The position numbers were made by a program, and so were the translations under genes. The notes beneath the pieces are model-generated. The model did not search any database. It saw only the letters and a list, made by a program, of their open reading frames with translations, and was not told where the DNA came from. Shown here in pieces: positions 1 through 64,000 of a stretch of DNA of 64,000 nt. Positions within the stretch are counted from its first letter, which is position 1. Every line of letters starts with the position of its first letter. Source of the DNA: Sinorhizobium sp. RAC02 (GTDB taxonomy: Bacteria; Pseudomonadota; Alphaproteobacteria; Rhizobiales; Rhizobiaceae); contig NZ_CP016450.1 of the NCBI RefSeq assembly GCF_001713395.1, positions 682,001-746,000 of the forward strand, given 5' to 3'.

Positions 1-1151
1 TCGTCGTCGCGGCGCAGGATGTCCTCGGCTGACGGCGGCTTTGCCCAGTCTGCCTTGAGGTTTGCCATCTGGAGCAGGCGTTCTGCCTTGCGGCGGGCGC
101 TGAGCGGCACGATGAGCGCGCTGACGCCCTTGCGGCCGGCGCGGCCCGTACGGCCGGAGCGGTGCAGCAGCGTATCCGGATTGGTCGGCAGGTCTGCGTG
201 GACCACGAGTTCCAGGTTCGGCAGGTCGATGCCGCGGGCGGCGACGTCGGTCGCGATGCAGACGCGGGCGCGGCCATCGCGCATCGCCTGGAGCGCGTGG
301 GTGCGCTCGTTCTGGCTGAGTTCGCCGGAAAGAGCGACGACCGAGAAGCCGCGATTGTTGAAGCGGGCCGTCAGGTGGTTCACGGCCGCACGGGTGGAGC
401 AGAAGACGATGGCGTTCTGCGCATCGTAGAAACGCAGCACGTTGATGATCGCGTTTTCTCTGTCCGCCGGGGCGGCGAGCAGGGCGCGGTACTCGATGTC
501 GACATGCTGTTCGCGCTCGGCGGCCGTCGAGATGCGCATGGCGTCGCGCTGGTAGTTTTTCGCGAGTGCTGCAATTTCCTTCGGCACGGTGGCCGAGAAC
601 ATCAGCGTGCGGCGATCTTCGGGCGCTGCTTCGAGGATGAATTCAAGGTCTTCGCGGAAGCCGAGGTCAAGCATCTCGTCGGCCTCGTCGAGCACCACGG
701 CGCGAATGGCGCTGAGATCGAGGTTGCCCCGGGTAATATGGTCGCGAAGACGACCCGGCGTGCCGACGATGATGTGGGTGCCGCGTTCCAGCGCACGCCG
801 CTCGTTGCGCACGTCCATGCCGCCGACGCAGGAGGCGATGATGGCGCCGGTCATTTCATAGAGCCATTCCAGCTCGCGCTTGACCTGCATGGCAAGTTCG
901 CGGGTCGGGGCGATGACGAGGGCAAGCGGGCTTGCGGCGCGATCGAAGCGCTCCTCGCCCTCAAGCAGCGTCGGGGCAATGGCGAGGCCGAAGGCGACGG
1001 TCTTGCCGGAACCGGTCTGGGCGGACACCAGCGCATCGGTATTCCCGATCTTCGGATCGGAGACGGCGATCTGCACCGGCGTCAAAGTGGTATAGCCGCG
1101 TTTGTCCAACGCCTTTGCCATCGCCGGAGCGAGGCCTGCAAAACTCGTCAT
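1..1151 (-). CDS. DEAD-box ATP-dependent RNA helicase, 3' end outside window
   Basis: The N-terminal 383 or so residues of a DEAD-box RNA helicase, an ATP-driven RNA-unwinding protein of ribosome assembly or mRNA turnover. The motifs are in the right order: Q motif (LTPVQ, near 23-27), Walker A GSGKT (47-51), PTRELA (82-87), TPGR (131-134), DEAD (155-158), SAT (186-188), and motif [13 protein letters not shown] near 340. The reading frame is open to base 1, so the C-terminal tail that would separate DeaD/CsdA, RhlE and other types is missing. The start ATG (complement of 1149-1151) is the first in-frame Met before the Q motif. It is transcribed divergently from panC across about 280 bp. Confidence 0.95.
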
Positions 1152-1431
1152 ATGGGGTCTTTCGGAATTCGGGTTCCGCGGCGATCTGGCGCCGCACTCT
1201 GCGCCCGTTCGTATCGGGTGTGCTGACGCGCTCTCTACTCGGGATTGGGTGAAATGTACAGTGTGCAAAACGCAAAGCTGCCCAGCGGCTTGGGTGATAG
1301 GTGACAAAACCGTTTGCCGATTGTCTTTTTGCGCTGCACAAGATAGAAAACGGCGCCCCTTGAAGCAGTCCGCAGAGACCGCGTGGGTGGCATCGCCAGC
1401 GGGAGAGGGCGAGAGCAAGGAGGAGCCGTCG
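1152..1431. promoter_or_regulatory. Divergent intergenic region between helicase gene and panC
   Basis: 280 bp with no convincing gene, placed between two divergent starts, so it must hold both promoters. A reading frame runs through it upstream of panC (from about 1102) but has no family similarity and is better read as chance. The panC ribosome binding site AAGGAGGAG (1418-1426) lies at its right end. I see no strong operator. Confidence 0.5.
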
Positions 1432-2307
1432 ATGCAGACTTTCACCACCATCGCGGATTTGCGCGCGGCGTTGGCGCCGCACCGCCTCGACGGCCGCACG
1501 ATCGGCCTTGTGCCCACCATGGGCTATCTTCATGTCGGCCATATGGAGCTTGCCCGCCGCGCGCGTGCCGACAACGACATCGTCGTCGCCACCATTTTCG
1601 TCAATCCGCTGCAGTTCGGCCAGAACGAGGACCTTGCGCGGTATCCGCGCGATCTCGCCCGCGACCAGGCGATGCTGGAAGCGGAAGGCGTGCACTATCT
1701 CTTCGCCCCCGGCGTTGCGGACATGTATCCGCGGCCGATGGAAACCGTGGTGGACGTGCCGACGCTTGGCGCCGAGCTGGAAGGTTCCGTGCGCCCCGGC
1801 CATTTTGCGGGCGTCGCGACGGTCGTCACCAAGCTTTTCAACATTGCCGGGCCGGACCGCGCCTATTTCGGCGAGAAGGATTTCCAGCAACTCACCATCA
1901 TCCGCCGCATGGTCGCAGACCTCGCCCAGCCCGTCGAGGTGATCGGCGTACCGACGGTGCGCGAGGCGGACGGGCTCGCCTGTTCCTCGCGCAATGTCTA
2001 TCTCTCGGCCCAAGAGCGGGCCGCCGCGGCCATCGTGCCGCGTGCGCTGGACGAGGCCGAACGGCTGATTGCTGCGGGCGAAACCACCACGAAGGCAGTG
2101 GAGGAGGGGGTAACCGCCTTCATCCGCTCCGAGCCGCTGGCCAGGCCGGAAGTGGTTGCTATCCGCGATCCGGAAACACTGGCCGAAATCGACACGATCG
2201 GCGAAAAGCCGGTTCTTTTGTTGCTTTTCGTGCGCTTTGGGGGCACGAAACTCCTCGATAACCGGGTCATCGACCCAAAAAACGTGAAAACTGCAAAGGT
2301 AGCGTGA
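1432..2307 (+). CDS. panC: Pantothenate synthetase PanC
   Basis: Condenses pantoate with beta-alanine at the cost of ATP, giving pantothenate (coenzyme A pathway, cytoplasm). The 291-residue length fits the family. The nucleotidyltransferase signature is near the N terminus ([10 protein letters not shown], with HVGH as the HIGH-type motif). [27 protein letters not shown] and the SSRN motif of the second half are all present. The frame is open further upstream to about 1102, but the ATG at 1432 follows a strong SD (AAGGAGGAG) and starts exactly where homologues start. One base separates it from panB, so the two form an operon making pantoate and then pantothenate. Confidence 0.97.
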
Positions 2308-2308
2308 C

Positions 2309-3133
2309 ATGAGCGTACACACTGCGAAACGCCGTCTGGCGCCGTCCGACATCAAGGCCCTCAAGGGTGAACGCCCCATTGTCAGCCTCACCGCCTATAC
2401 GACGCCGGTTGCCAAGCTCATGGACCCGCATGTCGATTTCATGCTGGTCGGCGACAGCCTCGGCATGGTGCTCTACGGCCTCGATTCCACCGTCGGCGTG
2501 ACGATCGAGATGATGATCGCGCATGGCCAGGCCGTCATGCGCGGCTCGTCCAACGCCTGCGTCGTCGTCGACCTTCCGTTCGGCTCCTACCAGACATCGA
2601 AGGAACAGGCCTTCACCACGGCCGCCCGCGTGCTGAAGGAAACCGGCTGTTCTGCCATCAAGCTGGAAGGCGGGGCGGAAATGGCCGAGACGGTCGATTT
2701 CCTGACCCAGCGCGGCATTCCGGTTCTGGGCCATGTCGGCCTCATGCCGCAGCTCATCAACACGACCGGCGGTTATCGCTCGCTCGGCCGCAATGACAAG
2801 GAAGTCGAAAAGATCCGCCGCGATGCTGCCGCCATCGACGATGCCGGCGCCTTCGCCATCGTCATCGAGGGCACGGTCGAGCCTTTGGCGCGCGAGATCA
2901 CCGGCAAGGTCAAGGCACCGACCATCGGCATCGGCGCATCGCCGGCCTGTGACGGTCAGGTGCTCGTGGTGGACGACGTGCTCGGCATCTTCACGGATTT
3001 CAAGCCGCGTTTCGTCAAGCATTTCGCCAATCTGGCACCCGTGATGAGCGAAGCCTTCGCGACCTATGCCGAAGAGGTGAAGGCGCGTACCTTCCCGGCA
3101 CCGGAGCACACGTTCCAGCTCAAGAAAGGCTGA
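2309..3133 (+). CDS. panB: 3-methyl-2-oxobutanoate hydroxymethyltransferase PanB
   Basis: Transfers a hydroxymethyl group from 5,10-methylene-THF to 2-oxoisovalerate, giving ketopantoate, the step before PanC in the branch. The 274 residues form a single TIM-barrel enzyme. Visible family motifs are [12 protein letters not shown] (metal and substrate binding, near residue 47), [14 protein letters not shown], and the region around VIEGTVEP with the catalytic glutamate. The ATG lies one base after the panC stop, so translation is probably coupled. A perfect 13-bp inverted repeat follows the stop. Confidence 0.97.
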
Positions 3134-3135
3134 TT

Positions 3136-3172
3136 ATCGATCAGCGCCAGGCGACGACCGGCGCTGATCGAT
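3136..3172 (+). terminator. Stem-loop after panB
   Basis: Arms ATCGATCAGCGCC (3136-3148) and GGCGCTGATCGAT (3160-3172) are a perfect 13-bp inverted repeat around an 11-base loop, directly after the panB stop. There is no T-run after it, so it may be a transcript-end or mRNA-protecting hairpin rather than a classical intrinsic terminator. Confidence 0.5.
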
Positions 3173-3262
3173 CAATGATACTGAACGGTCCATCAGCCAT
3201 ATTGGTTTGCCGGTGGACCGTTGCTGCTCTATGGCTGCGCCGTTGCAACACAGAGCAGACCC

Positions 3263-3997
3263 ATGACCCCCGCCACCAAAGATGAAATCCGCGACGCCTT
3301 CCGGCGTGGCATTGCCGTCGCGATCGCAGCGGCGCCGTTTGCCGTGCTGTTCGGCGCGGTCGCTGTCGACAACGGGCTGAGCATCGCCGAAGCGGCGCTG
3401 ATGAGCGCCACACTCTATGCCGGCGCGAGCCAGCTCGTCGGTGTCGAACTCTTCAACCACAATGTCGCACCGTGGCTGGTGGTGCTGTCGATCTTCGCGG
3501 TCAATTTCCGGCATGTGCTCTATTCGGCGGCCATTGCCGCTCATATCCGCCACCTGACCTTCTGGCAGAAGGCGACCTCGCTCTTCCTGCTCACCGATCC
3601 GCAATTCGCCGAAACCGAGCGCCGCGCCGATGCGGGCATCCGCGTCAGCTATGTCTGGTCCATGGTGCTCGGCCTCAGCGTCTATGTGCCGTGGCTGTGC
3701 CTGACGATCGTCGGCGGCTTCCTCGGCAACCTTATCGGCGACCCGAAGGCGATCGGCATTGACGTGCTGCTGCCGATCTACTTCATGGGTCTCGTGCTCG
3801 GCTTCCGCAGCCGGGCGAACTGGCTGCCCGTGGTGATCGCGTCGGCGGCGGGCTCTATCCTTGCCATGCATTTCGTCGGCTCGCCCTGGCATGTCAGCCT
3901 GGGCGCGCTCGCTGGAGTCCTCGTGGCCGCTCTCATGCCGCTCGACGGCAAGGAGACTGAAACACCGGTCGGCAAGACGGCAGAAGGGGAGGCGTGA
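3263..3997 (+). CDS. azlC: AzlC-family branched-chain amino acid export permease
   Basis: Large subunit of a two-component AzlCD (YgaZH-type) exporter in the inner membrane, a family linked to branched-chain amino acid and azaleucine efflux. The 244 residues hold several hydrophobic segments. Family features are the early FRRGIAVAIAAAPFAVLFGA segment, SATLYAGASQLVGVEL, and VNFRHVLYSAA. I start it at the ATG at 3263 (MTPATKDE), where homologues begin; the frame is open to 3221. The stop overlaps the start region of azlD, so the pair is co-translated. The actual substrate cannot be read from sequence. Confidence 0.9.
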   Translation: MTPATKDEIRDAFRRGIAVAIAAAPFAVLFGAVAVDNGLSIAEAALMSATLYAGASQLVGVELFNHNVAPWLVVLSIFAVNFRHVLYSAAIAAHIRHLTFWQKATSLFLLTDPQFAETERRADAGIRVSYVWSMVLGLSVYVPWLCLTIVGGFLGNLIGDPKAIGIDVLLPIYFMGLVLGFRSRANWLPVVIASAAGSILAMHFVGSPWHVSLGALAGVLVAALMPLDGKETETPVGKTAEGEA

Positions 3998-3999
3998 AA

Positions 4000-4311
4000 A
4001 TGGAAGACATGTTCCACATGCAGACGCTCCTGATCATCGCGGCCGGAGCCATCGCGACATACCTGACCCGCGTGGGCGGCTATGTCTTCATCACGCGCAT
4101 GAAGCGCATTCCGCCACGGGCGGAAGCGGCGCTGAACGCCGTTCCGGCCGCCGTGCTCACCACGCTGGTGGCGCCGGCTGCCGTAACGGGTGGACTCGAC
4201 GTGAGCCTGACGATGGCGATTGCCTTCCTCGTCGGCCTGCGCCTTTCGCTCCTGCCGATGCTGGGCGTCGGCTGGATCGTCGTCATGGTCCTGCGTCACG
4301 TCATCGGCTGA
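4000..4311 (+). CDS. azlD: AzlD-family transporter small subunit
   Basis: Small membrane partner of AzlC; 103 residues with about four hydrophobic helices and the family-typical TYLTRVGGYVF near the N terminus and RIPPRAEAALNAVPAAVLT in the middle. A GTG at 3994 that overlaps the azlC stop is possible, but the ATG at 4000 sits at a better distance from the SD AGGGGAGG. The gene ends inside the last 11 bases of the convergent aminopeptidase gene. Confidence 0.9.
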   Translation: MEDMFHMQTLLIIAAGAIATYLTRVGGYVFITRMKRIPPRAEAALNAVPAAVLTTLVAPAAVTGGLDVSLTMAIAFLVGLRLSLLPMLGVGWIVVMVLRHVIG

Positions 4312-6136
4312 TTGCAGCCGTCGCCTTTTCGAGCCAGGTTTTCGTTGCGTCATCCGACAGCAGCGGCAGGAGCTTTTCACACGTTTGCGCGTGATAGGCG
4401 TTGAGCCAGGCAAGTTCCTCGTCCGTCAGCAGTGCCGTCAGAATGAGGCGGCGATCGATCGGGCAGAAAGTCAGCGTTTCGAAGCTCGCCATATCGATGT
4501 CGCCACCCTCCACCGGCGCGGCCGGCAGGACGTGGATCAGGTTCTCGATGCGGATGCCGAATGCGCCCGGACGATAATAGCCCGGTTCGTTCGAGAGGAT
4601 CATGCCTTCGAGCAGCTCCTGCGTCGAAAGCCGCGAAATGCGTTGCGGGCCCTCATGCACGGACAGATAGGAGCCGACGCCGTGGCCCGTGCCGTGGGCG
4701 TAGTCGGCCCCTGCCTTCCAGAGCGCGATGCGGGCGAGCGGATCGAGATCGCAGCCGCGCGTGCCCTTGGGGAAGCGCGCCGTGCTGATGGCGATCATGC
4801 CCTTGAGTACCAGCGTGAAGAAGCGCTTCTGCTCCTCCGGCACCGCGCCGATGGCGACGGTCCGGGTAATGTCCGTCGTGCCGTTGATATATTGCGCGCC
4901 GGAATCGATGAGGAACATCGTGCCGGGCTCGATGGTCGCATCGCTATCGGTCGTCACGCGGTAGTGCATGATGGCGGCATGCGCGCCGGCGCCGGCGATA
5001 CTGTCGAAGGAGACGTCCTTCAGCGGGTTCTGCTGGCGCTCACCGACGCTGCGGCGAACCTCCTCCAGCTTCCTCGTGACGGCTATCTCGGTCTGCGAAC
5101 CGGGTGTCGTGCTGTCGAGCCACGCCAGGAACTCGACCATCGCCGCGCCGTCCTGGAGATGGGCACGGGCCGAGCCCTGAAGCTCCACGGCGTTCTTGCA
5201 GGCGCGGGGCAAGCGGGCCGGATCGATGGCTTCCACCAGCGTGCCGCCCTTCGCGCGCACGATCTCGGCGAGTGCGAAGGGGGCCTGGTCGGGGTCGATA
5301 AGGATGCGTTTGCCCGCGGCCGCCAGCGTGGCGACGCGCTCGTCGAACTGCGACGGCGGAACGAGGTCGGCAAGCTGGGTGAGGTAGGCTTCCTGTTCGA
5401 TGCCGGTCTTGCGCTTGTCGAGGAAGAGGAGCGGGCGGCCATCTGCCGGGATGATGGCGCGGGCCAGCGGATGCGGCGTGTGGGGCACGTCGCTGCCGCG
5501 GATGTTGAAGATCCAGGCGATCGAAGAGGGGTCGGTGACGGCGAGGACATCGGCGCCAGCGACAGCCGTCGCTTCAGCCATCTTCGCCAGCTTGTCCCTG
5601 GCGAGTTCCCCGGCCTGGTCGATGGCCTGGATGACGACGCGGCCGAGCGGCTCAGCCGGACGGTCGGTCCAGATGCGATCGAGCGGATTGTGGGGCAGCA
5701 GGACGAGCGCGCCTCCAACGCCCGACAGCGCCTTCTCCAGCCGTCGAACTTCGGCACCTGTGTGCAGCCACGGGTCGATGCCGAGCCTGAAGCCCTTCGG
5801 GGCGTGGTTCTGCAGCCAGAGATGCGGCGGCTCGCCGACAAGGTCGCCGCTGGTAAAGACGCTGCCGTCCACCTGCTCGACCAATTGCGTCACATAGCGA
5901 CCATCGACGAAAACCACCGCCTGATTGCGCATGACGAGCGCCACGCCCGCCGAGCCCGTGAAGCCGGTCAGCCACGACAGGCGCTCGGCGGACGCCGGCA
6001 CATATTCGCCCTGGTATTCGTCGGCACGGGGCACGAGAAAGCCGTCAATGCCGAGAACATCGAAGGCGGCACGCAGCGCGTCTGCGCGCTCGCGGCCGAA
6101 CTGGGGCGTGGATTTGACGTCGAAACTCTGGAACAT
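4301..6136 (-). CDS. Xaa-Pro aminopeptidase (aminopeptidase P, M24B)
   Basis: A cytoplasmic two-metal peptidase that removes an N-terminal residue preceding proline. The 611-residue length matches the long three-domain (creatinase-N/M24) form common in Alphaproteobacteria. The five metal ligands are all visible in the C-terminal domain: two Asp in LIDSGAQY...GTTDITRT, His in GTGHGVG, Glu in NEPGYY and Glu in GIRIENL. The N-terminal part (LRAAFDVLGIDGFLVPRADEYQGEYV) is the creatinase-N type. The start ATG at 6136 gives MFQSFDVKS. Its 3' end overlaps the end of azlD by 11 bases on the opposite strand. Confidence 0.94.
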   Translation of the reverse strand: MFQSFDVKSTPQFGRERADALRAAFDVLGIDGFLVPRADEYQGEYVPASAERLSWLTGFTGSAGVALVMRNQAVVFVDGRYVTQLVEQVDGSVFTSGDLVGEPPHLWLQNHAPKGFRLGIDPWLHTGAEVRRLEKALSGVGGALVLLPHNPLDRIWTDRPAEPLGRVVIQAIDQAGELARDKLAKMAEATAVAGADVLAVTDPSSIAWIFNIRGSDVPHTPHPLARAIIPADGRPLLFLDKRKTGIEQEAYLTQLADLVPPSQFDERVATLAAAGKRILIDPDQAPFALAEIVRAKGGTLVEAIDPARLPRACKNAVELQGSARAHLQDGAAMVEFLAWLDSTTPGSQTEIAVTRKLEEVRRSVGERQQNPLKDVSFDSIAGAGAHAAIMHYRVTTDSDATIEPGTMFLIDSGAQYINGTTDITRTVAIGAVPEEQKRFFTLVLKGMIAISTARFPKGTRGCDLDPLARIALWKAGADYAHGTGHGVGSYLSVHEGPQRISRLSTQELLEGMILSNEPGYYRPGAFGIRIENLIHVLPAAPVEGGDIDMASFETLTFCPIDRRLILTALLTDEELAWLNAYHAQTCEKLLPLLSDDATKTWLEKATAAISR

Positions 6137-6196
6137 GGGAAGGCTTTCGATGATGTAATGAATCGCGATGGTAACTTAGCCCATCGGACCCCCGCG

Positions 6197-6721
6197 TCAA
6201 AGGCGGGAGAGGTAGCGTTCCAGCACCGCGCGGGTGAGGCGTTGATTGTTGCGATACCAGTCATCCTCGGTGAAGAATGCCGGCTCTGCCCTATCCCAGC
6301 CGCTCATCGAAAAATCCGACTGGCGGGCGAGGAAGGTGACGAAATCCGGCTCTGTGGTCCATACGGCGATGGGCGCTCCGAAATACAGGCCGCCGTCCTG
6401 CACGTCCGCAAGCATGACGCCGTCCTGCGTGCGGATGAGGCCGTGGCCGCAGAAATCCCGGTGATGGTCGTAGATCACGCCGTTGCCGGGCGTTTCATCA
6501 AGCAGCTTGCGCCAGACGTGTTCGGCAAGCGGCCCGCCAAGCGGTTCGCGGCTCAGCCGGTCGCGCAGCGAAACGGCGATGCGATGACGTTCCTCCTCCG
6601 ACTGTGTCGTGTTATCGCTGTGAAGCGGCGGCTTGCCCGAAGCCATCGTGGCACGAATGGCCGTCCAGAGCACGAAGAGGATGACAGCCAGAGCGAGGAG
6701 AGGGATGATGATCGCAGCCAT
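6197..6721 (-). CDS. Membrane-anchored hypothetical protein
   Basis: 174 residues, function not recognised. It has one N-terminal hydrophobic helix (IIIPLLALAVILFVLWTAI) and then a soluble domain of about 140 residues rich in Trp, His and Asp, including VWRKLLDETPG, VIYDHHRDFCGHGL and the C-terminal DDWYRNNQRLTRAVLERYL. I start at the ATG at 6721 because the hydrophobic anchor then lies at the very N terminus; the frame is open to 6841. It lies downstream of the aminopeptidase start on the same strand direction but is separated from that gene by 60 bp. Confidence 0.75.
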   Translation of the reverse strand: MAAIIIPLLALAVILFVLWTAIRATMASGKPPLHSDNTTQSEEERHRIAVSLRDRLSREPLGGPLAEHVWRKLLDETPGNGVIYDHHRDFCGHGLIRTQDGVMLADVQDGGLYFGAPIAVWTTEPDFVTFLARQSDFSMSGWDRAEPAFFTEDDWYRNNQRLTRAVLERYLSRL

Positions 6722-6913
6722 GGCCAAGTCGCCTCGGGAGGGTTCAAAGAGGTCTGGAATTGGACTTATGCACTTTGCGCATGGCACCCATGTGCCAAGA
6801 CGGCTTTCTCGAATTTCCGAATCGATTATAAGCGGCGCCAACGAAGCGAACGTAAAACGCGCTTCAAGCGAAATGAAGTGAACGTTCCTCCAGTCCTTCG
6901 AATCGCAAACAGC

Positions 6914-7072
6914 TAGGTGTTCCGATCAGGCGTCTTGCCGGTCACTCCTCCTCCCTCCTCCGGGAAGGCGCTCGGAACACATAGGCCCGCTTGAGCGCTC
7001 CTCCTCCTCAAGCTCGCGGGCAGGTCGGCTTGCCGACCCCTAGGCGGTGCCTCTGGCACCGCCTTTTATTTT
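6914..7072 (+). ncRNA. Anti-Shine-Dalgarno small RNA (alpha-r14 / CcsR-like)
   Basis: No protein fits here, but the + strand folds into four hairpins in a row. The first is a 9-bp stem GTGTTCCGA (6917-6925) with TCGGAACAC (6972-6980), extended inward and closed by a loop holding CCTCCTCCC (6947-6955). The second pairs GCCCGC/TTGAG with CTCAAG/GCGGGC (6985-7021) around a loop with CTCCTCCTC. The third is GGTCGGC-TT-GCCGACC (7023-7038). The fourth is an intrinsic terminator. Pyrimidine loops complementary to ribosome binding sites mark the alpha-r14 family of Rhizobiales (NfeR1 in Sinorhizobium) and CcsR RNAs of Rhodobacter. The 5' end is an estimate. I see nothing else in the gap from 6722. 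Confidence 0.75.
7043..7072 (+). terminator. Intrinsic terminator of the small RNA
   Basis: Arms GGCGGTGCC (7043-7051) and GGCACCGCC (7055-7063) with a TCT loop, followed by TTTTATTTT. The T-run is on the + strand, which sets the direction of the small RNA. Confidence 0.9.
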
Positions 7073-7128
7073 GCCCGCTTTTCCGGCACCTGACAGCGGA
7101 ATGTGACCATCCCGCTGCCATCATCGGC

Positions 7129-8010
7129 CTATCGTCTGTTGTCGAGGTGGATCGTCACCCAGCCGTTGCGCCAGATGGTGTGCACATGGCGCAGGCCCGC
7201 GCCGTTATAGGCGGCCAGCACCTTCCAGCGTTGCGAGGCGAGGATGCCCGACAGGATGACATCGCCACCCGGTGCGAGCTGGGCGGCAAGCTGCGGCGCC
7301 ATGCGCATCAGCGGGCGGGCGAGGATGTTGGCGATGATGAGATCGAAGGGGCCGTGACGGCGGAAGGCGGTGGAATGGAAGCCGGGTGCGGTTTCCAGCG
7401 TGACGCCGGAGGCAATGCCGTTGAGGCGCACGTTTTCGCGCGCGACGCGGGTGGCGATCGGGTCGATATCCGTGGCGAGAACGCGGGCGGGTGCGAGCTT
7501 GCGCGCGGCGATCGCCAGCACGCCGCTGCCTGTCCCAAGGTCAAGCACGCGCTTGACTCTGCGTGACCGCATCACGCTGAAGATCACCTCAAGGCAGCCC
7601 GCCGTCGTACCGTGATGACCGGTGCCGAAAGCCTGCCCGGCTTCGATCTCGATGGCGATTTCACCGGGGCGGGCGGTGCCGCGATCATGCGAGCCATGCA
7701 CGATGAAGCGGCCGGCACGCACGGGCTTCAGGCCCTCCAGCGACTTGGCGATCCAGTCGATATCCGGCAGTACCTCGCGCTCGATCGCCGCATCGGGAAA
7801 ATCCGCGGCGAGCAGGGCGGCGAAGCGGTCATGGATCTCCGCCTCGTCTTCTTTGAACATGTAGACGGAGGCTTCCCAGATATCGTTTTTCTCATCGACC
7901 TCCATCGTCGCGATAGCGTAGCCTTCTTCTTCGAAGGCGTCGCTCATCAGCGAAAGCGCGATCTCGGAGCGCTTCTCGGTCGTGGAGATATAGAGGCGGA
8001 TTTCGGCCAC
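7129..8010 (-). CDS. prmA: Ribosomal protein L11 methyltransferase PrmA
   Basis: SAM-dependent enzyme that trimethylates ribosomal protein L11. The 293 residues comprise an N-terminal substrate-recognition domain (EIRLYISTTEKRSEIAL) and a Rossmann methyltransferase domain with motif I LDLGTGSGVLAIA, ATDIDP in motif II, and IIANILARPL for the PrmA-specific catalytic region; GQAFGTGHHGTT lies just before. I choose the GTG at 8010 because it begins exactly at the conserved AEIRLY and has AGGGA upstream. An ATG at 8046 would add 12 residues not expected for the family. Confidence 0.95.
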   Translation of the reverse strand: MAEIRLYISTTEKRSEIALSLMSDAFEEEGYAIATMEVDEKNDIWEASVYMFKEDEAEIHDRFAALLAADFPDAAIEREVLPDIDWIAKSLEGLKPVRAGRFIVHGSHDRGTARPGEIAIEIEAGQAFGTGHHGTTAGCLEVIFSVMRSRRVKRVLDLGTGSGVLAIAARKLAPARVLATDIDPIATRVARENVRLNGIASGVTLETAPGFHSTAFRRHGPFDLIIANILARPLMRMAPQLAAQLAPGGDVILSGILASQRWKVLAAYNGAGLRHVHTIWRNGWVTIHLDNRR

Positions 8011-8104
8011 GGCTCGGGTCCCTGTTGTTTCAGGTCCGCCTAGCATGTCCGAAAGCCGAGGGCAAAGGCGGATTGCCCGCCTTCATGCTTATCTGCCTTG
8101 GCGC

Positions 8105-8704
8105 TTATCTCTTGATCAGGTTGGCAAGCTTCTCTTCGGCAACCTCGGCGTTCTCGCCATAGGCGATCGTGCCGATGAAGCGCCCGCCGGCGTCGAGCAG
8201 GAAGACCGAGGCCGAGTGATCCATCGTATAGTCGCCGTCGGGCTTCTTCTCGTCGAGCGGCACCTTGCGGTAATACACGCGAAACCCCTTTGCCATTTCC
8301 AGCACCTTGTCCGGTGCGCCGGAAATACCGGTGATGCGCTTCGACACGTTGCCGACATATTGGCCAATGAGTTCCGGCGTGTCGCGTTCCGGATCGACGG
8401 TGACGAAATAGGCCTGGAGCTTGGAGCCGTCAGGATCGACCTTGGCGAGCCAGCCGTCGAGTTCGAACAGCGTCGTCGGGCAGACTTCCGGGCAATGGGT
8501 GAAGCCGAAGAACAGGGCGGTCGGCTTGCCGGTAAACGCCTTCTCGGTGATCGGCTTTCCATCCTGTGCGACGAGTTCGAAGGGCACGCCGAACGGGCCG
8601 CCGGCGACCTGGTCCTTGTTCCTTGTCATTTCCAGGGTCAGCCAGCCGAGCAGGGCCGCAACGAGGGCGACGGCGATCCAGAGTACGAGGCGCAGGGTCT
8701 TCAT
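8105..8704 (-). CDS. SCO1/SenC family copper chaperone
   Basis: Membrane-anchored thioredoxin-fold protein that delivers copper to cytochrome c oxidase or handles related thiols, facing the periplasm. The 199 residues begin with an N-terminal anchor (about 5-25). The copper-binding CPEVC is at 71-75 and the third ligand His163 is in MDHSASVFLLD. TVDPERDTPE is the expected SCO loop. No oxidase genes lie nearby, so the target is inferred from the family. It lies upstream of prmA on the same strand, with an unrelated small membrane ORF upstream of it. Confidence 0.93.
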   Translation of the reverse strand: MKTLRLVLWIAVALVAALLGWLTLEMTRNKDQVAGGPFGVPFELVAQDGKPITEKAFTGKPTALFFGFTHCPEVCPTTLFELDGWLAKVDPDGSKLQAYFVTVDPERDTPELIGQYVGNVSKRITGISGAPDKVLEMAKGFRVYYRKVPLDEKKPDGDYTMDHSASVFLLDAGGRFIGTIAYGENAEVAEEKLANLIKR

Positions 8705-8829
8705 GGCAGTCCTTCGAGAGCACGGTGCGGCTGTCGCCGCTTGCCGGTTTCATAGTCCTTCGTGCCGGGTCGCGCAAACGCGCCAATTGCCGCAACGGCA
8801 GGCAAGCTGGTCGGCTCGCGGGATTGTGA

Positions 8830-8985
8830 TCAGAAGCACCAGGACATGCCGGACTCGGCAAGGCTCAGAAAGATCGCCGGACCGTGCTCAAGCCAGCCGG
8901 CAAAGGCGGCTCGGGCGGCGAGAACGCCGAGGCCGAGCGCAATCAGCGCGGCGAGCAGGGTCGTATATCGGCGGCGTTTGTCCAT
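8830..8985 (-). CDS. Small hydrophobic hypothetical protein (51 aa)
   Basis: 51 residues with one clear membrane segment (about residues 8-28, LLAALIALGLGVLAARAAFA), a basic N terminus (MDKRRRY) on the likely cytoplasmic side, and a short tail containing GPAIFLSLAESG. I do not recognise a function. I start at the internal ATG at 8985; a longer frame upstream to 9072 lacks this membrane-protein layout. It is 125 bp upstream of the SCO1 gene and could share its transcript. Confidence 0.6.
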   Translation of the reverse strand: MDKRRRYTTLLAALIALGLGVLAARAAFAGWLEHGPAIFLSLAESGMSWCF

Positions 8986-9276
8986 ACACTGAGCATAACA
9001 TGAAACGGCTGGTTTTGGAACGGGGGCTGCCTCCTGCAACGTCAGGTATTCCGGCGGCGCGGAATTCATCAAATTTTGCTAAAATGCGCGGTTGGTCGGG
9101 ATATCTTTAGGTTTTGTTTAATCTCTCTTTGTCACGGTTCGAACACGCAAAAGGGCCGGAATCGGCTCACCGGACATGATGTCCGCCGACCGGGGGAGAC
9201 GGCGAGAAGCGTATTTCACCCAGGATCCAGAAGGGATGCCGCGGCGAGGGCCGGGCTCGATCGGGCGAACCGCATC

Positions 9277-11250
9277 ATGTCTCACGAAAATTCAGCAAAG
9301 GGTCGGACCCTTTCCGTCAGTTCCCGTCTCGCAACTCTCGGCGCTGCCGCCTTCCTCGGCTTCGGCACGATGCTCACGGCCGGCTGGCACGGCGGCGCCA
9401 CGATCCGCGGCGCCTCCGAGGCCGCCGTCGGCATCCAGACCAAGGTCAATGTCGTTCAGGCGATGCGGTTGGCGAATGTCGATCTCGTCCTGGTCGCGAT
9501 GGACAGCATCATCGACCGCGAGGAAAAGGCCATCCAGCCGGAGCGGCTGAAGATCATCGAAGGCTCCCTGAAGACGCTGAAGGAAGGCGCAGGCCCAGCC
9601 AAGGCGCTGGCCGTCGAACTTGGCAAGCCGACCATGCTCGATTCGTTCGAGGCGGATCTGCAGCAGGTCGAGAAGGCGATTTCCGTCGATCTCAAGAAGA
9701 TGATCGAGGATGGTGCGCCGTTCGAGGCCTTCGCAGCACTTGACGACGCCATCGACGGTGGCGGCGAACGTATGACGGCAACACTGGCAACGCTCGCCGG
9801 AGAAGGCTCCGGACTGCTCGAAGCGCGCGTCAACGATGCGCAGCTCGCGTCCGCACAGTCCCTGCAATACCAGATCGGTATCGGCCTTCTCGGCATGATC
9901 ATGCTGCTTGGCCTGATCGTCTATCATGGCAAGAAACTGCGCGATGGTATCTACGCGGTTCGCGATAGCATGAAGCGCATCCTTTCCGGCGACGTGAATA
10001 CGCCAGTCGCCGCGACTGAACGGGGCGACGAGATCGGCGAGATGGCCCGGTCCGCAGAAGCCTTCCGCGAAGCCGCCGTCGAAAAGCGCGCCCTGGAACA
10101 GGCGAACGAAGACAGCCGCACCCGCATCGAAACCGAACGGCATGGTCGCGAGACCGCGGCCCACGAGGACGAGCGGCAGGTGCGCGTGGCCGTCGAAGCG
10201 CTCGGTCGTGGCCTCAACCGTCTGTCCGAAGGCGACCTGACGGTCGCGCTGCTCGATCCGTTCCGCACCGACCTCGAACAACTGCGCATCGACTTCAACA
10301 ACACCGTCGAACGCCTGCGCAACGTCATGGCCGATGTGAAGGACAATACGGGTTCCATCCAGTCGAACAGCGGCCAGATGCGGGCGGCGGCAGACGATCT
10401 GGCAAAACGCACGGAGCAGCAGGCGGCCTCGCTCGAAGAGACCTCCGCCGCACTCGAAGAGATCATGACGACCGTGCGCACGGCGACCGCCCGCGCCGAA
10501 GAGGCCGGCCAGATGATCGATTCCACCAAGGCAAGTGCGGTGGAATCCGAACGCATCGTCAGCGACGCCATGTCGGCGATGGAGCGCATCGAAGGTGCCT
10601 CCAGCGAAATCGGCAAAATCATCAACGTCATCGATGAAATCGCCTTCCAGACCAACCTGCTTGCGCTCAATGCCGGTGTCGAAGCGGCACGGGCAGGGGA
10701 GGCCGGCAAGGGCTTTGCCGTCGTGGCCCAGGAGGTTCGCGAGCTTGCCCAGCGCGCCGCCGGCGCCGCCAAGGATATCAAGGGCCTCATCACCCGCTCT
10801 TCGGAAGAGGTGAAGACCGGCTCGCGCCTTGTGCAGGCGACCGGCCAGTCGCTCGGCCGCATCGGCGGCGATGTGGTGCGTATCCACGAGCACATGGCTT
10901 CCATCGTTACCGCTGCCCGCGAACAGGCGAGCGGCCTCCAGGAAATCAACGTCGCCGTCAACCAGATGGACCATGTCACGCAGCAGAATGCCGCGATGGT
11001 CGAGCAGTCGAATGCCGTAAGCCATACGCTGGCCCAGGACGCGGAAAACCTTACCCGTCTCGTCGGCCAGTTCCAGATCCACGAGGGCGTGCGCGCCTCC
11101 GTCGGTAGCCCGAGGGCGGCCTCCGCCGCCTCCCGTCCCGCCCCGTCTCCGGCAAGAAACCTTGTCTCCAAGGTTGCCGGGGCCTTCAAAAGCAATGCCG
11201 CGGTGAAGGGGAACTCCCTTACCGTCGCAGAAAACTGGGAAGAATTCTGA
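9277..11250 (+). CDS. Methyl-accepting chemotaxis protein with C-terminal pentapeptide
   Basis: 657-residue chemoreceptor of the inner membrane. It has a first membrane segment near 20-40, a periplasmic helical sensor with no PAS or Cache signature that I recognise, a second membrane segment near 205-225 (IGIGLLGMIMLLGLIVYHG), HAMP segments, and a long methyl-accepting domain. The signalling tip EIAFQTNLLALNAGVEAARA is near 453-472. The last residues are NWEEF, matching the xWxxF tether for CheR/CheB, carried on a Ser/Ala/Pro-rich linker. I start at the ATG at 9277; the open frame from 9076 has no similarity. A cheW gene follows after one base. Confidence 0.94.
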   Translation: MSHENSAKGRTLSVSSRLATLGAAAFLGFGTMLTAGWHGGATIRGASEAAVGIQTKVNVVQAMRLANVDLVLVAMDSIIDREEKAIQPERLKIIEGSLKTLKEGAGPAKALAVELGKPTMLDSFEADLQQVEKAISVDLKKMIEDGAPFEAFAALDDAIDGGGERMTATLATLAGEGSGLLEARVNDAQLASAQSLQYQIGIGLLGMIMLLGLIVYHGKKLRDGIYAVRDSMKRILSGDVNTPVAATERGDEIGEMARSAEAFREAAVEKRALEQANEDSRTRIETERHGRETAAHEDERQVRVAVEALGRGLNRLSEGDLTVALLDPFRTDLEQLRIDFNNTVERLRNVMADVKDNTGSIQSNSGQMRAAADDLAKRTEQQAASLEETSAALEEIMTTVRTATARAEEAGQMIDSTKASAVESERIVSDAMSAMERIEGASSEIGKIINVIDEIAFQTNLLALNAGVEAARAGEAGKGFAVVAQEVRELAQRAAGAAKDIKGLITRSSEEVKTGSRLVQATGQSLGRIGGDVVRIHEHMASIVTAAREQASGLQEINVAVNQMDHVTQQNAAMVEQSNAVSHTLAQDAENLTRLVGQFQIHEGVRASVGSPRAASAASRPAPSPARNLVSKVAGAFKSNAAVKGNSLTVAENWEEF

Positions 11251-11251
11251 C

Positions 11252-11716
11252 ATGTCCAACGCCATTAAGCAGTCCGGCGCCTATCTCGAAATCGTTTCCT
11301 TTCACCTCGCGGAGCAGGAATTCTGCATCGACATCATGGCCATCCGCGAAATCCGCGGCTGGGCGCCGGTGACGCCGATGCCGCATACGCCGCCCTACGT
11401 TCTCGGTCTCATCAACCTGCGCGGCGCGGTGATCCCGGTCATCGACATGGCCTGCCGCCTCGGCATGAAGATGACGGAGCCGTCCGAGCGCTCCGCCATC
11501 ATCGTCACGGACATTGCCGGCAAGCTGGTCGGTCTGCTGGTCGAGCAGGTTTCCGACATGATGACCATCAAGAGCGAGGCCCTGCAGCCGGCGCCGGAAA
11601 TCATTCCGGAAGCCCAGCGCGCCTTCTGCCGCGGCATCGTGGCGCTGGAAAAGTCGATGGTCTGCTTCCTCAACCTCGACACCGTCATCGCCGACGAACT
11701 CGCCCAGGCCGCCTAA
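11252..11716 (+). CDS. cheW: Chemotaxis coupling protein CheW
   Basis: 154-residue adaptor that links chemoreceptors to the CheA kinase. Conserved SH3-like features are seen: EIVSFHLAEQEFCIDIMAIREIRGW, VLGLINLRGAVIPVIDM (the receptor-contact region) and AIIVTDIAGKLVGLLVEQVSD. Its start lies one base after the upstream chemoreceptor stop, so it is co-transcribed with that receptor and probably serves it; no cheA, cheY, cheR or cheB gene is in the window. Confidence 0.95.
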   Translation: MSNAIKQSGAYLEIVSFHLAEQEFCIDIMAIREIRGWAPVTPMPHTPPYVLGLINLRGAVIPVIDMACRLGMKMTEPSERSAIIVTDIAGKLVGLLVEQVSDMMTIKSEALQPAPEIIPEAQRAFCRGIVALEKSMVCFLNLDTVIADELAQAA

Positions 11717-11745
11717 TTCGCGGGCAGGGACGGAATTCGGGTTTG

Positions 11746-11777
11746 AGCACCTGGCCGATTTTCGGCCGGGTGCTTTC
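11746..11777 (+). terminator. Probable intrinsic terminator after cheW
   Basis: AGCACCTGGCCG and CGGCCGGGTGCT form a strong hairpin (11746-11774) ending in a short TTT run, 30 bases after the cheW stop. Confidence 0.6.
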
Positions 11778-11918
11778 GGCTGTCTAAAGCTCTTTTTCAG
11801 GGCACTATCGTATATCAAGCATCTGCGGCGCGCGCCAACGTGCCATTTTATTCGGAACCAACCGAAGACGTTACCGTTTTACCCATGCTTCCCGTAAGAG
11901 AAACATTGGAGAAACGTT

Positions 11919-12281
11919 ATGAAGAAGACTGTTACTATCGCTCTTGCTTCGCTTCTTGCCGTGTCGCCGGTTGCGGGCATCGCCTATGCTCAGGACGCCA
12001 CAGCGCCCATGACCTCGGATGGTCTGGCGACCGGCGCAATTGCCGCCGCCGATGTGAGCATCGTCCAGATTTCCACCCTGGAGGATGACAAAACGGAGAC
12101 CGCCGAGGCCGAGCGCCTGAAGCTGAAGGCAAACGATCCTTCGCAGATGGAGAAGGTCCAGACTGAATTGCAGTCAGACCCGGCCCTGCTTGAGACGCTG
12201 GCATCCAAGGACGTCCAGCTTCAGAACGTCGTCGAAATCAAGACATCTGCAACGGGCGGCAAGATTGTCTACGTTAAGTAA
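11919..12281 (+). CDS. Small exported hypothetical protein
   Basis: 120 residues with a Sec signal peptide (KKTVTIALASLLAVSPVAGIA, cleavage after AYA or AQD near 24-26). The mature part is acidic and soluble and carries no Cys. It contains EAERLKLKANDPSQMEKVQ, which reads like part of a short helical domain, followed by two predicted beta strands (LQNVVEIKT, GKIVYVK). I do not recognise a function. It has its own SD (GGAGAA) and terminator, so it is a single-gene transcript. Confidence 0.75.
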   Translation: MKKTVTIALASLLAVSPVAGIAYAQDATAPMTSDGLATGAIAAADVSIVQISTLEDDKTETAEAERLKLKANDPSQMEKVQTELQSDPALLETLASKDVQLQNVVEIKTSATGGKIVYVK

Positions 12282-12302
12282 GCCGCCATTCACCGCAAAA
12301 AG

Positions 12303-12336
12303 ATGCCCCGGACCTTCAGGTGCCGGGGCATTTTTT
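12303..12336 (+). terminator. Intrinsic terminator
   Basis: ATGCCCCGG and CCGGGGCAT arms (12303-12331) around CCT/AGG pairs, followed by TTTTTT. It ends the small exported protein gene and may also serve the convergent creA-type gene, whose stop lies at 12335. Confidence 0.85.
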
Positions 12337-12838
12337 ATGGCTTGCCGTTGGTCCAGGTGACGGTTTCGCCGTAGAGCGGTACGGTGGAGATCGACATTTT
12401 TGCGGACCCCTCCGTCAATTCGCGCGAGTGGGCGAGATAGATCAGCGTGTCATTCTTCTTGTCGTAGACGCGCGTGACGATCAGCGACTTCCAGATCAGC
12501 GACAGGCCGGACTTGAAGACTTCCTCGCCTTCGCGGTCGAGTTCGATGTCGCCGATGGTGATCGGTCCGGTCTGCTGGCAGGAGATGGCATTGTTCGACG
12601 GATCCTCGAACCAGTTGCCCTTCTTCAGGCGATCGATGACGCTGCGGTCGAAATAGGTAACGTGGCAGGTGACGCCGGAGACCTCCGGATCGGTCACCGC
12701 GTCGATATAGATATCGTTGCCGATCCAGTCGACGCCGACCTTGCCAACGGTTTCGGCGGCGGCCGGCAGGGCGGCGAGCGCCAGAAGGCCGGCGGCGACG
12801 AGCGTGCGCAGGCGGAGAACGGATGGCTTGAGCGGCAT
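12335..12838 (-). CDS. creA: CreA family periplasmic protein
   Basis: 167 residues with a Sec signal peptide (LRLRTLVAAGLLALAALPAAAE). The mature part has the CreA family pattern: KVGVDWIGNDIYIDAVTDPEVSGVTCHVTYFDRSV, NAISCQQTGPI, DREGEEVF and LTRVYD-type core. The biochemical role of the family is not established. Start ATG at 12838 follows AAGGAG at good spacing; the longer open frame upstream belongs to the antisense of cutC. It lies downstream of cutC on the same strand (59 bp gap). Confidence 0.9.
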   Translation of the reverse strand: MPLKPSVLRLRTLVAAGLLALAALPAAAETVGKVGVDWIGNDIYIDAVTDPEVSGVTCHVTYFDRSVIDRLKKGNWFEDPSNNAISCQQTGPITIGDIELDREGEEVFKSGLSLIWKSLIVTRVYDKKNDTLIYLAHSRELTEGSAKMSISTVPLYGETVTWTNGKP

Positions 12839-12897
12839 GGCGGAACTCCTTGTTTCGCTTACACGTAAGGGACCGCCGGCAGCTTGCAAGACGTCCG

Positions 12898-13644
12898 TCA
12901 GGATTTTGCGGCGGTGATGGTTGCGCGCACGGCGTCCTTGTCGGTCAGGGTCAGTTCGTATTCCCGGTCCTTCTCGCTGCCGCCCATGCCGACATGCGGG
13001 TTGCGGAAGGCCATGCCGCTTGGAACGGTCGTAAGTGCCGCGAAGTGCATTTCGGTGAGGCCAGTCTCGTCGCGGACTGTCTGGATGTTGCCCGCATCGA
13101 GCGCGCCGCAGCCCATGATGACGATGCGGCCGTCGGCCTGTTCCACGGCTGCCTTCAGGATTGCGACGCCTTCGACAGCGGTGTCGCGCTGGCCGGAGGT
13201 GAGCACGCGGTCGATGCCGCAACGGATCAGCGCTTCCAGCGCCTCGCGGGCGTCCGCCGTCATGTCGAAGGCCCGGTGGCAGGTGACAGACATCGGCCCC
13301 GCGGCCTCGACCAGTGCTTTCGTGCGCAGCTCGTCGATCCTGCCATCCGGCGTCAGGCAGCCGATGACGACGCCCGAAACACCCTCGTCGCGCAGCGCCT
13401 TGATGTCCTCGACCATGGTTTCGAACTCGGTGTCCGAATAGAGGAAGTCGCCGCCGCGCGGGCGGATGATGACATGGACAGGGATCTTTGCCGCCTTTAC
13501 CGCGGCGCGGATGGTTGCGAGGCTCGGCGTCAGGCCGCCCTCCACGAGGCTCGCGCACAGTTCCACGCGGTCGGCACCCGCCTCCTGGGCGGCGAGGAAA
13601 CCGTCGATGCCTTCGACGCAGAGTTCGATGAGGGGCTTGGTCAT
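12898..13644 (-). CDS. cutC: CutC family TIM-barrel protein
   Basis: 248 residues of the CutC family, historically named for copper homeostasis although the direct role in copper is doubtful. Family signatures are ELCVEGIDGFLAAQEAGADRVELC, EGGLTPS, VHVIIRPRGGDFLYSD and VTCHRAFD. It closes a leftward amino-sugar operon (dipeptidase 20 bp upstream). This position, repeated in many bacteria near NagA-type genes, fits a part in sugar or cell-wall catabolism, but the reaction is unknown. Confidence 0.9.
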   Translation of the reverse strand: MTKPLIELCVEGIDGFLAAQEAGADRVELCASLVEGGLTPSLATIRAAVKAAKIPVHVIIRPRGGDFLYSDTEFETMVEDIKALRDEGVSGVVIGCLTPDGRIDELRTKALVEAAGPMSVTCHRAFDMTADAREALEALIRCGIDRVLTSGQRDTAVEGVAILKAAVEQADGRIVIMGCGALDAGNIQTVRDETGLTEMHFAALTTVPSGMAFRNPHVGMGGSEKDREYELTLTDKDAVRATITAAKS

Positions 13645-13663
13645 GGTCGCTTCCGCAGTTTGG

Positions 13664-14719
13664 TCAGGCTTCGCGCCAGACGGTTTTCAGGAGCCGCAGC
13701 CAGTTTTCGCGGCAGAGCTTTGCAAGATCCTCTTCGCCATAGCCGGCAGAACGCAGTGCTTCGACCAGCGCCTGGCTGCCGGCGGCATCACCGATGGCGG
13801 CAGGGATCGTTGCACCGTCGAAATCCGAGCCGAGCGCCACGCAATCGATGCCCATGCGTTCGACCATGTGGTCGACGTGGCGCACCATGTCGGACAGCGG
13901 CGTGTCGGCGTTTTCGAGCCCGTCCGCGCGCAGCATGGTGGTGGCGTAGTTGAGGCCGGCAATGCCCTTGCGCTCGCGGATCGCGTCGAGTTGGCGGTCG
14001 GTGAGGTTGCGCGAGATCGGCGTCAGGGCATGGACGTTGGAATGGGTGGCGACGAGCGGCTGGGTGCTGGTTTTTGCGACGTCCCAGAAGCCCTGCTCGG
14101 TGATGTGGGCAAGGTCGATCATGATGCCGAGGCGATCACAGGCCTTGACCAGTTCGACGCCGGCATCGGTGAGGCCGGGGCCGGTGTCGGGCGAGGAGGG
14201 ATAGGCAAAGGGCACGCCGTGGCCGAAGCGATTGTGGCGGCTCCAGACCGGGCCGAGCGATCGCAGGCCGGCTGCGTAAAACGCCTCCAGCGTGGAAAGG
14301 TCTTCGGCAATCGGCTCGCAGCCTTCGATATGCAGCACGGCGGCGAAGCGGCCGGCCGCCATGGCGGAGCGGATGTCCGCAGTGGAGCGGCAGATGGCAA
14401 GTGCCCCGACGCGTTCCAGGCGAAAGGCGATGGCGGCCATTTCGATGGCGGTGTTGAGGGCTGCGGGCTGTTCCAGCGGGCCGACCATGGGGATATTGTA
14501 ATGGCCGTTCTCGTCAACCTCACGAGCGGGGTAGTCCTCGTTCGGCGGGATGAACATGGCGCAGAAACCACCGGCGAGGCCACCTTTTTTGGCGCGCGGG
14601 GCGTCGATATGGCCCTTGTCGGTGCCGTCCACGAATTCGGCGACCGGATCGGCGCCCTTTCGCGCGTTTTCCAACAGGCGCAGGAGAACGTCGTTGTGGC
14701 CGTCGAAGATCAATTGCAT
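13664..14719 (-). CDS. Membrane dipeptidase family (M19) zinc dipeptidase
   Basis: 351-residue binuclear zinc dipeptidase of the renal dipeptidase family, cytoplasmic here since no signal peptide is present. Visible metal-site elements are DGHND at 6-10, the bridging Glu in VLHIEG, HSN in VATHSNVHAL, and SRHNRFGHG near the substrate pocket; GSDFDG is near the C terminus. Being between nagA and cutC, it may cleave D-amino-acid-containing dipeptides freed from peptidoglycan. That substrate is my inference. Confidence 0.88.
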   Translation of the reverse strand: MQLIFDGHNDVLLRLLENARKGADPVAEFVDGTDKGHIDAPRAKKGGLAGGFCAMFIPPNEDYPAREVDENGHYNIPMVGPLEQPAALNTAIEMAAIAFRLERVGALAICRSTADIRSAMAAGRFAAVLHIEGCEPIAEDLSTLEAFYAAGLRSLGPVWSRHNRFGHGVPFAYPSSPDTGPGLTDAGVELVKACDRLGIMIDLAHITEQGFWDVAKTSTQPLVATHSNVHALTPISRNLTDRQLDAIRERKGIAGLNYATTMLRADGLENADTPLSDMVRHVDHMVERMGIDCVALGSDFDGATIPAAIGDAAGSQALVEALRSAGYGEEDLAKLCRENWLRLLKTVWREA

Positions 14720-14790
14720 GTGTCGCTCCTATCCTTGCCCGGCCGGTAGAGCCGATTCCGCCGCGGCCTGCAAGGACCGTGGCGTCCTCG

Positions 14791-15951
14791 TCAGGCGGCG
14801 AAGACCGGCGTGCCGCCGATCCAGGTGGAGAGGACGTTGACGTCGTCGTCGATGACGGCGAAGTCGGCATCGTGGCCGTGGGTCAGGCGCCCCTTGCGGC
14901 CCGTCATGCCGATCGCTTCGGCCGGGTAGAGCGACGCCATGCGCAGCGCTTCTTCCAGGTCGAGACCGACATGATCGCGCATGTAGCGGATGCAGGAGGC
15001 CATATCGATATCGGCGCCGGCGAGCGTGCCATCGGCGAGCGTCAGGCGGCCGCCCTCGCGGAAAATCTCGCGGCCGTTGAGGAAGAAGCTCGTCATGTCC
15101 GTTCCGATGGTCGACATGGCATCGGTGACGAGGAAGATGCGGCCGGGGCCACGCTTGGCCCGTAGGGCTGCGGCAATAGAGGCCGGGTGGACATGGAAAC
15201 CGTCGGCGATGAGGCCGGCATTGAGATGGCCGAGATCGAGTGCCGCGCCGACCATGCCGGGCTCCCGGTGGCCGAGCGGGCTCATGGCATTGAACAAGTG
15301 GGTCATCATGCGCGCGCCTGCCTCGACTGCGGCGGCCGCGATGTCATAGCCGCAATCGGAATGGCCGAGGCTGACGGTGACGCCTGCCGCATGGAGCGCT
15401 GCGATCTGCGTGTTGGTGGCGTTTTCCGGCGCGAGCGTCATCAGCAGGGCGTCGAGGCCCTTGCGGGCGTCGATGGTGCGGGAGAGGTCGGCGTCCTCCA
15501 TCGGGCGGATGAGCGCCGGGTCGTGTGCGCCCTTGCGCGCGACGGAGAGATGCGGGCCTTCGAGGTGGAGGCCGAGAAAACCCGGAACCGCCGCCTTTTG
15601 TGCGGCGAGGCCGGCGGTGATGGTTTGCGTCGTCACAGCACGGTTGTCGGTGATCAGCGTCGGCAGCAGCCCGGTCGTGCCGAAGCGGGCGTGGGCCGCG
15701 CAGATGGTGCGGATGCCTTCGAGGTCGGGCTGCTCGTTGAGCAGCACGCCGCCACCGCCATTGACCTGCAAATCGACGAAGCCGGGGACCAGCGACAGGC
15801 CGTCCATCGGCACGGCCCGGGCATCGGCCGGTGCGCCACGGCGCGGTACGATGGCGGCGACCTTGCCGTCATCGATCAGCAGCGCGCTGTTCTCGTGCCA
15901 GAGATCGCCGTCGAAAATGCGGGCGCCGGTAATGGCGGTGAGCGCTGTCAT
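14791..15951 (-). CDS. nagA: N-acetylglucosamine-6-phosphate deacetylase NagA
   Basis: Removes the acetyl group from GlcNAc-6-phosphate to give GlcN-6-phosphate. 386 residues, amidohydrolase fold, with family motifs in order: PGFVDLQVNGGGG, LHLEGPHLS (metal Glu), SLGHS (metal His), THLFNAMSPLGHREPG (metal His and substrate loop), LVTDAMS (catalytic Asp) and the C-terminal IGMTGRKGRL. The start codon overlaps the stop of the SIS-domain gene upstream (ATGA), so the deacetylation and deamination steps are translated together. Confidence 0.97.
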   Translation of the reverse strand: MTALTAITGARIFDGDLWHENSALLIDDGKVAAIVPRRGAPADARAVPMDGLSLVPGFVDLQVNGGGGVLLNEQPDLEGIRTICAAHARFGTTGLLPTLITDNRAVTTQTITAGLAAQKAAVPGFLGLHLEGPHLSVARKGAHDPALIRPMEDADLSRTIDARKGLDALLMTLAPENATNTQIAALHAAGVTVSLGHSDCGYDIAAAAVEAGARMMTHLFNAMSPLGHREPGMVGAALDLGHLNAGLIADGFHVHPASIAAALRAKRGPGRIFLVTDAMSTIGTDMTSFFLNGREIFREGGRLTLADGTLAGADIDMASCIRYMRDHVGLDLEEALRMASLYPAEAIGMTGRKGRLTHGHDADFAVIDDDVNVLSTWIGGTPVFAA

Positions 15952-16970
15952 CGGGTTTCCGTCACTTTCTTGAGGTTGACCGGCTTGTCGGGGTCGAGGC
16001 CCTTGCCGCGCGACCAGGCTTCGACGAAGCCGTAGAAGGGCACGATGAGGGCGAGCGCATCGGTGATCGGATGGCCGGTGGCGACGAAGGGCAGTTTTCG
16101 CGCGCTTTTCGCGCCGGCGCCGGTGACGCAGGCATAGGCGCCGCGCTCGGCCAGGCTATCTGCCATGCCGGTGACGGAAGCTTCCGCAGCATCCCGGGCG
16201 GCAAGCGCTATAACCGGGAAGGATGGGCCGACGAGGGCGACCGGGCCGTGCAGCACTTCCGCCGAGGAATAGGCCTCGGCATGCATGCCGGAGGTTTCCT
16301 TGAACTTCAGCGCGGCTTCGCTGGCGATGGCAAGGCCGGGGCCGCGGCCGAGCACGTAAAGCGACTGGGCGTCCTTGAGATCGCCGGCAAGCTCGGACCA
16401 GTCGAGGGCGACGGCCTTGGCGAACTGTTCCGGCAGGTTTTTCACCGCGCGGTCGAGCGCGTCGTCGCCCGTCCATTCTGCCAGCACGGCGAGGCCGGCG
16501 ACGATGGAGTTCACGTAGGATTTTGTTGCGGCGACGCTGAGTTCGGGACCGGCGGACAGGTCGAGCGAATGCGAGCAGGCCTCCGAAAGTGGCGAGGGCA
16601 AGGTGTTGGTGAGCGCAATCGAGACCGCGCCGCCCTTCGTCGCACCGTCCGCCATGGCAACGATATCAGGGCTTTTTCCCGACTGGGAGATGGCGATGGC
16701 AGCGCCGCCGCCGAGCTTTAGTTTGGCGCCGTAGATCGAGGCGAGCGACGGGCCGAGCGAGGCGACCGGCCGGCCGGCGGTCAGTTCGATGGCGTATTTC
16801 AGGAAGAGTGCGGCATGATCCGAGGAGCCGCGCGCGACCGTGACGAAGAATTGCGGATCCCGTTCGCGCAGCGCCTTGCCGGCGGCCGCAATGGCGCTTG
16901 CCGAGCCGCTCAGCAGCCGGGCAGCCGCTTCGGGGATCTCTTTGATTTCTTTGCGCATGTTGGTCTGCAT
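15948..16970 (-). CDS. Double-SIS-domain sugar-phosphate deaminase (NagB-II type)
   Basis: 340 residues equal to the isomerase half of GlmS without the glutaminase domain. Two SIS domains are seen, with ARGSSDHAA near residue 47 and SQSGKSPDIV near 95, then RGPGLAIASEAALKFKETSGMHAEAYSSAEVLHGP in the second. In this setting the usual job is GlcN-6-phosphate deamination to fructose-6-phosphate, the NagB-II solution. It follows the GntR gene and overlaps nagA. I start it at the ATG at 16970 (MQTNMRKEI); the longer frame upstream overlaps the GntR gene. Confidence 0.9.
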   Translation of the reverse strand: MQTNMRKEIKEIPEAAARLLSGSASAIAAAGKALRERDPQFFVTVARGSSDHAALFLKYAIELTAGRPVASLGPSLASIYGAKLKLGGGAAIAISQSGKSPDIVAMADGATKGGAVSIALTNTLPSPLSEACSHSLDLSAGPELSVAATKSYVNSIVAGLAVLAEWTGDDALDRAVKNLPEQFAKAVALDWSELAGDLKDAQSLYVLGRGPGLAIASEAALKFKETSGMHAEAYSSAEVLHGPVALVGPSFPVIALAARDAAEASVTGMADSLAERGAYACVTGAGAKSARKLPFVATGHPITDALALIVPFYGFVEAWSRGKGLDPDKPVNLKKVTETR

Positions 16971-16993
16971 GGAAGTCCCTTTGCGGTTGGCGC

Positions 16994-17758
16994 TCACGTC
17001 TCGGAGAGCGTGAGTTCGGCGACGAAATCGTAGGCGTCGCCGCGATAGATGGAGCGGGTGAATTCCACCACCCGGCCGGTACGGAGATAGGATACCCGCT
17101 CGATGGAGAGCCCGGCGGAGCCGGCGGGAACGCCGAGCATGGCGGCGTCCGGATCCTTCATGTTGTAGGCGGAGATGCGCTGCACGGCGCGCACCGGCCG
17201 GCAGCCATGTTTTTCCAGCGCCGCATAGAGCGATCCCTGCACCTGCATCGGATCCGGCAGGAACTCGGAGGAAATGCAGGCGCGCTCGATGGCGAGCGGC
17301 ATGTCGTCGGCAACGCGCAGGCGGCCGAGCCGGGCGACGAGCCCATCCGGCGGCAGGCCGAGCATCATCATCTCGTCCGGCGAGGGGTGGAACAGGCCGC
17401 GGTCGAGCCATTCGGCGCGGGTGGTGAGCCCGCGCCGCGCCATGTCCTCGGTAAACGAGGTGAGGCGCGAGAGCGATTGCTGCACCTTGGAGACAGGCTT
17501 TGCGACGAAGGTCCCGGAGCCATGGCGGCGCACCAGCAGGCCGTCCTTGACAAGATCATCAACCGCCTTGCGCACGGTGACGCGGCTGACATGGGCGTGG
17601 TCGGCGAGATCGCGCTCGGCCGGCAGGGCATCGCCGTAATTGAGCTTGCCGGAGGTGATCGCTTCTTCCAGCGTCTGGCGCAATTTGACGTAAAGCGGGC
17701 CGGGCACGCCGGATTGCAGGCTTTCGGGCGAAAGGATCGTGGTGAGCGGCGTGGTCAT
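16994..17758 (-). CDS. GntR/HutC family regulator of the amino-sugar locus (NagQ/NagR-like)
   Basis: 254 residues: N-terminal winged helix (PLYVKLRQTLEEAITSGKL ... LPAERDLADHAHVSRVTVRKAVDDLVKDGLLVRRHGSGTFV) and a C-terminal UTRA ligand domain (from about 95), the fold that senses phosphosugars such as GlcNAc-6-P. It sits inside the operon it should control, between the kinase and the SIS-domain genes; its start overlaps the stop of the kinase gene. The TGGTAT-N5-TGGYAT repeats in the divergent control region (18663-18679, 18797-18813) are its likely sites. Confidence 0.92.
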   Translation of the reverse strand: MTTPLTTILSPESLQSGVPGPLYVKLRQTLEEAITSGKLNYGDALPAERDLADHAHVSRVTVRKAVDDLVKDGLLVRRHGSGTFVAKPVSKVQQSLSRLTSFTEDMARRGLTTRAEWLDRGLFHPSPDEMMMLGLPPDGLVARLGRLRVADDMPLAIERACISSEFLPDPMQVQGSLYAALEKHGCRPVRAVQRISAYNMKDPDAAMLGVPAGSAGLSIERVSYLRTGRVVEFTRSIYRGDAYDFVAELTLSET

Positions 17759-18642
17759 GCGGCGGCTCCCGTTCGTTCCCTGCGGCGGTTGGCGGCGAGC
17801 GCCACGGCGCCGGTCAGGGCGTCGGCCTGGGCTTCAACCAGAATGGCGCGATGGTGCTCGGACAGCCAGTTCGGATAGAGCGGCGCCAGCCCGCCCAGCA
17901 GGCAGAGGCGCGGTGCGCCGGCTTGCGCCATGATGGCATCGAGGGATTCGTTGACCGCCGTTGCCCCCGCCTTTGCGATGGCGATGGCCTGTGGGTCGCC
18001 CTGGCGCGCATGATCGAAGACGAGGGGCGCGAACCGGCCGAAATCGCCGGGCTTCGAGAGGCGTGCGAATTCGACGATGCCGCGCGGATCGTGTTTGAAC
18101 TCTTCCAGCACGGCCTCGGTGACCGGAGAGCGTGCGTGCACGCCGTCATGGGCGAGCAGGGCTTCCTGCAAGAGGGCGTGGCCGATGCGCGCGCCGCCGC
18201 CGAGATCGCCGACGGTAAAGCCCCAGCCGCCGATATAGCGCACGGTGCCGTTCTTGCGGCCCATGTAGATGGAGCCGGTGCCGAGGATCGCCACAGCGCC
18301 GTCCTCGTCGCCGATCGCGCCCTGCAGGGCGATCAGGCCATCAGAATCGATGTCGGTGTGACGGAAGGGCAGGCGGTCGTGCACATAGCGTGTGAGGTCG
18401 CCGACATTGGTGCCGGCAAGACCGAGAAACGCCGAGGCGCCATTGACGCTGGCCTCATCGAACCCGGCGTCGCGATAGGCGGCCTTGGCGGCTTCCGTGA
18501 TGGAAATGATCGCATTGTTGGGGTCGGTCAGGATGTTGGCCGCGCCGCTCTTGCCGCGCCCGAGGATCGTGCCGTCCGGTCTTGCGACCGCCGCACGGCA
18601 ACTCGTCCCTCCGCCGTCGATACCGAGAATGTAATCCGTCAT
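17755..18642 (-). CDS. BadF/BadG/BcrA/BcrD-family amino-sugar kinase (NagK-like)
   Basis: 295-residue ASKHA kinase: phosphate-1 loop LGIDGGGTSCRAAVA at the N terminus, FLGLAGTN, phosphate-2 GTGSIYMG, then GWGFTVGDLGGGARIG and LLGGLAPLY. The closest type phosphorylates N-acetylglucosamine; a broader kinase that also takes N-acetylmuramic acid (MurK type) would fit the divergent murQ and cannot be excluded. I start at the ATG at 18642 because GGAGG lies 6 bases upstream; the frame remains open upstream but runs through the operator. Confidence 0.9.
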   Translation of the reverse strand: MTDYILGIDGGGTSCRAAVARPDGTILGRGKSGAANILTDPNNAIISITEAAKAAYRDAGFDEASVNGASAFLGLAGTNVGDLTRYVHDRLPFRHTDIDSDGLIALQGAIGDEDGAVAILGTGSIYMGRKNGTVRYIGGWGFTVGDLGGGARIGHALLQEALLAHDGVHARSPVTEAVLEEFKHDPRGIVEFARLSKPGDFGRFAPLVFDHARQGDPQAIAIAKAGATAVNESLDAIMAQAGAPRLCLLGGLAPLYPNWLSEHHRAILVEAQADALTGAVALAANRRRERTGAAA

Positions 18643-18662
18643 GGGCACCTCCATGAGCAACG

Positions 18663-18679
18663 ATACCAAAAAAATACCA
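18663..18679 (-). promoter_or_regulatory. Operator A, kinase side (TGGTAT direct repeat)
   Basis: Read on the minus strand: TGGTAT-TTTTT-TGGTAT, two hexamers 11 bp apart (one helical turn), 20 bp upstream of the kinase ATG. A looser pair (GGGTAT, TGGTAT) follows at 18689-18702 on the + strand. It matches site B in opposite orientation. The GntR regulator of this locus is the likely binder. Confidence 0.7.
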
Positions 18680-18796
18680 TTAACCAAGGGGTATGGTGGT
18701 ATCGAAAATAAGCTTTCTTCTATATTATTGATTTTACGATATAAAAATATTGAACTGCAAAAAAGTGGTCTCAAAAATTAATTTCCTATGGACAAT

Positions 18797-18813
18797 TGGT
18801 ATTTTTTTGGCAT
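18797..18813 (+). promoter_or_regulatory. Operator B, murQ side (TGGTAT direct repeat)
   Basis: TGGTAT-TTTTT-TGGCAT, the same 11-bp-phased hexamer pair as site A, 27 bp upstream of the murQ ATG. Between the two operators is a very AT-rich stretch (about 18710-18800) suited to back-to-back promoters. Confidence 0.7.
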
Positions 18814-18839
18814 TAATTTCGAGCAGAGGAGACACAACG

Positions 18840-19733
18840 ATGGCTGCAGGCAAGACTGAAGGCAGGCACGATCAGGCAAGCGGGCTCGACGAACGTCAGC
18901 CCGTGGATGTACTGAAAGTGCTTGCGGATGGGCAGAAGGCCGCGGCCGCCGTGGTCGACGGCGCGCTTGGCGATATTGCCGCTGCTGCCCGTCTTGCCGC
19001 CGATGCGTTGCTCTCCGGCGGCCGCCTTGTCTATGTGGGCGCCGGCAGTTCCGGCCTGATGGCCATGGCCGACGCGCTCGAGCTTCCCGGTACCTATGGC
19101 ATTTCGCGAGATCGCATCGTCATTTTGCTCGCCGGCGGTGCCGCGAGCCTCGAAGACCTTGCAGGCGGATATGAAGATGACCGCGACCTGGCGGTTTCCG
19201 ATGCCTCGCAGGCCGGTATCGGCCCCGGCGACTGCGTGATTGCTGTCTCCGCCAGCGGCAGCACGCCCTATGCGCTCGCCATCGCGGCTTACGCGAAGGA
19301 GAAGGGCGCAAACGTCGTTTCCTTCGCCAACAATCCCGGTGCCCGGCTGTTTGACGGTGCCGACGTCGCGATCCTGTTGCAGACGCCGCCGGAGGTGATT
19401 TCCGGCTCGACGCGCATGGGCGCGGGCACGGCGCAGAAGATCGCCTTTAACATGTTTTCCACGCTGGTCGGCATCCATCTCGGCCATGTGCACGATGGCC
19501 ACATGGTCAATCTCAAGGCCGACAATATCAAACTGAAGGGGCGTGCCTGCCGTATCGTCTCCGACATTTCCGGTGTCGGGCTCGACGAGGCGGAGCGCCT
19601 TCTCGCGCGCTCCGAGGGGTCGGTCAAGGCGGCCGTGCTGCTCGCTGCGGGAGCCGAGGATGCCGGTGCCGCTCAGGCGGCGCTGGACCGGTCGGGGCAA
19701 AGTCTCCGGCGCGCCCTCAAGGCTCTCGGATAA
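18840..19733 (+). CDS. murQ: N-acetylmuramic acid 6-phosphate etherase MurQ
   Basis: Cleaves the lactyl ether of MurNAc-6-phosphate to give GlcNAc-6-phosphate and D-lactate, feeding NagA. 297 residues with one SIS domain: YVGAGSSGLMAMADA, SASGSTPYALA for the sugar-phosphate pocket, and STRMGAGTAQKIAFNMFSTL, the etherase signature, followed by HDGHMVNLKADNIKL. The ATG at 18840 has AGAGGAG upstream and sits just beyond operator B; the track frame begins earlier without a ribosome site. It heads the rightward operon with the ABC transporter, 43 bp before the binding protein. Confidence 0.94.
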   Translation: MAAGKTEGRHDQASGLDERQPVDVLKVLADGQKAAAAVVDGALGDIAAAARLAADALLSGGRLVYVGAGSSGLMAMADALELPGTYGISRDRIVILLAGGAASLEDLAGGYEDDRDLAVSDASQAGIGPGDCVIAVSASGSTPYALAIAAYAKEKGANVVSFANNPGARLFDGADVAILLQTPPEVISGSTRMGAGTAQKIAFNMFSTLVGIHLGHVHDGHMVNLKADNIKLKGRACRIVSDISGVGLDEAERLLARSEGSVKAAVLLAAGAEDAGAAQAALDRSGQSLRRALKALG

Positions 19734-19776
19734 AAAGTCTCAAAACGCGCTGCGGCGCATAAAAGGGGAGAATGAC

Positions 19777-21036
19777 ATGACACGCAACGCAATCAAGGGC
19801 CTGCTCCTTGCTTCGAGCATCCTCGGCACGGCCGGGTTTGCCCAGGCACAGGACGTCACACTGACCGTCGAAAGCTGGCGCAATGACGATCTTGCCATCT
19901 GGCAGGAAAAGATCATCCCGGCCTTCGAAGCCAAGAACCCCGGCATCAAGGTCGTCTTCGCGCCGACCGCGCCGACCGAATACAACGCGGCGCTGAACGC
20001 CAAGCTCGACGCCGGCTCCGCAGGCGATCTCATCACCTGCCGTCCGTTCGACGCGTCGCTGGAACTCTTCAACAAGGGTCACCTTGCCAGCCTGAACGAT
20101 CTGCCGGGCATGGAGAACTTCTCCGACGTGGCAAAGGCCGCCTGGACGACGGACGACGGTGCGACGGCGTTCTGCGTACCGATGGCCTCGGTTATCCACG
20201 GCTTCATCTACAACAAGGATGCCTTCGACCAGCTCGGCATCACCGTTCCGGCGACGGAAGCCGAATTCTTCGCAGCCCTCGACAAGATCAAGGCCGAAGG
20301 CAGCTTCATCCCGATGGCGATGGGCACGAAGGATCTCTGGGAAGCCGCAACCATGGCCTACCAGAACATCGGCCCGACCTACTGGAAGGGTGAGGAAGGC
20401 CGTAAGGCGCTGATCAAGGGCGAGCAGAAGCTGACCGACGAGGGTTGGGTCGAGCCGTTCCGCGTTCTCGCCAAGTGGAAGGACTATCTCGGCGACGGTT
20501 TCGAAGCCCAGACCTATCCGGACAGCCAGAACCTCTTCACGCTCGGCCGCGCTGCCATCTATCCGGCCGGCTCGTGGGAAATCGGCCTGTTCAACACGCA
20601 GGCGCAGTTCAAGATGGGTGCCTTTCCGCCGCCGGTCAAGAATGCCGGTGACACCTGCTACATCTCGGACCATAACGATATCGGCGTTGGCCTCAACGCA
20701 AAGGGCGCCAATCCGGAAGCAGCAAAGAAGCTCCTGACCTTCATTGCCTCGCCGGAATTTGCCGACATCTACGCCAACTCGCTGCCGGGCTTCTTCAGCC
20801 TGAATTCGACCGCGGTGAAGATGGCCGATCCGCTGGCGCAGGAATTCGTTTCCTGGCGTGAAAAGTGCAAGCCGACGATCCGCTCGACCTACCAGATCCT
20901 GTCGCGCGGCACGCCGAACCTTGAAAACGAGACCTGGACCGAATCGGCCAACGTCATCAACGGCACCGATACGCCGGAAGTGGCTGCCGAGAAGCTCCAG
21001 AAGGGTCTCGACAGCTGGTACAAGCCGGCCAAGTAA
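19777..21036 (+). CDS. ABC transporter sugar-binding protein (amino sugar)
   Basis: 419-residue periplasmic solute-binding protein of family 1 (MalE-like), with a Sec signal peptide ending AQAQD near residue 25. LTVESWRNDDLAIWQEKIIPAFEAKNPGIKV is the typical start of the mature lobe. Given murQ upstream and nagA across the promoter, the ligand should be GlcNAc, a muropeptide sugar, or a chito-oligomer. The start ATG at 19777 follows AAGGGGAG. Strong stem-loops follow the gene. Confidence 0.93.
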   Translation: MTRNAIKGLLLASSILGTAGFAQAQDVTLTVESWRNDDLAIWQEKIIPAFEAKNPGIKVVFAPTAPTEYNAALNAKLDAGSAGDLITCRPFDASLELFNKGHLASLNDLPGMENFSDVAKAAWTTDDGATAFCVPMASVIHGFIYNKDAFDQLGITVPATEAEFFAALDKIKAEGSFIPMAMGTKDLWEAATMAYQNIGPTYWKGEEGRKALIKGEQKLTDEGWVEPFRVLAKWKDYLGDGFEAQTYPDSQNLFTLGRAAIYPAGSWEIGLFNTQAQFKMGAFPPPVKNAGDTCYISDHNDIGVGLNAKGANPEAAKKLLTFIASPEFADIYANSLPGFFSLNSTAVKMADPLAQEFVSWREKCKPTIRSTYQILSRGTPNLENETWTESANVINGTDTPEVAAEKLQKGLDSWYKPAK

Positions 21037-21067
21037 GCGCCGGTTCCAGTCGCTGAATTCTGCTTCA

Positions 21068-21119
21068 GGAGCAGGGTTTCCCTGCTCCGGTCCTCTCCCC
21101 GCACCATTCCGGGGGGAGG
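21068..21119 (+). other. Paired stem-loops between binding-protein and permease genes
   Basis: GGAGCAGG-GTTTC-CCTGCTCC (21068-21088) and then CCTCTCCCC/GGGGGGAGG (21092-21119). There is no U-run. Such hairpins after a binding-protein gene often protect its mRNA and give it more expression than the permeases. Confidence 0.5.
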
Positions 21120-21323
21120 GACTTTAGGCGGCGCGGCTTGAAATGACCGGCGCATGCCATATCCCTCCTTGTCCCGGTGGACAGAGGGTGCCGAAGGGCA
21201 AATTCGGGGCGCGACCCCGTTACTAATGTGTATGCTGAAATTGTCATGTGCGGTGAAGCCGCCGCGCAAGGCGTTCGCGTATGCGGATTTAAACGAACAA
21301 CCATCAGAGGGGCAGGCTGGGCC

Positions 21324-22274
21324 ATGAGCGACATACCTTCCACCCATGAAGCGACAGGGCCGATCAAACGCCCGACGCGCTGGCATATCGGTGTTTTCCT
21401 GCTGCCGGCGTTCATCGTCTACTCGGCGGTCATGATCCTGCCGCTCATCGAGACGTTGCGCCTGTCCCTGTTCAACACGGTCGACGGCCAGTCGACCTTC
21501 GTGGGGCTCAGCAACTTCCAGGTGCTGTTTGGCGACGAGCGCTGGGCGGACGACTTCTGGAATGCGCTGAAGAACAACGTCATCTTCTTCATCATCCACA
21601 TGCTGGTGCAGAACCCGATGGGCGTGGCGCTCGCCGCCATGCTGTCGCTGCCGAAGCTGCGCTTTGCCGCCGCCTATCGCACGGCGATCTTCCTGCCGAC
21701 GCTACTGTCCTTCGTGATCGTCGGCTTCATCTGGAAGCTCATCCTTTCGCCGATCTGGGGCGTCTCGCCTTACCTGATGGACCTCGTCGGCCTGAAGTCG
21801 CTCTTCGCACCGTGGCTCGGCAAGCCGAACTCGGCGCTGATCGCCGTCTCGCTGATCTCCGTCTGGCAATATGTCGGCATCCCGATGATGCTGATCTATG
21901 CCGCGCTGCTCAACATCCCGGAAGAGGTGATCGAGGCGGCCGAATGTGACGGTGTCACCGGCTGGAGCCAGTTCTGGAAGATCAAGCTGCCGCTGATCCT
22001 GCCCGCCATCGGCATCATCTCGATCCTCACCTTCGTCGGCAACTTCAACGCCTTCGACCTGGTCTACACCGTGCAGGGCGCGCTTGCCGGGCCGGACGGG
22101 GCGACGGACATCCTCGGTACGCTGCTCTACCGCACCTTCTTCGGTTTCCAGCTTCAGTTGGGTGACCGCTCGATGGGCGCGACGATCGCGACGGTCATGT
22201 TCCTCATCATCCTCGCCGGCGTCTCGCTGTATCTCTTCGTCATCCAGCGGCGTATCCGCCGCTACCAGTTCTGA
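21324..22274 (+). CDS. ABC transporter permease (MalF type)
   Basis: 316-residue inner-membrane permease with about six helices and the EAA loop (AAECDGVTGWSQFWKIKLPLILPAI) that contacts the ATPase. The N-terminal Met is at 21324 (MSDIPSTHEATGP), preceded by GAGGGGCAGG; the upstream open frame is not supported. It is the first of two permeases, 15 bp before the second. Confidence 0.94.
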   Translation: MSDIPSTHEATGPIKRPTRWHIGVFLLPAFIVYSAVMILPLIETLRLSLFNTVDGQSTFVGLSNFQVLFGDERWADDFWNALKNNVIFFIIHMLVQNPMGVALAAMLSLPKLRFAAAYRTAIFLPTLLSFVIVGFIWKLILSPIWGVSPYLMDLVGLKSLFAPWLGKPNSALIAVSLISVWQYVGIPMMLIYAALLNIPEEVIEAAECDGVTGWSQFWKIKLPLILPAIGIISILTFVGNFNAFDLVYTVQGALAGPDGATDILGTLLYRTFFGFQLQLGDRSMGATIATVMFLIILAGVSLYLFVIQRRIRRYQF

Positions 22275-22289
22275 TCGGGAGGGGCTGAC

Positions 22290-23129
22290 ATGTCTAAAGC
22301 ACGCACTTCGCTGACCCGCACGGGGCTCGTCCACCTGGCGCTCCTCAGCTACGCGGCGATTTCGATCTTCCCGGTGTTCCTGACGCTCATCAACTCGATG
22401 AAGGATCGCAACGCGATTTTTCGCAACCCGATGCAGATCCCGACGCCGAAGACCTTCGATCTCGTCGGCTACTACACGGTGCTGGGGCAGGGTGATTTCG
22501 CCACCTACTTCCAGAACAGCTTTGTCGTGACGGTGGTCTCCATCGCGCTGGTGCTGCTGTTCGGTGCCATGGCTGCCTTCGCGCTCTCGGAATACCGCTT
22601 CCGCGGCAACACGCTGATGGGGCTTTACCTTGCCATCGGCATCATGATCCCGATCCGCCTCGGCACGGTGGCAATCCTGCAGGGAATGGTGGCGACGGGT
22701 CTCGTCAACACACTGACCGCACTGGTGCTGGTCTATACGGCGCAGGGCATTCCGCTCGCGGTCTTCATCCTGTCGGAATTCATGCGGACCGTCTCCGACG
22801 ACCTCAAGAATGCCGGGCGCATCGACGGGCTTTCGGAATATTCGATCTTCTTCCGCCTCGTGCTGCCGCTGGTGCGGCCGGCCATGGCGACGGTTGCGGT
22901 CTTCACGATGATCCCGATCTGGAACGACCTGTGGTTCCCGCTGATCCTGGCGCCGAGTGAGGCGACCAAGACGGTGACGCTGGGCTCGCAGATCTTCATC
23001 GGCCAGTTCGTCACCAACTGGAATGCGGTGCTCGCGGCGCTCTCGCTGGCGATCCTGCCCGTGCTCATCCTCTATTTCATCTTCTCGCGGCAGCTGATCC
23101 GCGGCATTACCTCGGGAGCAGTCAAGTGA
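22290..23129 (+). CDS. ABC transporter permease (MalG type)
   Basis: 279-residue partner permease with six membrane helices and the EAA loop (AGRIDGLSEYSIFFRLVLPLVRP). It has the MalG-like N terminus (YAAISIFPVFLTLINSMKDRNAIF). Its stop overlaps the GTG start of the next gene by four bases (GTGA). Confidence 0.94.
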   Translation: MSKARTSLTRTGLVHLALLSYAAISIFPVFLTLINSMKDRNAIFRNPMQIPTPKTFDLVGYYTVLGQGDFATYFQNSFVVTVVSIALVLLFGAMAAFALSEYRFRGNTLMGLYLAIGIMIPIRLGTVAILQGMVATGLVNTLTALVLVYTAQGIPLAVFILSEFMRTVSDDLKNAGRIDGLSEYSIFFRLVLPLVRPAMATVAVFTMIPIWNDLWFPLILAPSEATKTVTLGSQIFIGQFVTNWNAVLAALSLAILPVLILYFIFSRQLIRGITSGAVK

Positions 23130-24190
23130 GTTCTGCCAATACCCCAATCCGCGTCCTGTCCGCCGGCCTCGGCAATATGGGCCGCAGCCACGCGCTCGCC
23201 TATCATGAAAATCCGGGTTTCGAGATCGTCGGGCTCGTCAACCGTTCGAAGGTTCCGGTGCCGGCTGGCCTGGAAGGCTACGAGATCCATCCGTCGTTCC
23301 TGGATGCCCTGACCGAGTTCAAGCCGGAACTCTGCTCGATCAGCACCTATTCGGACAGCCATGCCGAATACGCGATTACGGCGATGGAAGCCGGCGCCCA
23401 TGTCTTCCTCGAAAAGCCGCTGGCGACGACCGTGGCGGATGCCGAGCGGGTCGTGGCCTGCGCGAAAGCCAACGGCCGCAAGCTCGTCGTCGGCTACATC
23501 CTGCGCCATCATCCGTCCTGGGTGCGGCTCATCGAGGAGGCCCGCAAGCTCGGCGGTCCCTACGTGTTCCGCATGAACCTGAACCAGCAGTCGAGCGGAC
23601 CGACCTGGGCGACCCACAAGGCGCTGATGCACACCACCCCGCCGATCGTCGATTGCGGCGTGCACTATGTCGACGTGATGTGCCAGATCACCGACGCCAA
23701 GCCGGTCGAGGTGCGTGGCATGGGCCTGCGGCTTTCCAACGAGATTGCGCCGGACATGTACAATTACGGCCATCTCCAGGTGCTGTTCGACGATGGTTCG
23801 CTCGGCTGGTACGAGGCGGGCTGGGGCCCGATGATCTCCGAAACGGCCTTTTTCGTGAAGGATGTCATGTCGCCGAACGGCTCGGTTTCGATCGTCATGG
23901 ATCCGAATGCCAAGTCAGACGACATCGACACGCATACCAAGACGGCGGTTATCCGCGTTCACAACGCGGCGACGGGGCCGGACGGCAAGTTCCTGTCAGC
24001 GGACGAGGACCTGAAAATGGCGGGTGAACCCGGCCACCAGGAACTCTGCGACCGGGAGCAGGCCTTCGTGCTGAAAGCCATCCGTGAGGACATCGACCTC
24101 TCGCGGCACATGGACGATGCAGTGCAGTCGCTGAGGATCTGCCTGGCGGCCGACGAAAGTGTCAGAACCGGTCAAACGGTCAAGCTTTAA
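23126..24190 (+). CDS. Gfo/Idh/MocA family oxidoreductase
   Basis: 354-residue NAD(P)-dependent dehydrogenase: N-terminal Rossmann fold [33 protein letters not shown] (the family EKP motif), and a C-terminal alpha/beta domain with [10 protein letters not shown]. Its GTG start overlaps the MalG-type permease stop, so the two are coupled. Being encoded inside the uptake operon, it may oxidise or epimerise the imported sugar before the kinase acts. Neither the substrate nor the product can be read here. Confidence 0.88.
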
Positions 24191-24201
24191 GGGGAAATCA
24201 G

Positions 24202-25203
<1,002 letters not shown>

Positions 25204-25283
25204 GGCCCCTCATAACAAGTCCGTGATCGGAGTGGATTGCAGCAAATCACGCTGTGGTCTACGGTTGTCAAACGTCAGAAACT

Positions 25284-25307
25284 AACATACAGCGATGTTT
25301 GTATGTT
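25284..25307. promoter_or_regulatory. AcrR-like 24-bp palindromic operator
   Basis: AACATACA (25284-25291), eight-base spacer, TGTATGTT (25300-25307), a perfect inverted repeat. Escherichia coli AcrR binds an operator with the same 8-8-8 layout and nearly identical arms. A TTGTCA at 25265-25270 upstream could be the -35 of the promoter that it covers. The likely binder is the TetR-family protein encoded at the end of this operon. Confidence 0.75.
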
Positions 25308-25393
25308 GCGATGCGGTGGTCTTGCGATCACCGCATCGACTCGTTTTTTGCACCCTGCCGCCATCCCAGCCGGCATTGCCTATGGAAGAACCC

Positions 25394-26710
25394 ATGCGTT
25401 TCACGAGACCGATTTCGATTGTGACCTTTGGCGCCCTTTTGATTCTCGCCGGCTGCCAGGACGAGCAGGCGCCCCAGGCGGGCTTTGCCTTTCCGCCGCC
25501 GCAAGTGTCTGTCACCACCGTGAAGGCCGAGGATGTGCCGATCACCAACGACCTGCCGGGCCGCATTGCTGCGACCCGCACCGCGGAGGTCCGTCCGCGG
25601 GCGACCGGTATCATCATCGAGCGCATCTTCGAGCAGGGCTCGCAGGTCAAGGAAGGCGACGTGCTCTATCGCATCGACCCGGCCTCGTTCCAGGTTCAGG
25701 TCAACAGCGCCGAGGCGACGCTGCGTCGTGCCAAGGCCGTCCAGGCCCAGGCGCGCAACACGGCCGATCGCCAGGAGCAGCTGCGCAAGTCGAATGTCGC
25801 CTCCGCGCAGGCTTATGACGACGCCGTTGCTCAGCTCGCACAGGCTGATGCCGATGTCGCCATCGCAGAGGCCAGCCTCGCGACGGCCAAGCTCAATCTC
25901 GCCTATACCGACGTCAAGGCGCCGATCAGCGGCCGCATCGGTCGCGCGCTCATTACCGAGGGCGCGCTGGTTTCGGCCAACGGCACGGAAAACCTTGCGA
26001 CGATCCAGCAGCTCGACCCGGTTTATGCCGACTTCACCCAGTCGGCGACCGACCTGATGCGCCTGCGCAAGGCGCTGGAGGACGGCGATCTGATGGCCGA
26101 AAACAATTCCGCCGACGTCAAGCTGATGCTCGATGACGGTTCCGAGTATCCGCATTCGGGCAAGCTGCTGTTCTCCGAAGCCGCCGTCGACGAGACGACC
26201 GGCCAGGTGACGTTGCGCGGCGAATTCCCGAACCCGGACGGCGATCTTCTGCCGGGCATGTATGTGCGCGTGCAGATCGTGCAGGGCATCGAACGCAACG
26301 CAGTGCTCGTGCCGCAGCAGGCCGTGCAGCGCGACAGCGCCGGCGGCGCGCTCGTCTACGTGGTCAGCGCTGACAACAAGGCCGGCACCCGCAACGTTCG
26401 CGTCGGCCGCGCAGCCGGCACGCGCTGGGTCATCACGGACGGCCTGAAGGACGGTGAGAAGATCATCGTCGAAGGCTTCCAGAAGGTTCAGCCGGGCGGT
26501 GAAGTCGTGCCGACCGACTGGGACCCGAATGCAGTGGCCAAAGCCGCCGAGGGCGAGGCTGGCAAGGCCGAAGGCGGTGAAGGTGCTGCCAAGACCGGCG
26601 AGGCCGACAAGGCTGCGGGTGGCGACGGTGCTGCAAAGACCGGCGAAGCTGACAAGGCCGCAGGCGGCGAGGGTGCTGCAAAGACCGAACAGACCGAACA
26701 GGCGAAGTAA
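25394..26710 (+). CDS. RND efflux periplasmic adaptor lipoprotein (AcrA/MexA type)
   Basis: 438-residue membrane-fusion protein of a drug efflux pump. The N terminus is a lipoprotein signal with the lipobox LILAGC. Then come the lipoyl/hairpin region (GSQVKEGDVLYRIDP; alpha hairpin about 95-165), the second lipoyl part (VKAPISGRIGRA), and the barrel and membrane-proximal domains. The C-terminal 55 residues are a low-complexity Ala/Gly/Lys/Glu tail built from a 45-bp repeat. The ATG at 25394 gives the lipoprotein start. It is followed by its RND partner. Confidence 0.95.
   Translation: MRFTRPISIVTFGALLILAGCQDEQAPQAGFAFPPPQVSVTTVKAEDVPITNDLPGRIAATRTAEVRPRATGIIIERIFEQGSQVKEGDVLYRIDPASFQVQVNSAEATLRRAKAVQAQARNTADRQEQLRKSNVASAQAYDDAVAQLAQADADVAIAEASLATAKLNLAYTDVKAPISGRIGRALITEGALVSANGTENLATIQQLDPVYADFTQSATDLMRLRKALEDGDLMAENNSADVKLMLDDGSEYPHSGKLLFSEAAVDETTGQVTLRGEFPNPDGDLLPGMYVRVQIVQGIERNAVLVPQQAVQRDSAGGALVYVVSADNKAGTRNVRVGRAAGTRWVITDGLKDGEKIIVEGFQKVQPGGEVVPTDWDPNAVAKAAEGEAGKAEGGEGAAKTGEADKAAGGDGAAKTGEADKAAGGEGAAKTEQTEQAK
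26582..26691 (+). repeat. 45-bp in-frame tandem repeat
   Basis: Two full copies (26582-26626, 26627-26671) and a partial third, encoding GAAKTGEADKAAGG(D/E). Copies differ at a few third positions, so the array is not brand new. It makes the C-terminal tail of the adaptor lipoprotein. Confidence 0.85.
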
Positions 26711-26721
26711 GGATCTGAACG

Positions 26722-29700
26722 ATGCCCAGTTTTTTCATCGACAGGCCGATTTTCGCCTGGGTCGTCGCGATCTTCATCATGATCGCCGGCGCCATCGCCA
26801 TCCCGCTTCTACCGATCGCGCAGTACCCGGACGTCGCGCCGCCACAGATCACGGTGTCGACATCCTATTCCGGCGCATCCTCGCAGGATACCTACCAGAG
26901 TGTCACCAAGCTCATCGAGGATGAGCTGAACGGCGTCGAGGGCATGCTCTATTTCGAGTCGACCTCCGATGCCGCAGGGTCCGCGCAGATCAACATTACG
27001 TTCGCGCCGGGCACCGATCCGAGCCAGGCGTCGGTCGACGTGCAGAACCGCGTCAGCCGCGTCGAACCGCGTCTTCCCGATGCGGTTCGTCGCCAGGGCG
27101 TGACGGTCGAAGAGGCCGGTTCCGGCTTCCTCCTGATCGTCGCGCTGACCTCCACCGACGGTTCGATGGATGCCATCAGCCTCGGTGACTACGTCAACCG
27201 CAACATCCTCAGCGAAGTCCAGCGCGTGCCGGGCGTCGGCCGTGCGCAGCTCTTCGCCACCCAGCGTTCCATGCGCATCTGGCTCGATCCGGACAAGATG
27301 CTCGGCCTCAACCTGACGGCCGCGGACGTCAATGCCGCTATCGGGGCACAGAACGCCCAGATCGCCGCAGGTTCGATTGGCGCGCAGCCGAACCCGATCA
27401 CCCAGCAGGTTGCGGCTCCCGTCAACATCAAGGGCCAGCTGACGACGCCGGAAGAGTTCGGCGCCATCGTGCTTCGCGCCAATGCGGACGGTTCGGCCGT
27501 GCGCCTGCGCGACGTCGCGCGGGTCGAAGTGGGCGGCGAGAGCTATTCGTTCTCGACGCGCCTCAACGGCCAGCCTTCGGCAGCCGTTGCCGTGCAGCTT
27601 TCGCCGACGGGCAACGCCATGGCGACGTCCGAGGCGATCAAGGCTCGCATGGAAGAGCTGTCAAAATTCTTCCCGCCGGGCATCGAATACTCGACGCCTT
27701 ATGACACCTCGCCTTTCGTGAAAGTGTCGATCGAGAAGGTTCTGCACACGCTGCTCGAAGCCGTCGGCCTCGTGTTCCTCGTGATGTTCCTGTTCCTGCA
27801 GAACATCCGCTACACGATCATCCCGACGCTCGTCGTTCCGGTCGCACTGCTCGGTACCTGTGCCGTCATGCTCGCCATGGGATTCTCGATCAACGTTCTG
27901 ACCATGTTCGCCATGGTGCTCGCCATCGGCATTCTCGTCGACGATGCAATCATCGTCGTGGAGAACGTCGAGCGCATCATGTCGGAAGAGGGCCTGCCGC
28001 CGAAGGAGGCGACCCGCAAGGCGATGAAGCAGATCACCGGCGCCGTCATCGGCATCACGCTGGTGCTCGCCTCGGTGTTCATTCCGATGGGCTTCTTCCC
28101 GGGTGCGGTGGGCGTCATCTACCAGCAGTTCTCGCTGACCATGGTCGTCTCGATCCTGTTCTCGGCCTTCCTTGCACTCTCGCTGACACCGGCGCTTGCC
28201 GGTAGCTTCCTGAAGCAGGTTCCGAAGGGGCATCACCAGGTCAAGCGTGGCTTCTTCGGCTGGTTCAACCGCGGCTTCGACAAGACATCGAGGAAGTATA
28301 GCGGCAGCGTCAGCTGGCTGATCCGGCGCACCGGCCGGGTCATGGTGATCTACCTCGCCATCCTCGCCGGCCTCGGCTACCTGTTCATGAAGCTGCCGTC
28401 GTCGTTCCTGCCGGACGAAGACCAGGGCTTTGCCATCGTCATGATGCAGCTTCCCTCCGAAGCGACGGGACACCGCACCGACGAGGTGCTGTCGCAGGTC
28501 GAGCACATCTTCGGCCAGGAACCGGCCGTGGAGACGATCGTCGGCATCAACGGCTTCTCGTTCTTCGGTTCGGGTCAGAACGCCGGTCTTGCCTTCGTGA
28601 CTTTGAAGGACTGGAGCGAGCGTGGGCCGGAAAACTCGGCGCAGGCGATTGCCGGACGCGCCAGCATGGCGATGAGCCAGATCAAGGATGCGATCAGCTT
28701 CGCGCTGTCGCCGCCGCCGATCCAGGGTCTCGGCACGACGGGCGGTTTCTCGTTCCGTCTGCAGGATCGTGCCGGCCTCGGCCAGCAGGCGCTCTCGGCT
28801 GCAAGTGCCCAGCTTCTCGGCCTGGCGGCCCAGAGCAATGTCGTGGCGGGCGTGCGCGTTGAAGGCATGCCGGATGCGGCGCAGGTCAATGTCATCATCG
28901 ACCGCGAGAAGGCCAATACCTTCGGCGTGACCTTCGCCGACATCAACTCGACGATCTCGACCAATCTCGGCTCGACCTATGTCAACGACTTCCCGAATGC
29001 CGGGCGCATGCAGCGCGTGACGGTCCAGGCGGACCAGAACGAACGCATGCAGGTGGCCGATCTCCTGAACCTCAACGTGCGCAATGCGAACGGTGGCATG
29101 GTGCCGATCTCGGCCTTTGCGACCGCGGAGTGGACGATGGCGCCGACCCAGACGGTCGGCTACAACGGCTATCCGTCCGTTCGCTTCAGCGGTGATACGA
29201 AGCCGGGCTTCTCATCCGGTGATGCGATTGCCGAGATGCAGCGGCTTGCCTCCCAGCTTCCGCCAGGCTTCGGTTACGAGTGGACGGGCCAGTCCTTGCA
29301 GGAAATCCAGTCCGGTTCGCAGGCGCCGATCCTCGTCGGTCTCTCGATCCTCCTGGTGTTCCTGTGCCTTGCAGCGCTCTATGAAAGCTGGTCGATCCCG
29401 TTCGCGGTCATCCTCGTGGTGCCGCTCGGTGTCATCGGCGCCGTGCTTGCGGTGACGATGCGCGACATGTCGAACGACGTGTACTTCAAGGTGGGCCTGA
29501 TCGCGATCATCGGCCTGTCGGCGAAGAACGCGATCCTGATCATCGAGTTCGCCAAGGAACTGATGGAGGACGGCAAGTCGCTGATCGATGCGACGATCGA
29601 GGCCTGCCACCTGCGCTTCCGCCCGATCCTGATGACCTCGCTTGCCTTCACGCTTGGCGTTCTGCCGCTCGCGATCGCGACGGGTGCAAGCTCGGGCAGC

Positions 29701-29859
29701 CAGCGCGCCATCGGTACCGGCGTGATGGGCGGCATGATCACCGCCACCGTGCTCGCGATCTTCTTCGTTCCGGTCTTCTTCGTCTTCGTGATGAAGCTGT
29801 TCGGCTACGGGAAAAAGAAGGAGGAGCCGACTTCGGCGGCAACCAGCCCGGCGGAGTAG
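26722..29859 (+). CDS. RND multidrug efflux transporter (AcrB type)
   Basis: 1045-residue inner-membrane proton/drug antiporter, 12 helices with two large periplasmic loops. The relay residues are in place: twin Asp in ILVDDAIIVVENV and Lys in GLSAKNAILIIEF. The N terminus (MPSFFIDRPIFAWVVAIFIM) and the SYSGASSQDTYQSV pore segment are HAE1 type. The outer-membrane channel gene is absent, so an unlinked TolC-like channel must serve. It lies 12 bp after the adaptor gene and 6 bp before the TetR gene. Confidence 0.96.
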   Translation: MPSFFIDRPIFAWVVAIFIMIAGAIAIPLLPIAQYPDVAPPQITVSTSYSGASSQDTYQSVTKLIEDELNGVEGMLYFESTSDAAGSAQINITFAPGTDPSQASVDVQNRVSRVEPRLPDAVRRQGVTVEEAGSGFLLIVALTSTDGSMDAISLGDYVNRNILSEVQRVPGVGRAQLFATQRSMRIWLDPDKMLGLNLTAADVNAAIGAQNAQIAAGSIGAQPNPITQQVAAPVNIKGQLTTPEEFGAIVLRANADGSAVRLRDVARVEVGGESYSFSTRLNGQPSAAVAVQLSPTGNAMATSEAIKARMEELSKFFPPGIEYSTPYDTSPFVKVSIEKVLHTLLEAVGLVFLVMFLFLQNIRYTIIPTLVVPVALLGTCAVMLAMGFSINVLTMFAMVLAIGILVDDAIIVVENVERIMSEEGLPPKEATRKAMKQITGAVIGITLVLASVFIPMGFFPGAVGVIYQQFSLTMVVSILFSAFLALSLTPALAGSFLKQVPKGHHQVKRGFFGWFNRGFDKTSRKYSGSVSWLIRRTGRVMVIYLAILAGLGYLFMKLPSSFLPDEDQGFAIVMMQLPSEATGHRTDEVLSQVEHIFGQEPAVETIVGINGFSFFGSGQNAGLAFVTLKDWSERGPENSAQAIAGRASMAMSQIKDAISFALSPPPIQGLGTTGGFSFRLQDRAGLGQQALSAASAQLLGLAAQSNVVAGVRVEGMPDAAQVNVIIDREKANTFGVTFADINSTISTNLGSTYVNDFPNAGRMQRVTVQADQNERMQVADLLNLNVRNANGGMVPISAFATAEWTMAPTQTVGYNGYPSVRFSGDTKPGFSSGDAIAEMQRLASQLPPGFGYEWTGQSLQEIQSGSQAPILVGLSILLVFLCLAALYESWSIPFAVILVVPLGVIGAVLAVTMRDMSNDVYFKVGLIAIIGLSAKNAILIIEFAKELMEDGKSLIDATIEACHLRFRPILMTSLAFTLGVLPLAIATGASSGSQRAIGTGVMGGMITATVLAIFFVPVFFVFVMKLFGYGKKKEEPTSAATSPAE

Positions 29860-29864
29860 GCACC

Positions 29865-30488
29865 ATGCGCCGGACGAAGGCAGAGGCCAAGGAAACCCGC
29901 CAGCAGATCCTGCTGGCGGCAGAAAAGGTCTTCTACGAAAAGGGTGTCGCCCATGCCTCGATGGAGGATGTGGCGCGCGCCGCGGGGGTTACCCGCGGCG
30001 CCATCTATTGGCACTTCGCCAACCGGGCGGACCTCGTGCTGGAACTCTACAATTCGCTTCCCATGCCGCAGGAAGAGCTGATAGCCCGCGAACTGGAAGC
30101 CGAGAATGCCGACGTTTTCGGCGTGCTCGAACGGGTGGGCCGGGAATGGCTCGAAATGCTCGCAACGGACGAGCACCGCCAGCGTATCCTCTCGATCCTG
30201 CTGCGCTGCGACAATACCGGCGAATTCGCCGTCATCTCCGAACGCCAGAACGACATCGACGACGAGCACATGCAGGCGCTGGAAGCGGCCTTCTTGAAGG
30301 CGCAAGGGCAGGGCAAGCTTGGCGGAGCCTGGACGCCGCGCTCGGCCGCCTCCACGTTGCGCTGGGTGATCAAGGGCCTGTGCTCGGAGTGGCTGCTCTT
30401 CGGCCGTCGCTTCGACATCGCCAGCGAAGGCAAGGACGCCCTTCACCGCCTGTTCGCCACCTATGGCACGCCCGCGGCGTCAACCTGA
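29865..30488 (+). CDS. TetR family repressor of the efflux operon (AcrR/TtgR type)
   Basis: 207 residues; N-terminal helix-turn-helix RQQILLAAEKVFYEKGVAHASMEDVARAAGVTRGAIYWHFANRADL, closely of the AcrR/TtgR kind, and an all-helical ligand domain. It is the third gene of the pump operon (6 bp gap) instead of the usual divergent position, so repression would be autoregulatory through the operator at 25284-25307. Its last bases overlap the stop of the convergent small gene. Confidence 0.93.
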   Translation: MRRTKAEAKETRQQILLAAEKVFYEKGVAHASMEDVARAAGVTRGAIYWHFANRADLVLELYNSLPMPQEELIARELEAENADVFGVLERVGREWLEMLATDEHRQRILSILLRCDNTGEFAVISERQNDIDDEHMQALEAAFLKAQGQGKLGGAWTPRSAASTLRWVIKGLCSEWLLFGRRFDIASEGKDALHRLFATYGTPAAST

Positions 30489-30728
30489 TCCCTTGCGGAA
30501 AGCCTCCAGCCGCGCGATCCACTCTTCGCCGAGCTTCCACCGCCTCAGCACCGAAACCGGATCTTCCGCATCGAGCCTCGAACAGATGCGGTAGATTTCC
30601 AGTACCTCCGCCGCCATGTCGCCGCGCTGGCAGAAATACATCGCCGCCGCATAGCGCGCGCGCCCGGACCATTCGGTGCCGGGTGGCGTGGTGATGATCT
30701 CCCAGTTGCGGCGCGTTTCCTCGTCCAT
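30480..30728 (-). CDS. Small hypothetical protein, last gene of the FAD/GcvT operon
   Basis: 82 residues, soluble, no signal or membrane segment. It is Trp/Arg-rich at the start (RRNWEIITTPPGTEW) and mostly helical (YAAAMYFCQRGDMAAEVLEIYRICSRLD). I do not recognise the family. It starts one base after the GcvT-like gene stop, so it is part of that operon and possibly a partner of it. The 3' end overlaps the efflux TetR gene convergently. Confidence 0.75.
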   Translation of the reverse strand: MDEETRRNWEIITTPPGTEWSGRARYAAAMYFCQRGDMAAEVLEIYRICSRLDAEDPVSVLRRWKLGEEWIARLEAFRKGSG

Positions 30729-30729
30729 G

Positions 30730-31962
30730 TTATGTCAGGCCGGGCGGCGTTACCGTGCGGCGCGCGAGCTTGACGAAGGGCCGTGGCACGATCTTCGCGC
30801 GCTTCATCATCTTCTGATACTTCAGCTCTCGCATTGCATAGATTTCGACCCAGAGGTCATCGGTGAATTTTGAACCGTAGGGTCGTTCGAGGCTGGCGAT
30901 GGCGATGTTGCGCTTGGCCGTCGGCGACCAGATCGCGGCGGTGACGAGGCCCGCCTCGTGCTTTTTTCGATGATAGACGATGGCATGCTCGGCGGGAATA
31001 TTTCCTTCGATTTCAAGGCCGACGAGGATGTGCTTAAGAGTTTGATTCCGACGTGCATCGAGGATCGCCCGGCGCCCGTTGAAGTTCGGCTTGTCCGGAT
31101 TGACCAGCCAGTCGAGACCGATTTCGTCGGGCATGCGCACGCGTTGGGCGCGAAGCGAGCCTTCGGCGGTAACGAAATCCGCATTGGCGACGATGAAGCC
31201 GGCTTCGATGCGTGTCTGGTTGAGCGCGCCATAGCCGATGGCGCGTATGGCGTGCTCCTGCCCGGCGGCCCACAAGCGATCCCACAGCGAGAGCGCCTTG
31301 GCACGCGGCACGAAGAGTTCGTAACCGAGGTCACCGGTGAAGCCGGTTCGGGAAATCGTCACCTCGCCATTCTCATGCGGGAAGGTGGCGATATCGAAGG
31401 GTTTCAGCCTTTCCGCGCCCGCAAAGCCAGCGTCGCGCAGTACGGCGTAACTGGTCGGACCCTGCAAAGCGAGGCCTGCGATTTCCTCTGTTTCCTCACG
31501 GATATCGACGGTGAAGCCGAAGGCGCTGTCGAGCAGCCAGGGGAGGTGGCGCTCCTGGCAGCACAGGCGGAATTCCTGCTCGCCAAGGCGGAAGAGCGTG
31601 CCGTCGTCCAGAACATGGCCATGGTCGTCGCACCAGGCGGTGTACTGCACGCGGTTGACGCCGAGTTTGCGCACGTCGCGCAGCGTCAGGCGGTTGAAGT
31701 AGCGTTCGGCATCCGGGCCGGTGATGCGGTATTTCACCATCGGCGATATGTCGAAGAGGGCGGCGGTGGAGCGGATGGCGAAATATTCGAGTTCGCTGTC
31801 GAACAGCGAATGCGGCGCCTTGTAGCCGGCCCAATTGTACCAGTCGTTGACCTCGCTCAGCGCCATCAGTCGGTCATGGAACGGCGTTTCAAGACGAGGC
31901 GCGAGGATATGGTCGCGGGCGGCGCGGCGCAGTTCGGCGGCGGATTTCGTCATGGCGTTCAT
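30730..31962 (-). CDS. GcvT-like aminomethyltransferase / folate-dependent demethylase
   Basis: 410-residue protein of the glycine cleavage T / DmdA / LigM superfamily, whose members move a C1 unit to tetrahydrofolate. Family elements are FDISPMVKYRITGPDAERYFNRLTLRDVRKL, QYTAWCDDHGHVLDDGTLFRL and SRTGFTGDLGYELFVP. The real start is the ATG at 31962 (MNAMTKSAAELRR), where the ATG overlaps the stop of the FAD gene upstream (ATGA). Context with two FAD oxidoreductases and a Rieske oxygenase makes N-demethylation with capture of the methyl group likely; the substrate is unknown. Confidence 0.85.
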   Translation of the reverse strand: MNAMTKSAAELRRAARDHILAPRLETPFHDRLMALSEVNDWYNWAGYKAPHSLFDSELEYFAIRSTAALFDISPMVKYRITGPDAERYFNRLTLRDVRKLGVNRVQYTAWCDDHGHVLDDGTLFRLGEQEFRLCCQERHLPWLLDSAFGFTVDIREETEEIAGLALQGPTSYAVLRDAGFAGAERLKPFDIATFPHENGEVTISRTGFTGDLGYELFVPRAKALSLWDRLWAAGQEHAIRAIGYGALNQTRIEAGFIVANADFVTAEGSLRAQRVRMPDEIGLDWLVNPDKPNFNGRRAILDARRNQTLKHILVGLEIEGNIPAEHAIVYHRKKHEAGLVTAAIWSPTAKRNIAIASLERPYGSKFTDDLWVEIYAMRELKYQKMMKRAKIVPRPFVKLARRTVTPPGLT

Positions 31963-33515
31963 GCTTTCGCTCCCGAAAGGATGTGGCGGGCCGCATTCCA
32001 GCCCGGCAGGCCGGAAATGCCGCCGCCCGGATGCGCGCCGGCGCTGGCGAGATACAGGCCCTCGATTGGCGTCGTGTAGCCGGAGGCGGCACTTGTCGGC
32101 CGGTTGATCAGCAACTGGTCGGCCTGCAATTCGCCATGATGCCAATGGCCACCGGGCAGATTGTACTCCGCCTCGATATCGACGGGCGTCATCAGGTTGG
32201 CTGCAACGACGGATTTGCCGATGCCGGGGGCGTGACGCTCCAAGGTTTCCAGGATGATCTTCAGGAATGCCGGCTTGCCGGCCTCCCATCCTGCCTTGAG
32301 GCGATAGGGGGCGTATTGGACGAGCGCGGAAAGCGTGCAGCCGCCCGCGGGCGCAAGCGACGGGTCGACAAGGCTCGGCAGCGTCAATTCCATCACCGGA
32401 TCGGGAGAGAATTCGCCATATTTCGCGGGGTTGAAGGCGCGCTCGACCTGTTCCATCGACCGCACCAGCACGATGCGCCCGGTGCGGGCATCCACCGGCA
32501 GGCCCTCGAAGTTCGGAATGCGATCGAGTGCAAGGTCGAGCTTGGCGACATTGCCATAGCTGCGCACGTTCTTCACCGAGCGCACGAAGCCGGTGCCGCT
32601 TTCCGCGGGGTCGACGAGGTTGAGGAAGGTCGTCTGCGGATGGATCGCCGAGACGACGATCGGGGCGGTGATCTCCGTGCCGTCACGCGTGACGACGCCG
32701 CTCGTCCTGCCGCGATCGGCCAGGATGCGGCCGACGGGTGTGCCGCAGCGGACGGTGACGCCGGCTTTTTCCGCGGCGTGCACGAAGGCGGGCGCGACGC
32801 TTGCCATGCCGCCTGATGGCACGAACTGGCCGCCGATCTCGCCGGCGACGTCACCTGTCAGGCGATAGTAGAGGCCAAGGAGCGAGGTCGGTGAGCGGGG
32901 GCCGAGATGGATGCCAAGCGTTGCATCGAAGGCGAGCAGCCCTTTCAACCGGTCGTCGCTCAGATATTCGTCCGAAACGTCGGCGACGTTCATCAGCAGC
33001 ATGCGCAGGAAATCGCGGCCTTCACTGCGTCCCTTGCGGATCAGCCCGAAGCCGGCGGCGGCGAAGGTGGAGAGATCGCCAAGCGAGATCGCGCCGATCT
33101 GCGGCGGCGGGCGGCGCAGGAAGCGCTTCAGGATGCCGGCCTGGAAGATGAGTTTTTTGCGCAGGGCTGCGAACGCTGCTTCCTCCTCGGCGGAGACACC
33201 GGCGATGCTCTCGCCGTAGGCGCCATGCAGCGTGATGGCCTTGCCGGAGCCATCGAGCACGGTCGTGGGCAGCAGCGTCCCGTCGCCGGTGAGGTCGAGG
33301 CCAATATCACGCGCGACGTCCGCATCGAGCCGGTTGACGAGATGCGCAAGGCCGGCGGAGCGGAAGCCGGGGGCAAATTCATGCCCGCGCGTCGCGCCGC
33401 CCGGAGCATTCGCCGCTTCCAGCACCAGCACTTTGCGGCCGCCCTTGGCGAGGCGGGTGGCGGCGGCGAGCCCGTTGTGGCCGGCGCCGATAACGATCGC
33501 ATCAAATGACGTCAT
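31959..33515 (-). CDS. FAD-dependent oxidoreductase, phytoene-desaturase-like (second copy)
   Basis: 518 residues; N-terminal dinucleotide fold IVIGAGHNGLAAATRLAKGGRKVLVLEAANAPGG, and C-terminal FAD motif GLYLASAGAHPGGGISGLPGWNAARHIL. Members of this group are called phytoene dehydrogenase-like but many are amine or unknown oxidases, and no carotenoid genes are here. It overlaps the upstream homologue by 14 bases and the downstream GcvT-like gene by 4, so the three are made together. The two FAD proteins are related but clearly diverged, which suggests a heteromer or two successive oxidations. Confidence 0.85.
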   Translation of the reverse strand: MTSFDAIVIGAGHNGLAAATRLAKGGRKVLVLEAANAPGGATRGHEFAPGFRSAGLAHLVNRLDADVARDIGLDLTGDGTLLPTTVLDGSGKAITLHGAYGESIAGVSAEEEAAFAALRKKLIFQAGILKRFLRRPPPQIGAISLGDLSTFAAAGFGLIRKGRSEGRDFLRMLLMNVADVSDEYLSDDRLKGLLAFDATLGIHLGPRSPTSLLGLYYRLTGDVAGEIGGQFVPSGGMASVAPAFVHAAEKAGVTVRCGTPVGRILADRGRTSGVVTRDGTEITAPIVVSAIHPQTTFLNLVDPAESGTGFVRSVKNVRSYGNVAKLDLALDRIPNFEGLPVDARTGRIVLVRSMEQVERAFNPAKYGEFSPDPVMELTLPSLVDPSLAPAGGCTLSALVQYAPYRLKAGWEAGKPAFLKIILETLERHAPGIGKSVVAANLMTPVDIEAEYNLPGGHWHHGELQADQLLINRPTSAASGYTTPIEGLYLASAGAHPGGGISGLPGWNAARHILSGAKA

Positions 33516-35121
33516 GGGCTTTGCTCATCTGTTCGGGGGTGCGCTTCAGGTCGCGCAGGATTTCGGCGGCGGCGTTGCGGCCGGGTGCGCCCATCACGCC
33601 CCCGCCCGGATGGGTAGAGGAGCCGCACATGTAGAGCCCGTGGATGGGGCTGCGATACTGGGCGTAGCCCGGCACCGGCCGGTTGAAGAGAAGCTGGTCG
33701 AAGGTGAGCTCACCCTGGAAGATGTTGCCCTCGGTGAGACCCACCTCATTTTCGATCTCGCGTGGCGTGCGCACTTCCATATGCACGATGCGGTCGCGGA
33801 AGCCGGGCGAATAGTCGGCGATCTGGCTGATGACGGTTTCGGCGAAGGCGTCGCGGTCGGCATCCGTCCAGTCGCGGCCCTCCACTTTCGGCGGGCAGTA
33901 CTGCACGAAGCAGCTCATGAAATGTTTGCCGGGCGAGGCCATGGTCGGGTCGAGTGTCGTCGGGATCACCATGTCGAGGAACGGATCGGCCGACCATCGC
34001 CCGTCCTTCCAGTCGTCATAGGCGCGCTCCATACGCTCGATGGAATCGGTGAAGTGCATGTCGCCGCGCATGCAGGAAGAGCCTGCCGGCAGGGCCGGAA
34101 ATTCCGGCAGGCTGTCGAGCGCGATGTTCACCTTGCCCGACGAGCCGCGCATCTTGAAGTGCTTGACCCGGTGGACGAATTCGCCGGGCAGGGCGTCCTC
34201 GTCGACGAGTTTCAGGAAGGTGCGCTTCACGTCGGCATTGGAGACGACGAGGTCGGCGCGGATCTCGTCTCCGTTCGCCAGCACGACACCGGTGGTGCGC
34301 CCGCCGCGGGTGAGGATTTTCGAGACTTCGGCATCGGTACGGATCGTGCCACCCACGGCCTCGAAGGAGCGGGCGAGCGCCTGCGTCACCGCGCCCATGC
34401 CGCCGCGCGCATAGCCCCAGGCGCCGACGGAGCCGTCCACTTCGCCCATGTAGTGATGGAGCAGGACGTAGGCCGTGCCCGGCGACATCGGGCCGAGCGC
34501 CGTGCCGATGATGCCGGAGAGCGCGAGATAGGCCTTGATGACGTCCGTCTCGAAATATTCGTCGAGATAATCGGAAATCGACATGGTCCAGAAGCGCAGC
34601 GTCTCGGCCATTTCGTGCGGGCTGAACTCGCCGAATTTCTTGGCGAGGTAGAGGAACTCCGAAATGTCGCGCGGGCGAAAACCGAACGGATCCGGCGCGG
34701 TGCGCATCAAGAGGGGCTGGATGAAGCGGCACTGGCGCGTCACGTCGCGGGCGTAGCGCTCGTAAGCCTCGGCGTCGCGCTTCGAATAGCGGGCGAATTC
34801 GCGGCGGTGGCTGTCGTGGTCGCGGTAGGAGGCGAGGTAGTCGCCATCGCGGGTGAAGACCGCGCCGCCCTCATAGGCGATGACCTGGAGGCCGTGTTTT
34901 GGCAGTTCGAGATCGCGCATGATCTCGGGCCTAAACAGCGAGCAGACATAGGAACAGTTGGAATAGAGGAAGCCGGGCGTCAACTCCCGGCTGGTCGCGG
35001 CACCCCCGACCCAGCCGTTCTTTTCCACCACCACGACCTTGAGGCCGGCGCGCTGCAAATAACACGCCGTGACCAGCCCGTTGTGGCCGCCACCGACGAT
35101 CAGGGCATCGTACTTTTGCAT
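33502..35121 (-). CDS. FAD-dependent oxidoreductase, phytoene-desaturase-like (first copy)
   Basis: 539 residues with the dinucleotide fold ALIVGGGHNGLVTACYLQRAGLKVVVVEKNGWVGGAATS at the N terminus and GLYMCGSSTHPGGGVMGAPGRNAAAEIL at the C terminus. It is the first gene of the leftward operon. I start at the ATG at 35121 (MQKYDALIVGG), 10 bases after GGGAG; the longer open frame would run into the operator. The exact substrate is unknown; its setting favours an amine-type substrate over a carotenoid. Confidence 0.86.
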   Translation of the reverse strand: MQKYDALIVGGGHNGLVTACYLQRAGLKVVVVEKNGWVGGAATSRELTPGFLYSNCSYVCSLFRPEIMRDLELPKHGLQVIAYEGGAVFTRDGDYLASYRDHDSHRREFARYSKRDAEAYERYARDVTRQCRFIQPLLMRTAPDPFGFRPRDISEFLYLAKKFGEFSPHEMAETLRFWTMSISDYLDEYFETDVIKAYLALSGIIGTALGPMSPGTAYVLLHHYMGEVDGSVGAWGYARGGMGAVTQALARSFEAVGGTIRTDAEVSKILTRGGRTTGVVLANGDEIRADLVVSNADVKRTFLKLVDEDALPGEFVHRVKHFKMRGSSGKVNIALDSLPEFPALPAGSSCMRGDMHFTDSIERMERAYDDWKDGRWSADPFLDMVIPTTLDPTMASPGKHFMSCFVQYCPPKVEGRDWTDADRDAFAETVISQIADYSPGFRDRIVHMEVRTPREIENEVGLTEGNIFQGELTFDQLLFNRPVPGYAQYRSPIHGLYMCGSSTHPGGGVMGAPGRNAAAEILRDLKRTPEQMSKAHDVI

Positions 35122-35181
35122 TTTTGATGTCTCCCTTGTTTCTAAAAGCTGCATCAAAAGCAAAATGTTGTCCAGATATTC

Positions 35182-35195
35182 TGAATGATCATTCA
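35182..35195. promoter_or_regulatory. TetR-type operator site 1 (TGAATG-NN-CRTTCA)
   Basis: TGAATGATCATTCA, part of a perfect 16-bp palindrome (35181-35196), between the divergent FAD and methyltransferase operons. The same TGAATG-NN-CRTTCA arrangement recurs at 41303-41316 and 45294-45307, in front of the other promoters of this cluster. It resembles BetI-type operators. The likely binder is the TetR protein encoded at 36101-36811. Confidence 0.75.
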
Positions 35196-35240
35196 GCAAG
35201 TATCTTGCAATCGCCTGATTATGCGCTAGAATTTCGACCT

Positions 35241-36104
35241 ATGGACAAGCGCGCCGGTTCTGTGGCCGCTGGAGCAGGGATTGCCATGGTGGCAACAGAC
35301 GGGGATGGTACGGCGTCAGAGCCGGAATATGACGAGGCGGCGATCCGTTTCCTCGGCGTGTTGTGGGGCGAGGGCTATCTTTCGCCCGGCGGGCCGGCAG
35401 AGGTCGATCGCGTGCTGGCGGGTGTCGATCTCAAGGGGCGACGCGTTCTCGATTTCGGCTGCGGCGCCGGCGGCATAACCCTCCATATTGCCAGGACTCA
35501 AGGGCCTGCGGAGATCGTCGGTTATGATGTCGAGCAGCCTGTCATCGAACGGGCGAGGGCGGCGGCGGTGACGCAGGGGCTTTCCTCCATCGTGCGTTTC
35601 GTTTCCAGTTCGCCGGGTAGTCTGCCGTTCGATGTTGATGAATTCGATGCCGTGTTCTCCAAGGATGCGATGATCCATGTGCCGGACAAGCAGGCGCTCT
35701 TTGCCGAACTCTTCCGCGTCCTGAAACCCGGCGGCGTCTTCGCTGCATCCGACTGGCTGATCGGCCATGACGGTGAGCCGAGCCCCGACATGAAGGACTA
35801 CATCGCCGCCGAGGGACTGAGCTTCGGCATGGCCTCGTCGCGCCATTATCTGAGGGCCATGGCGACGGCGGGGTTCGTCGATTGCACCGCCGAGAGCCGC
35901 AACGGCTGGTATCGCGAGGTGGCGCGCGGTGAGTTGGCACGTCTGAAAGGTCCGCTCTATGACGAGGCTGTCGCAGCTGTCGGCGAGGCCTATGTCGAGA
36001 AGAATATCCGCACCTGGACCGCCATGCAGAAGGTTCTTGACAGCGGGGAGCATTGTCCCACTCATCTGCGCGCAAACAAGCCGGCCGCGGGAGAACGCCC
36101 GTGA
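35241..36104 (+). CDS. Class I SAM-dependent methyltransferase
   Basis: 287 residues with a Rossmann core: motif I VLDFGCGAGG, VGYDVEQPVIERA for motif II, DEFDAVFSKDAMIHVPDK for the central part and LKPGGVF. It reads like small-molecule or amine methyltransferases (for example phosphoethanolamine-type), but a target cannot be assigned. The ATG at 35241 has no good SD. An ATG at 35286 with GCAGGGA upstream (MVATDGDG) is an alternative and would shorten it by 15 residues. It heads the rightward operon with the TetR and binding-protein genes. Confidence 0.8.
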   Translation: MDKRAGSVAAGAGIAMVATDGDGTASEPEYDEAAIRFLGVLWGEGYLSPGGPAEVDRVLAGVDLKGRRVLDFGCGAGGITLHIARTQGPAEIVGYDVEQPVIERARAAAVTQGLSSIVRFVSSSPGSLPFDVDEFDAVFSKDAMIHVPDKQALFAELFRVLKPGGVFAASDWLIGHDGEPSPDMKDYIAAEGLSFGMASSRHYLRAMATAGFVDCTAESRNGWYREVARGELARLKGPLYDEAVAAVGEAYVEKNIRTWTAMQKVLDSGEHCPTHLRANKPAAGERP

Positions 36105-36811
36105 CCGTGCTCATGAAAAATCCCAAAGGCAAGGTGACGGTGAAGATGCGGGCAGGCGGGGCTGAACAGGGCTCGGGTGATGGCGAGAAGCGGGGCCGCA
36201 AGGCCTCCAAGGAAACGAGACGGCAGCAGCTCATCGAGGCGACAATCGATTCGCTCGCCAAGCGCGGTTATTCCGATACCACGCTGGCAGATGTGGCGGA
36301 TGGTGCTGGCCTTTCCCGTGGCATCGTCAATTTCCATTTCGAGAGCAAGGAAAACCTGCTCGTCGCCACGCTGCAATTCATGTCGGAAGAGTATGGCGAC
36401 CACTGGAATGCGGCGCTGGAAAAAGCCGGCCCAAGCGTGGCGAGCCGCATCTGGGCCGTCGTGCATGCCGATTTCGACCGCAAGATCTGCACCAAGCGCA
36501 AACTTGCCGCCTGGTGCGCCTTCTGGGGTGAGGCGAAGTCGCGCCCGACCTACCAGGCGCTGTGCGGTGCGCGCGACGTCAAATACCAGGAAACCGTGAT
36601 CGCGCTCTGCGCCGAGCTGAAGGTGGAGGGCGGCTATGCCTATGAACCGGAGCCGATGGCGCTATCGCTCTGCGCCATGCTGGAGGGCCTGTGGCTTCGC
36701 CTGATGATGGGCGACGGCACCACGCGGGAGAAGGCGCTGGAGGCGGCAATCGCCTTCGTCGTCACGGTTTTCCCGAACCATCTGACTTTGCAAGGACCAA
36801 AACCACAATAG
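36101..36811 (+). CDS. TetR family regulator (BetI-like)
   Basis: 236 residues. An unusually long basic N-terminal arm (about 30 residues) precedes the helix-turn-helix (QQLIEATIDSLAKRGYSDTTLADVADGAGLSRGIVNFHFESKENLL). The ligand domain with WCAFWGEAKSRPTYQ resembles the BetI group. I choose the GTG at 36101, overlapping the methyltransferase stop, 7 bases after GGGAG; an ATG at 36113 is possible. It is the only regulator in the cluster, and the three TGAATG-NN-CRTTCA sites are its likely targets, including its own promoter (35182). Confidence 0.9.
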   Translation: MTVLMKNPKGKVTVKMRAGGAEQGSGDGEKRGRKASKETRRQQLIEATIDSLAKRGYSDTTLADVADGAGLSRGIVNFHFESKENLLVATLQFMSEEYGDHWNAALEKAGPSVASRIWAVVHADFDRKICTKRKLAAWCAFWGEAKSRPTYQALCGARDVKYQETVIALCAELKVEGGYAYEPEPMALSLCAMLEGLWLRLMMGDGTTREKALEAAIAFVVTVFPNHLTLQGPKPQ

Positions 36812-36840
36812 GGAACCCGAAAACGGGGAAGGAGCACGGC

Positions 36841-37923
36841 ATGACGACAACAAACACGGCCAAGCGGTACACCACGACGGCATTGGCCGCCTTCCTCGCT
36901 CTCGGAACCGCACTCCCTGCCTTCGCCGCCGATACGCTCACCGTCTTCGACTGGTCCGGCTACGAGGACCCCGCTTTTCATCCCAAATATACGGAGAAAC
37001 ACAACGGTTCGCCGGATTTCTCGTTCTTCGGCGATGAAGAAGAAGCGTTCCAGAAACTACGGTCGGGCTTCAAGGCGGATATCGCGCATCCCTGCGCGCA
37101 GAGCATCGTGAAATGGCGTGAGGCCGGGTTGCTGGAGCCGCTGGATACGTCGAAGCTGACGTCGTGGAACGACATGCTGCCGAATTTCAAGACGATGAAG
37201 AACCTGATGACGTCGGAAGACGGCACGGCGTGGTTCCTTCCCTTCGAGTGGGGCAACACGGTGTTGACCTACCGCACGGATACGGTGAAGCCGGAAGAAA
37301 TCGCCTCGCTCAAAGCCTTTGCCGATCCGAAGTTCAAGGACCGCGTGTCGATCGGTGACAATGTCGACGACGCCTATGCGCTGGCGGGCCTCGCCATCGG
37401 CCTCAAGGACCTGACGGCGATGACGGACGCGCAGTTCCAGGAGGCCTCGGCGTTTCTGCGCGAGGTGCACAAGAACGTACGGCTCTACTGGACGGACAAC
37501 ACGGATCTCAGCCAGGCGCTCGCCAGCGGCGAAGTCGATCTCGCCTGGGCCTGGAACGAGACGGCGACCACTTTGCAGGCGGAAAGCCAGCCGGTCGCCA
37601 TCAAGAAGGACACGAAGGAGGGGCTTTCCACCTGGGTTTGCGGCTACTCGCGGCTCAAGGGTGCCGAAGGCAGCCCTGATCTTGCCTATGATTATCTGAA
37701 CGCCGTCACGGACCCTGCCGTCGCCGCCTATATGGTCGAAAGCTGGGGGTATGGCCATTCCAATGCCAAGGGCATGGCTGTCGTCGACCCGAAGATCCTT
37801 GCCGCCAAGGGCTATGCGGATGTCGACTCATTCGTCGCCAACACGCTCTTCCAGGCGCCGATCCCGACGGAGTTGCGGCAGAAGATGATCGCCGAGTTCG
37901 AGAAGATCAAATCGGGCTATTGA
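36841..37923 (+). CDS. Spermidine/putrescine-type (PotD) binding protein
   Basis: 360-residue periplasmic binding protein with a Sec signal peptide (ALAAFLALGTALPAFA, cut near 29). LTVFDWSGYEDPAFHPKY opens the mature part in the manner of PotD/PotF. The start ATG at 36841 has AAGGAG upstream. It is encoded 30 bp after the TetR gene, away from its permeases, which lie at 38298-41155 on the other strand with no binding-protein gene of their own. The set therefore makes a full transporter, probably for a cationic amine or betaine. Confidence 0.92.
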   Translation: MTTTNTAKRYTTTALAAFLALGTALPAFAADTLTVFDWSGYEDPAFHPKYTEKHNGSPDFSFFGDEEEAFQKLRSGFKADIAHPCAQSIVKWREAGLLEPLDTSKLTSWNDMLPNFKTMKNLMTSEDGTAWFLPFEWGNTVLTYRTDTVKPEEIASLKAFADPKFKDRVSIGDNVDDAYALAGLAIGLKDLTAMTDAQFQEASAFLREVHKNVRLYWTDNTDLSQALASGEVDLAWAWNETATTLQAESQPVAIKKDTKEGLSTWVCGYSRLKGAEGSPDLAYDYLNAVTDPAVAAYMVESWGYGHSNAKGMAVVDPKILAAKGYADVDSFVANTLFQAPIPTELRQKMIAEFEKIKSGY

Positions 37924-38036
37924 GGACTTTTAAGCGCTTTTAAGCGCCCCCTGCCATAGATCGCCCGTCCGCTCCCGGAACGACCCGGGAGCGCTCTGCG
38001 TTGAGTCCGGTTCAATATCGCGTGAGGTATTGCGTC

Positions 38037-38288
38037 ATGGACCCGAAACGCTGGAGCAAACCGATCACTTTCGAGACGCCGCATCTTGGCCAGTATAGAA
38101 CGATCGTCAGCACGCAGGAGGCGGTGCGGGCGCTTGTGAATGACTGGCCTCTCCAGAAGGGACGGCAACTCAAGGCGGCACGAAAGACCTGCGCAGCCGT
38201 GCTCGAGGGCAGGAAGCCGCCCTCCGAGGCGCGCAACGCCTTCATCGCCGCAGCCGTCGAGGCTGACGTTTTCGTGCGCGAAAAGTAG
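38037..38288 (+). CDS. DUF982 domain protein
   Basis: 83 residues with the DUF982 pattern common in rhizobia (SKPITFETPHLGQYRTIVSTQEAVRALVNDWP ... RKTCAAVLEGRKPPSEARNAFIAAAVEADVFV). The function of the family is unknown. The ATG at 38037 follows GAGG. It is 113 bp after the binding protein, with a strong inverted repeat without a U-run in the gap (CGCTCCCGG and CCGGGAGCG, 37970-37994), so it may or may not share the transcript. Confidence 0.82.
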   Translation: MDPKRWSKPITFETPHLGQYRTIVSTQEAVRALVNDWPLQKGRQLKAARKTCAAVLEGRKPPSEARNAFIAAAVEADVFVREK

Positions 38289-38297
38289 GCTCTGGCG

Positions 38298-39407
38298 TTA
38301 CACCCGCGAAACCGGCGGGTCCTCCGCCAGAAGCACGAAGGCATCGGGATCATAGGCGAGGCGGATTTCTGCGCCGACAGGCAGGTCGTCTGCGCCAAAA
38401 TTGTTCGTCTCGACCATGGAGAGTGGCTGTTCCAGCCCGTCAATGCCGACTGTCAGGTGGGTGACCTCGCCGAAATAGGCACGGTTCTCGATGCGACCGG
38501 TGAGTTCGTGTGGCGCGCGATCGTCGTCCCACAGCAAGCACAGCCGCTCCGGGCGGATTCCGACGGTGACATGGCCGTTGGCGGTGGCAAAGCCCTGCGG
38601 CTTGACGAGATTGACGGCACCGAAGCGCGCGGCATCGACGGAGACGGTATCGGCCTGCTCGCCGAGCACTTTGGCCTTCAAAAAGTTCATGCCGCCGAGA
38701 AAGTCGGCGACCTTGCGGGTGCGTGGGCGCTGGTAGATTTCCTTGGGGCTGGCGATCTGGGCGATGCGGCCGCCGAACATGACGGCGATGCGGTCGGAAA
38801 GCGCCAAGGCCTCGTACTGGTCATGCGTGACGAGGATGAAGGTGATGCCAACCGCCTTTTGCAGGGTGCGCAGTTCCACCTGCATTTCCTCGCGCAGCTT
38901 CTTGTCGAGGGCGGAGAGGGGTTCGTCGAGCAGCAGCACCTTCGGGCGCATGACGAGGGCGCGGGCGAGGGCCACGCGCTGGCGCTGGCCGCCGGAGAGT
39001 TCGTGCGCCTTGCGCTGGCCGAGACCCGACAGGCGCACCATATCGAGCGCGTCACCGACGCGCTTCTTCTCGTCCTCCGGCGAAAGTTTTAGCCGTTTCA
39101 GGCCGTAGGCGACGTTTTCCCCTACGTCGAGATGCGGGAAGATGGCGTAGCTCTGGAACACCATGTTGGTCGGCCGCTTGTTCGGCGGCAGGGCCAGAGA
39201 GGGCACGCCGTCGATATAGATCTCGCCGGCCGTCGGCGTTTCGAAGCCGGCGATGGAGCGCAGAAGCGTGGTCTTGCCGCAACCGGAGGGGCCGAGCAGC
39301 GAGAAGAATTCGCCCTCTGCGATCGACAGCGACACGTCGTCGAGCGCCTTGTAGATGCCGTAGAACTTCGACACGTTTTCGATCTGGATCATCGCGCGGT
39401 CGGGCAT
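38298..39407 (-). CDS. ABC transporter ATP-binding protein (PotA type)
   Basis: 369-residue ATPase: Walker A GPSGCGKTT, Q-loop VFQSYAIFPH, signature [14 protein letters not shown], Walker B LLLDEPLSALD, switch His in THDQ, and a TOBE domain at the C terminus. Family-typical for spermidine/putrescine uptake. The ATG at 39407 is 7 bases after TAGGAG. It is the third gene of the leftward operon, 9 bp after the second permease gene. Confidence 0.94.
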   Translation of the reverse strand: MPDRAMIQIENVSKFYGIYKALDDVSLSIAEGEFFSLLGPSGCGKTTLLRSIAGFETPTAGEIYIDGVPSLALPPNKRPTNMVFQSYAIFPHLDVGENVAYGLKRLKLSPEDEKKRVGDALDMVRLSGLGQRKAHELSGGQRQRVALARALVMRPKVLLLDEPLSALDKKLREEMQVELRTLQKAVGITFILVTHDQYEALALSDRIAVMFGGRIAQIASPKEIYQRPRTRKVADFLGGMNFLKAKVLGEQADTVSVDAARFGAVNLVKPQGFATANGHVTVGIRPERLCLLWDDDRAPHELTGRIENRAYFGEVTHLTVGIDGLEQPLSMVETNNFGADDLPVGAEIRLAYDPDAFVLLAEDPPVSRV

Positions 39408-39416
39408 GGATGGCTC

Positions 39417-40241
39417 CTAGGGCAGCATGAGCGCCATCTGCGTGCGGCGTTCAGCACGGCGACGCAGGATTTCGGCGAGGGTCAGCATGAGGATGGAGGC
39501 AACGAGCATGATGGTGCCGAGCGCCAGCACGCCGGGCAGTTTGGCGGCGAAGCGCAACTGGCCCCAGATGTAGACCGGCAACGTCGGCTCGGTGCCGGAC
39601 AGGAAGAAGGCGAGGATGAACTCGTCGAGCGAAATGGTGAAGGTGACGAGCAGGCTGGAGACGATGGCGGGCGCCACCACCGGCAGCGTCACGCGCCGGA
39701 AGGTGCCGATGGCGGTTTCGCCGAGATCGTAGGAGGCTTCCTCCAGGCTGCGGTCGAAGCCCTCGAAGCCGGAGACCAGCACCGACATGGCATAGGGCAC
39801 GCAGAACACCGTCTGGCCGAGAATGACGGTGAAGAGCGAGAGTTCGACACCCATTGCCAGCACGATCATCAAAAGCGAGACGGCGACGATGATCTCCGGC
39901 AGGAAGAGCGGCGCCATGATGAGGCCTGTCGCCGCGCGCTGGCCGCGAAAGCGGTAGCGCGTGATCGCGCGGGCGGCGCAGATGCCGAGGATGGTCGACA
40001 GCAGCGCGACCGAGATGCCGACGACGAGGCTGTTCCAGGCTGCCTCCATCATCACCGAATTGCCGGCGAGCGAGCCGTACCACTTGGTCGTGAAGCCGGC
40101 GAGCGGGAAGGTGGTGGTGGCCGCATTGTTGAAGGAGAAGACCGGCAGCAGCAGAATGGGTAGGTAGAGGAACAGGAAATAAACCGCGACATAGACCGGC
40201 AGCCAGGGAATGAAGCGAAGGCGCTGCGTGAGAAGGCTCAT
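39417..40241 (-). CDS. ABC transporter permease (PotC type)
   Basis: 274-residue permease with six predicted helices, NNAATTTFPLAGFTTKWY near the N terminus as in PotC, and the EAA loop (EASYDLGETAIGTFRRVTLPVVAPAI). Its start overlaps the PotB-type gene stop by four bases (ATGA). Confidence 0.93.
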   Translation of the reverse strand: MSLLTQRLRFIPWLPVYVAVYFLFLYLPILLLPVFSFNNAATTTFPLAGFTTKWYGSLAGNSVMMEAAWNSLVVGISVALLSTILGICAARAITRYRFRGQRAATGLIMAPLFLPEIIVAVSLLMIVLAMGVELSLFTVILGQTVFCVPYAMSVLVSGFEGFDRSLEEASYDLGETAIGTFRRVTLPVVAPAIVSSLLVTFTISLDEFILAFFLSGTEPTLPVYIWGQLRFAAKLPGVLALGTIMLVASILMLTLAEILRRRAERRTQMALMLP

Positions 40242-41155
40242 TTGATCCTCCGCACGGTGAACTTCAGGGCGAGAACCACGGCGGCCGCCACGAGCGACAC
40301 GAGGATCATCGTCGTGACCGAAAGGGCCGCGCCCAGCGGCCAGTTCGCGCCCTTGCCGAACTGTGCCTGGATGGCGGTGGCGATCATCACGCCGTCCTTG
40401 TCGCCGACGAGGCGCGGCGTCACGTAGTCGCCGACCGTCGGGATCATCACGATCAGGAAGGCCGAGATGACGCCCGGCAGCGACAGCGGCAGCGTGATGC
40501 GGAAGAAGGCGCGGATGCGGCTATCGCCAAGATCGCGCGCCGCTTCGATCAATGTGCGGTCCACCTTCTGGAGCGACACATAGATCGGTAGGATGGCGAA
40601 GGCGGCCCAGCTGTGCACCAGCGTGATGACGACGGCATTGGAGTTGTAGAGCAGCGAGGTCACCGGCTTGTCGATGAGGCCCATCGAGATGAGACCGGTG
40701 TTCATGACGCCGCCATAGCCCAGGATGATCTTCCACGACATGACACGCAGAAGATAGCTGGTCCAGCAGGGCACGGTGACGAGGAAGAGCCAGAGGTTCT
40801 TGTGCACGCCGCCATGGAAGGAAATGAACCAGGCGACCGGATAGGAGAAGACGACGGTCACGACGCTGACGGTCAATGAGATCCAGAGCGAGCGGACGAA
40901 AAGGTCGCGGTAGATCGGCTCGGTGAGCGCCTGCCGGTAGTTTTCCAGCGTGAAGGTGCGGTCGATGTCGAGATAGTTTTGCGTCCAGAAACTGTAGGCG
41001 ATGACGATGAGGACCGGGAGAAAGAGCAGCGCCAGCGCGTAGAGGAAGGTCGGCGATACCATGGCGAGGCCGCGGGCCTCTTCGCTCCGCATCCAGGCCC
41101 GGCGCCTGGAGGGGGAGGGTGCGTCGTCGATCCTCTCGAACGCCGTCGCCGTCAT
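40238..41155 (-). CDS. ABC transporter permease (PotB type)
   Basis: 305-residue permease with six helices and the EAA loop (EAARDLGDSRIRAFFRITLPLSLPGV). I start at the ATG at 41155 (MTATAFERIDD), 9 bases after GGAG; a TTG at 41179 would add eight residues. First gene of the leftward permease/ATPase operon, divergent from the aminotransferase across operator site 2. Confidence 0.93.
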   Translation of the reverse strand: MTATAFERIDDAPSPSRRRAWMRSEEARGLAMVSPTFLYALALLFLPVLIVIAYSFWTQNYLDIDRTFTLENYRQALTEPIYRDLFVRSLWISLTVSVVTVVFSYPVAWFISFHGGVHKNLWLFLVTVPCWTSYLLRVMSWKIILGYGGVMNTGLISMGLIDKPVTSLLYNSNAVVITLVHSWAAFAILPIYVSLQKVDRTLIEAARDLGDSRIRAFFRITLPLSLPGVISAFLIVMIPTVGDYVTPRLVGDKDGVMIATAIQAQFGKGANWPLGAALSVTTMILVSLVAAAVVLALKFTVRRIK

Positions 41156-41302
41156 CGTGCGGAACTCCAGCCGCGACAACTCTCATAAAGCGTGAGCTTT
41201 CCCGTTTCCATGTACGCCTGCCTTTTCGGCTTGGTGTGTTCCCGAAACGAAACATGCGCCCAAATCCCCGTTGAAATCAAGCCCTGTTTCTGCAATATTG
41301 AT

Positions 41303-41316
41303 TGAACGAACATTCA
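41303..41316. promoter_or_regulatory. TetR-type operator site 2
   Basis: TGAACGAACATTCA on the + strand (TGAATG-TT-CGTTCA on the minus), the same element as at 35182 and 45294, lying in the divergent region between the permease operon and the aminotransferase gene. The flanking ATATTGAATG and CAAT also match site 3. Confidence 0.75.
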
Positions 41317-41391
41317 ATATGATTGGGAAACTTAAATTCTTTCATATTGTTGTGCGCAGAATCTTTTCGCAAACACATGATGGAGAGGGAT

Positions 41392-42807
41392 ATGGCGGCA
41401 ATTCTGAAGACGGCGAACGAGCAGGCTGACGAGGCGGTCGACGATCTCACCCGGCTTGCGGAGCGCCATCTGGTGCAGCCCTGGCCGGTCTCCGGCTCCA
41501 TCGGCGCGGAGGCGCGCGGGCGCATCGAATCCGGTGAGGGCATCTATGTGACAGATGCCGCCGGCCGCAAGCTGATCGATGGTCCTGCCGGCATGTGGTG
41601 CGTCAATGCCGGCCACCGCAACAAGGAGCTGGCCGACGTCATGGCGTCGCAGGCCATGGAGCTTTCCTACAATTCGCCCTGGTATACGACGAACACGCCC
41701 TCTGCCGTGCTGTCGGCGCGCTTGGCGAAGCATGCGCCGGATGGTGTCGACCATGTCTTCTACACGACGGGCGGCTCTTCGGCGGTCGAGACGGCGCTGC
41801 GCTTCATGCAGTTCGCCAACAATGTAAAGGGCCGGCCGGAGAAGAAGCTGATCGTTTCCCGACAGGGCGGCTATCACGGCTCGACCTTTCTCTCGGCCTC
41901 GCTCAACGGCCGGCCGCGCGACCATGACTGGATGGACAGCGCGTCCGACCTCGTCGTGAAGCTTTCCTGCCCGAACCCTTTCCGCCGGCCTGAAGGCATG
42001 AGCGTCGAGGCTTTCTGCGATTTCCTCGTCGAGGAATTCCGGCAGGTCATAGAGGAGAGAGGCGCGGACAGGATCGGCGCCTTCATCGCCGAGCCCGTCA
42101 TGGCTTCCGGCGGCGTCATCGTGCCGCCGCCCGGTTACCTGAAGCGCATGCACGCGCTCTGCCGCGCAAACGATATCCTGTTCATCGCCGACGAGGTGGT
42201 GACGGCCTTCGGGCGGCTCGGTCATGTCTTTGCTTCGAAGGATGTCTTCGACATCGAGCCGGACATGATCACCTTCGCCAAGGGCGTCACGTCGGGCTAT
42301 TTCCCGCTCGGCGGCGTGATGATCGCCGGACGGCTTTTCGAGGAACTGCGCCGGTCGAACCATTCCGAAGCGATGTTCGCACACGGGCTCACCTACTCCA
42401 GCCACCCGGTCGGCTGCGCCGTGGCGCTGAAGAACCTCGATATTCTGGAGGGCGGGCTTTTGGAGCATACGCTGGCGATGTCGGACCACTTCCAGAAAAG
42501 CCTGAAGGCGCTGGAGGACCTGCCGCTGGTTGGCGAGGTGCGGGGTCTCGGGCTGATGGCCTGCGTCGAATGTGTCGCCGACCGCGCCAGCAACAATCCG
42601 CTGACACTCGACCTCGAAGTCGGCAAACGCATCGACAAACATTGCCAGGAACTCGGCCTCCTGGTGCGTCCGCTCATTAACATGTGCGTGATGTCGCCGC
42701 CGCTCACCATCTCGCTTTCGCAGATCGACGACATGACGGCGATCCTGCGCAAGGGCATTGAGCTCACCATGGACGATCTTGTCCGCGAGGGGCTCTGGAA
42801 GGGCTAA
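41392..42807 (+). CDS. Class III aminotransferase
   Basis: 471-residue PLP enzyme of the omega-aminotransferase group. Hallmarks: GMWCVNAGHRNKELAD, YYTTGGSSAVET-type substrate loop (VFYTTGGSSAVETALR), IADEVVTAFGRLG, and the PLP lysine K297 in TFAKGVTSGYFPLGG. The ATG at 41392 has GGAGAGGG directly upstream; an ATG pair at 41377 is the alternative. A terminator follows the gene. In this cluster it would remove an amino group from a freed amine using pyruvate or a 2-oxo acid; the exact amine is not predictable. Confidence 0.92.
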   Translation: MAAILKTANEQADEAVDDLTRLAERHLVQPWPVSGSIGAEARGRIESGEGIYVTDAAGRKLIDGPAGMWCVNAGHRNKELADVMASQAMELSYNSPWYTTNTPSAVLSARLAKHAPDGVDHVFYTTGGSSAVETALRFMQFANNVKGRPEKKLIVSRQGGYHGSTFLSASLNGRPRDHDWMDSASDLVVKLSCPNPFRRPEGMSVEAFCDFLVEEFRQVIEERGADRIGAFIAEPVMASGGVIVPPPGYLKRMHALCRANDILFIADEVVTAFGRLGHVFASKDVFDIEPDMITFAKGVTSGYFPLGGVMIAGRLFEELRRSNHSEAMFAHGLTYSSHPVGCAVALKNLDILEGGLLEHTLAMSDHFQKSLKALEDLPLVGEVRGLGLMACVECVADRASNNPLTLDLEVGKRIDKHCQELGLLVRPLINMCVMSPPLTISLSQIDDMTAILRKGIELTMDDLVREGLWKG

Positions 42808-42859
42808 GCCCTTCTGTAGAAAGTACGTTTGGAGCGACCATTCCCCGGTCCAAACGGTT

Positions 42860-42887
42860 GAGGCCCGCGAAAGCGGGCCTCTTTTTT
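42860..42887 (+). terminator. Intrinsic terminator after aminotransferase
   Basis: GAGGCCCGC-GAAA-GCGGGCCTC (42860-42881) followed by TTTTTT: a stable nine-base-pair stem with a GNRA-type loop. Confidence 0.92.
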
Positions 42888-43000
42888 GTGCGCCGTTTCC
42901 ACAGGGAGACCGGCCGACCCGCCGGCTCGGGCGCCGCAGCAAAGGCTTGCGCTCATGCGGCGCATGATGGCATTAGGGCTCCTTCTTCGGAGAATGGCAC

Positions 43001-44071
43001 ATGAGCAACGACACAACAGCAAGGCGGCCGTGGGCGCGACTGGTCCTTATCGCATCGCTTTTTGCGTGGGCGCCGTTTGCCGCCGCCACACCGGCCAAGG
43101 CCACGCCCGTTCTCGTCGTCGATGCCGACAGCCGCCAGGTGCTCTACCAGGAGGATGCCGGCGCGCCGTGGTATCCTGCCTCCACGACCAAGCTGATGAC
43201 GGCGCTCGTCGTGTTCGAAGCGCTGAAAGCCGGTGAAGTGACCATGTCGACGCCGGTGGTGATGACCCGCAATGCCACAAAGCAGGCATTTCTCGAGTCG
43301 GGCCTGACCTTCGGGCGGACGATGACGCTCGAAGACGCGCTCTATGCCGTGATTACCGCATCGGCCAATGACGTCGCCGTAGCCCTTGCCGAAGCCGTGG
43401 CATCCAATGAGGCGTCCTTCGTTGTGCGGATGAACAGGACGGCGGCGCGTCTTGGCCTCACCGGCACCCACTATTCCAATCCGAACGGCCTGTTCGACAA
43501 GACGAACTATACGACCGCGCGGGATCTCGCGATCCTGGGCATGGAGGTCGACCGGGTGTTTCCCGGATACAGGCGCTTTTTCCAGGCCTCTTCCGTCACG
43601 ATCGATGGCAAGGAGATCAAGTCCAACAATCTGCTCCTGACCCGGTTCAACGGCACGATCGGCATGAAGACGGGCTTCATCTGCGCCTCCGGGCGAAACA
43701 TTGTCGGGCTGGCGACACGCAACGGACGGCGCATGATGGTGGTCATCCTGGGTGCGACGACGGAACGCGAGCGCAACGAGCGCTCTGCGCAATACCTGAC
43801 GCAGGCATTCGATGGCCGCCTGCCCGCAGGCGCAGGGCTTGTCGAGGGCCTGCAGAACCAAACCGGTGTGGCGCCGGAAGACATGCGCATTCGTCTGTGC
43901 ACCGACAAGAGTGCGGCCTATGAGGCGAGCCGCGATGCCCTTTACCCGATGGGTCTGCCGGGGCAGGAAAGCTATTTGAAGGACCGGGTAACCGAGCAGG
44001 TTCACACCATCGCCACCTGGCCCAGCGAGCATCTTGAGGATGTGCCCCTGCCGAAGTCCCGTCCTTCGTAA
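43001..44071 (+). CDS. D-alanyl-D-alanine carboxypeptidase (S11, PBP5/6 type)
   Basis: 356-residue serine D,D-carboxypeptidase, exported by an N-terminal signal (to about residue 30, ending AAATPAKA). The three catalytic motifs are in place: STTK (61-64), SAN (121-123) and KTG (223-225). The role is trimming peptidoglycan pentapeptide. No membrane-anchoring C-terminal helix is seen (the tail is PLPKSRPS), so it may be soluble in the periplasm. It has no obvious link to the surrounding catabolic genes. Confidence 0.93.
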   Translation: MSNDTTARRPWARLVLIASLFAWAPFAAATPAKATPVLVVDADSRQVLYQEDAGAPWYPASTTKLMTALVVFEALKAGEVTMSTPVVMTRNATKQAFLESGLTFGRTMTLEDALYAVITASANDVAVALAEAVASNEASFVVRMNRTAARLGLTGTHYSNPNGLFDKTNYTTARDLAILGMEVDRVFPGYRRFFQASSVTIDGKEIKSNNLLLTRFNGTIGMKTGFICASGRNIVGLATRNGRRMMVVILGATTERERNERSAQYLTQAFDGRLPAGAGLVEGLQNQTGVAPEDMRIRLCTDKSAAYEASRDALYPMGLPGQESYLKDRVTEQVHTIATWPSEHLEDVPLPKSRPS

Positions 44072-44074
44072 AAC

Positions 44075-45274
44075 CTAGTCCGGGCTTTTCAGGCCGGCAT
44101 TGGTTTCCGCCATCGCCTTTTCCTCCGGCGCGTCCTTCAGGGTCATCACCGGCAGCACCTTGCGCAGGTGGTCATGATGGGTGCGCACGCCGTATTCGAG
44201 GTCGGAGAGGTAGAAGCCGGCAAAGGCGTTTGATGTCATGGCCTCGTTCGACCAGACGGTGAGCTGTACGTCTTCGGCCTGCGTGTCGCGATCGATGCGG
44301 AAGGCGAGGTAGCGGGCGAGGCGATGTGCGCGATCCTCTTCCCGGTGGCGGTAGATGCCACCGCGCAGCATCGTCTTGCCGACAGCGACGGGAAATTCCT
44401 GATAGAATTGCACGGTCTCCGGCGTGACGGCGATGACGCAGTTCGGGAAGAGGCCGAAATAGATCCAGGCCTTGCGCAACTGTTCCGGCAGGTGCGGATT
44501 CTCTTGCGAGATCTTCACATAGTTGCGCACGCTCCAGCGGCGGCCGGCATGAGGATTGTAGGTCGCGAAAGAGCGGCAAAGACCATTGATGAAAGGCTCG
44601 TCATAGTAGGTGGAGCCGTAGAGGTCCTGCAAAGCCGGATGGGCCATGGCGACGTGATAGCCCTCGTTGTCGACGTCGCGCACCGACTTCCAGTTGACCG
44701 GTGTCTCCTGCGTCCAGATTTCACCAGCCGGCACCATGTCTTCAGAGCGGTAGTGGGAAAGCTCCTGCTCGAACGGTTTCATCAGCTCGGCGACGTAGGG
44801 CTGCGGGCCGGGCGCGAAGCGGACGAAGACAAAACCCTGCCAGATCTCGCATTCGAGCGATTTCAGCGCGAACTCGTTCTTGTCGAGCGGCGGGAAGCTT
44901 TTGGGGCGCGCGGCACCGCGCAGCGTGCCGTCGAGATTGTAGACCCAGCCGTGGAAGGGACAGACCAGCGCGTTGCGGCAGGTTCCCTTGTCGTCGGCGA
45001 CGAGGCGGGAGCCGCGGTGGCGGCAGATGTTATGGAAAGCGCGGACCTCGCCGTCCTGCCCGCGCAGGATGAGCGCGCGTTCGCCGATGGCATCCATGGT
45101 GAGGTAATTGCCGGGCTCCGGAATATCGGAGACATGGCAGGCGATCTGCCAGTGTTCGCGAAAGACATGCTGCTTTTCGAGGTCCAGCAGGGCAGGGCTA
45201 TGATAACACCAACCCGGAAGCCCGCTTCTGTCCCAGTCATTCGGAACGCTGATATCGCGGATCATCTCGTTCAT
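44075..45274 (-). CDS. Rieske non-heme iron oxygenase, carnitine/betaine type
   Basis: 399-residue oxygenase alpha subunit. Rieske cluster ligands: C84, H86, C105, H108 (CRHRG ... CPFHGW). Mononuclear iron site: E204-x2-H207-x4-H212 (NEGYHVAMAHP). The residue bridging the two sites is glutamate, where ring hydroxylases such as naphthalene dioxygenase have aspartate; carnitine oxygenase CntA also has Glu. This favours a quaternary-amine or N-methyl substrate over an aromatic ring. No reductase or ferredoxin gene is in the window. The ATG at 45274 follows GGGGAG; operator site 3 lies 20 bp upstream. Confidence 0.88.
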   Translation of the reverse strand: MNEMIRDISVPNDWDRSGLPGWCYHSPALLDLEKQHVFREHWQIACHVSDIPEPGNYLTMDAIGERALILRGQDGEVRAFHNICRHRGSRLVADDKGTCRNALVCPFHGWVYNLDGTLRGAARPKSFPPLDKNEFALKSLECEIWQGFVFVRFAPGPQPYVAELMKPFEQELSHYRSEDMVPAGEIWTQETPVNWKSVRDVDNEGYHVAMAHPALQDLYGSTYYDEPFINGLCRSFATYNPHAGRRWSVRNYVKISQENPHLPEQLRKAWIYFGLFPNCVIAVTPETVQFYQEFPVAVGKTMLRGGIYRHREEDRAHRLARYLAFRIDRDTQAEDVQLTVWSNEAMTSNAFAGFYLSDLEYGVRTHHDHLRKVLPVMTLKDAPEEKAMAETNAGLKSPD

Positions 45275-45293
45275 GGTGCTCCCCTTATTTTGC

Positions 45294-45307
45294 TGAACGT
45301 TCATTCA
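45294..45307. promoter_or_regulatory. TetR-type operator site 3
   Basis: TGAACGTTCATTCA on the + strand (TGAATG-AA-CGTTCA on the minus), upstream of the Rieske oxygenase start on the minus strand. It shares its flanks (TATATTGAATG, CAAAA) with site 2. Confidence 0.75.
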
Positions 45308-45369
45308 ATATAAGCACGATTTCCGTGCAAAAGGAATAGCTTGAGAAAACACTCCGCTTCGATAATGGG

Positions 45370-45396
45370 AAAACCCCGGTCGCAGCGCGGCCGGGG
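45370..45396 (-). terminator. Intrinsic terminator, minus strand
   Basis: CCCCGG (45374-45379) and CCGGGG (45391-45396) arms; read on the minus strand the stem is followed by TTTT. It ends the Gly/His-rich protein gene at 45438. Confidence 0.7.
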
Positions 45397-45437
45397 CAGG
45401 GCGGATATCCGATGGAAAATCGCGGCGGCGCCTGATC

Positions 45438-45674
45438 TTAACGGCAGATTTTCAAACGCTTAACGATGAGGTTGCCCCACCTGTCATAGCGCTTGATCTT
45501 CTTCCAGAAGCAGTGGCGGTGGTGGCCGTAGTAGTGGGTGACATAACCGCGGTGATGACCGCCCCAGCCGTGGTCGCCACCGAAGCCGAAGTAGAAGCCG
45601 CCGGCCTGCGACGGGGCTGCGAAGGATACCGCTGCGATGGTCGCGACAACGGCGGACATGAGGAATTTGCGCAT
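45438..45674 (-). CDS. Small exported Gly/His-rich protein
   Basis: 78 residues. The signal peptide (RKFLMSAVVATIAAVSFAAPSQA, cleaved near 24) is followed by GGFYFGFGGDHGWGGHHRG and HYYGHHRHC, then a basic end (KKIKRYDRWGNLIVKRLKIC). Nine His and two Cys in 54 mature residues suggest metal binding, but this is an inference. The start ATG at 45674 follows AGAGGAG; the open frame extends upstream. It has its own terminator. Confidence 0.75.
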   Translation of the reverse strand: MRKFLMSAVVATIAAVSFAAPSQAGGFYFGFGGDHGWGGHHRGYVTHYYGHHRHCFWKKIKRYDRWGNLIVKRLKICR

Positions 45675-45773
45675 TTCAGTCTCCTCTCTTCCAGTGAAGG
45701 GATGAACCATTTCATCCGTAGGTTCACTGTCGCATAAGGGACTGGGCGGCGCTGTTTCGGGTGGAACAGGCCT

Positions 45774-46586
45774 TTATCGGTCGAGTTCAGGATAGTAGCG
45801 GTCCATACTGCTCGGCCGCAGTTTCTCGCCGATCATGCAATCGGCGTCCGTACCGGCGGTGCGGATGACGCGGGCGGGCGGTTCGACGCCGGAGACCTCC
45901 AGGATCAGCTTGCGGCGGATGGCGATGGCGAAGTCCTCGGGCTCCTGCACCGGCAGCACGAAGGCGCCGGGACCGCCGATAACGCAGTTGGAGTAGTAAT
46001 CGTCGAGCGAACCATAGGCGGCCGAGGGCCGGATCATGATGGCAAGCCCGTTGATGATGATGCCGAGTGCGGTCGCGGCATCCCGCGCCGGTGTCACCGG
46101 TGGGCCGAAATTGTTGGGGCCATCGCCGGAAACATCGATGACGCGGCGCATGCCGGAATAGCTGTTGGCATCGAACAGTTTTGCGCCATAGGCGATGGCC
46201 CCCGAGATCGACGTGCCGCGGCGCGTGGCGATCGGGCGCGCCTCCAGCCGTGCGGCGAAGGCATTGGCTTCCTCGGGGCTGGATATGATCTGCCAGGGCA
46301 GGTGCGAACTGTCCTGGATCGTGCCCGCCCATTCGAAATAGCTGATGGCGATACGGCCGGTCAGGCCCTCGCGTACAGCATTGACGAAATCGGGGTGCCG
46401 CAGTGCATCCACATAGCCGGCGCGCTGCACCTGCGCTTCTTCCAGATCCATGGATCCGGACACATCAACCGCCAGCACCAGTTCGACATCCACCTCCTCC
46501 GCGGAGGTAGCGGCGATCTCGACACCAGCCGTCAGGCTCATCAGCAAGGCAAGCGTCGTCAGCATGACCATCACCCATCCGTGCAT
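45774..46586 (-). CDS. DUF1194 protein with von Willebrand A-type domain
   Basis: 270 residues with an N-terminal signal (about 25) and a VWA-like fold of the DUF1194 kind. The metal-ion-dependent adhesion motif DVSGSMD is at 41-47 (D41, S43, S45), and ISGAIAYGAKLF, RVIDVSGDGPNN and GIIINGLAIM complete the domain. It should be exported to the periplasm. The function of the family is unknown. Confidence 0.85.
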   Translation of the reverse strand: MHGWVMVMLTTLALLMSLTAGVEIAATSAEEVDVELVLAVDVSGSMDLEEAQVQRAGYVDALRHPDFVNAVREGLTGRIAISYFEWAGTIQDSSHLPWQIISSPEEANAFAARLEARPIATRRGTSISGAIAYGAKLFDANSYSGMRRVIDVSGDGPNNFGPPVTPARDAATALGIIINGLAIMIRPSAAYGSLDDYYSNCVIGGPGAFVLPVQEPEDFAIAIRRKLILEVSGVEPPARVIRTAGTDADCMIGEKLRPSSMDRYYPELDR

Positions 46587-46749
46587 ATCCCATTCATTAG
46601 ATGGTGCACGATGGACGGTTGGAAAGGGTACGTGCTCTTCAAAAATCGGTGATGGCCGGCGAATAGTGCGCGGGTCGCATCCGTTGCCTTATGACCCGCG
46701 ACTGCGGGTGCCGAACAGGGCTTGCCGCTTGGAGCAGAGAACGGATCAC

Positions 46750-47841
46750 ATGGGTTTCAAGGATATTTTTGCCAGGTTTCGCAGCAGGATATCAGGCGCA
46801 GGCGCCGCACCGGCAACGCCACTCTCCCCGGAAGAGCAATTGGTCCGCGACTACGACCTCTACCTCATCGATCTGCATGACGAAATGCCGGCCCTCATTC
46901 CACAGCGTGATGCCATGCGCGCGGCTTGGCACAGGGGTGATTTCGAGGTCTACCACCAGGCTTTCGAGGCCGCGCGGGCAAGCGGCGTCATCGCGGACAA
47001 CGGCAAGCCACTCTATTCGCTCGTCAAGGACTGGTTCCTCGAGCCTTTCATGGCGCTGCCGGATGATGAGGCGGCTGCGCCGGAGCATGAAGACATGCTG
47101 AAACCGTTCCGGGATTTCTTCCATCGCAGCCCCTCGGCCTTTTCCGCCGCCACCTATGCCGATGCCCTGCGCGTCACCGCCTTCGTGCGGCGCGGCACCG
47201 GCTGGGGGCGCGATGTGCGGGCCGACCAGTGGCAGGGCTATGAGGAATTGCTGAAGGAGGCCGACGACGTGCTCGACGGCCATGCCGATCCCGAGAATTT
47301 CAGCTGGCGGATCAGCGACTATCGACGCTCGGCCAACGAGGGCGATTTCGAAACATTCAAGGCGCGCTTCGAGCGGGCCTTGCTGCTCGACCGCTACAAC
47401 ATAGACCTTTGCCGCTCGCATGCCCGCATGATCATGCCGCGCTGGCTCGGCCGCGACGCACAGGATCTGGAAGACTTTGCGCGGCGTGCCGCGGAGCGGA
47501 CGAAGGACCGTTTCGGCCTCGGCTTCTATGCACTGATCCAGCAGGCGAACACCGATGTCGGCGACCATGAACTTGCCGATACGCTGTGTGATCCCGATCT
47601 GGTGAAACGGGGCTTCGAGGACTTGCTCGCCCGCTTTCCCGCGCCGAGCGTGATGAACCTCTATGCCGACACGCTGGAATGGATGGGCGACACCGAAGCG
47701 CTCGCCGACCTGCTCGAAACCCGGTTCAGGGTGATGGTGCCGCAGATATGGTATGGCGAAACGCGCAGCGACCAGATGTCCTATCTCTTCGCCACGCTGC
47801 TCGAAGCGGCGGAGGTTCTGGAAGGGCGAAAGCCCGGCTAG
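46750..47841 (+). CDS. Hypothetical helical protein
   Basis: 363 residues, soluble, no signal peptide, largely helical and rich in acidic and aromatic residues; parts such as FEVYHQAFEAARASGVIADNG and the repeated 35-residue-like segments near the C terminus look tetratricopeptide-like, but no clear consensus emerges. I do not recognise a family with certainty. It starts at the ATG at 46750 (MGFKDIFARFRSR); the open frame before it overlaps the divergent DUF1194 gene. Divergent region 46587-46749 holds both promoters. Confidence 0.7.
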   Translation: MGFKDIFARFRSRISGAGAAPATPLSPEEQLVRDYDLYLIDLHDEMPALIPQRDAMRAAWHRGDFEVYHQAFEAARASGVIADNGKPLYSLVKDWFLEPFMALPDDEAAAPEHEDMLKPFRDFFHRSPSAFSAATYADALRVTAFVRRGTGWGRDVRADQWQGYEELLKEADDVLDGHADPENFSWRISDYRRSANEGDFETFKARFERALLLDRYNIDLCRSHARMIMPRWLGRDAQDLEDFARRAAERTKDRFGLGFYALIQQANTDVGDHELADTLCDPDLVKRGFEDLLARFPAPSVMNLYADTLEWMGDTEALADLLETRFRVMVPQIWYGETRSDQMSYLFATLLEAAEVLEGRKPG

Positions 47842-47869
47842 CTACGTATCGAGCGTCCGGGCGCGCGAC

Positions 47870-48478
47870 TTACGGCGTCGTCAATTGCCGGATCGCCATG
47901 TGCTTGTAGGCTTCGACCAGCGCATCACCCTCCGGCCGCGCGACCGAGACGGCAAGGCGCATCGTCGCTTCGCCGAGATGCATGACGAGGAGGGCCGTTG
48001 CGTCGATCGTCTGCGGATCGCCGGCCGGCTGCAGTGCCTTCAACCGTTCGGCAAGCAGCGTGCCGTTGCGACGGCTTTCCTCCACCTCCATGACGCGCAG
48101 CGCACCGTCCGCCTGCACGGCGGACCAGATGTCGCGGATGACGGGTTCGCCAAGGAAGATCGCGTAATAGGTGTCGATCAGCGCGCCGAAGGCGGTGGCG
48201 AGATCGTCCATGCTGGTCACGGTGGCGAGACCTTCGGCGATGCAGGCGCGGCTGTCCTCGTTGCAGCGCTCGGCCAGCGCTCGCACCACGGCGCTCTTGT
48301 CCGGAAAATACTGGTAGAGCGAGCCGATCGAGATGCCCGTGCGCTGGGCAAGCTCGCTCATGCGCAGCGCGTCGCTGCCCGTTTCGGCAATCATCCCCGT
48401 CGCATTGGCAAGGATGGCGTCCACCCGTTCGCGGCTGCGCTTCTGGCTCGGCGCGCGGCGCATCTGCGTGTCGTTCAT
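47870..48478 (-). CDS. TetR family regulator
   Basis: 202 residues: helix-turn-helix RVDAILANATGMIAETGSDALRMSELAQRTGISIGSLYQYFPDKSAVV, then a C-terminal ligand domain. It is divergent from the NAD(P)-binding protein gene across tandem GAG-N5-CTC sites. I start at the ATG at 48478, 7 bases after GGAG; a GTG at 48490 is the other option. The probable targets are the divergent operon and itself. Confidence 0.9.
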   Translation of the reverse strand: MNDTQMRRAPSQKRSRERVDAILANATGMIAETGSDALRMSELAQRTGISIGSLYQYFPDKSAVVRALAERCNEDSRACIAEGLATVTSMDDLATAFGALIDTYYAIFLGEPVIRDIWSAVQADGALRVMEVEESRRNGTLLAERLKALQPAGDPQTIDATALLVMHLGEATMRLAVSVARPEGDALVEAYKHMAIRQLTTP

Positions 48479-48507
48479 CGCTTTCTCCACGGCCCATTCA
48501 AATCACG

Positions 48508-48556
48508 CTTGACAAATACGAGGATTCCTCACATTTTGCAAACATGAGTATTGCTC
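48508..48556 (+). promoter_or_regulatory. Promoter and tandem operators upstream of NAD(P)-binding gene
   Basis: CTTGAC at 48508-48513 is a typical rhizobial -35. Two identical-frame sites follow, GAGGATTCCTC (48520-48530) and GAGTATTGCTC (48546-48556), 26 bp apart and both followed by A(C/T)ATTTT. The first lies between the -35 and the likely -10, so binding there would block RNA polymerase. The second lies in the leader, just before the SD. Confidence 0.65.
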
Positions 48557-48576
48557 ATATTTTGGAGGATGAACGG

Positions 48577-49395
48577 ATGACACGCATTCTGGTTCTGGGT
48601 GGCGAGGGCAAGACGGGACGGCCGATCGCCGAGCGGCTGCGCGAAAAGGGGCATGAGGTGCGGATGGGGTCGCGTTCGGCGGCGATCCCGTTCGATTGGC
48701 GCGACGCCTCCGGCTGGTCGGCGGTACTGGAGGGCGTCGAGGCCGCCTACATCGCCTATCAGCCGGACCTCGCCGTACCTGGCTCGGACGACGACATTCG
48801 CCGGTTCTCTCGCCTGGCCGCGGAAGCGGGCGTCACGCGCCTCGTGCTGCTTTCGGGACGCGGCGAGGATGCCGCGGAAGTCAGCGAGGAGGCGATGAAG
48901 GAGGCCGGCATCGCCTGGACGGTGCTGCGCGGCAGCTGGTTCTTCCAGAATTTCAGCGAAGGCCTGTTTGCCGAGCCGATCCTTGCCGGCGAACTGGTCC
49001 TGCCCTCGGCGACGGTACGCGAACCCTTCATCGATACGCGCGACATCGCCGACGTTGCGGTGGCGGCGCTGACGGAGGAGGTGCATGCCGGCAAGACCTA
49101 TGAATTGACCGGCCCGCGGCTGATGACCTTCCGCGAGGCGACGGCGGAATTTTCCGCGGCCGGCGGGCGCGCGGTGACCTATACGCCAGTCACGATCGAC
49201 GCATATGCTGCCATGCTGCGCGAGGCTCAGATGCCGGAGGATGTCATCTGGCTCGTCACCTATCTGTTCGGCTCGGTGCTCGACGGCCGTAACGAGGCGC
49301 TTACCCATGACATCGAGCGCGTGCTCGGCCGACCGCCGCGCGATTTTGCGGATTTCGCCCGCGACGTGGCTGAAACCGGTTTCTGGAGGACCTGA
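48577..49395 (+). CDS. NAD(P)-binding (NmrA-like) protein
   Basis: 272 residues with the nucleotide-binding motif MTRILVLGGEGKTGRPIAERL and the NmrA/azoreductase-like layout (VLRGSWFFQNFSE, EPFIDTRDIADVAVAAL). This family includes sensors and reductases; the substrate is unknown. The ATG at 48577 sits 8 bases after GGAGG. It leads a two-gene operon with the DUF1772 protein, and the divergent TetR gene should control it. Confidence 0.88.
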   Translation: MTRILVLGGEGKTGRPIAERLREKGHEVRMGSRSAAIPFDWRDASGWSAVLEGVEAAYIAYQPDLAVPGSDDDIRRFSRLAAEAGVTRLVLLSGRGEDAAEVSEEAMKEAGIAWTVLRGSWFFQNFSEGLFAEPILAGELVLPSATVREPFIDTRDIADVAVAALTEEVHAGKTYELTGPRLMTFREATAEFSAAGGRAVTYTPVTIDAYAAMLREAQMPEDVIWLVTYLFGSVLDGRNEALTHDIERVLGRPPRDFADFARDVAETGFWRT

Positions 49396-49397
49396 TC

Positions 49398-49880
49398 ATG
49401 GCAAGCGCCTTTCCCATCCTGACCTTCCTCGCCATCCTTGCGACGGCGCTGAACGCCGGCCTGTTCTTCATCTTCTCCGTCTGCATCATGGCCGCCTTCG
49501 CGCGCCTGACGCCGGCGGAAGGGGCTGCGGCGATGAACGCCATCAATGTCGTCATCCAGAACCCCTGGTTCTTCTCGGCCTTCTTCGGCGGCGCGCTGCT
49601 GTCGCTGGTGCTGGCTGTCCTCGGTTTCATGCAGGGCGGGGCCGGCGGGCTGATGGCGGCGGCGGGCGGCCTCATCTTCCTCGTTGCTGTCATCGGCGTT
49701 ACGATCGTCTTCAACGTGCCGCTTAACAATGCGTTGGCCGCGGCCCCCGCCGGCAGCTCCGAACAGGCGGCTCTCTGGCAGCGCTATCTCGATGTCTGGA
49801 CGATGTGGAACCATGTGCGCACGCTTGGTTCGCTCGCCGCGGTCGGGCTTTTCGCGCTGGCCTTCCGCCAAGGGCTCTGA
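49398..49880 (+). CDS. DUF1772 membrane protein
   Basis: 160 residues with about four membrane helices, the DUF1772 (anthrone oxygenase-like) family: FSVCIMAAFARLTPAEGAAAMNAIN near the first helices, LLSLVLAVLGFMQGG, VTIVFNVPLNNALAA, and RYLDVWTMWNHVRTLGSLAAVGLFALAF. Two bases separate it from the NAD(P)-binding gene. The pairing of a reductase-like protein with a DUF1772 protein under a TetR switch suggests a detoxification unit. Confidence 0.85.
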   Translation: MASAFPILTFLAILATALNAGLFFIFSVCIMAAFARLTPAEGAAAMNAINVVIQNPWFFSAFFGGALLSLVLAVLGFMQGGAGGLMAAAGGLIFLVAVIGVTIVFNVPLNNALAAAPAGSSEQAALWQRYLDVWTMWNHVRTLGSLAAVGLFALAFRQGL

Positions 49881-49929
49881 GGCGGGCTGGCGCTCCTCCG
49901 TCGGGCCTGCTAGCTCTTCTGTCAGACCA

Positions 49930-51363
49930 ATGCCGGAGCCGACCTTGCAGGACATTACCGCCCTTTCCGCCCTTGCCCTTTCCGCCGCCATTGCCGAACG
50001 CCGGCTCGATTGCCGCAGCGTGATGGCGGCCTACCTTTCCCGCATCGAGGCGATCAATCCGCGCATCAACGCCATCGTCAGCCTCCGCCCCGCCGAAGAC
50101 CTTCTGGCCGAGGCAGAGGCGGCCGACGGGGCGCTGGCGGCGGGGGAGTATCGCGGCTGGCTGCACGGCCTGCCGTTTGCGGTGAAGGATCTCTCCGAGG
50201 CCAAGGGCATCCTTTGCTCCTTCGGCTCGGCGAATTATGCGGATTTCGTGCCGGATTATGACGACATCCATGTCGAGCGCATCCGCGCGGCGGGCGCCAT
50301 CATCATCGGCAAGACCAATGCGCCGGAAATGGGCCTCGGCTCGCACAGCTACAATCCGGTCTTCGGCGTTACCCGCAATCCCTACGATACGGGCAAGAGC
50401 GCTGGCGGCTCCTCCGGTGGTGCAGCGGCAGCGCTTGCGGCACGGCTGGTGCCGGTCGCCGATGGCAGCGACATGATGGGGTCGCTGCGCAATCCTGCCG
50501 GCTTCAACAATGTCGTCGGTTTCCGCCCGTCCTTCGGCCGCGTGCCATCGCTGGGTAACGAGCTTTTCCTCGGCCAACTCGCGGTGAACGGCCCGATTGG
50601 GCGCAGCGTCGCCGATGTCGCGGCACTGTTCGCCACGCAGGCGGGGCATGATCCGCGCGATCCGTTGTCGCTGACCGACGAAAGCCTTTCATTGAATGCG
50701 CATCGCGACCTTTCCGGCGCCCGTATCGGCTGGCTCGGCGATTTCGGCGGCTATCTGCCCTTCGAGCCTGGCGTGCTGGAGTTGTGCCGCGCCTCGCTCG
50801 ACGTCTTCCGCCGGCTTGGCTGCACGGTCGAGGAGGTCGCGCCCGGCTTCGACATGGCGCGGCTGTGGCAGACCTGGCGCACGCTCCGCCATTTCCTCGT
50901 CGCCAACGGGCAGGCGGAGGACTATGCCGATCCGGCGCGGCGCGCACGCATGAAGCGGGAGATGATCTGGGAGGTCGAGAACGGTCAGCAGCTGTCCGCC
51001 AACGACGTCTATGCCGCCTCGCTGGCACGCAGCGACTGGCATCGCCATGTCGCCGGCCTCTTCGAGACTTACGATTTCCTCATCCTGCCGTCGGCGCAGG
51101 TCTTCCCCTTCGACGCGGAGCTGGACTGGCCGAAGGCCATCGACGGGCGGGCGATGGATACCTATCACCGCTGGATGGAAGTGGTGATCGGCCCGACGCT
51201 GGCGGGGCTTCCCGTCGCCGCTATGCCGGCCGGTTTCGGCGCGAATGGACTGCCGGCAGGCATCCAGATCATCGGCCGGGCGCGGGCTGACCGTGACGTG
51301 CTTGCAGCGGCGGCAAGCTACGAAAAGGCGACCGACTGGCTTGGCCAGCATCCCCAATTCTAG
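49930..51363 (+). CDS. Amidase signature family protein
   Basis: 477 residues. The Ser-cisSer-Lys framework is present: Lys in FAVKDL near 86, the GKTNAPEMGLGS stretch, and SAGGSSGGAAAAL. The catalytic segment reads DGSDMMGSLRNP, with Met where the signature usually has Gly or Ala before the second GS. The substrate cannot be read. It starts at the ATG at 49930 (MPEPTLQDITALS), 49 bp after the DUF1772 gene. Confidence 0.88.
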   Translation: MPEPTLQDITALSALALSAAIAERRLDCRSVMAAYLSRIEAINPRINAIVSLRPAEDLLAEAEAADGALAAGEYRGWLHGLPFAVKDLSEAKGILCSFGSANYADFVPDYDDIHVERIRAAGAIIIGKTNAPEMGLGSHSYNPVFGVTRNPYDTGKSAGGSSGGAAAALAARLVPVADGSDMMGSLRNPAGFNNVVGFRPSFGRVPSLGNELFLGQLAVNGPIGRSVADVAALFATQAGHDPRDPLSLTDESLSLNAHRDLSGARIGWLGDFGGYLPFEPGVLELCRASLDVFRRLGCTVEEVAPGFDMARLWQTWRTLRHFLVANGQAEDYADPARRARMKREMIWEVENGQQLSANDVYAASLARSDWHRHVAGLFETYDFLILPSAQVFPFDAELDWPKAIDGRAMDTYHRWMEVVIGPTLAGLPVAAMPAGFGANGLPAGIQIIGRARADRDVLAAAASYEKATDWLGQHPQF

Positions 51364-51613
51364 GGAGGCGGGGCGGTCCGACACGTCATTGCCGCATTCT
51401 CGTGACAGGCAGCCTTGCCGGATGTTGAGGACCTTCCGGCGGATTCCTTCAAAAACACGAGGCGCCGTTTAGGAATTGCTTACCATATTTCGTCATTCTT
51501 TGCTCGTTCGGCAGAGGTCCGGCGCAGGTCGCGCCGCTCGCCGCCAGCGTAACGGCTTTCGGAGCGTCATTTCCGCGGCCGCGTCGAGTAACGAGTTTCG
51601 GGTAACGAGTATC

Positions 51614-52804
51614 ATGGCGTCTGTGTACGAGTCCGCGCGTTCCGCGTCCAAATCCCGTCGGGGTCGTTCCGGGGGTATCCTTCTCAGCGCATTGCTTGCC
51701 TGCGGCGTCATCGCCGGGTCCGCCTGGGCCGTCGTCTCCACGCTCGGCGCGATGCAGGATGCGGTGTCCTCGCTTTCGGAAGGCAAGAAGGCGATTGCCG
51801 CGTCCCTTCACGGCAAGTCCGTAGTCACCGACAGGAACCGTGCCGAGCGCACGGTGAAGATCGCAAAGTTCTCCCGGCTTTCGCAGCCTTCTGAAAGCGA
51901 ACGCCGCCAGAAGCAGCTGACCGCCGAAGCGGTCCAGGTCGCGCACCAGCGCCGCATTTCCATCCAGTTGGCCTCAGCCGTCAAACGCGAGAAGGCCAAG
52001 GCGGCGCTCATCGAGGCGGCCGTTGCGCGCGCCGAGCGCTCCGTCGAGCAGGAAAAGGCGATCACCGGTCAGCCGACCATGGTGACGGCGCTGCTTCCCG
52101 ACGAATCCGCCCGCAAGAATATCCAGCCCTTCGGCCTCGTCATGCAGAAGCCGGAGACCGACGAGGAGAGCATCCTCAGCGAAATTCCGTTGCCGGAAGC
52201 CAAGCCGGCGCTTGAGACCGTCACCATCGAGCGCAAGCCGGTGGAAGAAAAGCCGGTCGCCCGCACGCGGCGCGAAAAACAGGACGACAAGGAAGACGTC
52301 GCCATCGCGAAGCCGGAGCGCTCGCTGTTCAACGATTTCTTCAAGAGCAAGGGCAGCGCAACCGGCTGGCCGGGCAAGGGCACCCGGGTGGCGATCTATG
52401 ACGTCTCCAACGCGACCGTCTACATGCCCGACGGCACGAAGCTGCGCGCCCATTCCGGCATCGGCAAGATGCGTGACAATCCGGACTACGAGCACGTCAA
52501 GATGACCGGCCCGACGCCGGCTGGCATCTACCGCCTGAAGATGCGCGAGCGGCGCTTCCATGGCGTCGAGGCGATCCGCATGACATCGATCGACGGCCGC
52601 GACCCGAAGAACCGCACGGGACTGCTGACGCACACCAACCTGCTGCGCGGTCAGAAGGGCTCGCACGGCTGCGTCGCCTTCCAGAACTACGAGCCGTTCC
52701 TCAATGCCTTCAAGCGTGGCCACATCACCATGATGGTCGTGGTACCGGAACTGCCGTCGTCGCGCACACGGCTCGCGGCGCTCTACCGCAAGGCGGGCGC
52801 CTGA
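51614..52804 (+). CDS. DUF2778 domain L,D-transpeptidase-like protein
   Basis: 396 residues. An N-terminal membrane segment (about 23-45, ILLSALLACGVIAGSAWAVV) is followed by a long charged helical linker (about 60-250), and the C-terminal catalytic-like domain has S350-H351-G352-C353 (SHGCVAF) and the HSGIGKMRDNPDYEHVKMTGPTPAG region. The DUF2778 group, related to Tlde1 L,D-transpeptidase-like proteins, acts on peptidoglycan. The ATG at 51614 has a weak SD; two direct repeats GTAACGAGT (51588-51596, 51602-51610) lie just before it. Confidence 0.85.
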   Translation: MASVYESARSASKSRRGRSGGILLSALLACGVIAGSAWAVVSTLGAMQDAVSSLSEGKKAIAASLHGKSVVTDRNRAERTVKIAKFSRLSQPSESERRQKQLTAEAVQVAHQRRISIQLASAVKREKAKAALIEAAVARAERSVEQEKAITGQPTMVTALLPDESARKNIQPFGLVMQKPETDEESILSEIPLPEAKPALETVTIERKPVEEKPVARTRREKQDDKEDVAIAKPERSLFNDFFKSKGSATGWPGKGTRVAIYDVSNATVYMPDGTKLRAHSGIGKMRDNPDYEHVKMTGPTPAGIYRLKMRERRFHGVEAIRMTSIDGRDPKNRTGLLTHTNLLRGQKGSHGCVAFQNYEPFLNAFKRGHITMMVVVPELPSSRTRLAALYRKAGA

Positions 52805-52827
52805 GATTTACGGATATTTGTGATGAG

Positions 52828-52854
52828 ACCGGCGCCGTGTGCGCCGGTTTTTTT
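52828..52854 (+). terminator. Intrinsic terminator
   Basis: ACCGGCGC (52828-52835) and GCGCCGGT (52841-52848) arms followed by a run of T, after the DUF2778 gene. Confidence 0.88.
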
Positions 52855-53008
52855 ATGCGCGCTCTTTCCAGCGCGCATTCATATGATTTTTTTCTGAATG
52901 TTACGCCGAACACCAGTTTGGTTTAGCAATTGCTAAGAATTTTCAGCCAATTCTAATAGGACTGCCGGATTGGCCGGCTCTGTGACTGTTTCCTGCTGGG
53001 GATGACAC

Positions 53009-54733
53009 GTGACCGCTTTCGACTTTGGAATGGATGCCCGCGCCGTGCTTGCTGCGATGAAACGCTCTCAGGCGATCATCGAATTCGACCTGACGGGCAA
53101 AATCCTGCATGCCAACGAGAACTTCCTGCAAGCCGTCGGCTACCAGCTTTCGGAGATCGTCGGTCAGCATCACCGCATCTTCGTTGAACCGTCCGAGGCC
53201 AAATCGGCGGACTATGCCGCCTTCTGGGGCCGCCTTGCCGAGGGGCATTTCGACCGGCGCCAGTACAAGCGCATCGCCAAGGGCGGCCGCGAGATCTGGA
53301 TCGAGGCATCCTACAATCCGGTCTTCCGCGGCAAGAAGCCCTACAAGGTGGTGAAGTTCGCGACCGATATCACCGCGGCGAAGCGGAAAGCGCTGGAGGA
53401 CGAGGGCAAGCTCACGGCCCTTGGCCGCGCGCAGGCGGTTATCGAATTCTCGCCGAAGGGCGATATCCTGACGGCGAACCAGAACTTCCTGTCGGCGCTC
53501 GGCTACGACCTGTCCGAGATCGTCGGTCGCCACCATTCGCTGTTCTGCGCGCCGGACTATGTGGCGAGCGCGGAATACAAACATTTCTGGCAAAGGCTGG
53601 CCGAAGGCCACTTTGTTTCCGACCAGTTCACCCGCATCGCCAAAGGTGGTGGCAAGGTCCACATCCATGCTTCCTACAACCCGATCTTCGATGCCGACGG
53701 CAAGGTGTTCAAGGTGGTGAAGTTCGCCACCGACATGACGCAGCGGGTGCGGGCAATCGAGGAGATCGGTGCGGGCCTTGGGCGGCTTGCCGAATGCAAT
53801 ATCCGCATGACGATCGACAACCAGTTCGTGCCCGAATTCGAGCCGCTGCGCCGCGACTTCAACAACTCGATCAGCGCGTTCCAGGAAACCCTCTCGCAGG
53901 TGCTGGACCAGACGCATATGCAAAACCGCAGTGGCCAGGACATGCGCAAGGCTGCCGAGGACCTTTCCGAGCGTACCCGCCGGCAGGCTGTCGCCCTCGA
54001 AGAGACGGCTGCAGCATTGACGCAGGCGACCGTCGCCGTGCGCTCCTCGACCGATCGCACACGGGAAACCCGCAAGCTCGTGCAGGATGCCCGTGCCTCC
54101 GCCAACACCTCTGCCAATGTCGTGAACGACACGGTCAGCGCCATGCAGCGGATCGAGTCCGCCTCGAGCGAGATCAGCCAGATCATCGGCGTCATCGACG
54201 AAATCGCCTTCCAGACCAACCTCTTGGCACTCAATGCCGGCGTCGAGGCAGCGCGGGCAGGTGAGGCGGGGCGTGGCTTTGCCGTCGTGGCCCAGGAAGT
54301 GCGTGAACTCGCCCAGCGCTCGGCCAAGGCGGCCCGCGAGATCAAGACGCTGATCACCAATTCCAGCGCTGAGGTTCAGGATGGCGTGCGTCTTGTCGGC
54401 GAGACCGGCCGGGCGCTGCGTGAAATCGGAAGCTTCGTCGAAGAGATCGATCACAATGTCGATGCCATCGCGACCTCTGCCGCCGAACAGGCGAGCGGGC
54501 TGGAGGAAATCAGCGCGGCTGTGAGCGACGTGGACCGCATCACTCAGGAAAACGCCGCCATGGTGGAGCACACCACCTCCACCAGCCAGTCGCTTGCCGA
54601 AGGCGCGATAACGCTGAGCGAGCTGGTGAATCGCTTCCAGCTCAATCGCCGTGCCCTTCGCCGCGACGGAAGCGAAATCTGGACACCGGAAGAACGCACT
54701 GCCCGCCTCGGCGGCATGCGCAGGGCATCCTGA
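53009..54733 (+). CDS. Soluble chemoreceptor with two PAS domains
   Basis: 574 residues, GTG start with GGGG upstream. No membrane segment is present. Two PAS domains in tandem (about 15-110 and 137-232), each with AVIEF/AIIEF...GDILTANQNFL-type beginnings, precede a methyl-accepting domain (about 300-540); the signalling tip EIAFQTNLLALNAGVEAARA is near 397. It lacks the C-terminal pentapeptide (ends GMRRAS). It should sense an internal signal such as redox or oxygen; a bound cofactor cannot be read. Confidence 0.94.
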   Translation: MTAFDFGMDARAVLAAMKRSQAIIEFDLTGKILHANENFLQAVGYQLSEIVGQHHRIFVEPSEAKSADYAAFWGRLAEGHFDRRQYKRIAKGGREIWIEASYNPVFRGKKPYKVVKFATDITAAKRKALEDEGKLTALGRAQAVIEFSPKGDILTANQNFLSALGYDLSEIVGRHHSLFCAPDYVASAEYKHFWQRLAEGHFVSDQFTRIAKGGGKVHIHASYNPIFDADGKVFKVVKFATDMTQRVRAIEEIGAGLGRLAECNIRMTIDNQFVPEFEPLRRDFNNSISAFQETLSQVLDQTHMQNRSGQDMRKAAEDLSERTRRQAVALEETAAALTQATVAVRSSTDRTRETRKLVQDARASANTSANVVNDTVSAMQRIESASSEISQIIGVIDEIAFQTNLLALNAGVEAARAGEAGRGFAVVAQEVRELAQRSAKAAREIKTLITNSSAEVQDGVRLVGETGRALREIGSFVEEIDHNVDAIATSAAEQASGLEEISAAVSDVDRITQENAAMVEHTTSTSQSLAEGAITLSELVNRFQLNRRALRRDGSEIWTPEERTARLGGMRRAS

Positions 54734-54765
54734 TGTTCCGATGAAGGGGCCGCCAGGCGGTCCCG

Positions 54766-57225
54766 TCAGACCTTTTCGACAAAGCCGTCCAGCACGCGCT
54801 TCTGGCCGGCGCGGTCGAAATCGATCGTCAGCTTGTTGCCCTCGATCGCCGCCACATTGCCATTGCCGAACTTGGTGTGGAAAACACGGTCGCCGACGGT
54901 AAATTTCGACGGTTCGGTGGTGGTCGACTTCGCCACCAGTTCGCCGTCGATGGTGCGCGAGCGCGGCCCGGACTCACCATAGCCGATGCGCTCCACGGCA
55001 TGTCCGGAGCGGGAACCCCAGTTATCTCGGGTCGCATCCGTGCGGTTCGTCTGGGCACGACGCCAGCCGGGCGTCGAATAGCTGTTCTGGAACGGCTCCT
55101 GCTTGTCGAAGCGCGACTGGCCGTAGCCGCCACGGCCGTAACCGCCATAGGATTGCTCGACCTCGGCCACTTCGACATGCGCTTCCGGCAATTCGTCGAG
55201 GAAACGCGACGGCAGGGTCGATTGCCAGAGGCCGTGGATGCGGCGGTTCGAGACGAACCAGATGTGGCAGCGCCGTTTGGCGCGGGTGATGCCGACATAG
55301 GCGAGGCGGCGTTCCTCCTCCAGGCCGGAGCGTCCGCCCTCGTCGAGCGCGCGCTGGTGCGGGAACAGGCCTTCCTCCCAGCCGGGCAGGAAGACGGTCT
55401 CGAATTCGAGACCCTTGGCCGAGTGCAGCGTCATGATCGAGACGGCATCGAGTTCGGCGTTCTGCTCGGCATCCATGACAAGCGACACGTGATCCAGGAA
55501 GCCGCGCAGCGACTCGAAGGCCTCCATCGAGCGGATGAGCTCTTTCAGGTTTTCAAGACGTCCCGGGGCTTCGGCAGACTTGTCCGCCTGCCACATGGCG
55601 GTGTAGCCGCTCTCGTCGAGAACCTGCTCGGCAAGCTCGGTATGCGGCATGGTTTCCAGCAGCGACTGCCAGCGGCGGAAATCGGTGACGACGTCGAAAA
55701 GCGCCTTGCGCGCCTTCGGCTTCAATTCGTCAGTCTCGATAATGTCGGCGGCGGCGGCCAGCATCGGGATATCGCGGGCGCGGGCATAGTCGTGCAGGTT
55801 GCGGATCGTCGTGTCGCCGAGGCCGCGCTTCGGCGTGTTGACGATGCGCTCGAAAGCCAGGTCGTCGGCTGGCTGGCTGACGAGGCGGAGATAGGCCATG
55901 GCATCACGGATTTCGAGCCGCTCATAGAAGCGCGGGCCGCCGATGACGCGGTAGTTCAGGCCGAGCGTGACGAAACGGTCTTCGAATTCGCGCATCTGGA
56001 AGGAGGCGCGCACGAGGATCGCCATGTCGTTGAGCTTGTGCTGCTTGCGCTGCAACTGCTCGATTTCCTCGCCGACGGCACGGGCTTCCTCTTCGGAATC
56101 CCAGGCGGCATGCACGACGACCTTGTCGTCGTCGGGATCGTGGCGGTCAGTGAAGAGCGTCTTGCCGAGACGGTCCTCGTTGTGCGCAATCAGGTGGCCG
56201 GCGGTGCCGAGAATGTGGGCGGTGGAGCGATAGTTGCGCTCCAGCTTGACGACTTTCGCGCCGGGAAAATCCTTCTCGAAGCGCAGAATGTTGTCCACTT
56301 CCGCCCCGCGCCAGCCATAGATCGACTGGTCGTCGTCGCCGACGCAGCAGACGTTCTGCGGCGTGCCCTTGGGGCGCTGCGCCAGGAGGCGCAGCCACAT
56401 GTACTGGGCGGTGTTGGTGTCCTGGTATTCGTCGACGAGGATGTAGCGGAATTTCTGGTGATATTCGGCCAGCACGTCCGGATTGGCGCGGAACATGCGG
56501 ATCGGATGCAGCAGCAGGTCGCCGAAGTCGCAGGCGTTCAGCGTCTTCAGGCGGTTCTGGTAGGCAATGTAGAGTTCGCGGCCCTTGCCGTTGGCGAAGG
56601 CACGGGCGTCACCCTCCGGGATCTGCGCCGGGTCGAGGCCCTTGTTCTTCCAGCCGTCGATCATGCCGGCGAACTGCTTTGCCGGCCAGCGCTTGTCGTC
56701 GATGCCTTCGGCCTGGAGGATCTGCTTGATCAGGCGCACCACGTCATCGGTGTCGAGGATCGAAAAGTCCGAGCGCAGGCCGACGAGTTCGGCATGGCGG
56801 CGCAGGAGCTTGACGCCGATGGAGTGGAAGGTACCGAGCCAGGGCATGCCCTCGACGGCGCCGCCGACGAGAAGCCCGATGCGTTCCTTCATCTCGCGCG
56901 CCGCCTTGTTGGTGAAGGTCACGGCAAGCAGCTGGCTGGGGAAGGCGCGGCCGGTGGCAAGGATATGGGCGATGCGCGTTGTCAGCACGCGCGTCTTGCC
57001 CGTGCCGGCGCCGGCGAGCACCAGAACGGGGCCGTCGACCGTTTCCACCGCCTCGCGCTGCTCGGGATTGAGGCCGGAAAGATAGTCCGGCGCCCGACCG
57101 GAATCCCGTGCTGCCATGGCGCGCGCAGCAATGCCGCCGCCGGCCGGTTTCGCCGGCGCTGCGGGTTTCTTGGCGAGTTGCGGGTCTTCGTCGAAGAAGG
57201 GAATGTCGTCGTAACCGCTGATCAT
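54766..57225 (-). CDS. uvrD: DNA helicase UvrD/PcrA
   Basis: 819-residue superfamily I 3'-5' DNA helicase for excision and mismatch repair. Motif I AGAGTGKT, motif II VDEYQDTN, DDDQSIYGWRGAE, and RNYRS are seen, with LHSAKGLEFETVFLPGWEEGLFP and GITRAKRR later. A Tyr/Gly-rich section near 715-745 (QSYGGYGRGGYGQS) precedes the C-terminal KLTIDFDRAGQKRVLDGFV tail (Tudor-like UvrD-type). I start at the ATG at 57225 (MISGYDDIPFF); a TTG at 57234 would add three residues. Confidence 0.95.
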   Translation of the reverse strand: MISGYDDIPFFDEDPQLAKKPAAPAKPAGGGIAARAMAARDSGRAPDYLSGLNPEQREAVETVDGPVLVLAGAGTGKTRVLTTRIAHILATGRAFPSQLLAVTFTNKAAREMKERIGLLVGGAVEGMPWLGTFHSIGVKLLRRHAELVGLRSDFSILDTDDVVRLIKQILQAEGIDDKRWPAKQFAGMIDGWKNKGLDPAQIPEGDARAFANGKGRELYIAYQNRLKTLNACDFGDLLLHPIRMFRANPDVLAEYHQKFRYILVDEYQDTNTAQYMWLRLLAQRPKGTPQNVCCVGDDDQSIYGWRGAEVDNILRFEKDFPGAKVVKLERNYRSTAHILGTAGHLIAHNEDRLGKTLFTDRHDPDDDKVVVHAAWDSEEEARAVGEEIEQLQRKQHKLNDMAILVRASFQMREFEDRFVTLGLNYRVIGGPRFYERLEIRDAMAYLRLVSQPADDLAFERIVNTPKRGLGDTTIRNLHDYARARDIPMLAAAADIIETDELKPKARKALFDVVTDFRRWQSLLETMPHTELAEQVLDESGYTAMWQADKSAEAPGRLENLKELIRSMEAFESLRGFLDHVSLVMDAEQNAELDAVSIMTLHSAKGLEFETVFLPGWEEGLFPHQRALDEGGRSGLEEERRLAYVGITRAKRRCHIWFVSNRRIHGLWQSTLPSRFLDELPEAHVEVAEVEQSYGGYGRGGYGQSRFDKQEPFQNSYSTPGWRRAQTNRTDATRDNWGSRSGHAVERIGYGESGPRSRTIDGELVAKSTTTEPSKFTVGDRVFHTKFGNGNVAAIEGNKLTIDFDRAGQKRVLDGFVEKV

Positions 57226-57328
57226 GCGGTTCAATGTAGTGATTCGGGTTCGAAAGACCAGTTTTCTGTTCTGCTTTTATTCCCTACGGGGAAACGACAG
57301 CCGAAAGAATGTGGAAAGCGACGCCCGT

Positions 57329-57742
57329 TCAGGCCTTTGCGCGGTCGGCATCGAAGACATTGTCCACGGGCAGTTGAAGGGCCGTCGCAAGCTGGTTCGT
57401 CTTGCCGGCGAGCGAGACGATGGCGAGCAATTCGGCATATTGCGCATCCGTCATGCCCTTCGCCTTGGCGGCGGCAGTGTGGGAGTGAACGCAATAGCTG
57501 CAGCCATTCGTCACCGAAACGGCGATGTAGAGCATTTCCTTGACCAGCGGATCGAGCGTGGACGGCGTCGCCATCACGGCTTTCACCTCGGCCCAGGTGC
57601 GCTCCAGCAGGGCTGGATCAAAGGCGAGGTAGCGCCACATATTGTTGACGAAATCCGACTTGCGGGTGGTGCGGATGTCGTCGAACACCGCCTTGACGCG
57701 CGGATCGGCTTCGAGGTCTTCGGCGGGCTTGACGGTGCTCAT
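57329..57742 (-). CDS. Carboxymuconolactone decarboxylase / AhpD-like protein
   Basis: 137-residue all-helical protein with C81-x2-C84 and H88 (CSYCVHSH), the alkylhydroperoxidase D-like thiol motif. It is close to, and downstream of, the Tat-exported cyclase-family gene (49 bp) and its ATG at 57742 follows GGAG. The frame is open further upstream but without an SD. The paired genes may handle a peroxide or an aldehyde-type metabolite. Confidence 0.88.
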   Translation of the reverse strand: MSTVKPAEDLEADPRVKAVFDDIRTTRKSDFVNNMWRYLAFDPALLERTWAEVKAVMATPSTLDPLVKEMLYIAVSVTNGCSYCVHSHTAAAKAKGMTDAQYAELLAIVSLAGKTNQLATALQLPVDNVFDADRAKA

Positions 57743-57791
57743 GGTTTCTCCTGAAGGAAAGGCCGGCGGAAAATCCGCCGGCCGATGTCGT

Positions 57792-58613
57792 TTAGACCAG
57801 CGCGATGACGCGCGACGGGCCACCCGTGCCGCCCCGCACCTTCGGCGCGCCGACGATGAGTGTCGCGCCCTTGGCCGGAAGCTGGTCCAGATTGGCGGCA
57901 GCTTCAAGTCCCCAATGGCCGGAGGCAAGCCAGGCATAGTGCGTGGCGAAGTCCGGCGAGATGCCGTAGTCGAGCGACAGTGTATCGACGGCGATGCCGG
58001 CGGCGCTCGAATTTTCCGCCAGATACTGCACGGCTTCGACATGGAAGCCGGGGAAGTGCATCTTGCCCTCGGCGTCGGCATTGCGGAACTTGTCCGTGCC
58101 GAGATGTTTGCCCCAGCCGGAGAGGAGCGCCACGCAGGCCTTTTCCGGCAGGTCGCCGTTGGTGGCGATCCACGCCTTGATGTCGTCCGGCGTCAACTGT
58201 GCATCCGGGTTGGCATCGGCCTTCGCGCGGATGTCGATGACGGCGAGCGGCACGACGAGATCGGAGACCGGGATTTCGGCGACCGACTTGCCGTCTTCGG
58301 AAAAGTGCAGCGGCGCATCGAGATGCGTGCCGGTGTGCTCGTTGACGCGCAGTTCGAACAGATTGAACTTGTGTTCCTTGTAGTTGAACTTCTGCTCACG
58401 CCAGAACTGCTGCTGTCCGAAAAAGGTCGGAAACTCTTCGTAGAGTTCATGGGTGAGGTCCGTGGCATTCGTCGGTGCCTGAGCCAAAGCCGGGCTCAAT
58501 GCACCGGAACTGGCAGCGGCAACGGTAGCAGCACCCGCGGCGGCAGCGCGGAAGAAGCTTCTTCTCGAAAGCATGCGGTTCTTGACGGATTCGATGACGC
58601 AGGCGTCACACAT
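57792..58613 (-). CDS. Tat-exported cyclase / kynurenine-formamidase-like metal hydrolase
   Basis: 273 residues. A twin-arginine signal (S16-R17-R18-S-F-F-R22, then AAAAGAATVAAASS and cleavage after ALA or AQA) directs it to the periplasm folded with its metal. The catalytic metal site HTGTHLDAPLHF is the cyclase-family motif. Two Cys in the first residues (CDAC) lie ahead of the Tat motif, which is unusual. The substrate is unknown. The downstream AhpD-like gene is probably co-transcribed. Confidence 0.88.
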   Translation of the reverse strand: MCDACVIESVKNRMLSRRSFFRAAAAGAATVAAASSGALSPALAQAPTNATDLTHELYEEFPTFFGQQQFWREQKFNYKEHKFNLFELRVNEHTGTHLDAPLHFSEDGKSVAEIPVSDLVVPLAVIDIRAKADANPDAQLTPDDIKAWIATNGDLPEKACVALLSGWGKHLGTDKFRNADAEGKMHFPGFHVEAVQYLAENSSAAGIAVDTLSLDYGISPDFATHYAWLASGHWGLEAAANLDQLPAKGATLIVGAPKVRGGTGGPSRVIALV

Positions 58614-58764
58614 GGATTTTCCCCCTGTCGGTCAATGCGTTGATGAAAGAATACTGAAATAGGCTTGGCCACGCGGGCCGTGGAAAAAGTATCACAAGCG
58701 CAAGGATGGTCCAGTCACGACCATGCTCGCCAAAGGAGCGGGAAGAGAAGATTTCTCCACGTTT

Positions 58765-58812
58765 TCTTACATTTCGGTAACAGAGCGGCCCGCCAATCTT
58801 ACATTTCGGTAA
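58765..58812 (+). promoter_or_regulatory. Twin 16-bp repeats upstream of RND operon
   Basis: TCTTACATTTCGGTAA occurs at 58765-58780 and again at 58797-58812, exact copies 32 bp apart, on the same face of the helix. Each carries the inverted repeat TTAC-N6-GTAA. They lie about 100-150 bp before the adaptor start, at a position suited to a repressor or activator dimer. Confidence 0.7.
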
Positions 58813-58912
58813 TGATCCGATTCTTTCATTGCCGGTTCATTTCCAAAGCAGGATACTTGCTCTATGCCGCATCTCGACAGGTGTCGGTTCGCTTTCATCG
58901 GAGAGAGATTGC

Positions 58913-60082
58913 ATGCGGGTTTGGAAACAGCTCCTCATAAGCCTTGGCGTCATTTCGGCCGGGGTTTTGCTCTGGGGCCGCTTCGTGCCTGGGGCAAACG
59001 ACATGCTCGAGGCCGCCGGCCTGCCGAGCACGCTCGTTGCCGCGATCGCTCCTGCGAGCGAGGGGCAGGCGGACGGCGGACAGCAGGGCGGCCGGCGCGG
59101 CGGCTTCGGCGGCGGGCCGGTGCTCGTTGCCACGAAACCTGTCGCCATGGCCGTGGTCAATGACCGGCTCAATGCCATCGGCAACGGCGAGGCGATCCGC
59201 ACCGTCACCGTGACGCCCTATGCGACCGGTAACCTGACGGACGTGCTGGTCAAATCCGGCGACCGGGTGGAGCAGGGGCAGGTCATCGCTCGTCTCGACA
59301 GCGACGAACAGCGCATCGCCGCCGACCAGGCGCGCGTGGCGCGTGAAAGCGCTGACCAGAAGCTCAAGCGTATCCAGAACCTCAAGTCCTCCATGAGTGT
59401 CGCGGAGTTGCAGGATGCCGAAACCGCGCTGAAGGCGGCTGAACTTGTGCTGCAGAATGCCGAACTGACGCTGCGCCGGCGCGATATCATTGCACCCTAT
59501 GGCGGCGTGGTCGGCATTATCTCGGTCAATTCCGGCGATTATGTTACGACGTCGAGCCCGATTGCCGTCATTGATGACCGTTCGGAAATCCTCGTCGATT
59601 TCTGGGTGCCGGAGCGTTTTGCAACGAGCGTGCGTGTCGGCGGCGATATCACCGCGACGGCCGTGGCTCGGCCGGGCGAAACCTTCTCGGGCGAGGTGCA
59701 GGCGATCGACAACCGCATCGACCAGGAAAGCCGCACCCTCCGTGTGCGCGCCCGCATCGACAATCCCGAGGATGTGCTGCGCGCCGGGATGTCCTTCCAG
59801 GTCAACATGCTCTTCGCCGGCGATTTTTATCCGAGCGTCGATCCGCTCTCAGTGCAGTGGAGTTCGGATGGTTCCTACATATGGCGGGTAGCCGGCGAGA
59901 AGGTCGAGCGCGTGCCGGTCCATATCGTCCAGCGCAATCCCGACAAGGTTTTGGTGAAGGCAGCACTTGCCGAGGGTGATCAGGTCGTCACCGAAGGCGT
60001 GCAGACGCTGCGTCCCGGCGGCGCGGTGCGCACCGCCGAGCAGGACCGCCAGGCAACGTCCTCCGTGGCGGAGGGCTCGTAA
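58913..60082 (+). CDS. RND efflux periplasmic adaptor (MFP)
   Basis: 389 residues: N-terminal signal/anchor segment (RVWKQLLISLGVISAGVLLWG), a Gly/Gln/Arg-rich stretch (GGQQGGRRGGFGGG), and the lipoyl, hairpin and barrel regions (SGDRVEQGQVIARLDS, APYGGVVGIISVNSGDYV). No lipobox Cys is present, unlike the adaptor at 25394. The ATG at 58913 has GGAGAGAG upstream. Its stop overlaps the ATG of the transporter gene (TAATG). Confidence 0.94.
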   Translation: MRVWKQLLISLGVISAGVLLWGRFVPGANDMLEAAGLPSTLVAAIAPASEGQADGGQQGGRRGGFGGGPVLVATKPVAMAVVNDRLNAIGNGEAIRTVTVTPYATGNLTDVLVKSGDRVEQGQVIARLDSDEQRIAADQARVARESADQKLKRIQNLKSSMSVAELQDAETALKAAELVLQNAELTLRRRDIIAPYGGVVGIISVNSGDYVTTSSPIAVIDDRSEILVDFWVPERFATSVRVGGDITATAVARPGETFSGEVQAIDNRIDQESRTLRVRARIDNPEDVLRAGMSFQVNMLFAGDFYPSVDPLSVQWSSDGSYIWRVAGEKVERVPVHIVQRNPDKVLVKAALAEGDQVVTEGVQTLRPGGAVRTAEQDRQATSSVAEGS

Positions 60083-63000
60083 TGTCGGGGGACGCGAACG
60101 GGCTCGATACGTCCGGCAAGGCGGGGTTTACCGCACTCTTCATCCGTCGGCCGATTTTCGCGCTTGTGCTGAACACGTTGATCGTCGTCGCCGGCCTTGC
60201 CGCCTTCAACGGCGTGGAAATTCGCGAACTTCCCTCCGTCGATCAGCCGGTGATCAGCGTGTCCACCGAGTTCGAGGGCGCCTCGCCCGAGACGGTCGAT
60301 CGCGAGTTGACGGACGTTGTCGAGGGTGCCGTCTCGCGCGTGCAAGGCATCAAGGACATTTCCTCGCAGTCGTCCTTCGGCCGCAGCCGCGTTACCCTGC
60401 AATTTTCCGATACGACTGACGTCAACCAGGCGGCGAATGACGTGCGCGATGCGCTCGGCCGCGTATCGAACCAGCTTCCGGACGGCGCCGAGGAGCCGCG
60501 CGTCGTCAAGGCGGATGCCGACAGCCAGCCGATCATGCGTCTCGCACTGACCTCCGATACCCAGTCGCTGGAAGACCTGACGCTGCTTGCCGAAAACGAG
60601 ATCACCGACAGGCTCGCCTCCGTCGAGGGTGTCGCGGATGTCGTCGTCTATGGCGACCAGGAGAAGATTTTTCGCGTCGACGTCGACCAGTCGAAGTTGG
60701 CGGCGCGCGGCATTACAGTGGCGGACCTGCGCAATGCGCTGGCGACCGCCTCCTTCGACGTGCCCGCCGGCTCACTGAAGAGCCAGAGCCAGGATATCAC
60801 TGTGCGGGCGACGGCAGACCTCACCAAGCCGGCCGACTTCGAAAACCTGATGATCAAGAACCGGGTGCGCCTCGGCGATATCGCGATGGTGACGCTGGGG
60901 CCGGACGAGGGCTCGACCGCGCTGCGTTCCAATGGGCGACAGGGCATCGGGCTCGGCATCATCCGTCAGGCGCAATCGAATACGCTGGATATTTCCACCG
61001 GCGTGAAGCAGATGGTGGCGCAGTTCGGCACCATCCTGCCGGAAGGCACCGAGATCAAGATCACCAGCGACGACGCCGTCTTCATCGAAGGCGCAATCCA
61101 CGAAGTGGAGATCGCGCTGGTCGTCGCAGTGCTGATCGTGACGCTCGTCATCTACCTCTTCCTGCTCGACTGGCGGGCGACGCTGATCCCGACGATCAGC
61201 ATGCCGATCGCGCTGATCGGTACGATCGCGGCGATCTACATGGCCGGCTTCTCCGTCAACATCCTGACGCTGCTGGCCATCGTCCTGGCGACCGGCCTTG
61301 TGGTGGACGACGCCATCGTGGTGCTGGAAAACATCGTGCGCCGGCGGGCGGAGGGGTTGAAGCCGCGCGCGGCGGCGATCCTCGGCACGCTGGAAGTGTT
61401 CTTTGCCGTGATTGCGACGACGGCGACACTGGCAGCCGTCTTTATTCCGCTCTCCTTCCTTCCGGGCCAGGCGGGACGGCTCTTCCGCGAGTTTGGCTTC
61501 GTGCTGGCTTTCGCCATTCTGCTGTCCTCGTTCGTGGCGCTGACATTGTGCCCGATGCTTGCCTCCCGCATGCTGACGAAGGACATGACGCACGAGCACA
61601 CGGGCGTGCTTGCCCGCATCGGCGGCGCGGCCTCGCGCTTCTATCGCTCGACGCTGAGCGCTTGCCTCGGTGCGCCCTTCATCGTCTTCATCGTGGCGCT
61701 GCTCTTCACCGCGGCTGGCGCGACCTCCTTCTTCACCATCAAGTCCGAGCTGACGCCGAGCGAGGACCGGTCCATGGTGATGCTGCGCGTGAATGCGCCG
61801 CAGGGCGTGTCGCTCGAATACGCACAGGACCAGATGAAGCTGATCGAGAACAAGCTTCGTCCGCTCTACGACAGCGGGGAGATCGTCAACATCTTCTCGA
61901 TTTCCGGGCAGGGTGGGTCTTCGAACAGCGGCTTCATGGTGCTGACGCTGGCACCCTGGAGCGAGCGCGAGCGCGCGCAGCAGCAGATCGTGCAGGATAT
62001 CAACCAGGCGGTCGCGACAGTGCCTTCGGTGCGCACCTTCGCCATGCAGCCGAACAGTCTCGGCATCCGCGGCGCCGGCAACGGCCTCCAGGTCGCGCTC
62101 GTCGGCAACGACTATACCAAGCTCGGCAACGCCGCGGCCGAACTCGTGCGCAAGATCGAGGACAGCGGTCGCTTCCAGAACGTGCGCCTGAACTATGAGG
62201 CCAACCAGGCACAGCTCTCGGTGACGATCGACCGCGAACGTGCCGCCGACCTCGGCATCGACATTACCGGCCTGTCCACGGCCTTGCAGGCGATGCTGGA
62301 AGGCACGAGCGTCGTCGATATCTATGTCGAGGGGCAGGCCTATCCCGTCAAACTCTCCTCGACGACCCAGCCGATCAACGATCCGATGGATCTCGAAAAC
62401 ATCTTCCTGAAGACCGGCGATGGCAAGATCGTACCGATGTCCTCGATCGCCTCGCTGGAAGAGAAGGCCGTCGCGCCGCAGCTTTCGCGCGAGCAGCAAT
62501 TGCGCGCCGTTTCGCTCTCGGCCGGTCTCAAGGATGGCCTTGCACTCGGCGATGCGCTTGCGATGGTGCAGGAGATGGCCGAGCCGCTGCTGCCGGAAGG
62601 CTCGCGCCTGATGCCGATGGCGGAAGCGGCGACGCTGCAGGAGAATTCGAGCGGCCTTGCCGTCACCTTCGGCTTCGCCCTCATCATCATCTTCCTCGTG
62701 CTGGCCGCGCAGTTCGAGAGCTTCGTCAGCGCCATCATCATCATGGTGACGGTGCCGCTCGGGCTTGCCTGCGCCGTCTTCGCAATGATCCTGACGGGCA
62801 CGACGCTCAACATCTACAGCCAGATCGGGCTCGTCCTGCTCGTCGGCATCATGGCTAAGAACGGCATCCTGATCGTCGAATTTGCCAACCAGCTGCGCGA
62901 CCGCGGACAGGATATCCGCAGTGCCATCGAAAACGCCTCGAACATCCGCCTGCGCCCGGTCATGATGACGATGATCGCCACCGTCGTCGGTGCCGTGCCG

Positions 63001-63237
63001 CTGGTGCTGGCAAGCGGCGCGGGTGCGGAGGCGCGTGTCTCGCTCGGCTGGGTGCTCGTCGGTGGCCTTGGCCTTGCGACGGTCGTCACGCTCTACCTGA
63101 CACCCGTCGCCTATCTGGTGATCGCCCGCTTTACCAGCCCGCACGCCGACGAGGAACGGCGCCTTGCCGCCGAGTTGCAGCACGCCGAGACCCTTTCCAA
63201 GGGCGGCGACGGCGCCCTGCCGCAACCGGCGGAGTGA
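60082..63237 (+). CDS. RND efflux transporter
   Basis: 1051-residue inner-membrane RND pump with 12 helices. Proton-relay residues are in place: LVVDDAIVVLENIVRR and MAKNGILIVEFANQL. The N-terminal part LFIRRPIFALVLNTLIVVAGLAAF and the pore segment (STEFEGASPETVDRELTDVVEGAVSRVQGI) fit the HAE1/MdtBC-like group. It starts on the base shared with the adaptor stop, so the two are coupled. There is no channel gene in the window. Confidence 0.95.
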   Translation: MSGDANGLDTSGKAGFTALFIRRPIFALVLNTLIVVAGLAAFNGVEIRELPSVDQPVISVSTEFEGASPETVDRELTDVVEGAVSRVQGIKDISSQSSFGRSRVTLQFSDTTDVNQAANDVRDALGRVSNQLPDGAEEPRVVKADADSQPIMRLALTSDTQSLEDLTLLAENEITDRLASVEGVADVVVYGDQEKIFRVDVDQSKLAARGITVADLRNALATASFDVPAGSLKSQSQDITVRATADLTKPADFENLMIKNRVRLGDIAMVTLGPDEGSTALRSNGRQGIGLGIIRQAQSNTLDISTGVKQMVAQFGTILPEGTEIKITSDDAVFIEGAIHEVEIALVVAVLIVTLVIYLFLLDWRATLIPTISMPIALIGTIAAIYMAGFSVNILTLLAIVLATGLVVDDAIVVLENIVRRRAEGLKPRAAAILGTLEVFFAVIATTATLAAVFIPLSFLPGQAGRLFREFGFVLAFAILLSSFVALTLCPMLASRMLTKDMTHEHTGVLARIGGAASRFYRSTLSACLGAPFIVFIVALLFTAAGATSFFTIKSELTPSEDRSMVMLRVNAPQGVSLEYAQDQMKLIENKLRPLYDSGEIVNIFSISGQGGSSNSGFMVLTLAPWSERERAQQQIVQDINQAVATVPSVRTFAMQPNSLGIRGAGNGLQVALVGNDYTKLGNAAAELVRKIEDSGRFQNVRLNYEANQAQLSVTIDRERAADLGIDITGLSTALQAMLEGTSVVDIYVEGQAYPVKLSSTTQPINDPMDLENIFLKTGDGKIVPMSSIASLEEKAVAPQLSREQQLRAVSLSAGLKDGLALGDALAMVQEMAEPLLPEGSRLMPMAEAATLQENSSGLAVTFGFALIIIFLVLAAQFESFVSAIIIMVTVPLGLACAVFAMILTGTTLNIYSQIGLVLLVGIMAKNGILIVEFANQLRDRGQDIRSAIENASNIRLRPVMMTMIATVVGAVPLVLASGAGAEARVSLGWVLVGGLGLATVVTLYLTPVAYLVIARFTSPHADEERRLAAELQHAETLSKGGDGALPQPAE

Positions 63238-63343
63238 CGGCCGGACAGTCGCGGCCGGAAATGCTGATGAGGATCGGATATTGCTGCTGGACAGCCGGGC
63301 GCCAATTTGCTGAGTAAACCCCACAGGCAGTGAGGGTATGACG

Positions 63344-64000
63344 ATGGCATTGGCGGATATCAGGAGTGGCACGCGCAACGAGCAGGGCATTGCCGAGATA
63401 TTGCCGCGTCTTGCCGAGCGTTTCGGCCAACGTTTCCAGACCGGCGAAGCGATCCGCGCCCAGCATGCGCACACCACGACCTATATCCCCGCCCAGCTTC
63501 CCGATGGTGTCGTGTTCGTCGAGACTGCCGAAGAGGTGAAGGCGATCGTCAGTCTCTGCGCGGAACTAAAGGTGCCGGTCATACCCTTCGGCACCGGCTC
63601 CTCGCTGGAGGGGCAGGTGAATGCGCCGCACGGCGGAATCTCCATCGATTTCAGCAATATGAAGCGCGTGCTGGAGGTGAACGCCGAGGATCTCGATTGC
63701 ACGGTCGAGCCGGGCATCACCCGCGAGGAGCTGAATACCTATCTGCGCGATACCGGCCTGTTCTTCCCGATCGATCCGGGCGCCAATGCCTCGCTCGGCG
63801 GCATGACCTCGACACGGGCCTCCGGCACGAATGCCGTTCGCTACGGCACGATGAAGGACAACGTGCTGGCCGTGACCGCCGTGACGGCAACCGGCGAGGA
63901 AATCCGCACCGCCCGCCGTGCGCGAAAGTCGTCGGCGGGGTATGACCTGACACGCCTCTTCGTCGGTGCCGAGGGCACGCTCGGCGTCTTGACCTCTATC
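63344..64000 (+). CDS. FAD-linked oxidase, GlcD/D-lactate dehydrogenase type, partial
   Basis: First 219 residues of an FAD-binding oxidase; continues past the window end. The PCMH-type FAD domain is present: VIPFGTGSSLEGQ, VEPGITREELNTYL, and GGMTSTRASGTNAVRYGTMKDNVL, the group of D-lactate and glycolate dehydrogenases. I start at the ATG at 63344, 7 bases after GAGGG; an ATG at 63338 is too close to it. The true substrate awaits the rest of the gene. Confidence 0.92.
   Translation, partial: MALADIRSGTRNEQGIAEILPRLAERFGQRFQTGEAIRAQHAHTTTYIPAQLPDGVVFVETAEEVKAIVSLCAELKVPVIPFGTGSSLEGQVNAPHGGISIDFSNMKRVLEVNAEDLDCTVEPGITREELNTYLRDTGLFFPIDPGANASLGGMTSTRASGTNAVRYGTMKDNVLAVTAVTATGEEIRTARRARKSSAGYDLTRLFVGAEGTLGVLTSI

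Follow-up and report, generated by a model that had tools for sequence, protein, structure and literature searches.

A gene cluster of Sinorhizobium sp. RAC02, lying within the 64,000-nucleotide stretch of DNA analysed here (the window), raises the question of whether a single TetR-family regulator governs all of its promoters, and of what compound the genes so governed would degrade. The explanation considered probable in this report is a TetR-repressed, three-promoter regulon serving the catabolism of an N-methyl amine. A sample of 394 genomes of the family includes 87 that match FAD1, a flavoprotein of the cluster, at E <= 1e-200, and this widespread catabolic unit is now directly testable, with the operator usable as a reporter of the inducer. 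The open-access literature on the cluster, its pathway, BetI and CntA yielded no description of the cluster; its unpublished status is not thereby proven, and the gene set is apparently undescribed. If the scheme set out below is true, the gain is a pathway of N-demethylation linked to folate, together with a Rieske subclass and an instance of repressor–operator co-divergence within the BetI group.

Layout of the cluster

At one edge of the cluster, three genes on the reverse strand encode a GcvT-like folate-binding protein (30730..31962; Pfam GCV_T), whose nearest relative is the C-terminal domain of TMAO demethylase, and two proteins that family profiles identify as FAD-dependent amine-oxidase/phytoene-desaturase-like oxidoreductases, FAD2 (31959..33515) and FAD1 (33502..35121). 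On the forward strand there follow a SAM-dependent methyltransferase (35286..36104; Methyltransf_11/31 by family profiles, start codon uncertain), the TetR-family regulator and proposed repressor (36101..36811; PF00440, with the BetI-type C-terminal domain PF13977) and a PotD-like periplasmic binding protein (36841..37923; family profiles and alignment). The regulator gene, inside this operon, is the only TetR gene of the cluster, as originally predicted, and the window shows no second regulator within the cluster. The TetR-like gene of an adjoining efflux operon ends at 30488, just beyond the cluster edge. The reverse strand then carries a PotA-like ABC ATPase (38298..39407) and a PotC-like permease (39417..40241), both assigned by family profiles, and a PotB-like permease (40238..41155), which lay outside the family-library scan of the other proteins and is named from its open reading frame, sequence and position, the last being conserved in relatives. 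A class III aminotransferase of the PRK07036 family (41392..42807, forward strand; 689.6 bits, cut-off 618) and the catalytic subunit of a Rieske oxygenase (44075..45274, reverse strand) complete the set. No betA, betB, betC or choline transport gene is represented among the 10 cluster proteins scanned, and no Rieske reductase is among them either. A canonical betI-betC lies elsewhere in the genome, at C1:2060717, in keeping with the earlier view that this is not the standard choline operon. We infer that the cluster is a set of genes for importing and stripping down an N-methylated amine.

The putative operator motif in the window and genome

The original prediction had placed one motif at 35182, 41303 and 45294, and all three coordinates are exact. 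TGAATGNNCRTTCA gives four strand matches in the window, equivalent to these three places, the first site being a perfect palindrome and hence counted on both strands. Putative operator 1 (TGAATGATCATTCA, 35182..35195) lies between FAD1, 61 bp upstream of its start, and the methyltransferase-TetR-PotD operon; putative operator 2 (TGAACGAACATTCA, 41303..41316) lies between potB and the aminotransferase gene; and putative operator 3 (TGAACGTTCATTCA, 45294..45307) stands 20 bp upstream of the Rieske start, none of the three being assigned a strand. Sites 2 and 3 do share flanks, in the form of TTCAATAT. The consensus first given, TGAATG-NN-CRTTCA, matches the sites but is asymmetric. In relatives the form is TGAA-N6-TTCA, mostly with YG at positions 5-6 and CR at positions 9-10, and this dyad (TGAAYRNNYRTTCA) describes the motif better. 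An ATTGA...TCAAT is complete at site 2, present as one half at site 3 and without its outer bases at site 1.

Chance as the origin of the motif is ruled out by shuffles, by the genome scan and by conservation in orthologous clusters. Shuffled windows held a mean of 0.02 matches to TGAATGNNCRTTCA, and in the whole genome (6,626,583 bases) TGAATGNNCRTTCA occurs at the three cluster places only, the reversed control pattern giving 0 matches; the scan that had been proposed as a check thus reveals no random scatter in this genome. Looser searches were uninformative, with two mismatches giving 9 strand matches in the window against 7.4 expected, and one mismatch to TGAAYGNNCRTTCA giving 22 places genome-wide against 15 for the control. 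Additional weak sites in the source genome were rejected on the latter count, which is near the control level.

Promoter-like matches comprise one of 9-of-12 near site 1, one near site 2 and none near site 3. This non-uniform placement of the sites relative to promoter-like matches could suit a cluster TetR that is an activator rather than a repressor, or that acts with a second regulator, and in the divergent clusters L161-L163 a second TetR gene (37-39%) does adjoin the first. Such a role is nevertheless unlikely, given that BetI is, according to PMC12442346, a repressor that responds to choline in E. coli, S. meliloti and Acinetobacter, and that the window's cluster holds no second regulator, the TetR-like efflux gene ending outside it.

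Conservation of the sites in orthologous clusters

For the preferred reading, repression at three promoter regions, orthologous clusters had been proposed as a check, and the motif is present upstream of them. Across 76 fetched loci and the window, the TGAA-N6-TTCA dyad occurs in 191 of 191 intergenic regions and ranks top among 4352 dyads counted motif-blind, the runner-up being found in 91 regions. By region type it is found in 76/76 operator-1, 67/67 operator-2 and 48/48 operator-3 regions, bearing out the claim that each promoter region has a site, and all 76, 67 and 48 match TGAAYGNNCRTTCA with at most one mismatch, compared with 0.4, 0.9 and 0.3% of shuffles. These regions were kept from 81 sequences, four of which (L044, L047, L048 and L093) gave none; regions were left out where the neighbour gene was off the fetched stretch, not adjacent or more than 900 bp distant, and the Rieske regions were the 350 bp upstream of the gene. 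The 81 sequences are related to each other, and a 21-sequence subset gave the dyad in 50/50 regions. Where potABC and the aminotransferase gene have changed sides (e.g. L075, L077 and L082), the sites move with the promoters.

Within Shinella, at least two sites are present in 17 of the 17 genomes having FAD1, and the four of 21 genomes without FAD1 retain the TetR gene and have no sites, the surroundings of TetR having been inspected in three of these four. Strains such as these, with TetR kept and the cluster lost, are natural nulls. At locus L159 the helix of TetR is unchanged, yet both cluster and site are absent. Further exact copies of TGAAYGNNCRTTCA, one to three each, occur in other Shinella genomes (G005, G006, G010 and G012), and outside Shinella the bare motif is also found away from the cluster. 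Among 32 family genomes without a listed cluster-type TetR, there were 22 copies of TGAAYGNNCRTTCA versus 2 of the reversed control, a count made by hand on the basis of a TetR search that does not name all its negatives. Seventeen of 20 fetched site regions hold no BetI-like gene and no cluster genes beyond weak matches (27-32%) to ABC, GcvT or Rieske proteins.

The cluster TetR and BetI

Control of all three promoter regions by the TetR encoded at 36101, through the TGAA-N6-TTCA dyad, is very probable, in Shinella as in many related soil bacteria, because the sites are conserved, TetR is linked to FAD1 and the sites persist without a BetI match. In 86 of 87 genomes no more than 4 kb separates TetR from FAD1; in the 87th, FAD1 is 1 kb from a contig end. 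The C-terminal domain of the protein scores 58 bits with PF13977 (gathering 27), while the whole reaches 118.1 bits with the BetI equivalog model TIGR03384, under the curated cut-off of 201.3, and 113 of the 118 needed with PRK00767; these scores place the protein in the BetI type without making it BetI itself. It resembles BetI in that C-terminal domain and, very probably, in serving several promoters, its putative sites partly recall the ATTGA...TCAAT-type dyad, and it falls apart from the BetI of both E. coli and Shinella in a quick tree made without support values. The original likening of the sites to BetI-type operators agrees with the related ATTGA-N8-TCAAT dyads of the E. coli betI-betT region and the Shinella betI region. 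For Ruegeria pomeroyi, which has a BetI1/BetI2 pair, PMC12442346 gives the BetI1 box as ATTGACGCGTCAAT, with a spacing shorter than that of the cluster dyad.

Might the genome's canonical choline repressor, BetI, instead read the sites, making the cluster part of choline/betaine metabolism? The Shinella betI region carries ATTGATTGATCACTCAAT, whose inner 14-mer differs from site 1 at two symmetric positions only, and BetI is above cut-off in 45 of the 49 TetR-bearing genomes searched. However, G143 has no BetI match at 1e-45 and G221, G334 and G374 have only sub-threshold ones, yet FAD1 and TetR adjoin in all four, and three of them (G143, G221 and G374) are loci L077, L080 and L071, all carrying sites. 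The linkage of TetR to FAD1 is near invariant, and the betI region of the source genome has no match to TGAA-N6-TTCA. Canonical BetI is unlikely as the reader of the sites, since G143 (the genome with the TetR contig of L077) lacks a BetI match and yet carries both cluster and sites; some cross-talk may nevertheless occur.

As the preferred alternative, the cluster TetR would be a BetI-type repressor that binds the 14-bp dyad at all three promoter regions, thereby holding down FAD1-FAD2-GcvT, methyltransferase-TetR-PotD (its own operon), potABC, the aminotransferase gene and the Rieske gene, until the amine taken up, or a compound formed early from it, frees the repressor from the DNA.

Possible substrate and pathway

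The importer belongs to the same ABC family as the spermidine/putrescine importer PotABCD, but the PotA-, PotC- and PotD-like proteins, the three scanned, are under the curated cut-offs. The cluster might degrade a polyamine or other non-methylated amine, with GcvT and the flavoproteins acting otherwise. Besides the PotABCD-like importer, this would agree with the aminotransferase, for which the nearest solved chain is 3i5t (no named substrate), followed by 4-aminobutyrate transaminases and, lower in the list, polyamine:pyruvate transaminase (the PRK07036 model names no substrate), and with the gene for a flavin amine oxidase that separates potD from potA at 31 loci (one copy scanned). In the PotD-like protein, however, E36 is replaced by G, Y85 by Q, D168 by N and D257 by C, these changes being invariant in 12 aligned sequences, and E171 by D, a conservative change; in PotD these residues bind the polyamine. 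Because the pocket of the binding protein is changed, a polyamine is doubtful as substrate, and the folate C1 protein nearest TMAO demethylase and the GbcA/CntA-related Rieske protein point to N-methyl groups, so that breakdown of a non-methylated amine is a rather unlikely function.

In TMAO demethylase (Tdm) and sarcosine oxidase, a folate-binding GcvT domain takes up the N-methyl carbon. The cluster has such a domain (GCV_T, 191 bits, cut-off 25.6), but as a separate protein beside two phytoene-desaturase/amine-oxidase-like flavoproteins; it is under the equivalog cut-offs of glycine-cleavage GcvT (157 of 236 bits) and Tdm (252 of 1100 bits), and matches the TMAO demethylase structure 9q5a at E 1.1e-52 with the paired aspartates retained. 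The closest solved relatives of the Rieske protein are group V oxygenases (CntA and Stc2; also GbcA). By alignment it keeps the glutamate bridge (E205 of CntA), and of 57 sequences 53 read EGYHV instead of ECYHC while four are end fragments. According to PMC10952381, a Cys-X-X-Cys lies beside the iron in some group V members, including two structures named there, and CntA and Stc2 have the pair, whereas the cluster Rieske is without it. Betaine as substrate is unproven because the Rieske protein lacks that cysteine pair. TRIS degradation was rejected as a function, the words Rieske and aminotransferase being absent from PMC10848231. A Sphingobium plasmid that has adjoining Rieske and FAD genes, at 35.6 and 38% identity and with no further cluster gene annotated, was set aside.

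As for an N-methylated amine, it would be taken up by PotABCD, undergo Rieske monooxygenation and then one or two flavin-dependent N-demethylations, with the C1 unit passed to tetrahydrofolate via the GcvT-like protein, and the primary amine so formed would be transaminated, presumably in that order. This demethylation–transamination scheme could well be right, though it is slightly the less probable outcome.

Possible co-divergence of repressor helices and operators

More tentatively, the cluster may allow Rhizobiaceae and Rhodobacterales to break down an N-methyl amine, either quaternary or tertiary, by an undescribed route in which a Rieske oxygenase of a new subclass (no CntA/Stc2 cysteine pair) would take the first methyl group, the two phytoene-desaturase-like flavoproteins and the free-standing folate protein would take the rest, and the aminotransferase would finish, with the multi-promoter layout staying constant while the operator letters shift in step with the repressor helix (TGAA-N6-TTCA, TTGAC-N6-GTCAA and TTTGAGCGCTCAAW) and the pathway is reduced or expanded. 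In a comparison made after the fact, TetR proteins with a different recognition helix tend to go with a different dyad. If this co-divergence is true, the TetR of L134 is expected on TTTGAGCGCTCAA and not on TGAA-N6-TTCA. TTGAC-N6-GTCAA as a divergent operator is only suggestive, with 6-10 copies per genome in G129, G334 and G374 versus 5-7 for the control; it stands upstream of TetR in L164, L165 and L166, and in L133 with one flank base changed.

Predicted operators and their conservation

Regulation of the cluster appears to be of an ordinary kind, with a local TetR-family protein (gene 36101..36811, forward strand) and several predicted operators; the comparative support is unusually good, and no description of the cluster was found in the literature searched. 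The original prediction placed copies of one motif at 35182, 41303 and 45294 (sites 1, 2 and 3), and a pattern search of the window finds TGAATGNNCRTTCA at all three, site 1 being a perfect palindrome. Across the 6.63 Mb RAC02 genome, TGAATGNNCRTTCA occurs at these three sites only, and its reversed control pattern at 0 places. Inspection of ORFs and site regions bears out that each site lies in an intergenic region serving the genes assigned to it, i.e. the FAD/GcvT and methyltransferase–TetR–PotD operons (site 1), the PotABC-type operon and aminotransferase (site 2) and the Rieske gene (site 3), and the shared flanks claimed for sites 2 and 3 are seen in TTCAATAT, common to both. Searches allowing two mismatches in the window (9 strand matches vs 7.4 expected) or, genome-wide, a single mismatch to the symmetric form (22 places vs 15 for the control) are too loose to inform. 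A second dyad, TGAA-N2-TTCA, is often nested within the 14-mer in the window and its relatives (e.g. at site 3), resembling the overlapping BetI2 boxes of PMC12442346.

Conservation was assessed in 81 sequences (the window and 80 loci, or fetched stretches, of relatives), from which the three intergenic regions were cut wherever the genes on both sides were included; at least one region came from each of 76 loci and from the window. As predicted, the motif lies upstream of orthologous clusters: TGAAYGNNCRTTCA is matched with no more than one mismatch in 76/76, 67/67 and 48/48 regions, a level reached by 0.4, 0.9 and 0.3 % of shuffles, respectively. In a motif-free count of every dyad of four-base words with spacers of 0–16, TGAA-N6-TTCA is present in 191/191 regions and the runner-up, TGAA-N2-TTCA, in 91/191; the former is also in 50/50 regions from a subset of 21 sequences, although region counts are non-independent trials because the sequences are related. 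Among 119 distinct sites, the four outer bases are invariant on either side, and where the potABC–aminotransferase block lies on the opposite side (e.g. in L075, L077 and L082) the site has relocated with it. The wider form TGAAYRNNYRTTCA gives at least one site in 77 of the 80 loci; those without it, L044 (Shinella zoogloeoides), L047 (S. sumterensis) and L048, all lack the cluster.

In these three loci, the enzymes and transporter are absent from the fetched stretch and the TetR gene is retained (82–86 % identical), flanked on one side by an efflux operon, which carries a TetR-like gene of its own, and on the other by a nearby amidase-like gene. The first flavoprotein gene, FAD1, occurs with at least two sites in 17 of 21 Shinella genomes (RAC02 counted), and G003, G009, G019 and G020 have neither FAD1 nor sites, with TetR in all four (three inspected). 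In several Shinella (L044, L047, L048, L175–L177), TetR persists though all its presumed targets are lost.

The candidate reader of the sites

Within the family, FAD1 (E <= 1e-200) is found in 87 of 394 genomes. TetR (E <= 1e-40) lies within 4 kb of it in 86 of these, and the FAD1 of the remaining genome is 1 kb from the end of its contig. The sites might instead be read by BetI, the choline regulator, encoded in the RAC02 genome at C1:2060717 beside a choline-sulfatase gene. The cluster TetR has a BetI-type C-terminal domain; it scores 118 as BetI vs a cut-off of 201, and a quick tree, which lacks support values, places it away from the BetI proteins of E. coli and Shinella. In Shinella and E. 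coli, the betI regions hold ATTGATTGATCACTCAAT and ATTGATTGGACGTTCAAT, respectively, which share the outer frame of site 2 (ATTGAACGAACATTCAAT) and which we infer from position to be BetI operators. The footprinted BetI1 box of R. pomeroyi is ATTGACGCGTCAAT, a consensus that the BetI2 boxes of this species do not fit (PMC12442346). Cross-talk between BetI and the cluster sites is possible. BetI exceeds the cut-off in 45 of the 49 TetR-bearing genomes searched; G143 has no match at 1e-45, and G221, G334 and G374 have weak matches only. By contig, G143, G221 and G374 are loci L077, L080 and L071, and all three retain sites. On these grounds, the cluster TetR is favoured over BetI as the probable reader of the sites.

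In 32 family genomes with no such TetR among the matches listed, TGAAYGNNCRTTCA still occurs 22 times by hand count (reversed control, 2). Around sites in these or more distant genomes, 20 regions were fetched: L182 and L183 hold cluster genes and TetR, L195 holds a BetI-like gene adjoining the site, and the other 17 have neither cluster genes nor a BetI-like gene beyond weak (27–32 %) ABC, GcvT or Rieske matches. The same operator letters may be used by other BetI-type regulators.

In a post hoc comparison bearing on co-divergence of TetR and operator, the recognition helix LSRGI(V/A)NF(H/Y)F accompanies TGAA-N6-TTCA in L160–L162, L167, L168, L182 and L183, at 50–66 % TetR identity; L163, whose helix is outside the comparison, has sites too. 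Parasedimentitalea L134 (TetR 33 % identical, helix LSQGVAVFYF) has cluster genes and no TGAA-N6-TTCA in its cluster; TTGAGCGCTCAA precedes both FAD1 and the binding-protein gene, and on the 153-kb plasmid TTKAGCGCTCAA is confined to these two places (control 0). TTTAAGCGCTCAAT, which differs by a single change, precedes a Rieske gene. In L164–L166 and L133 (helix LSHGL..FHF), TTGAC-N6-GTCAA, a common pattern in genomes, precedes TetR, with one altered flank base in L133. Against co-divergence, L159 has the LSRGI(V/A)NF(H/Y)F helix without site or cluster; no site accompanies the differing helices of L158, L172 and L173, and L174 has a related helix and a single site preceding TetR.

Cluster content and proposed pathway

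The nearest named relatives are Shinella, TetR being 97 % identical in S. kummerowiae, and the 80 loci span Rhizobium, Ensifer, Mesorhizobium, Hoeflea and some Rhodobacterales. The cluster comprises genes for two phytoene-desaturase/amine-oxidase-like flavoproteins (FAD1 and FAD2), alongside GcvT-like, methyltransferase, TetR, PotD-like binding, PotA/B/C-like, class III aminotransferase and Rieske oxygenase genes. The PotD-like protein keeps three tryptophans, most residues that we take to be polyamine ligands are replaced, and these changes are invariant across 12 aligned sequences. For the GcvT-like protein, the closest match is the TMAO demethylase folate domain (9q5a, 1.1e-52), whose paired aspartates it retains. 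Carnitine monooxygenase and stachydrine demethylase are the nearest matches of the Rieske protein, which retains the bridging glutamate. Unlike some group V members, for which PMC10952381 gives the cysteine pair as a feature, the Rieske protein has EGYHV instead of ECYHC in 53 of 57 sequences, the remaining four being end fragments. No Rieske reductase was present among the proteins scanned. N-methyl groups would be removed stepwise from an imported amine, the later ones passing to folate, and transamination would follow.

In the reduced clusters of L160, L167 and L168, the genes for methyltransferase, TetR, aminotransferase and Rieske oxygenase remain, with no FAD1, FAD2 or GcvT match within the fetched stretch. 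These clusters have another Pot-type importer, adjoined by a beta-lactamase-fold serine hydrolase (L168 12756-14060, by scan; L167 4598-5821 and L160 11313-12545, judged from sequence). A D-alanyl-D-alanine carboxypeptidase-like gene (by sequence) separates aminotransferase and Rieske genes in the window and 4 of the 80 loci, and a flavin amine-oxidase gene is added in 31 loci (one copy scanned).

A class I aminotransferase gene adjoins the cluster in L068, L074, L087, L090 and L104, four of which have a 2-ketoarginine decarboxylase-like gene (the L074 copy above the NCBIfam cut-off); a similar pair, by sequence, adjoins a second, weakly BetI-like regulator in the RAC02 genome (L140). Fuscovulum L133 (25647-28095) also has a DMSP-lyase-fold cupin and an amidohydrolase in the cluster operon. 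L183 (5624-15557), from another family of the same order, has a TetR/Rieske pair with two sites, adjoining an OYE-type flavoprotein, a P450 and a thioesterase resembling the carnitine dehydrogenase C-terminal region (96 bits, far under the cut-off), a weak hint toward a quaternary amine. In Rhizobium sp. SL42 (L136 7239-11751), the cluster adjoins MocE-type ferredoxin and inositol dehydrogenase genes, which may resemble a rhizopine set.
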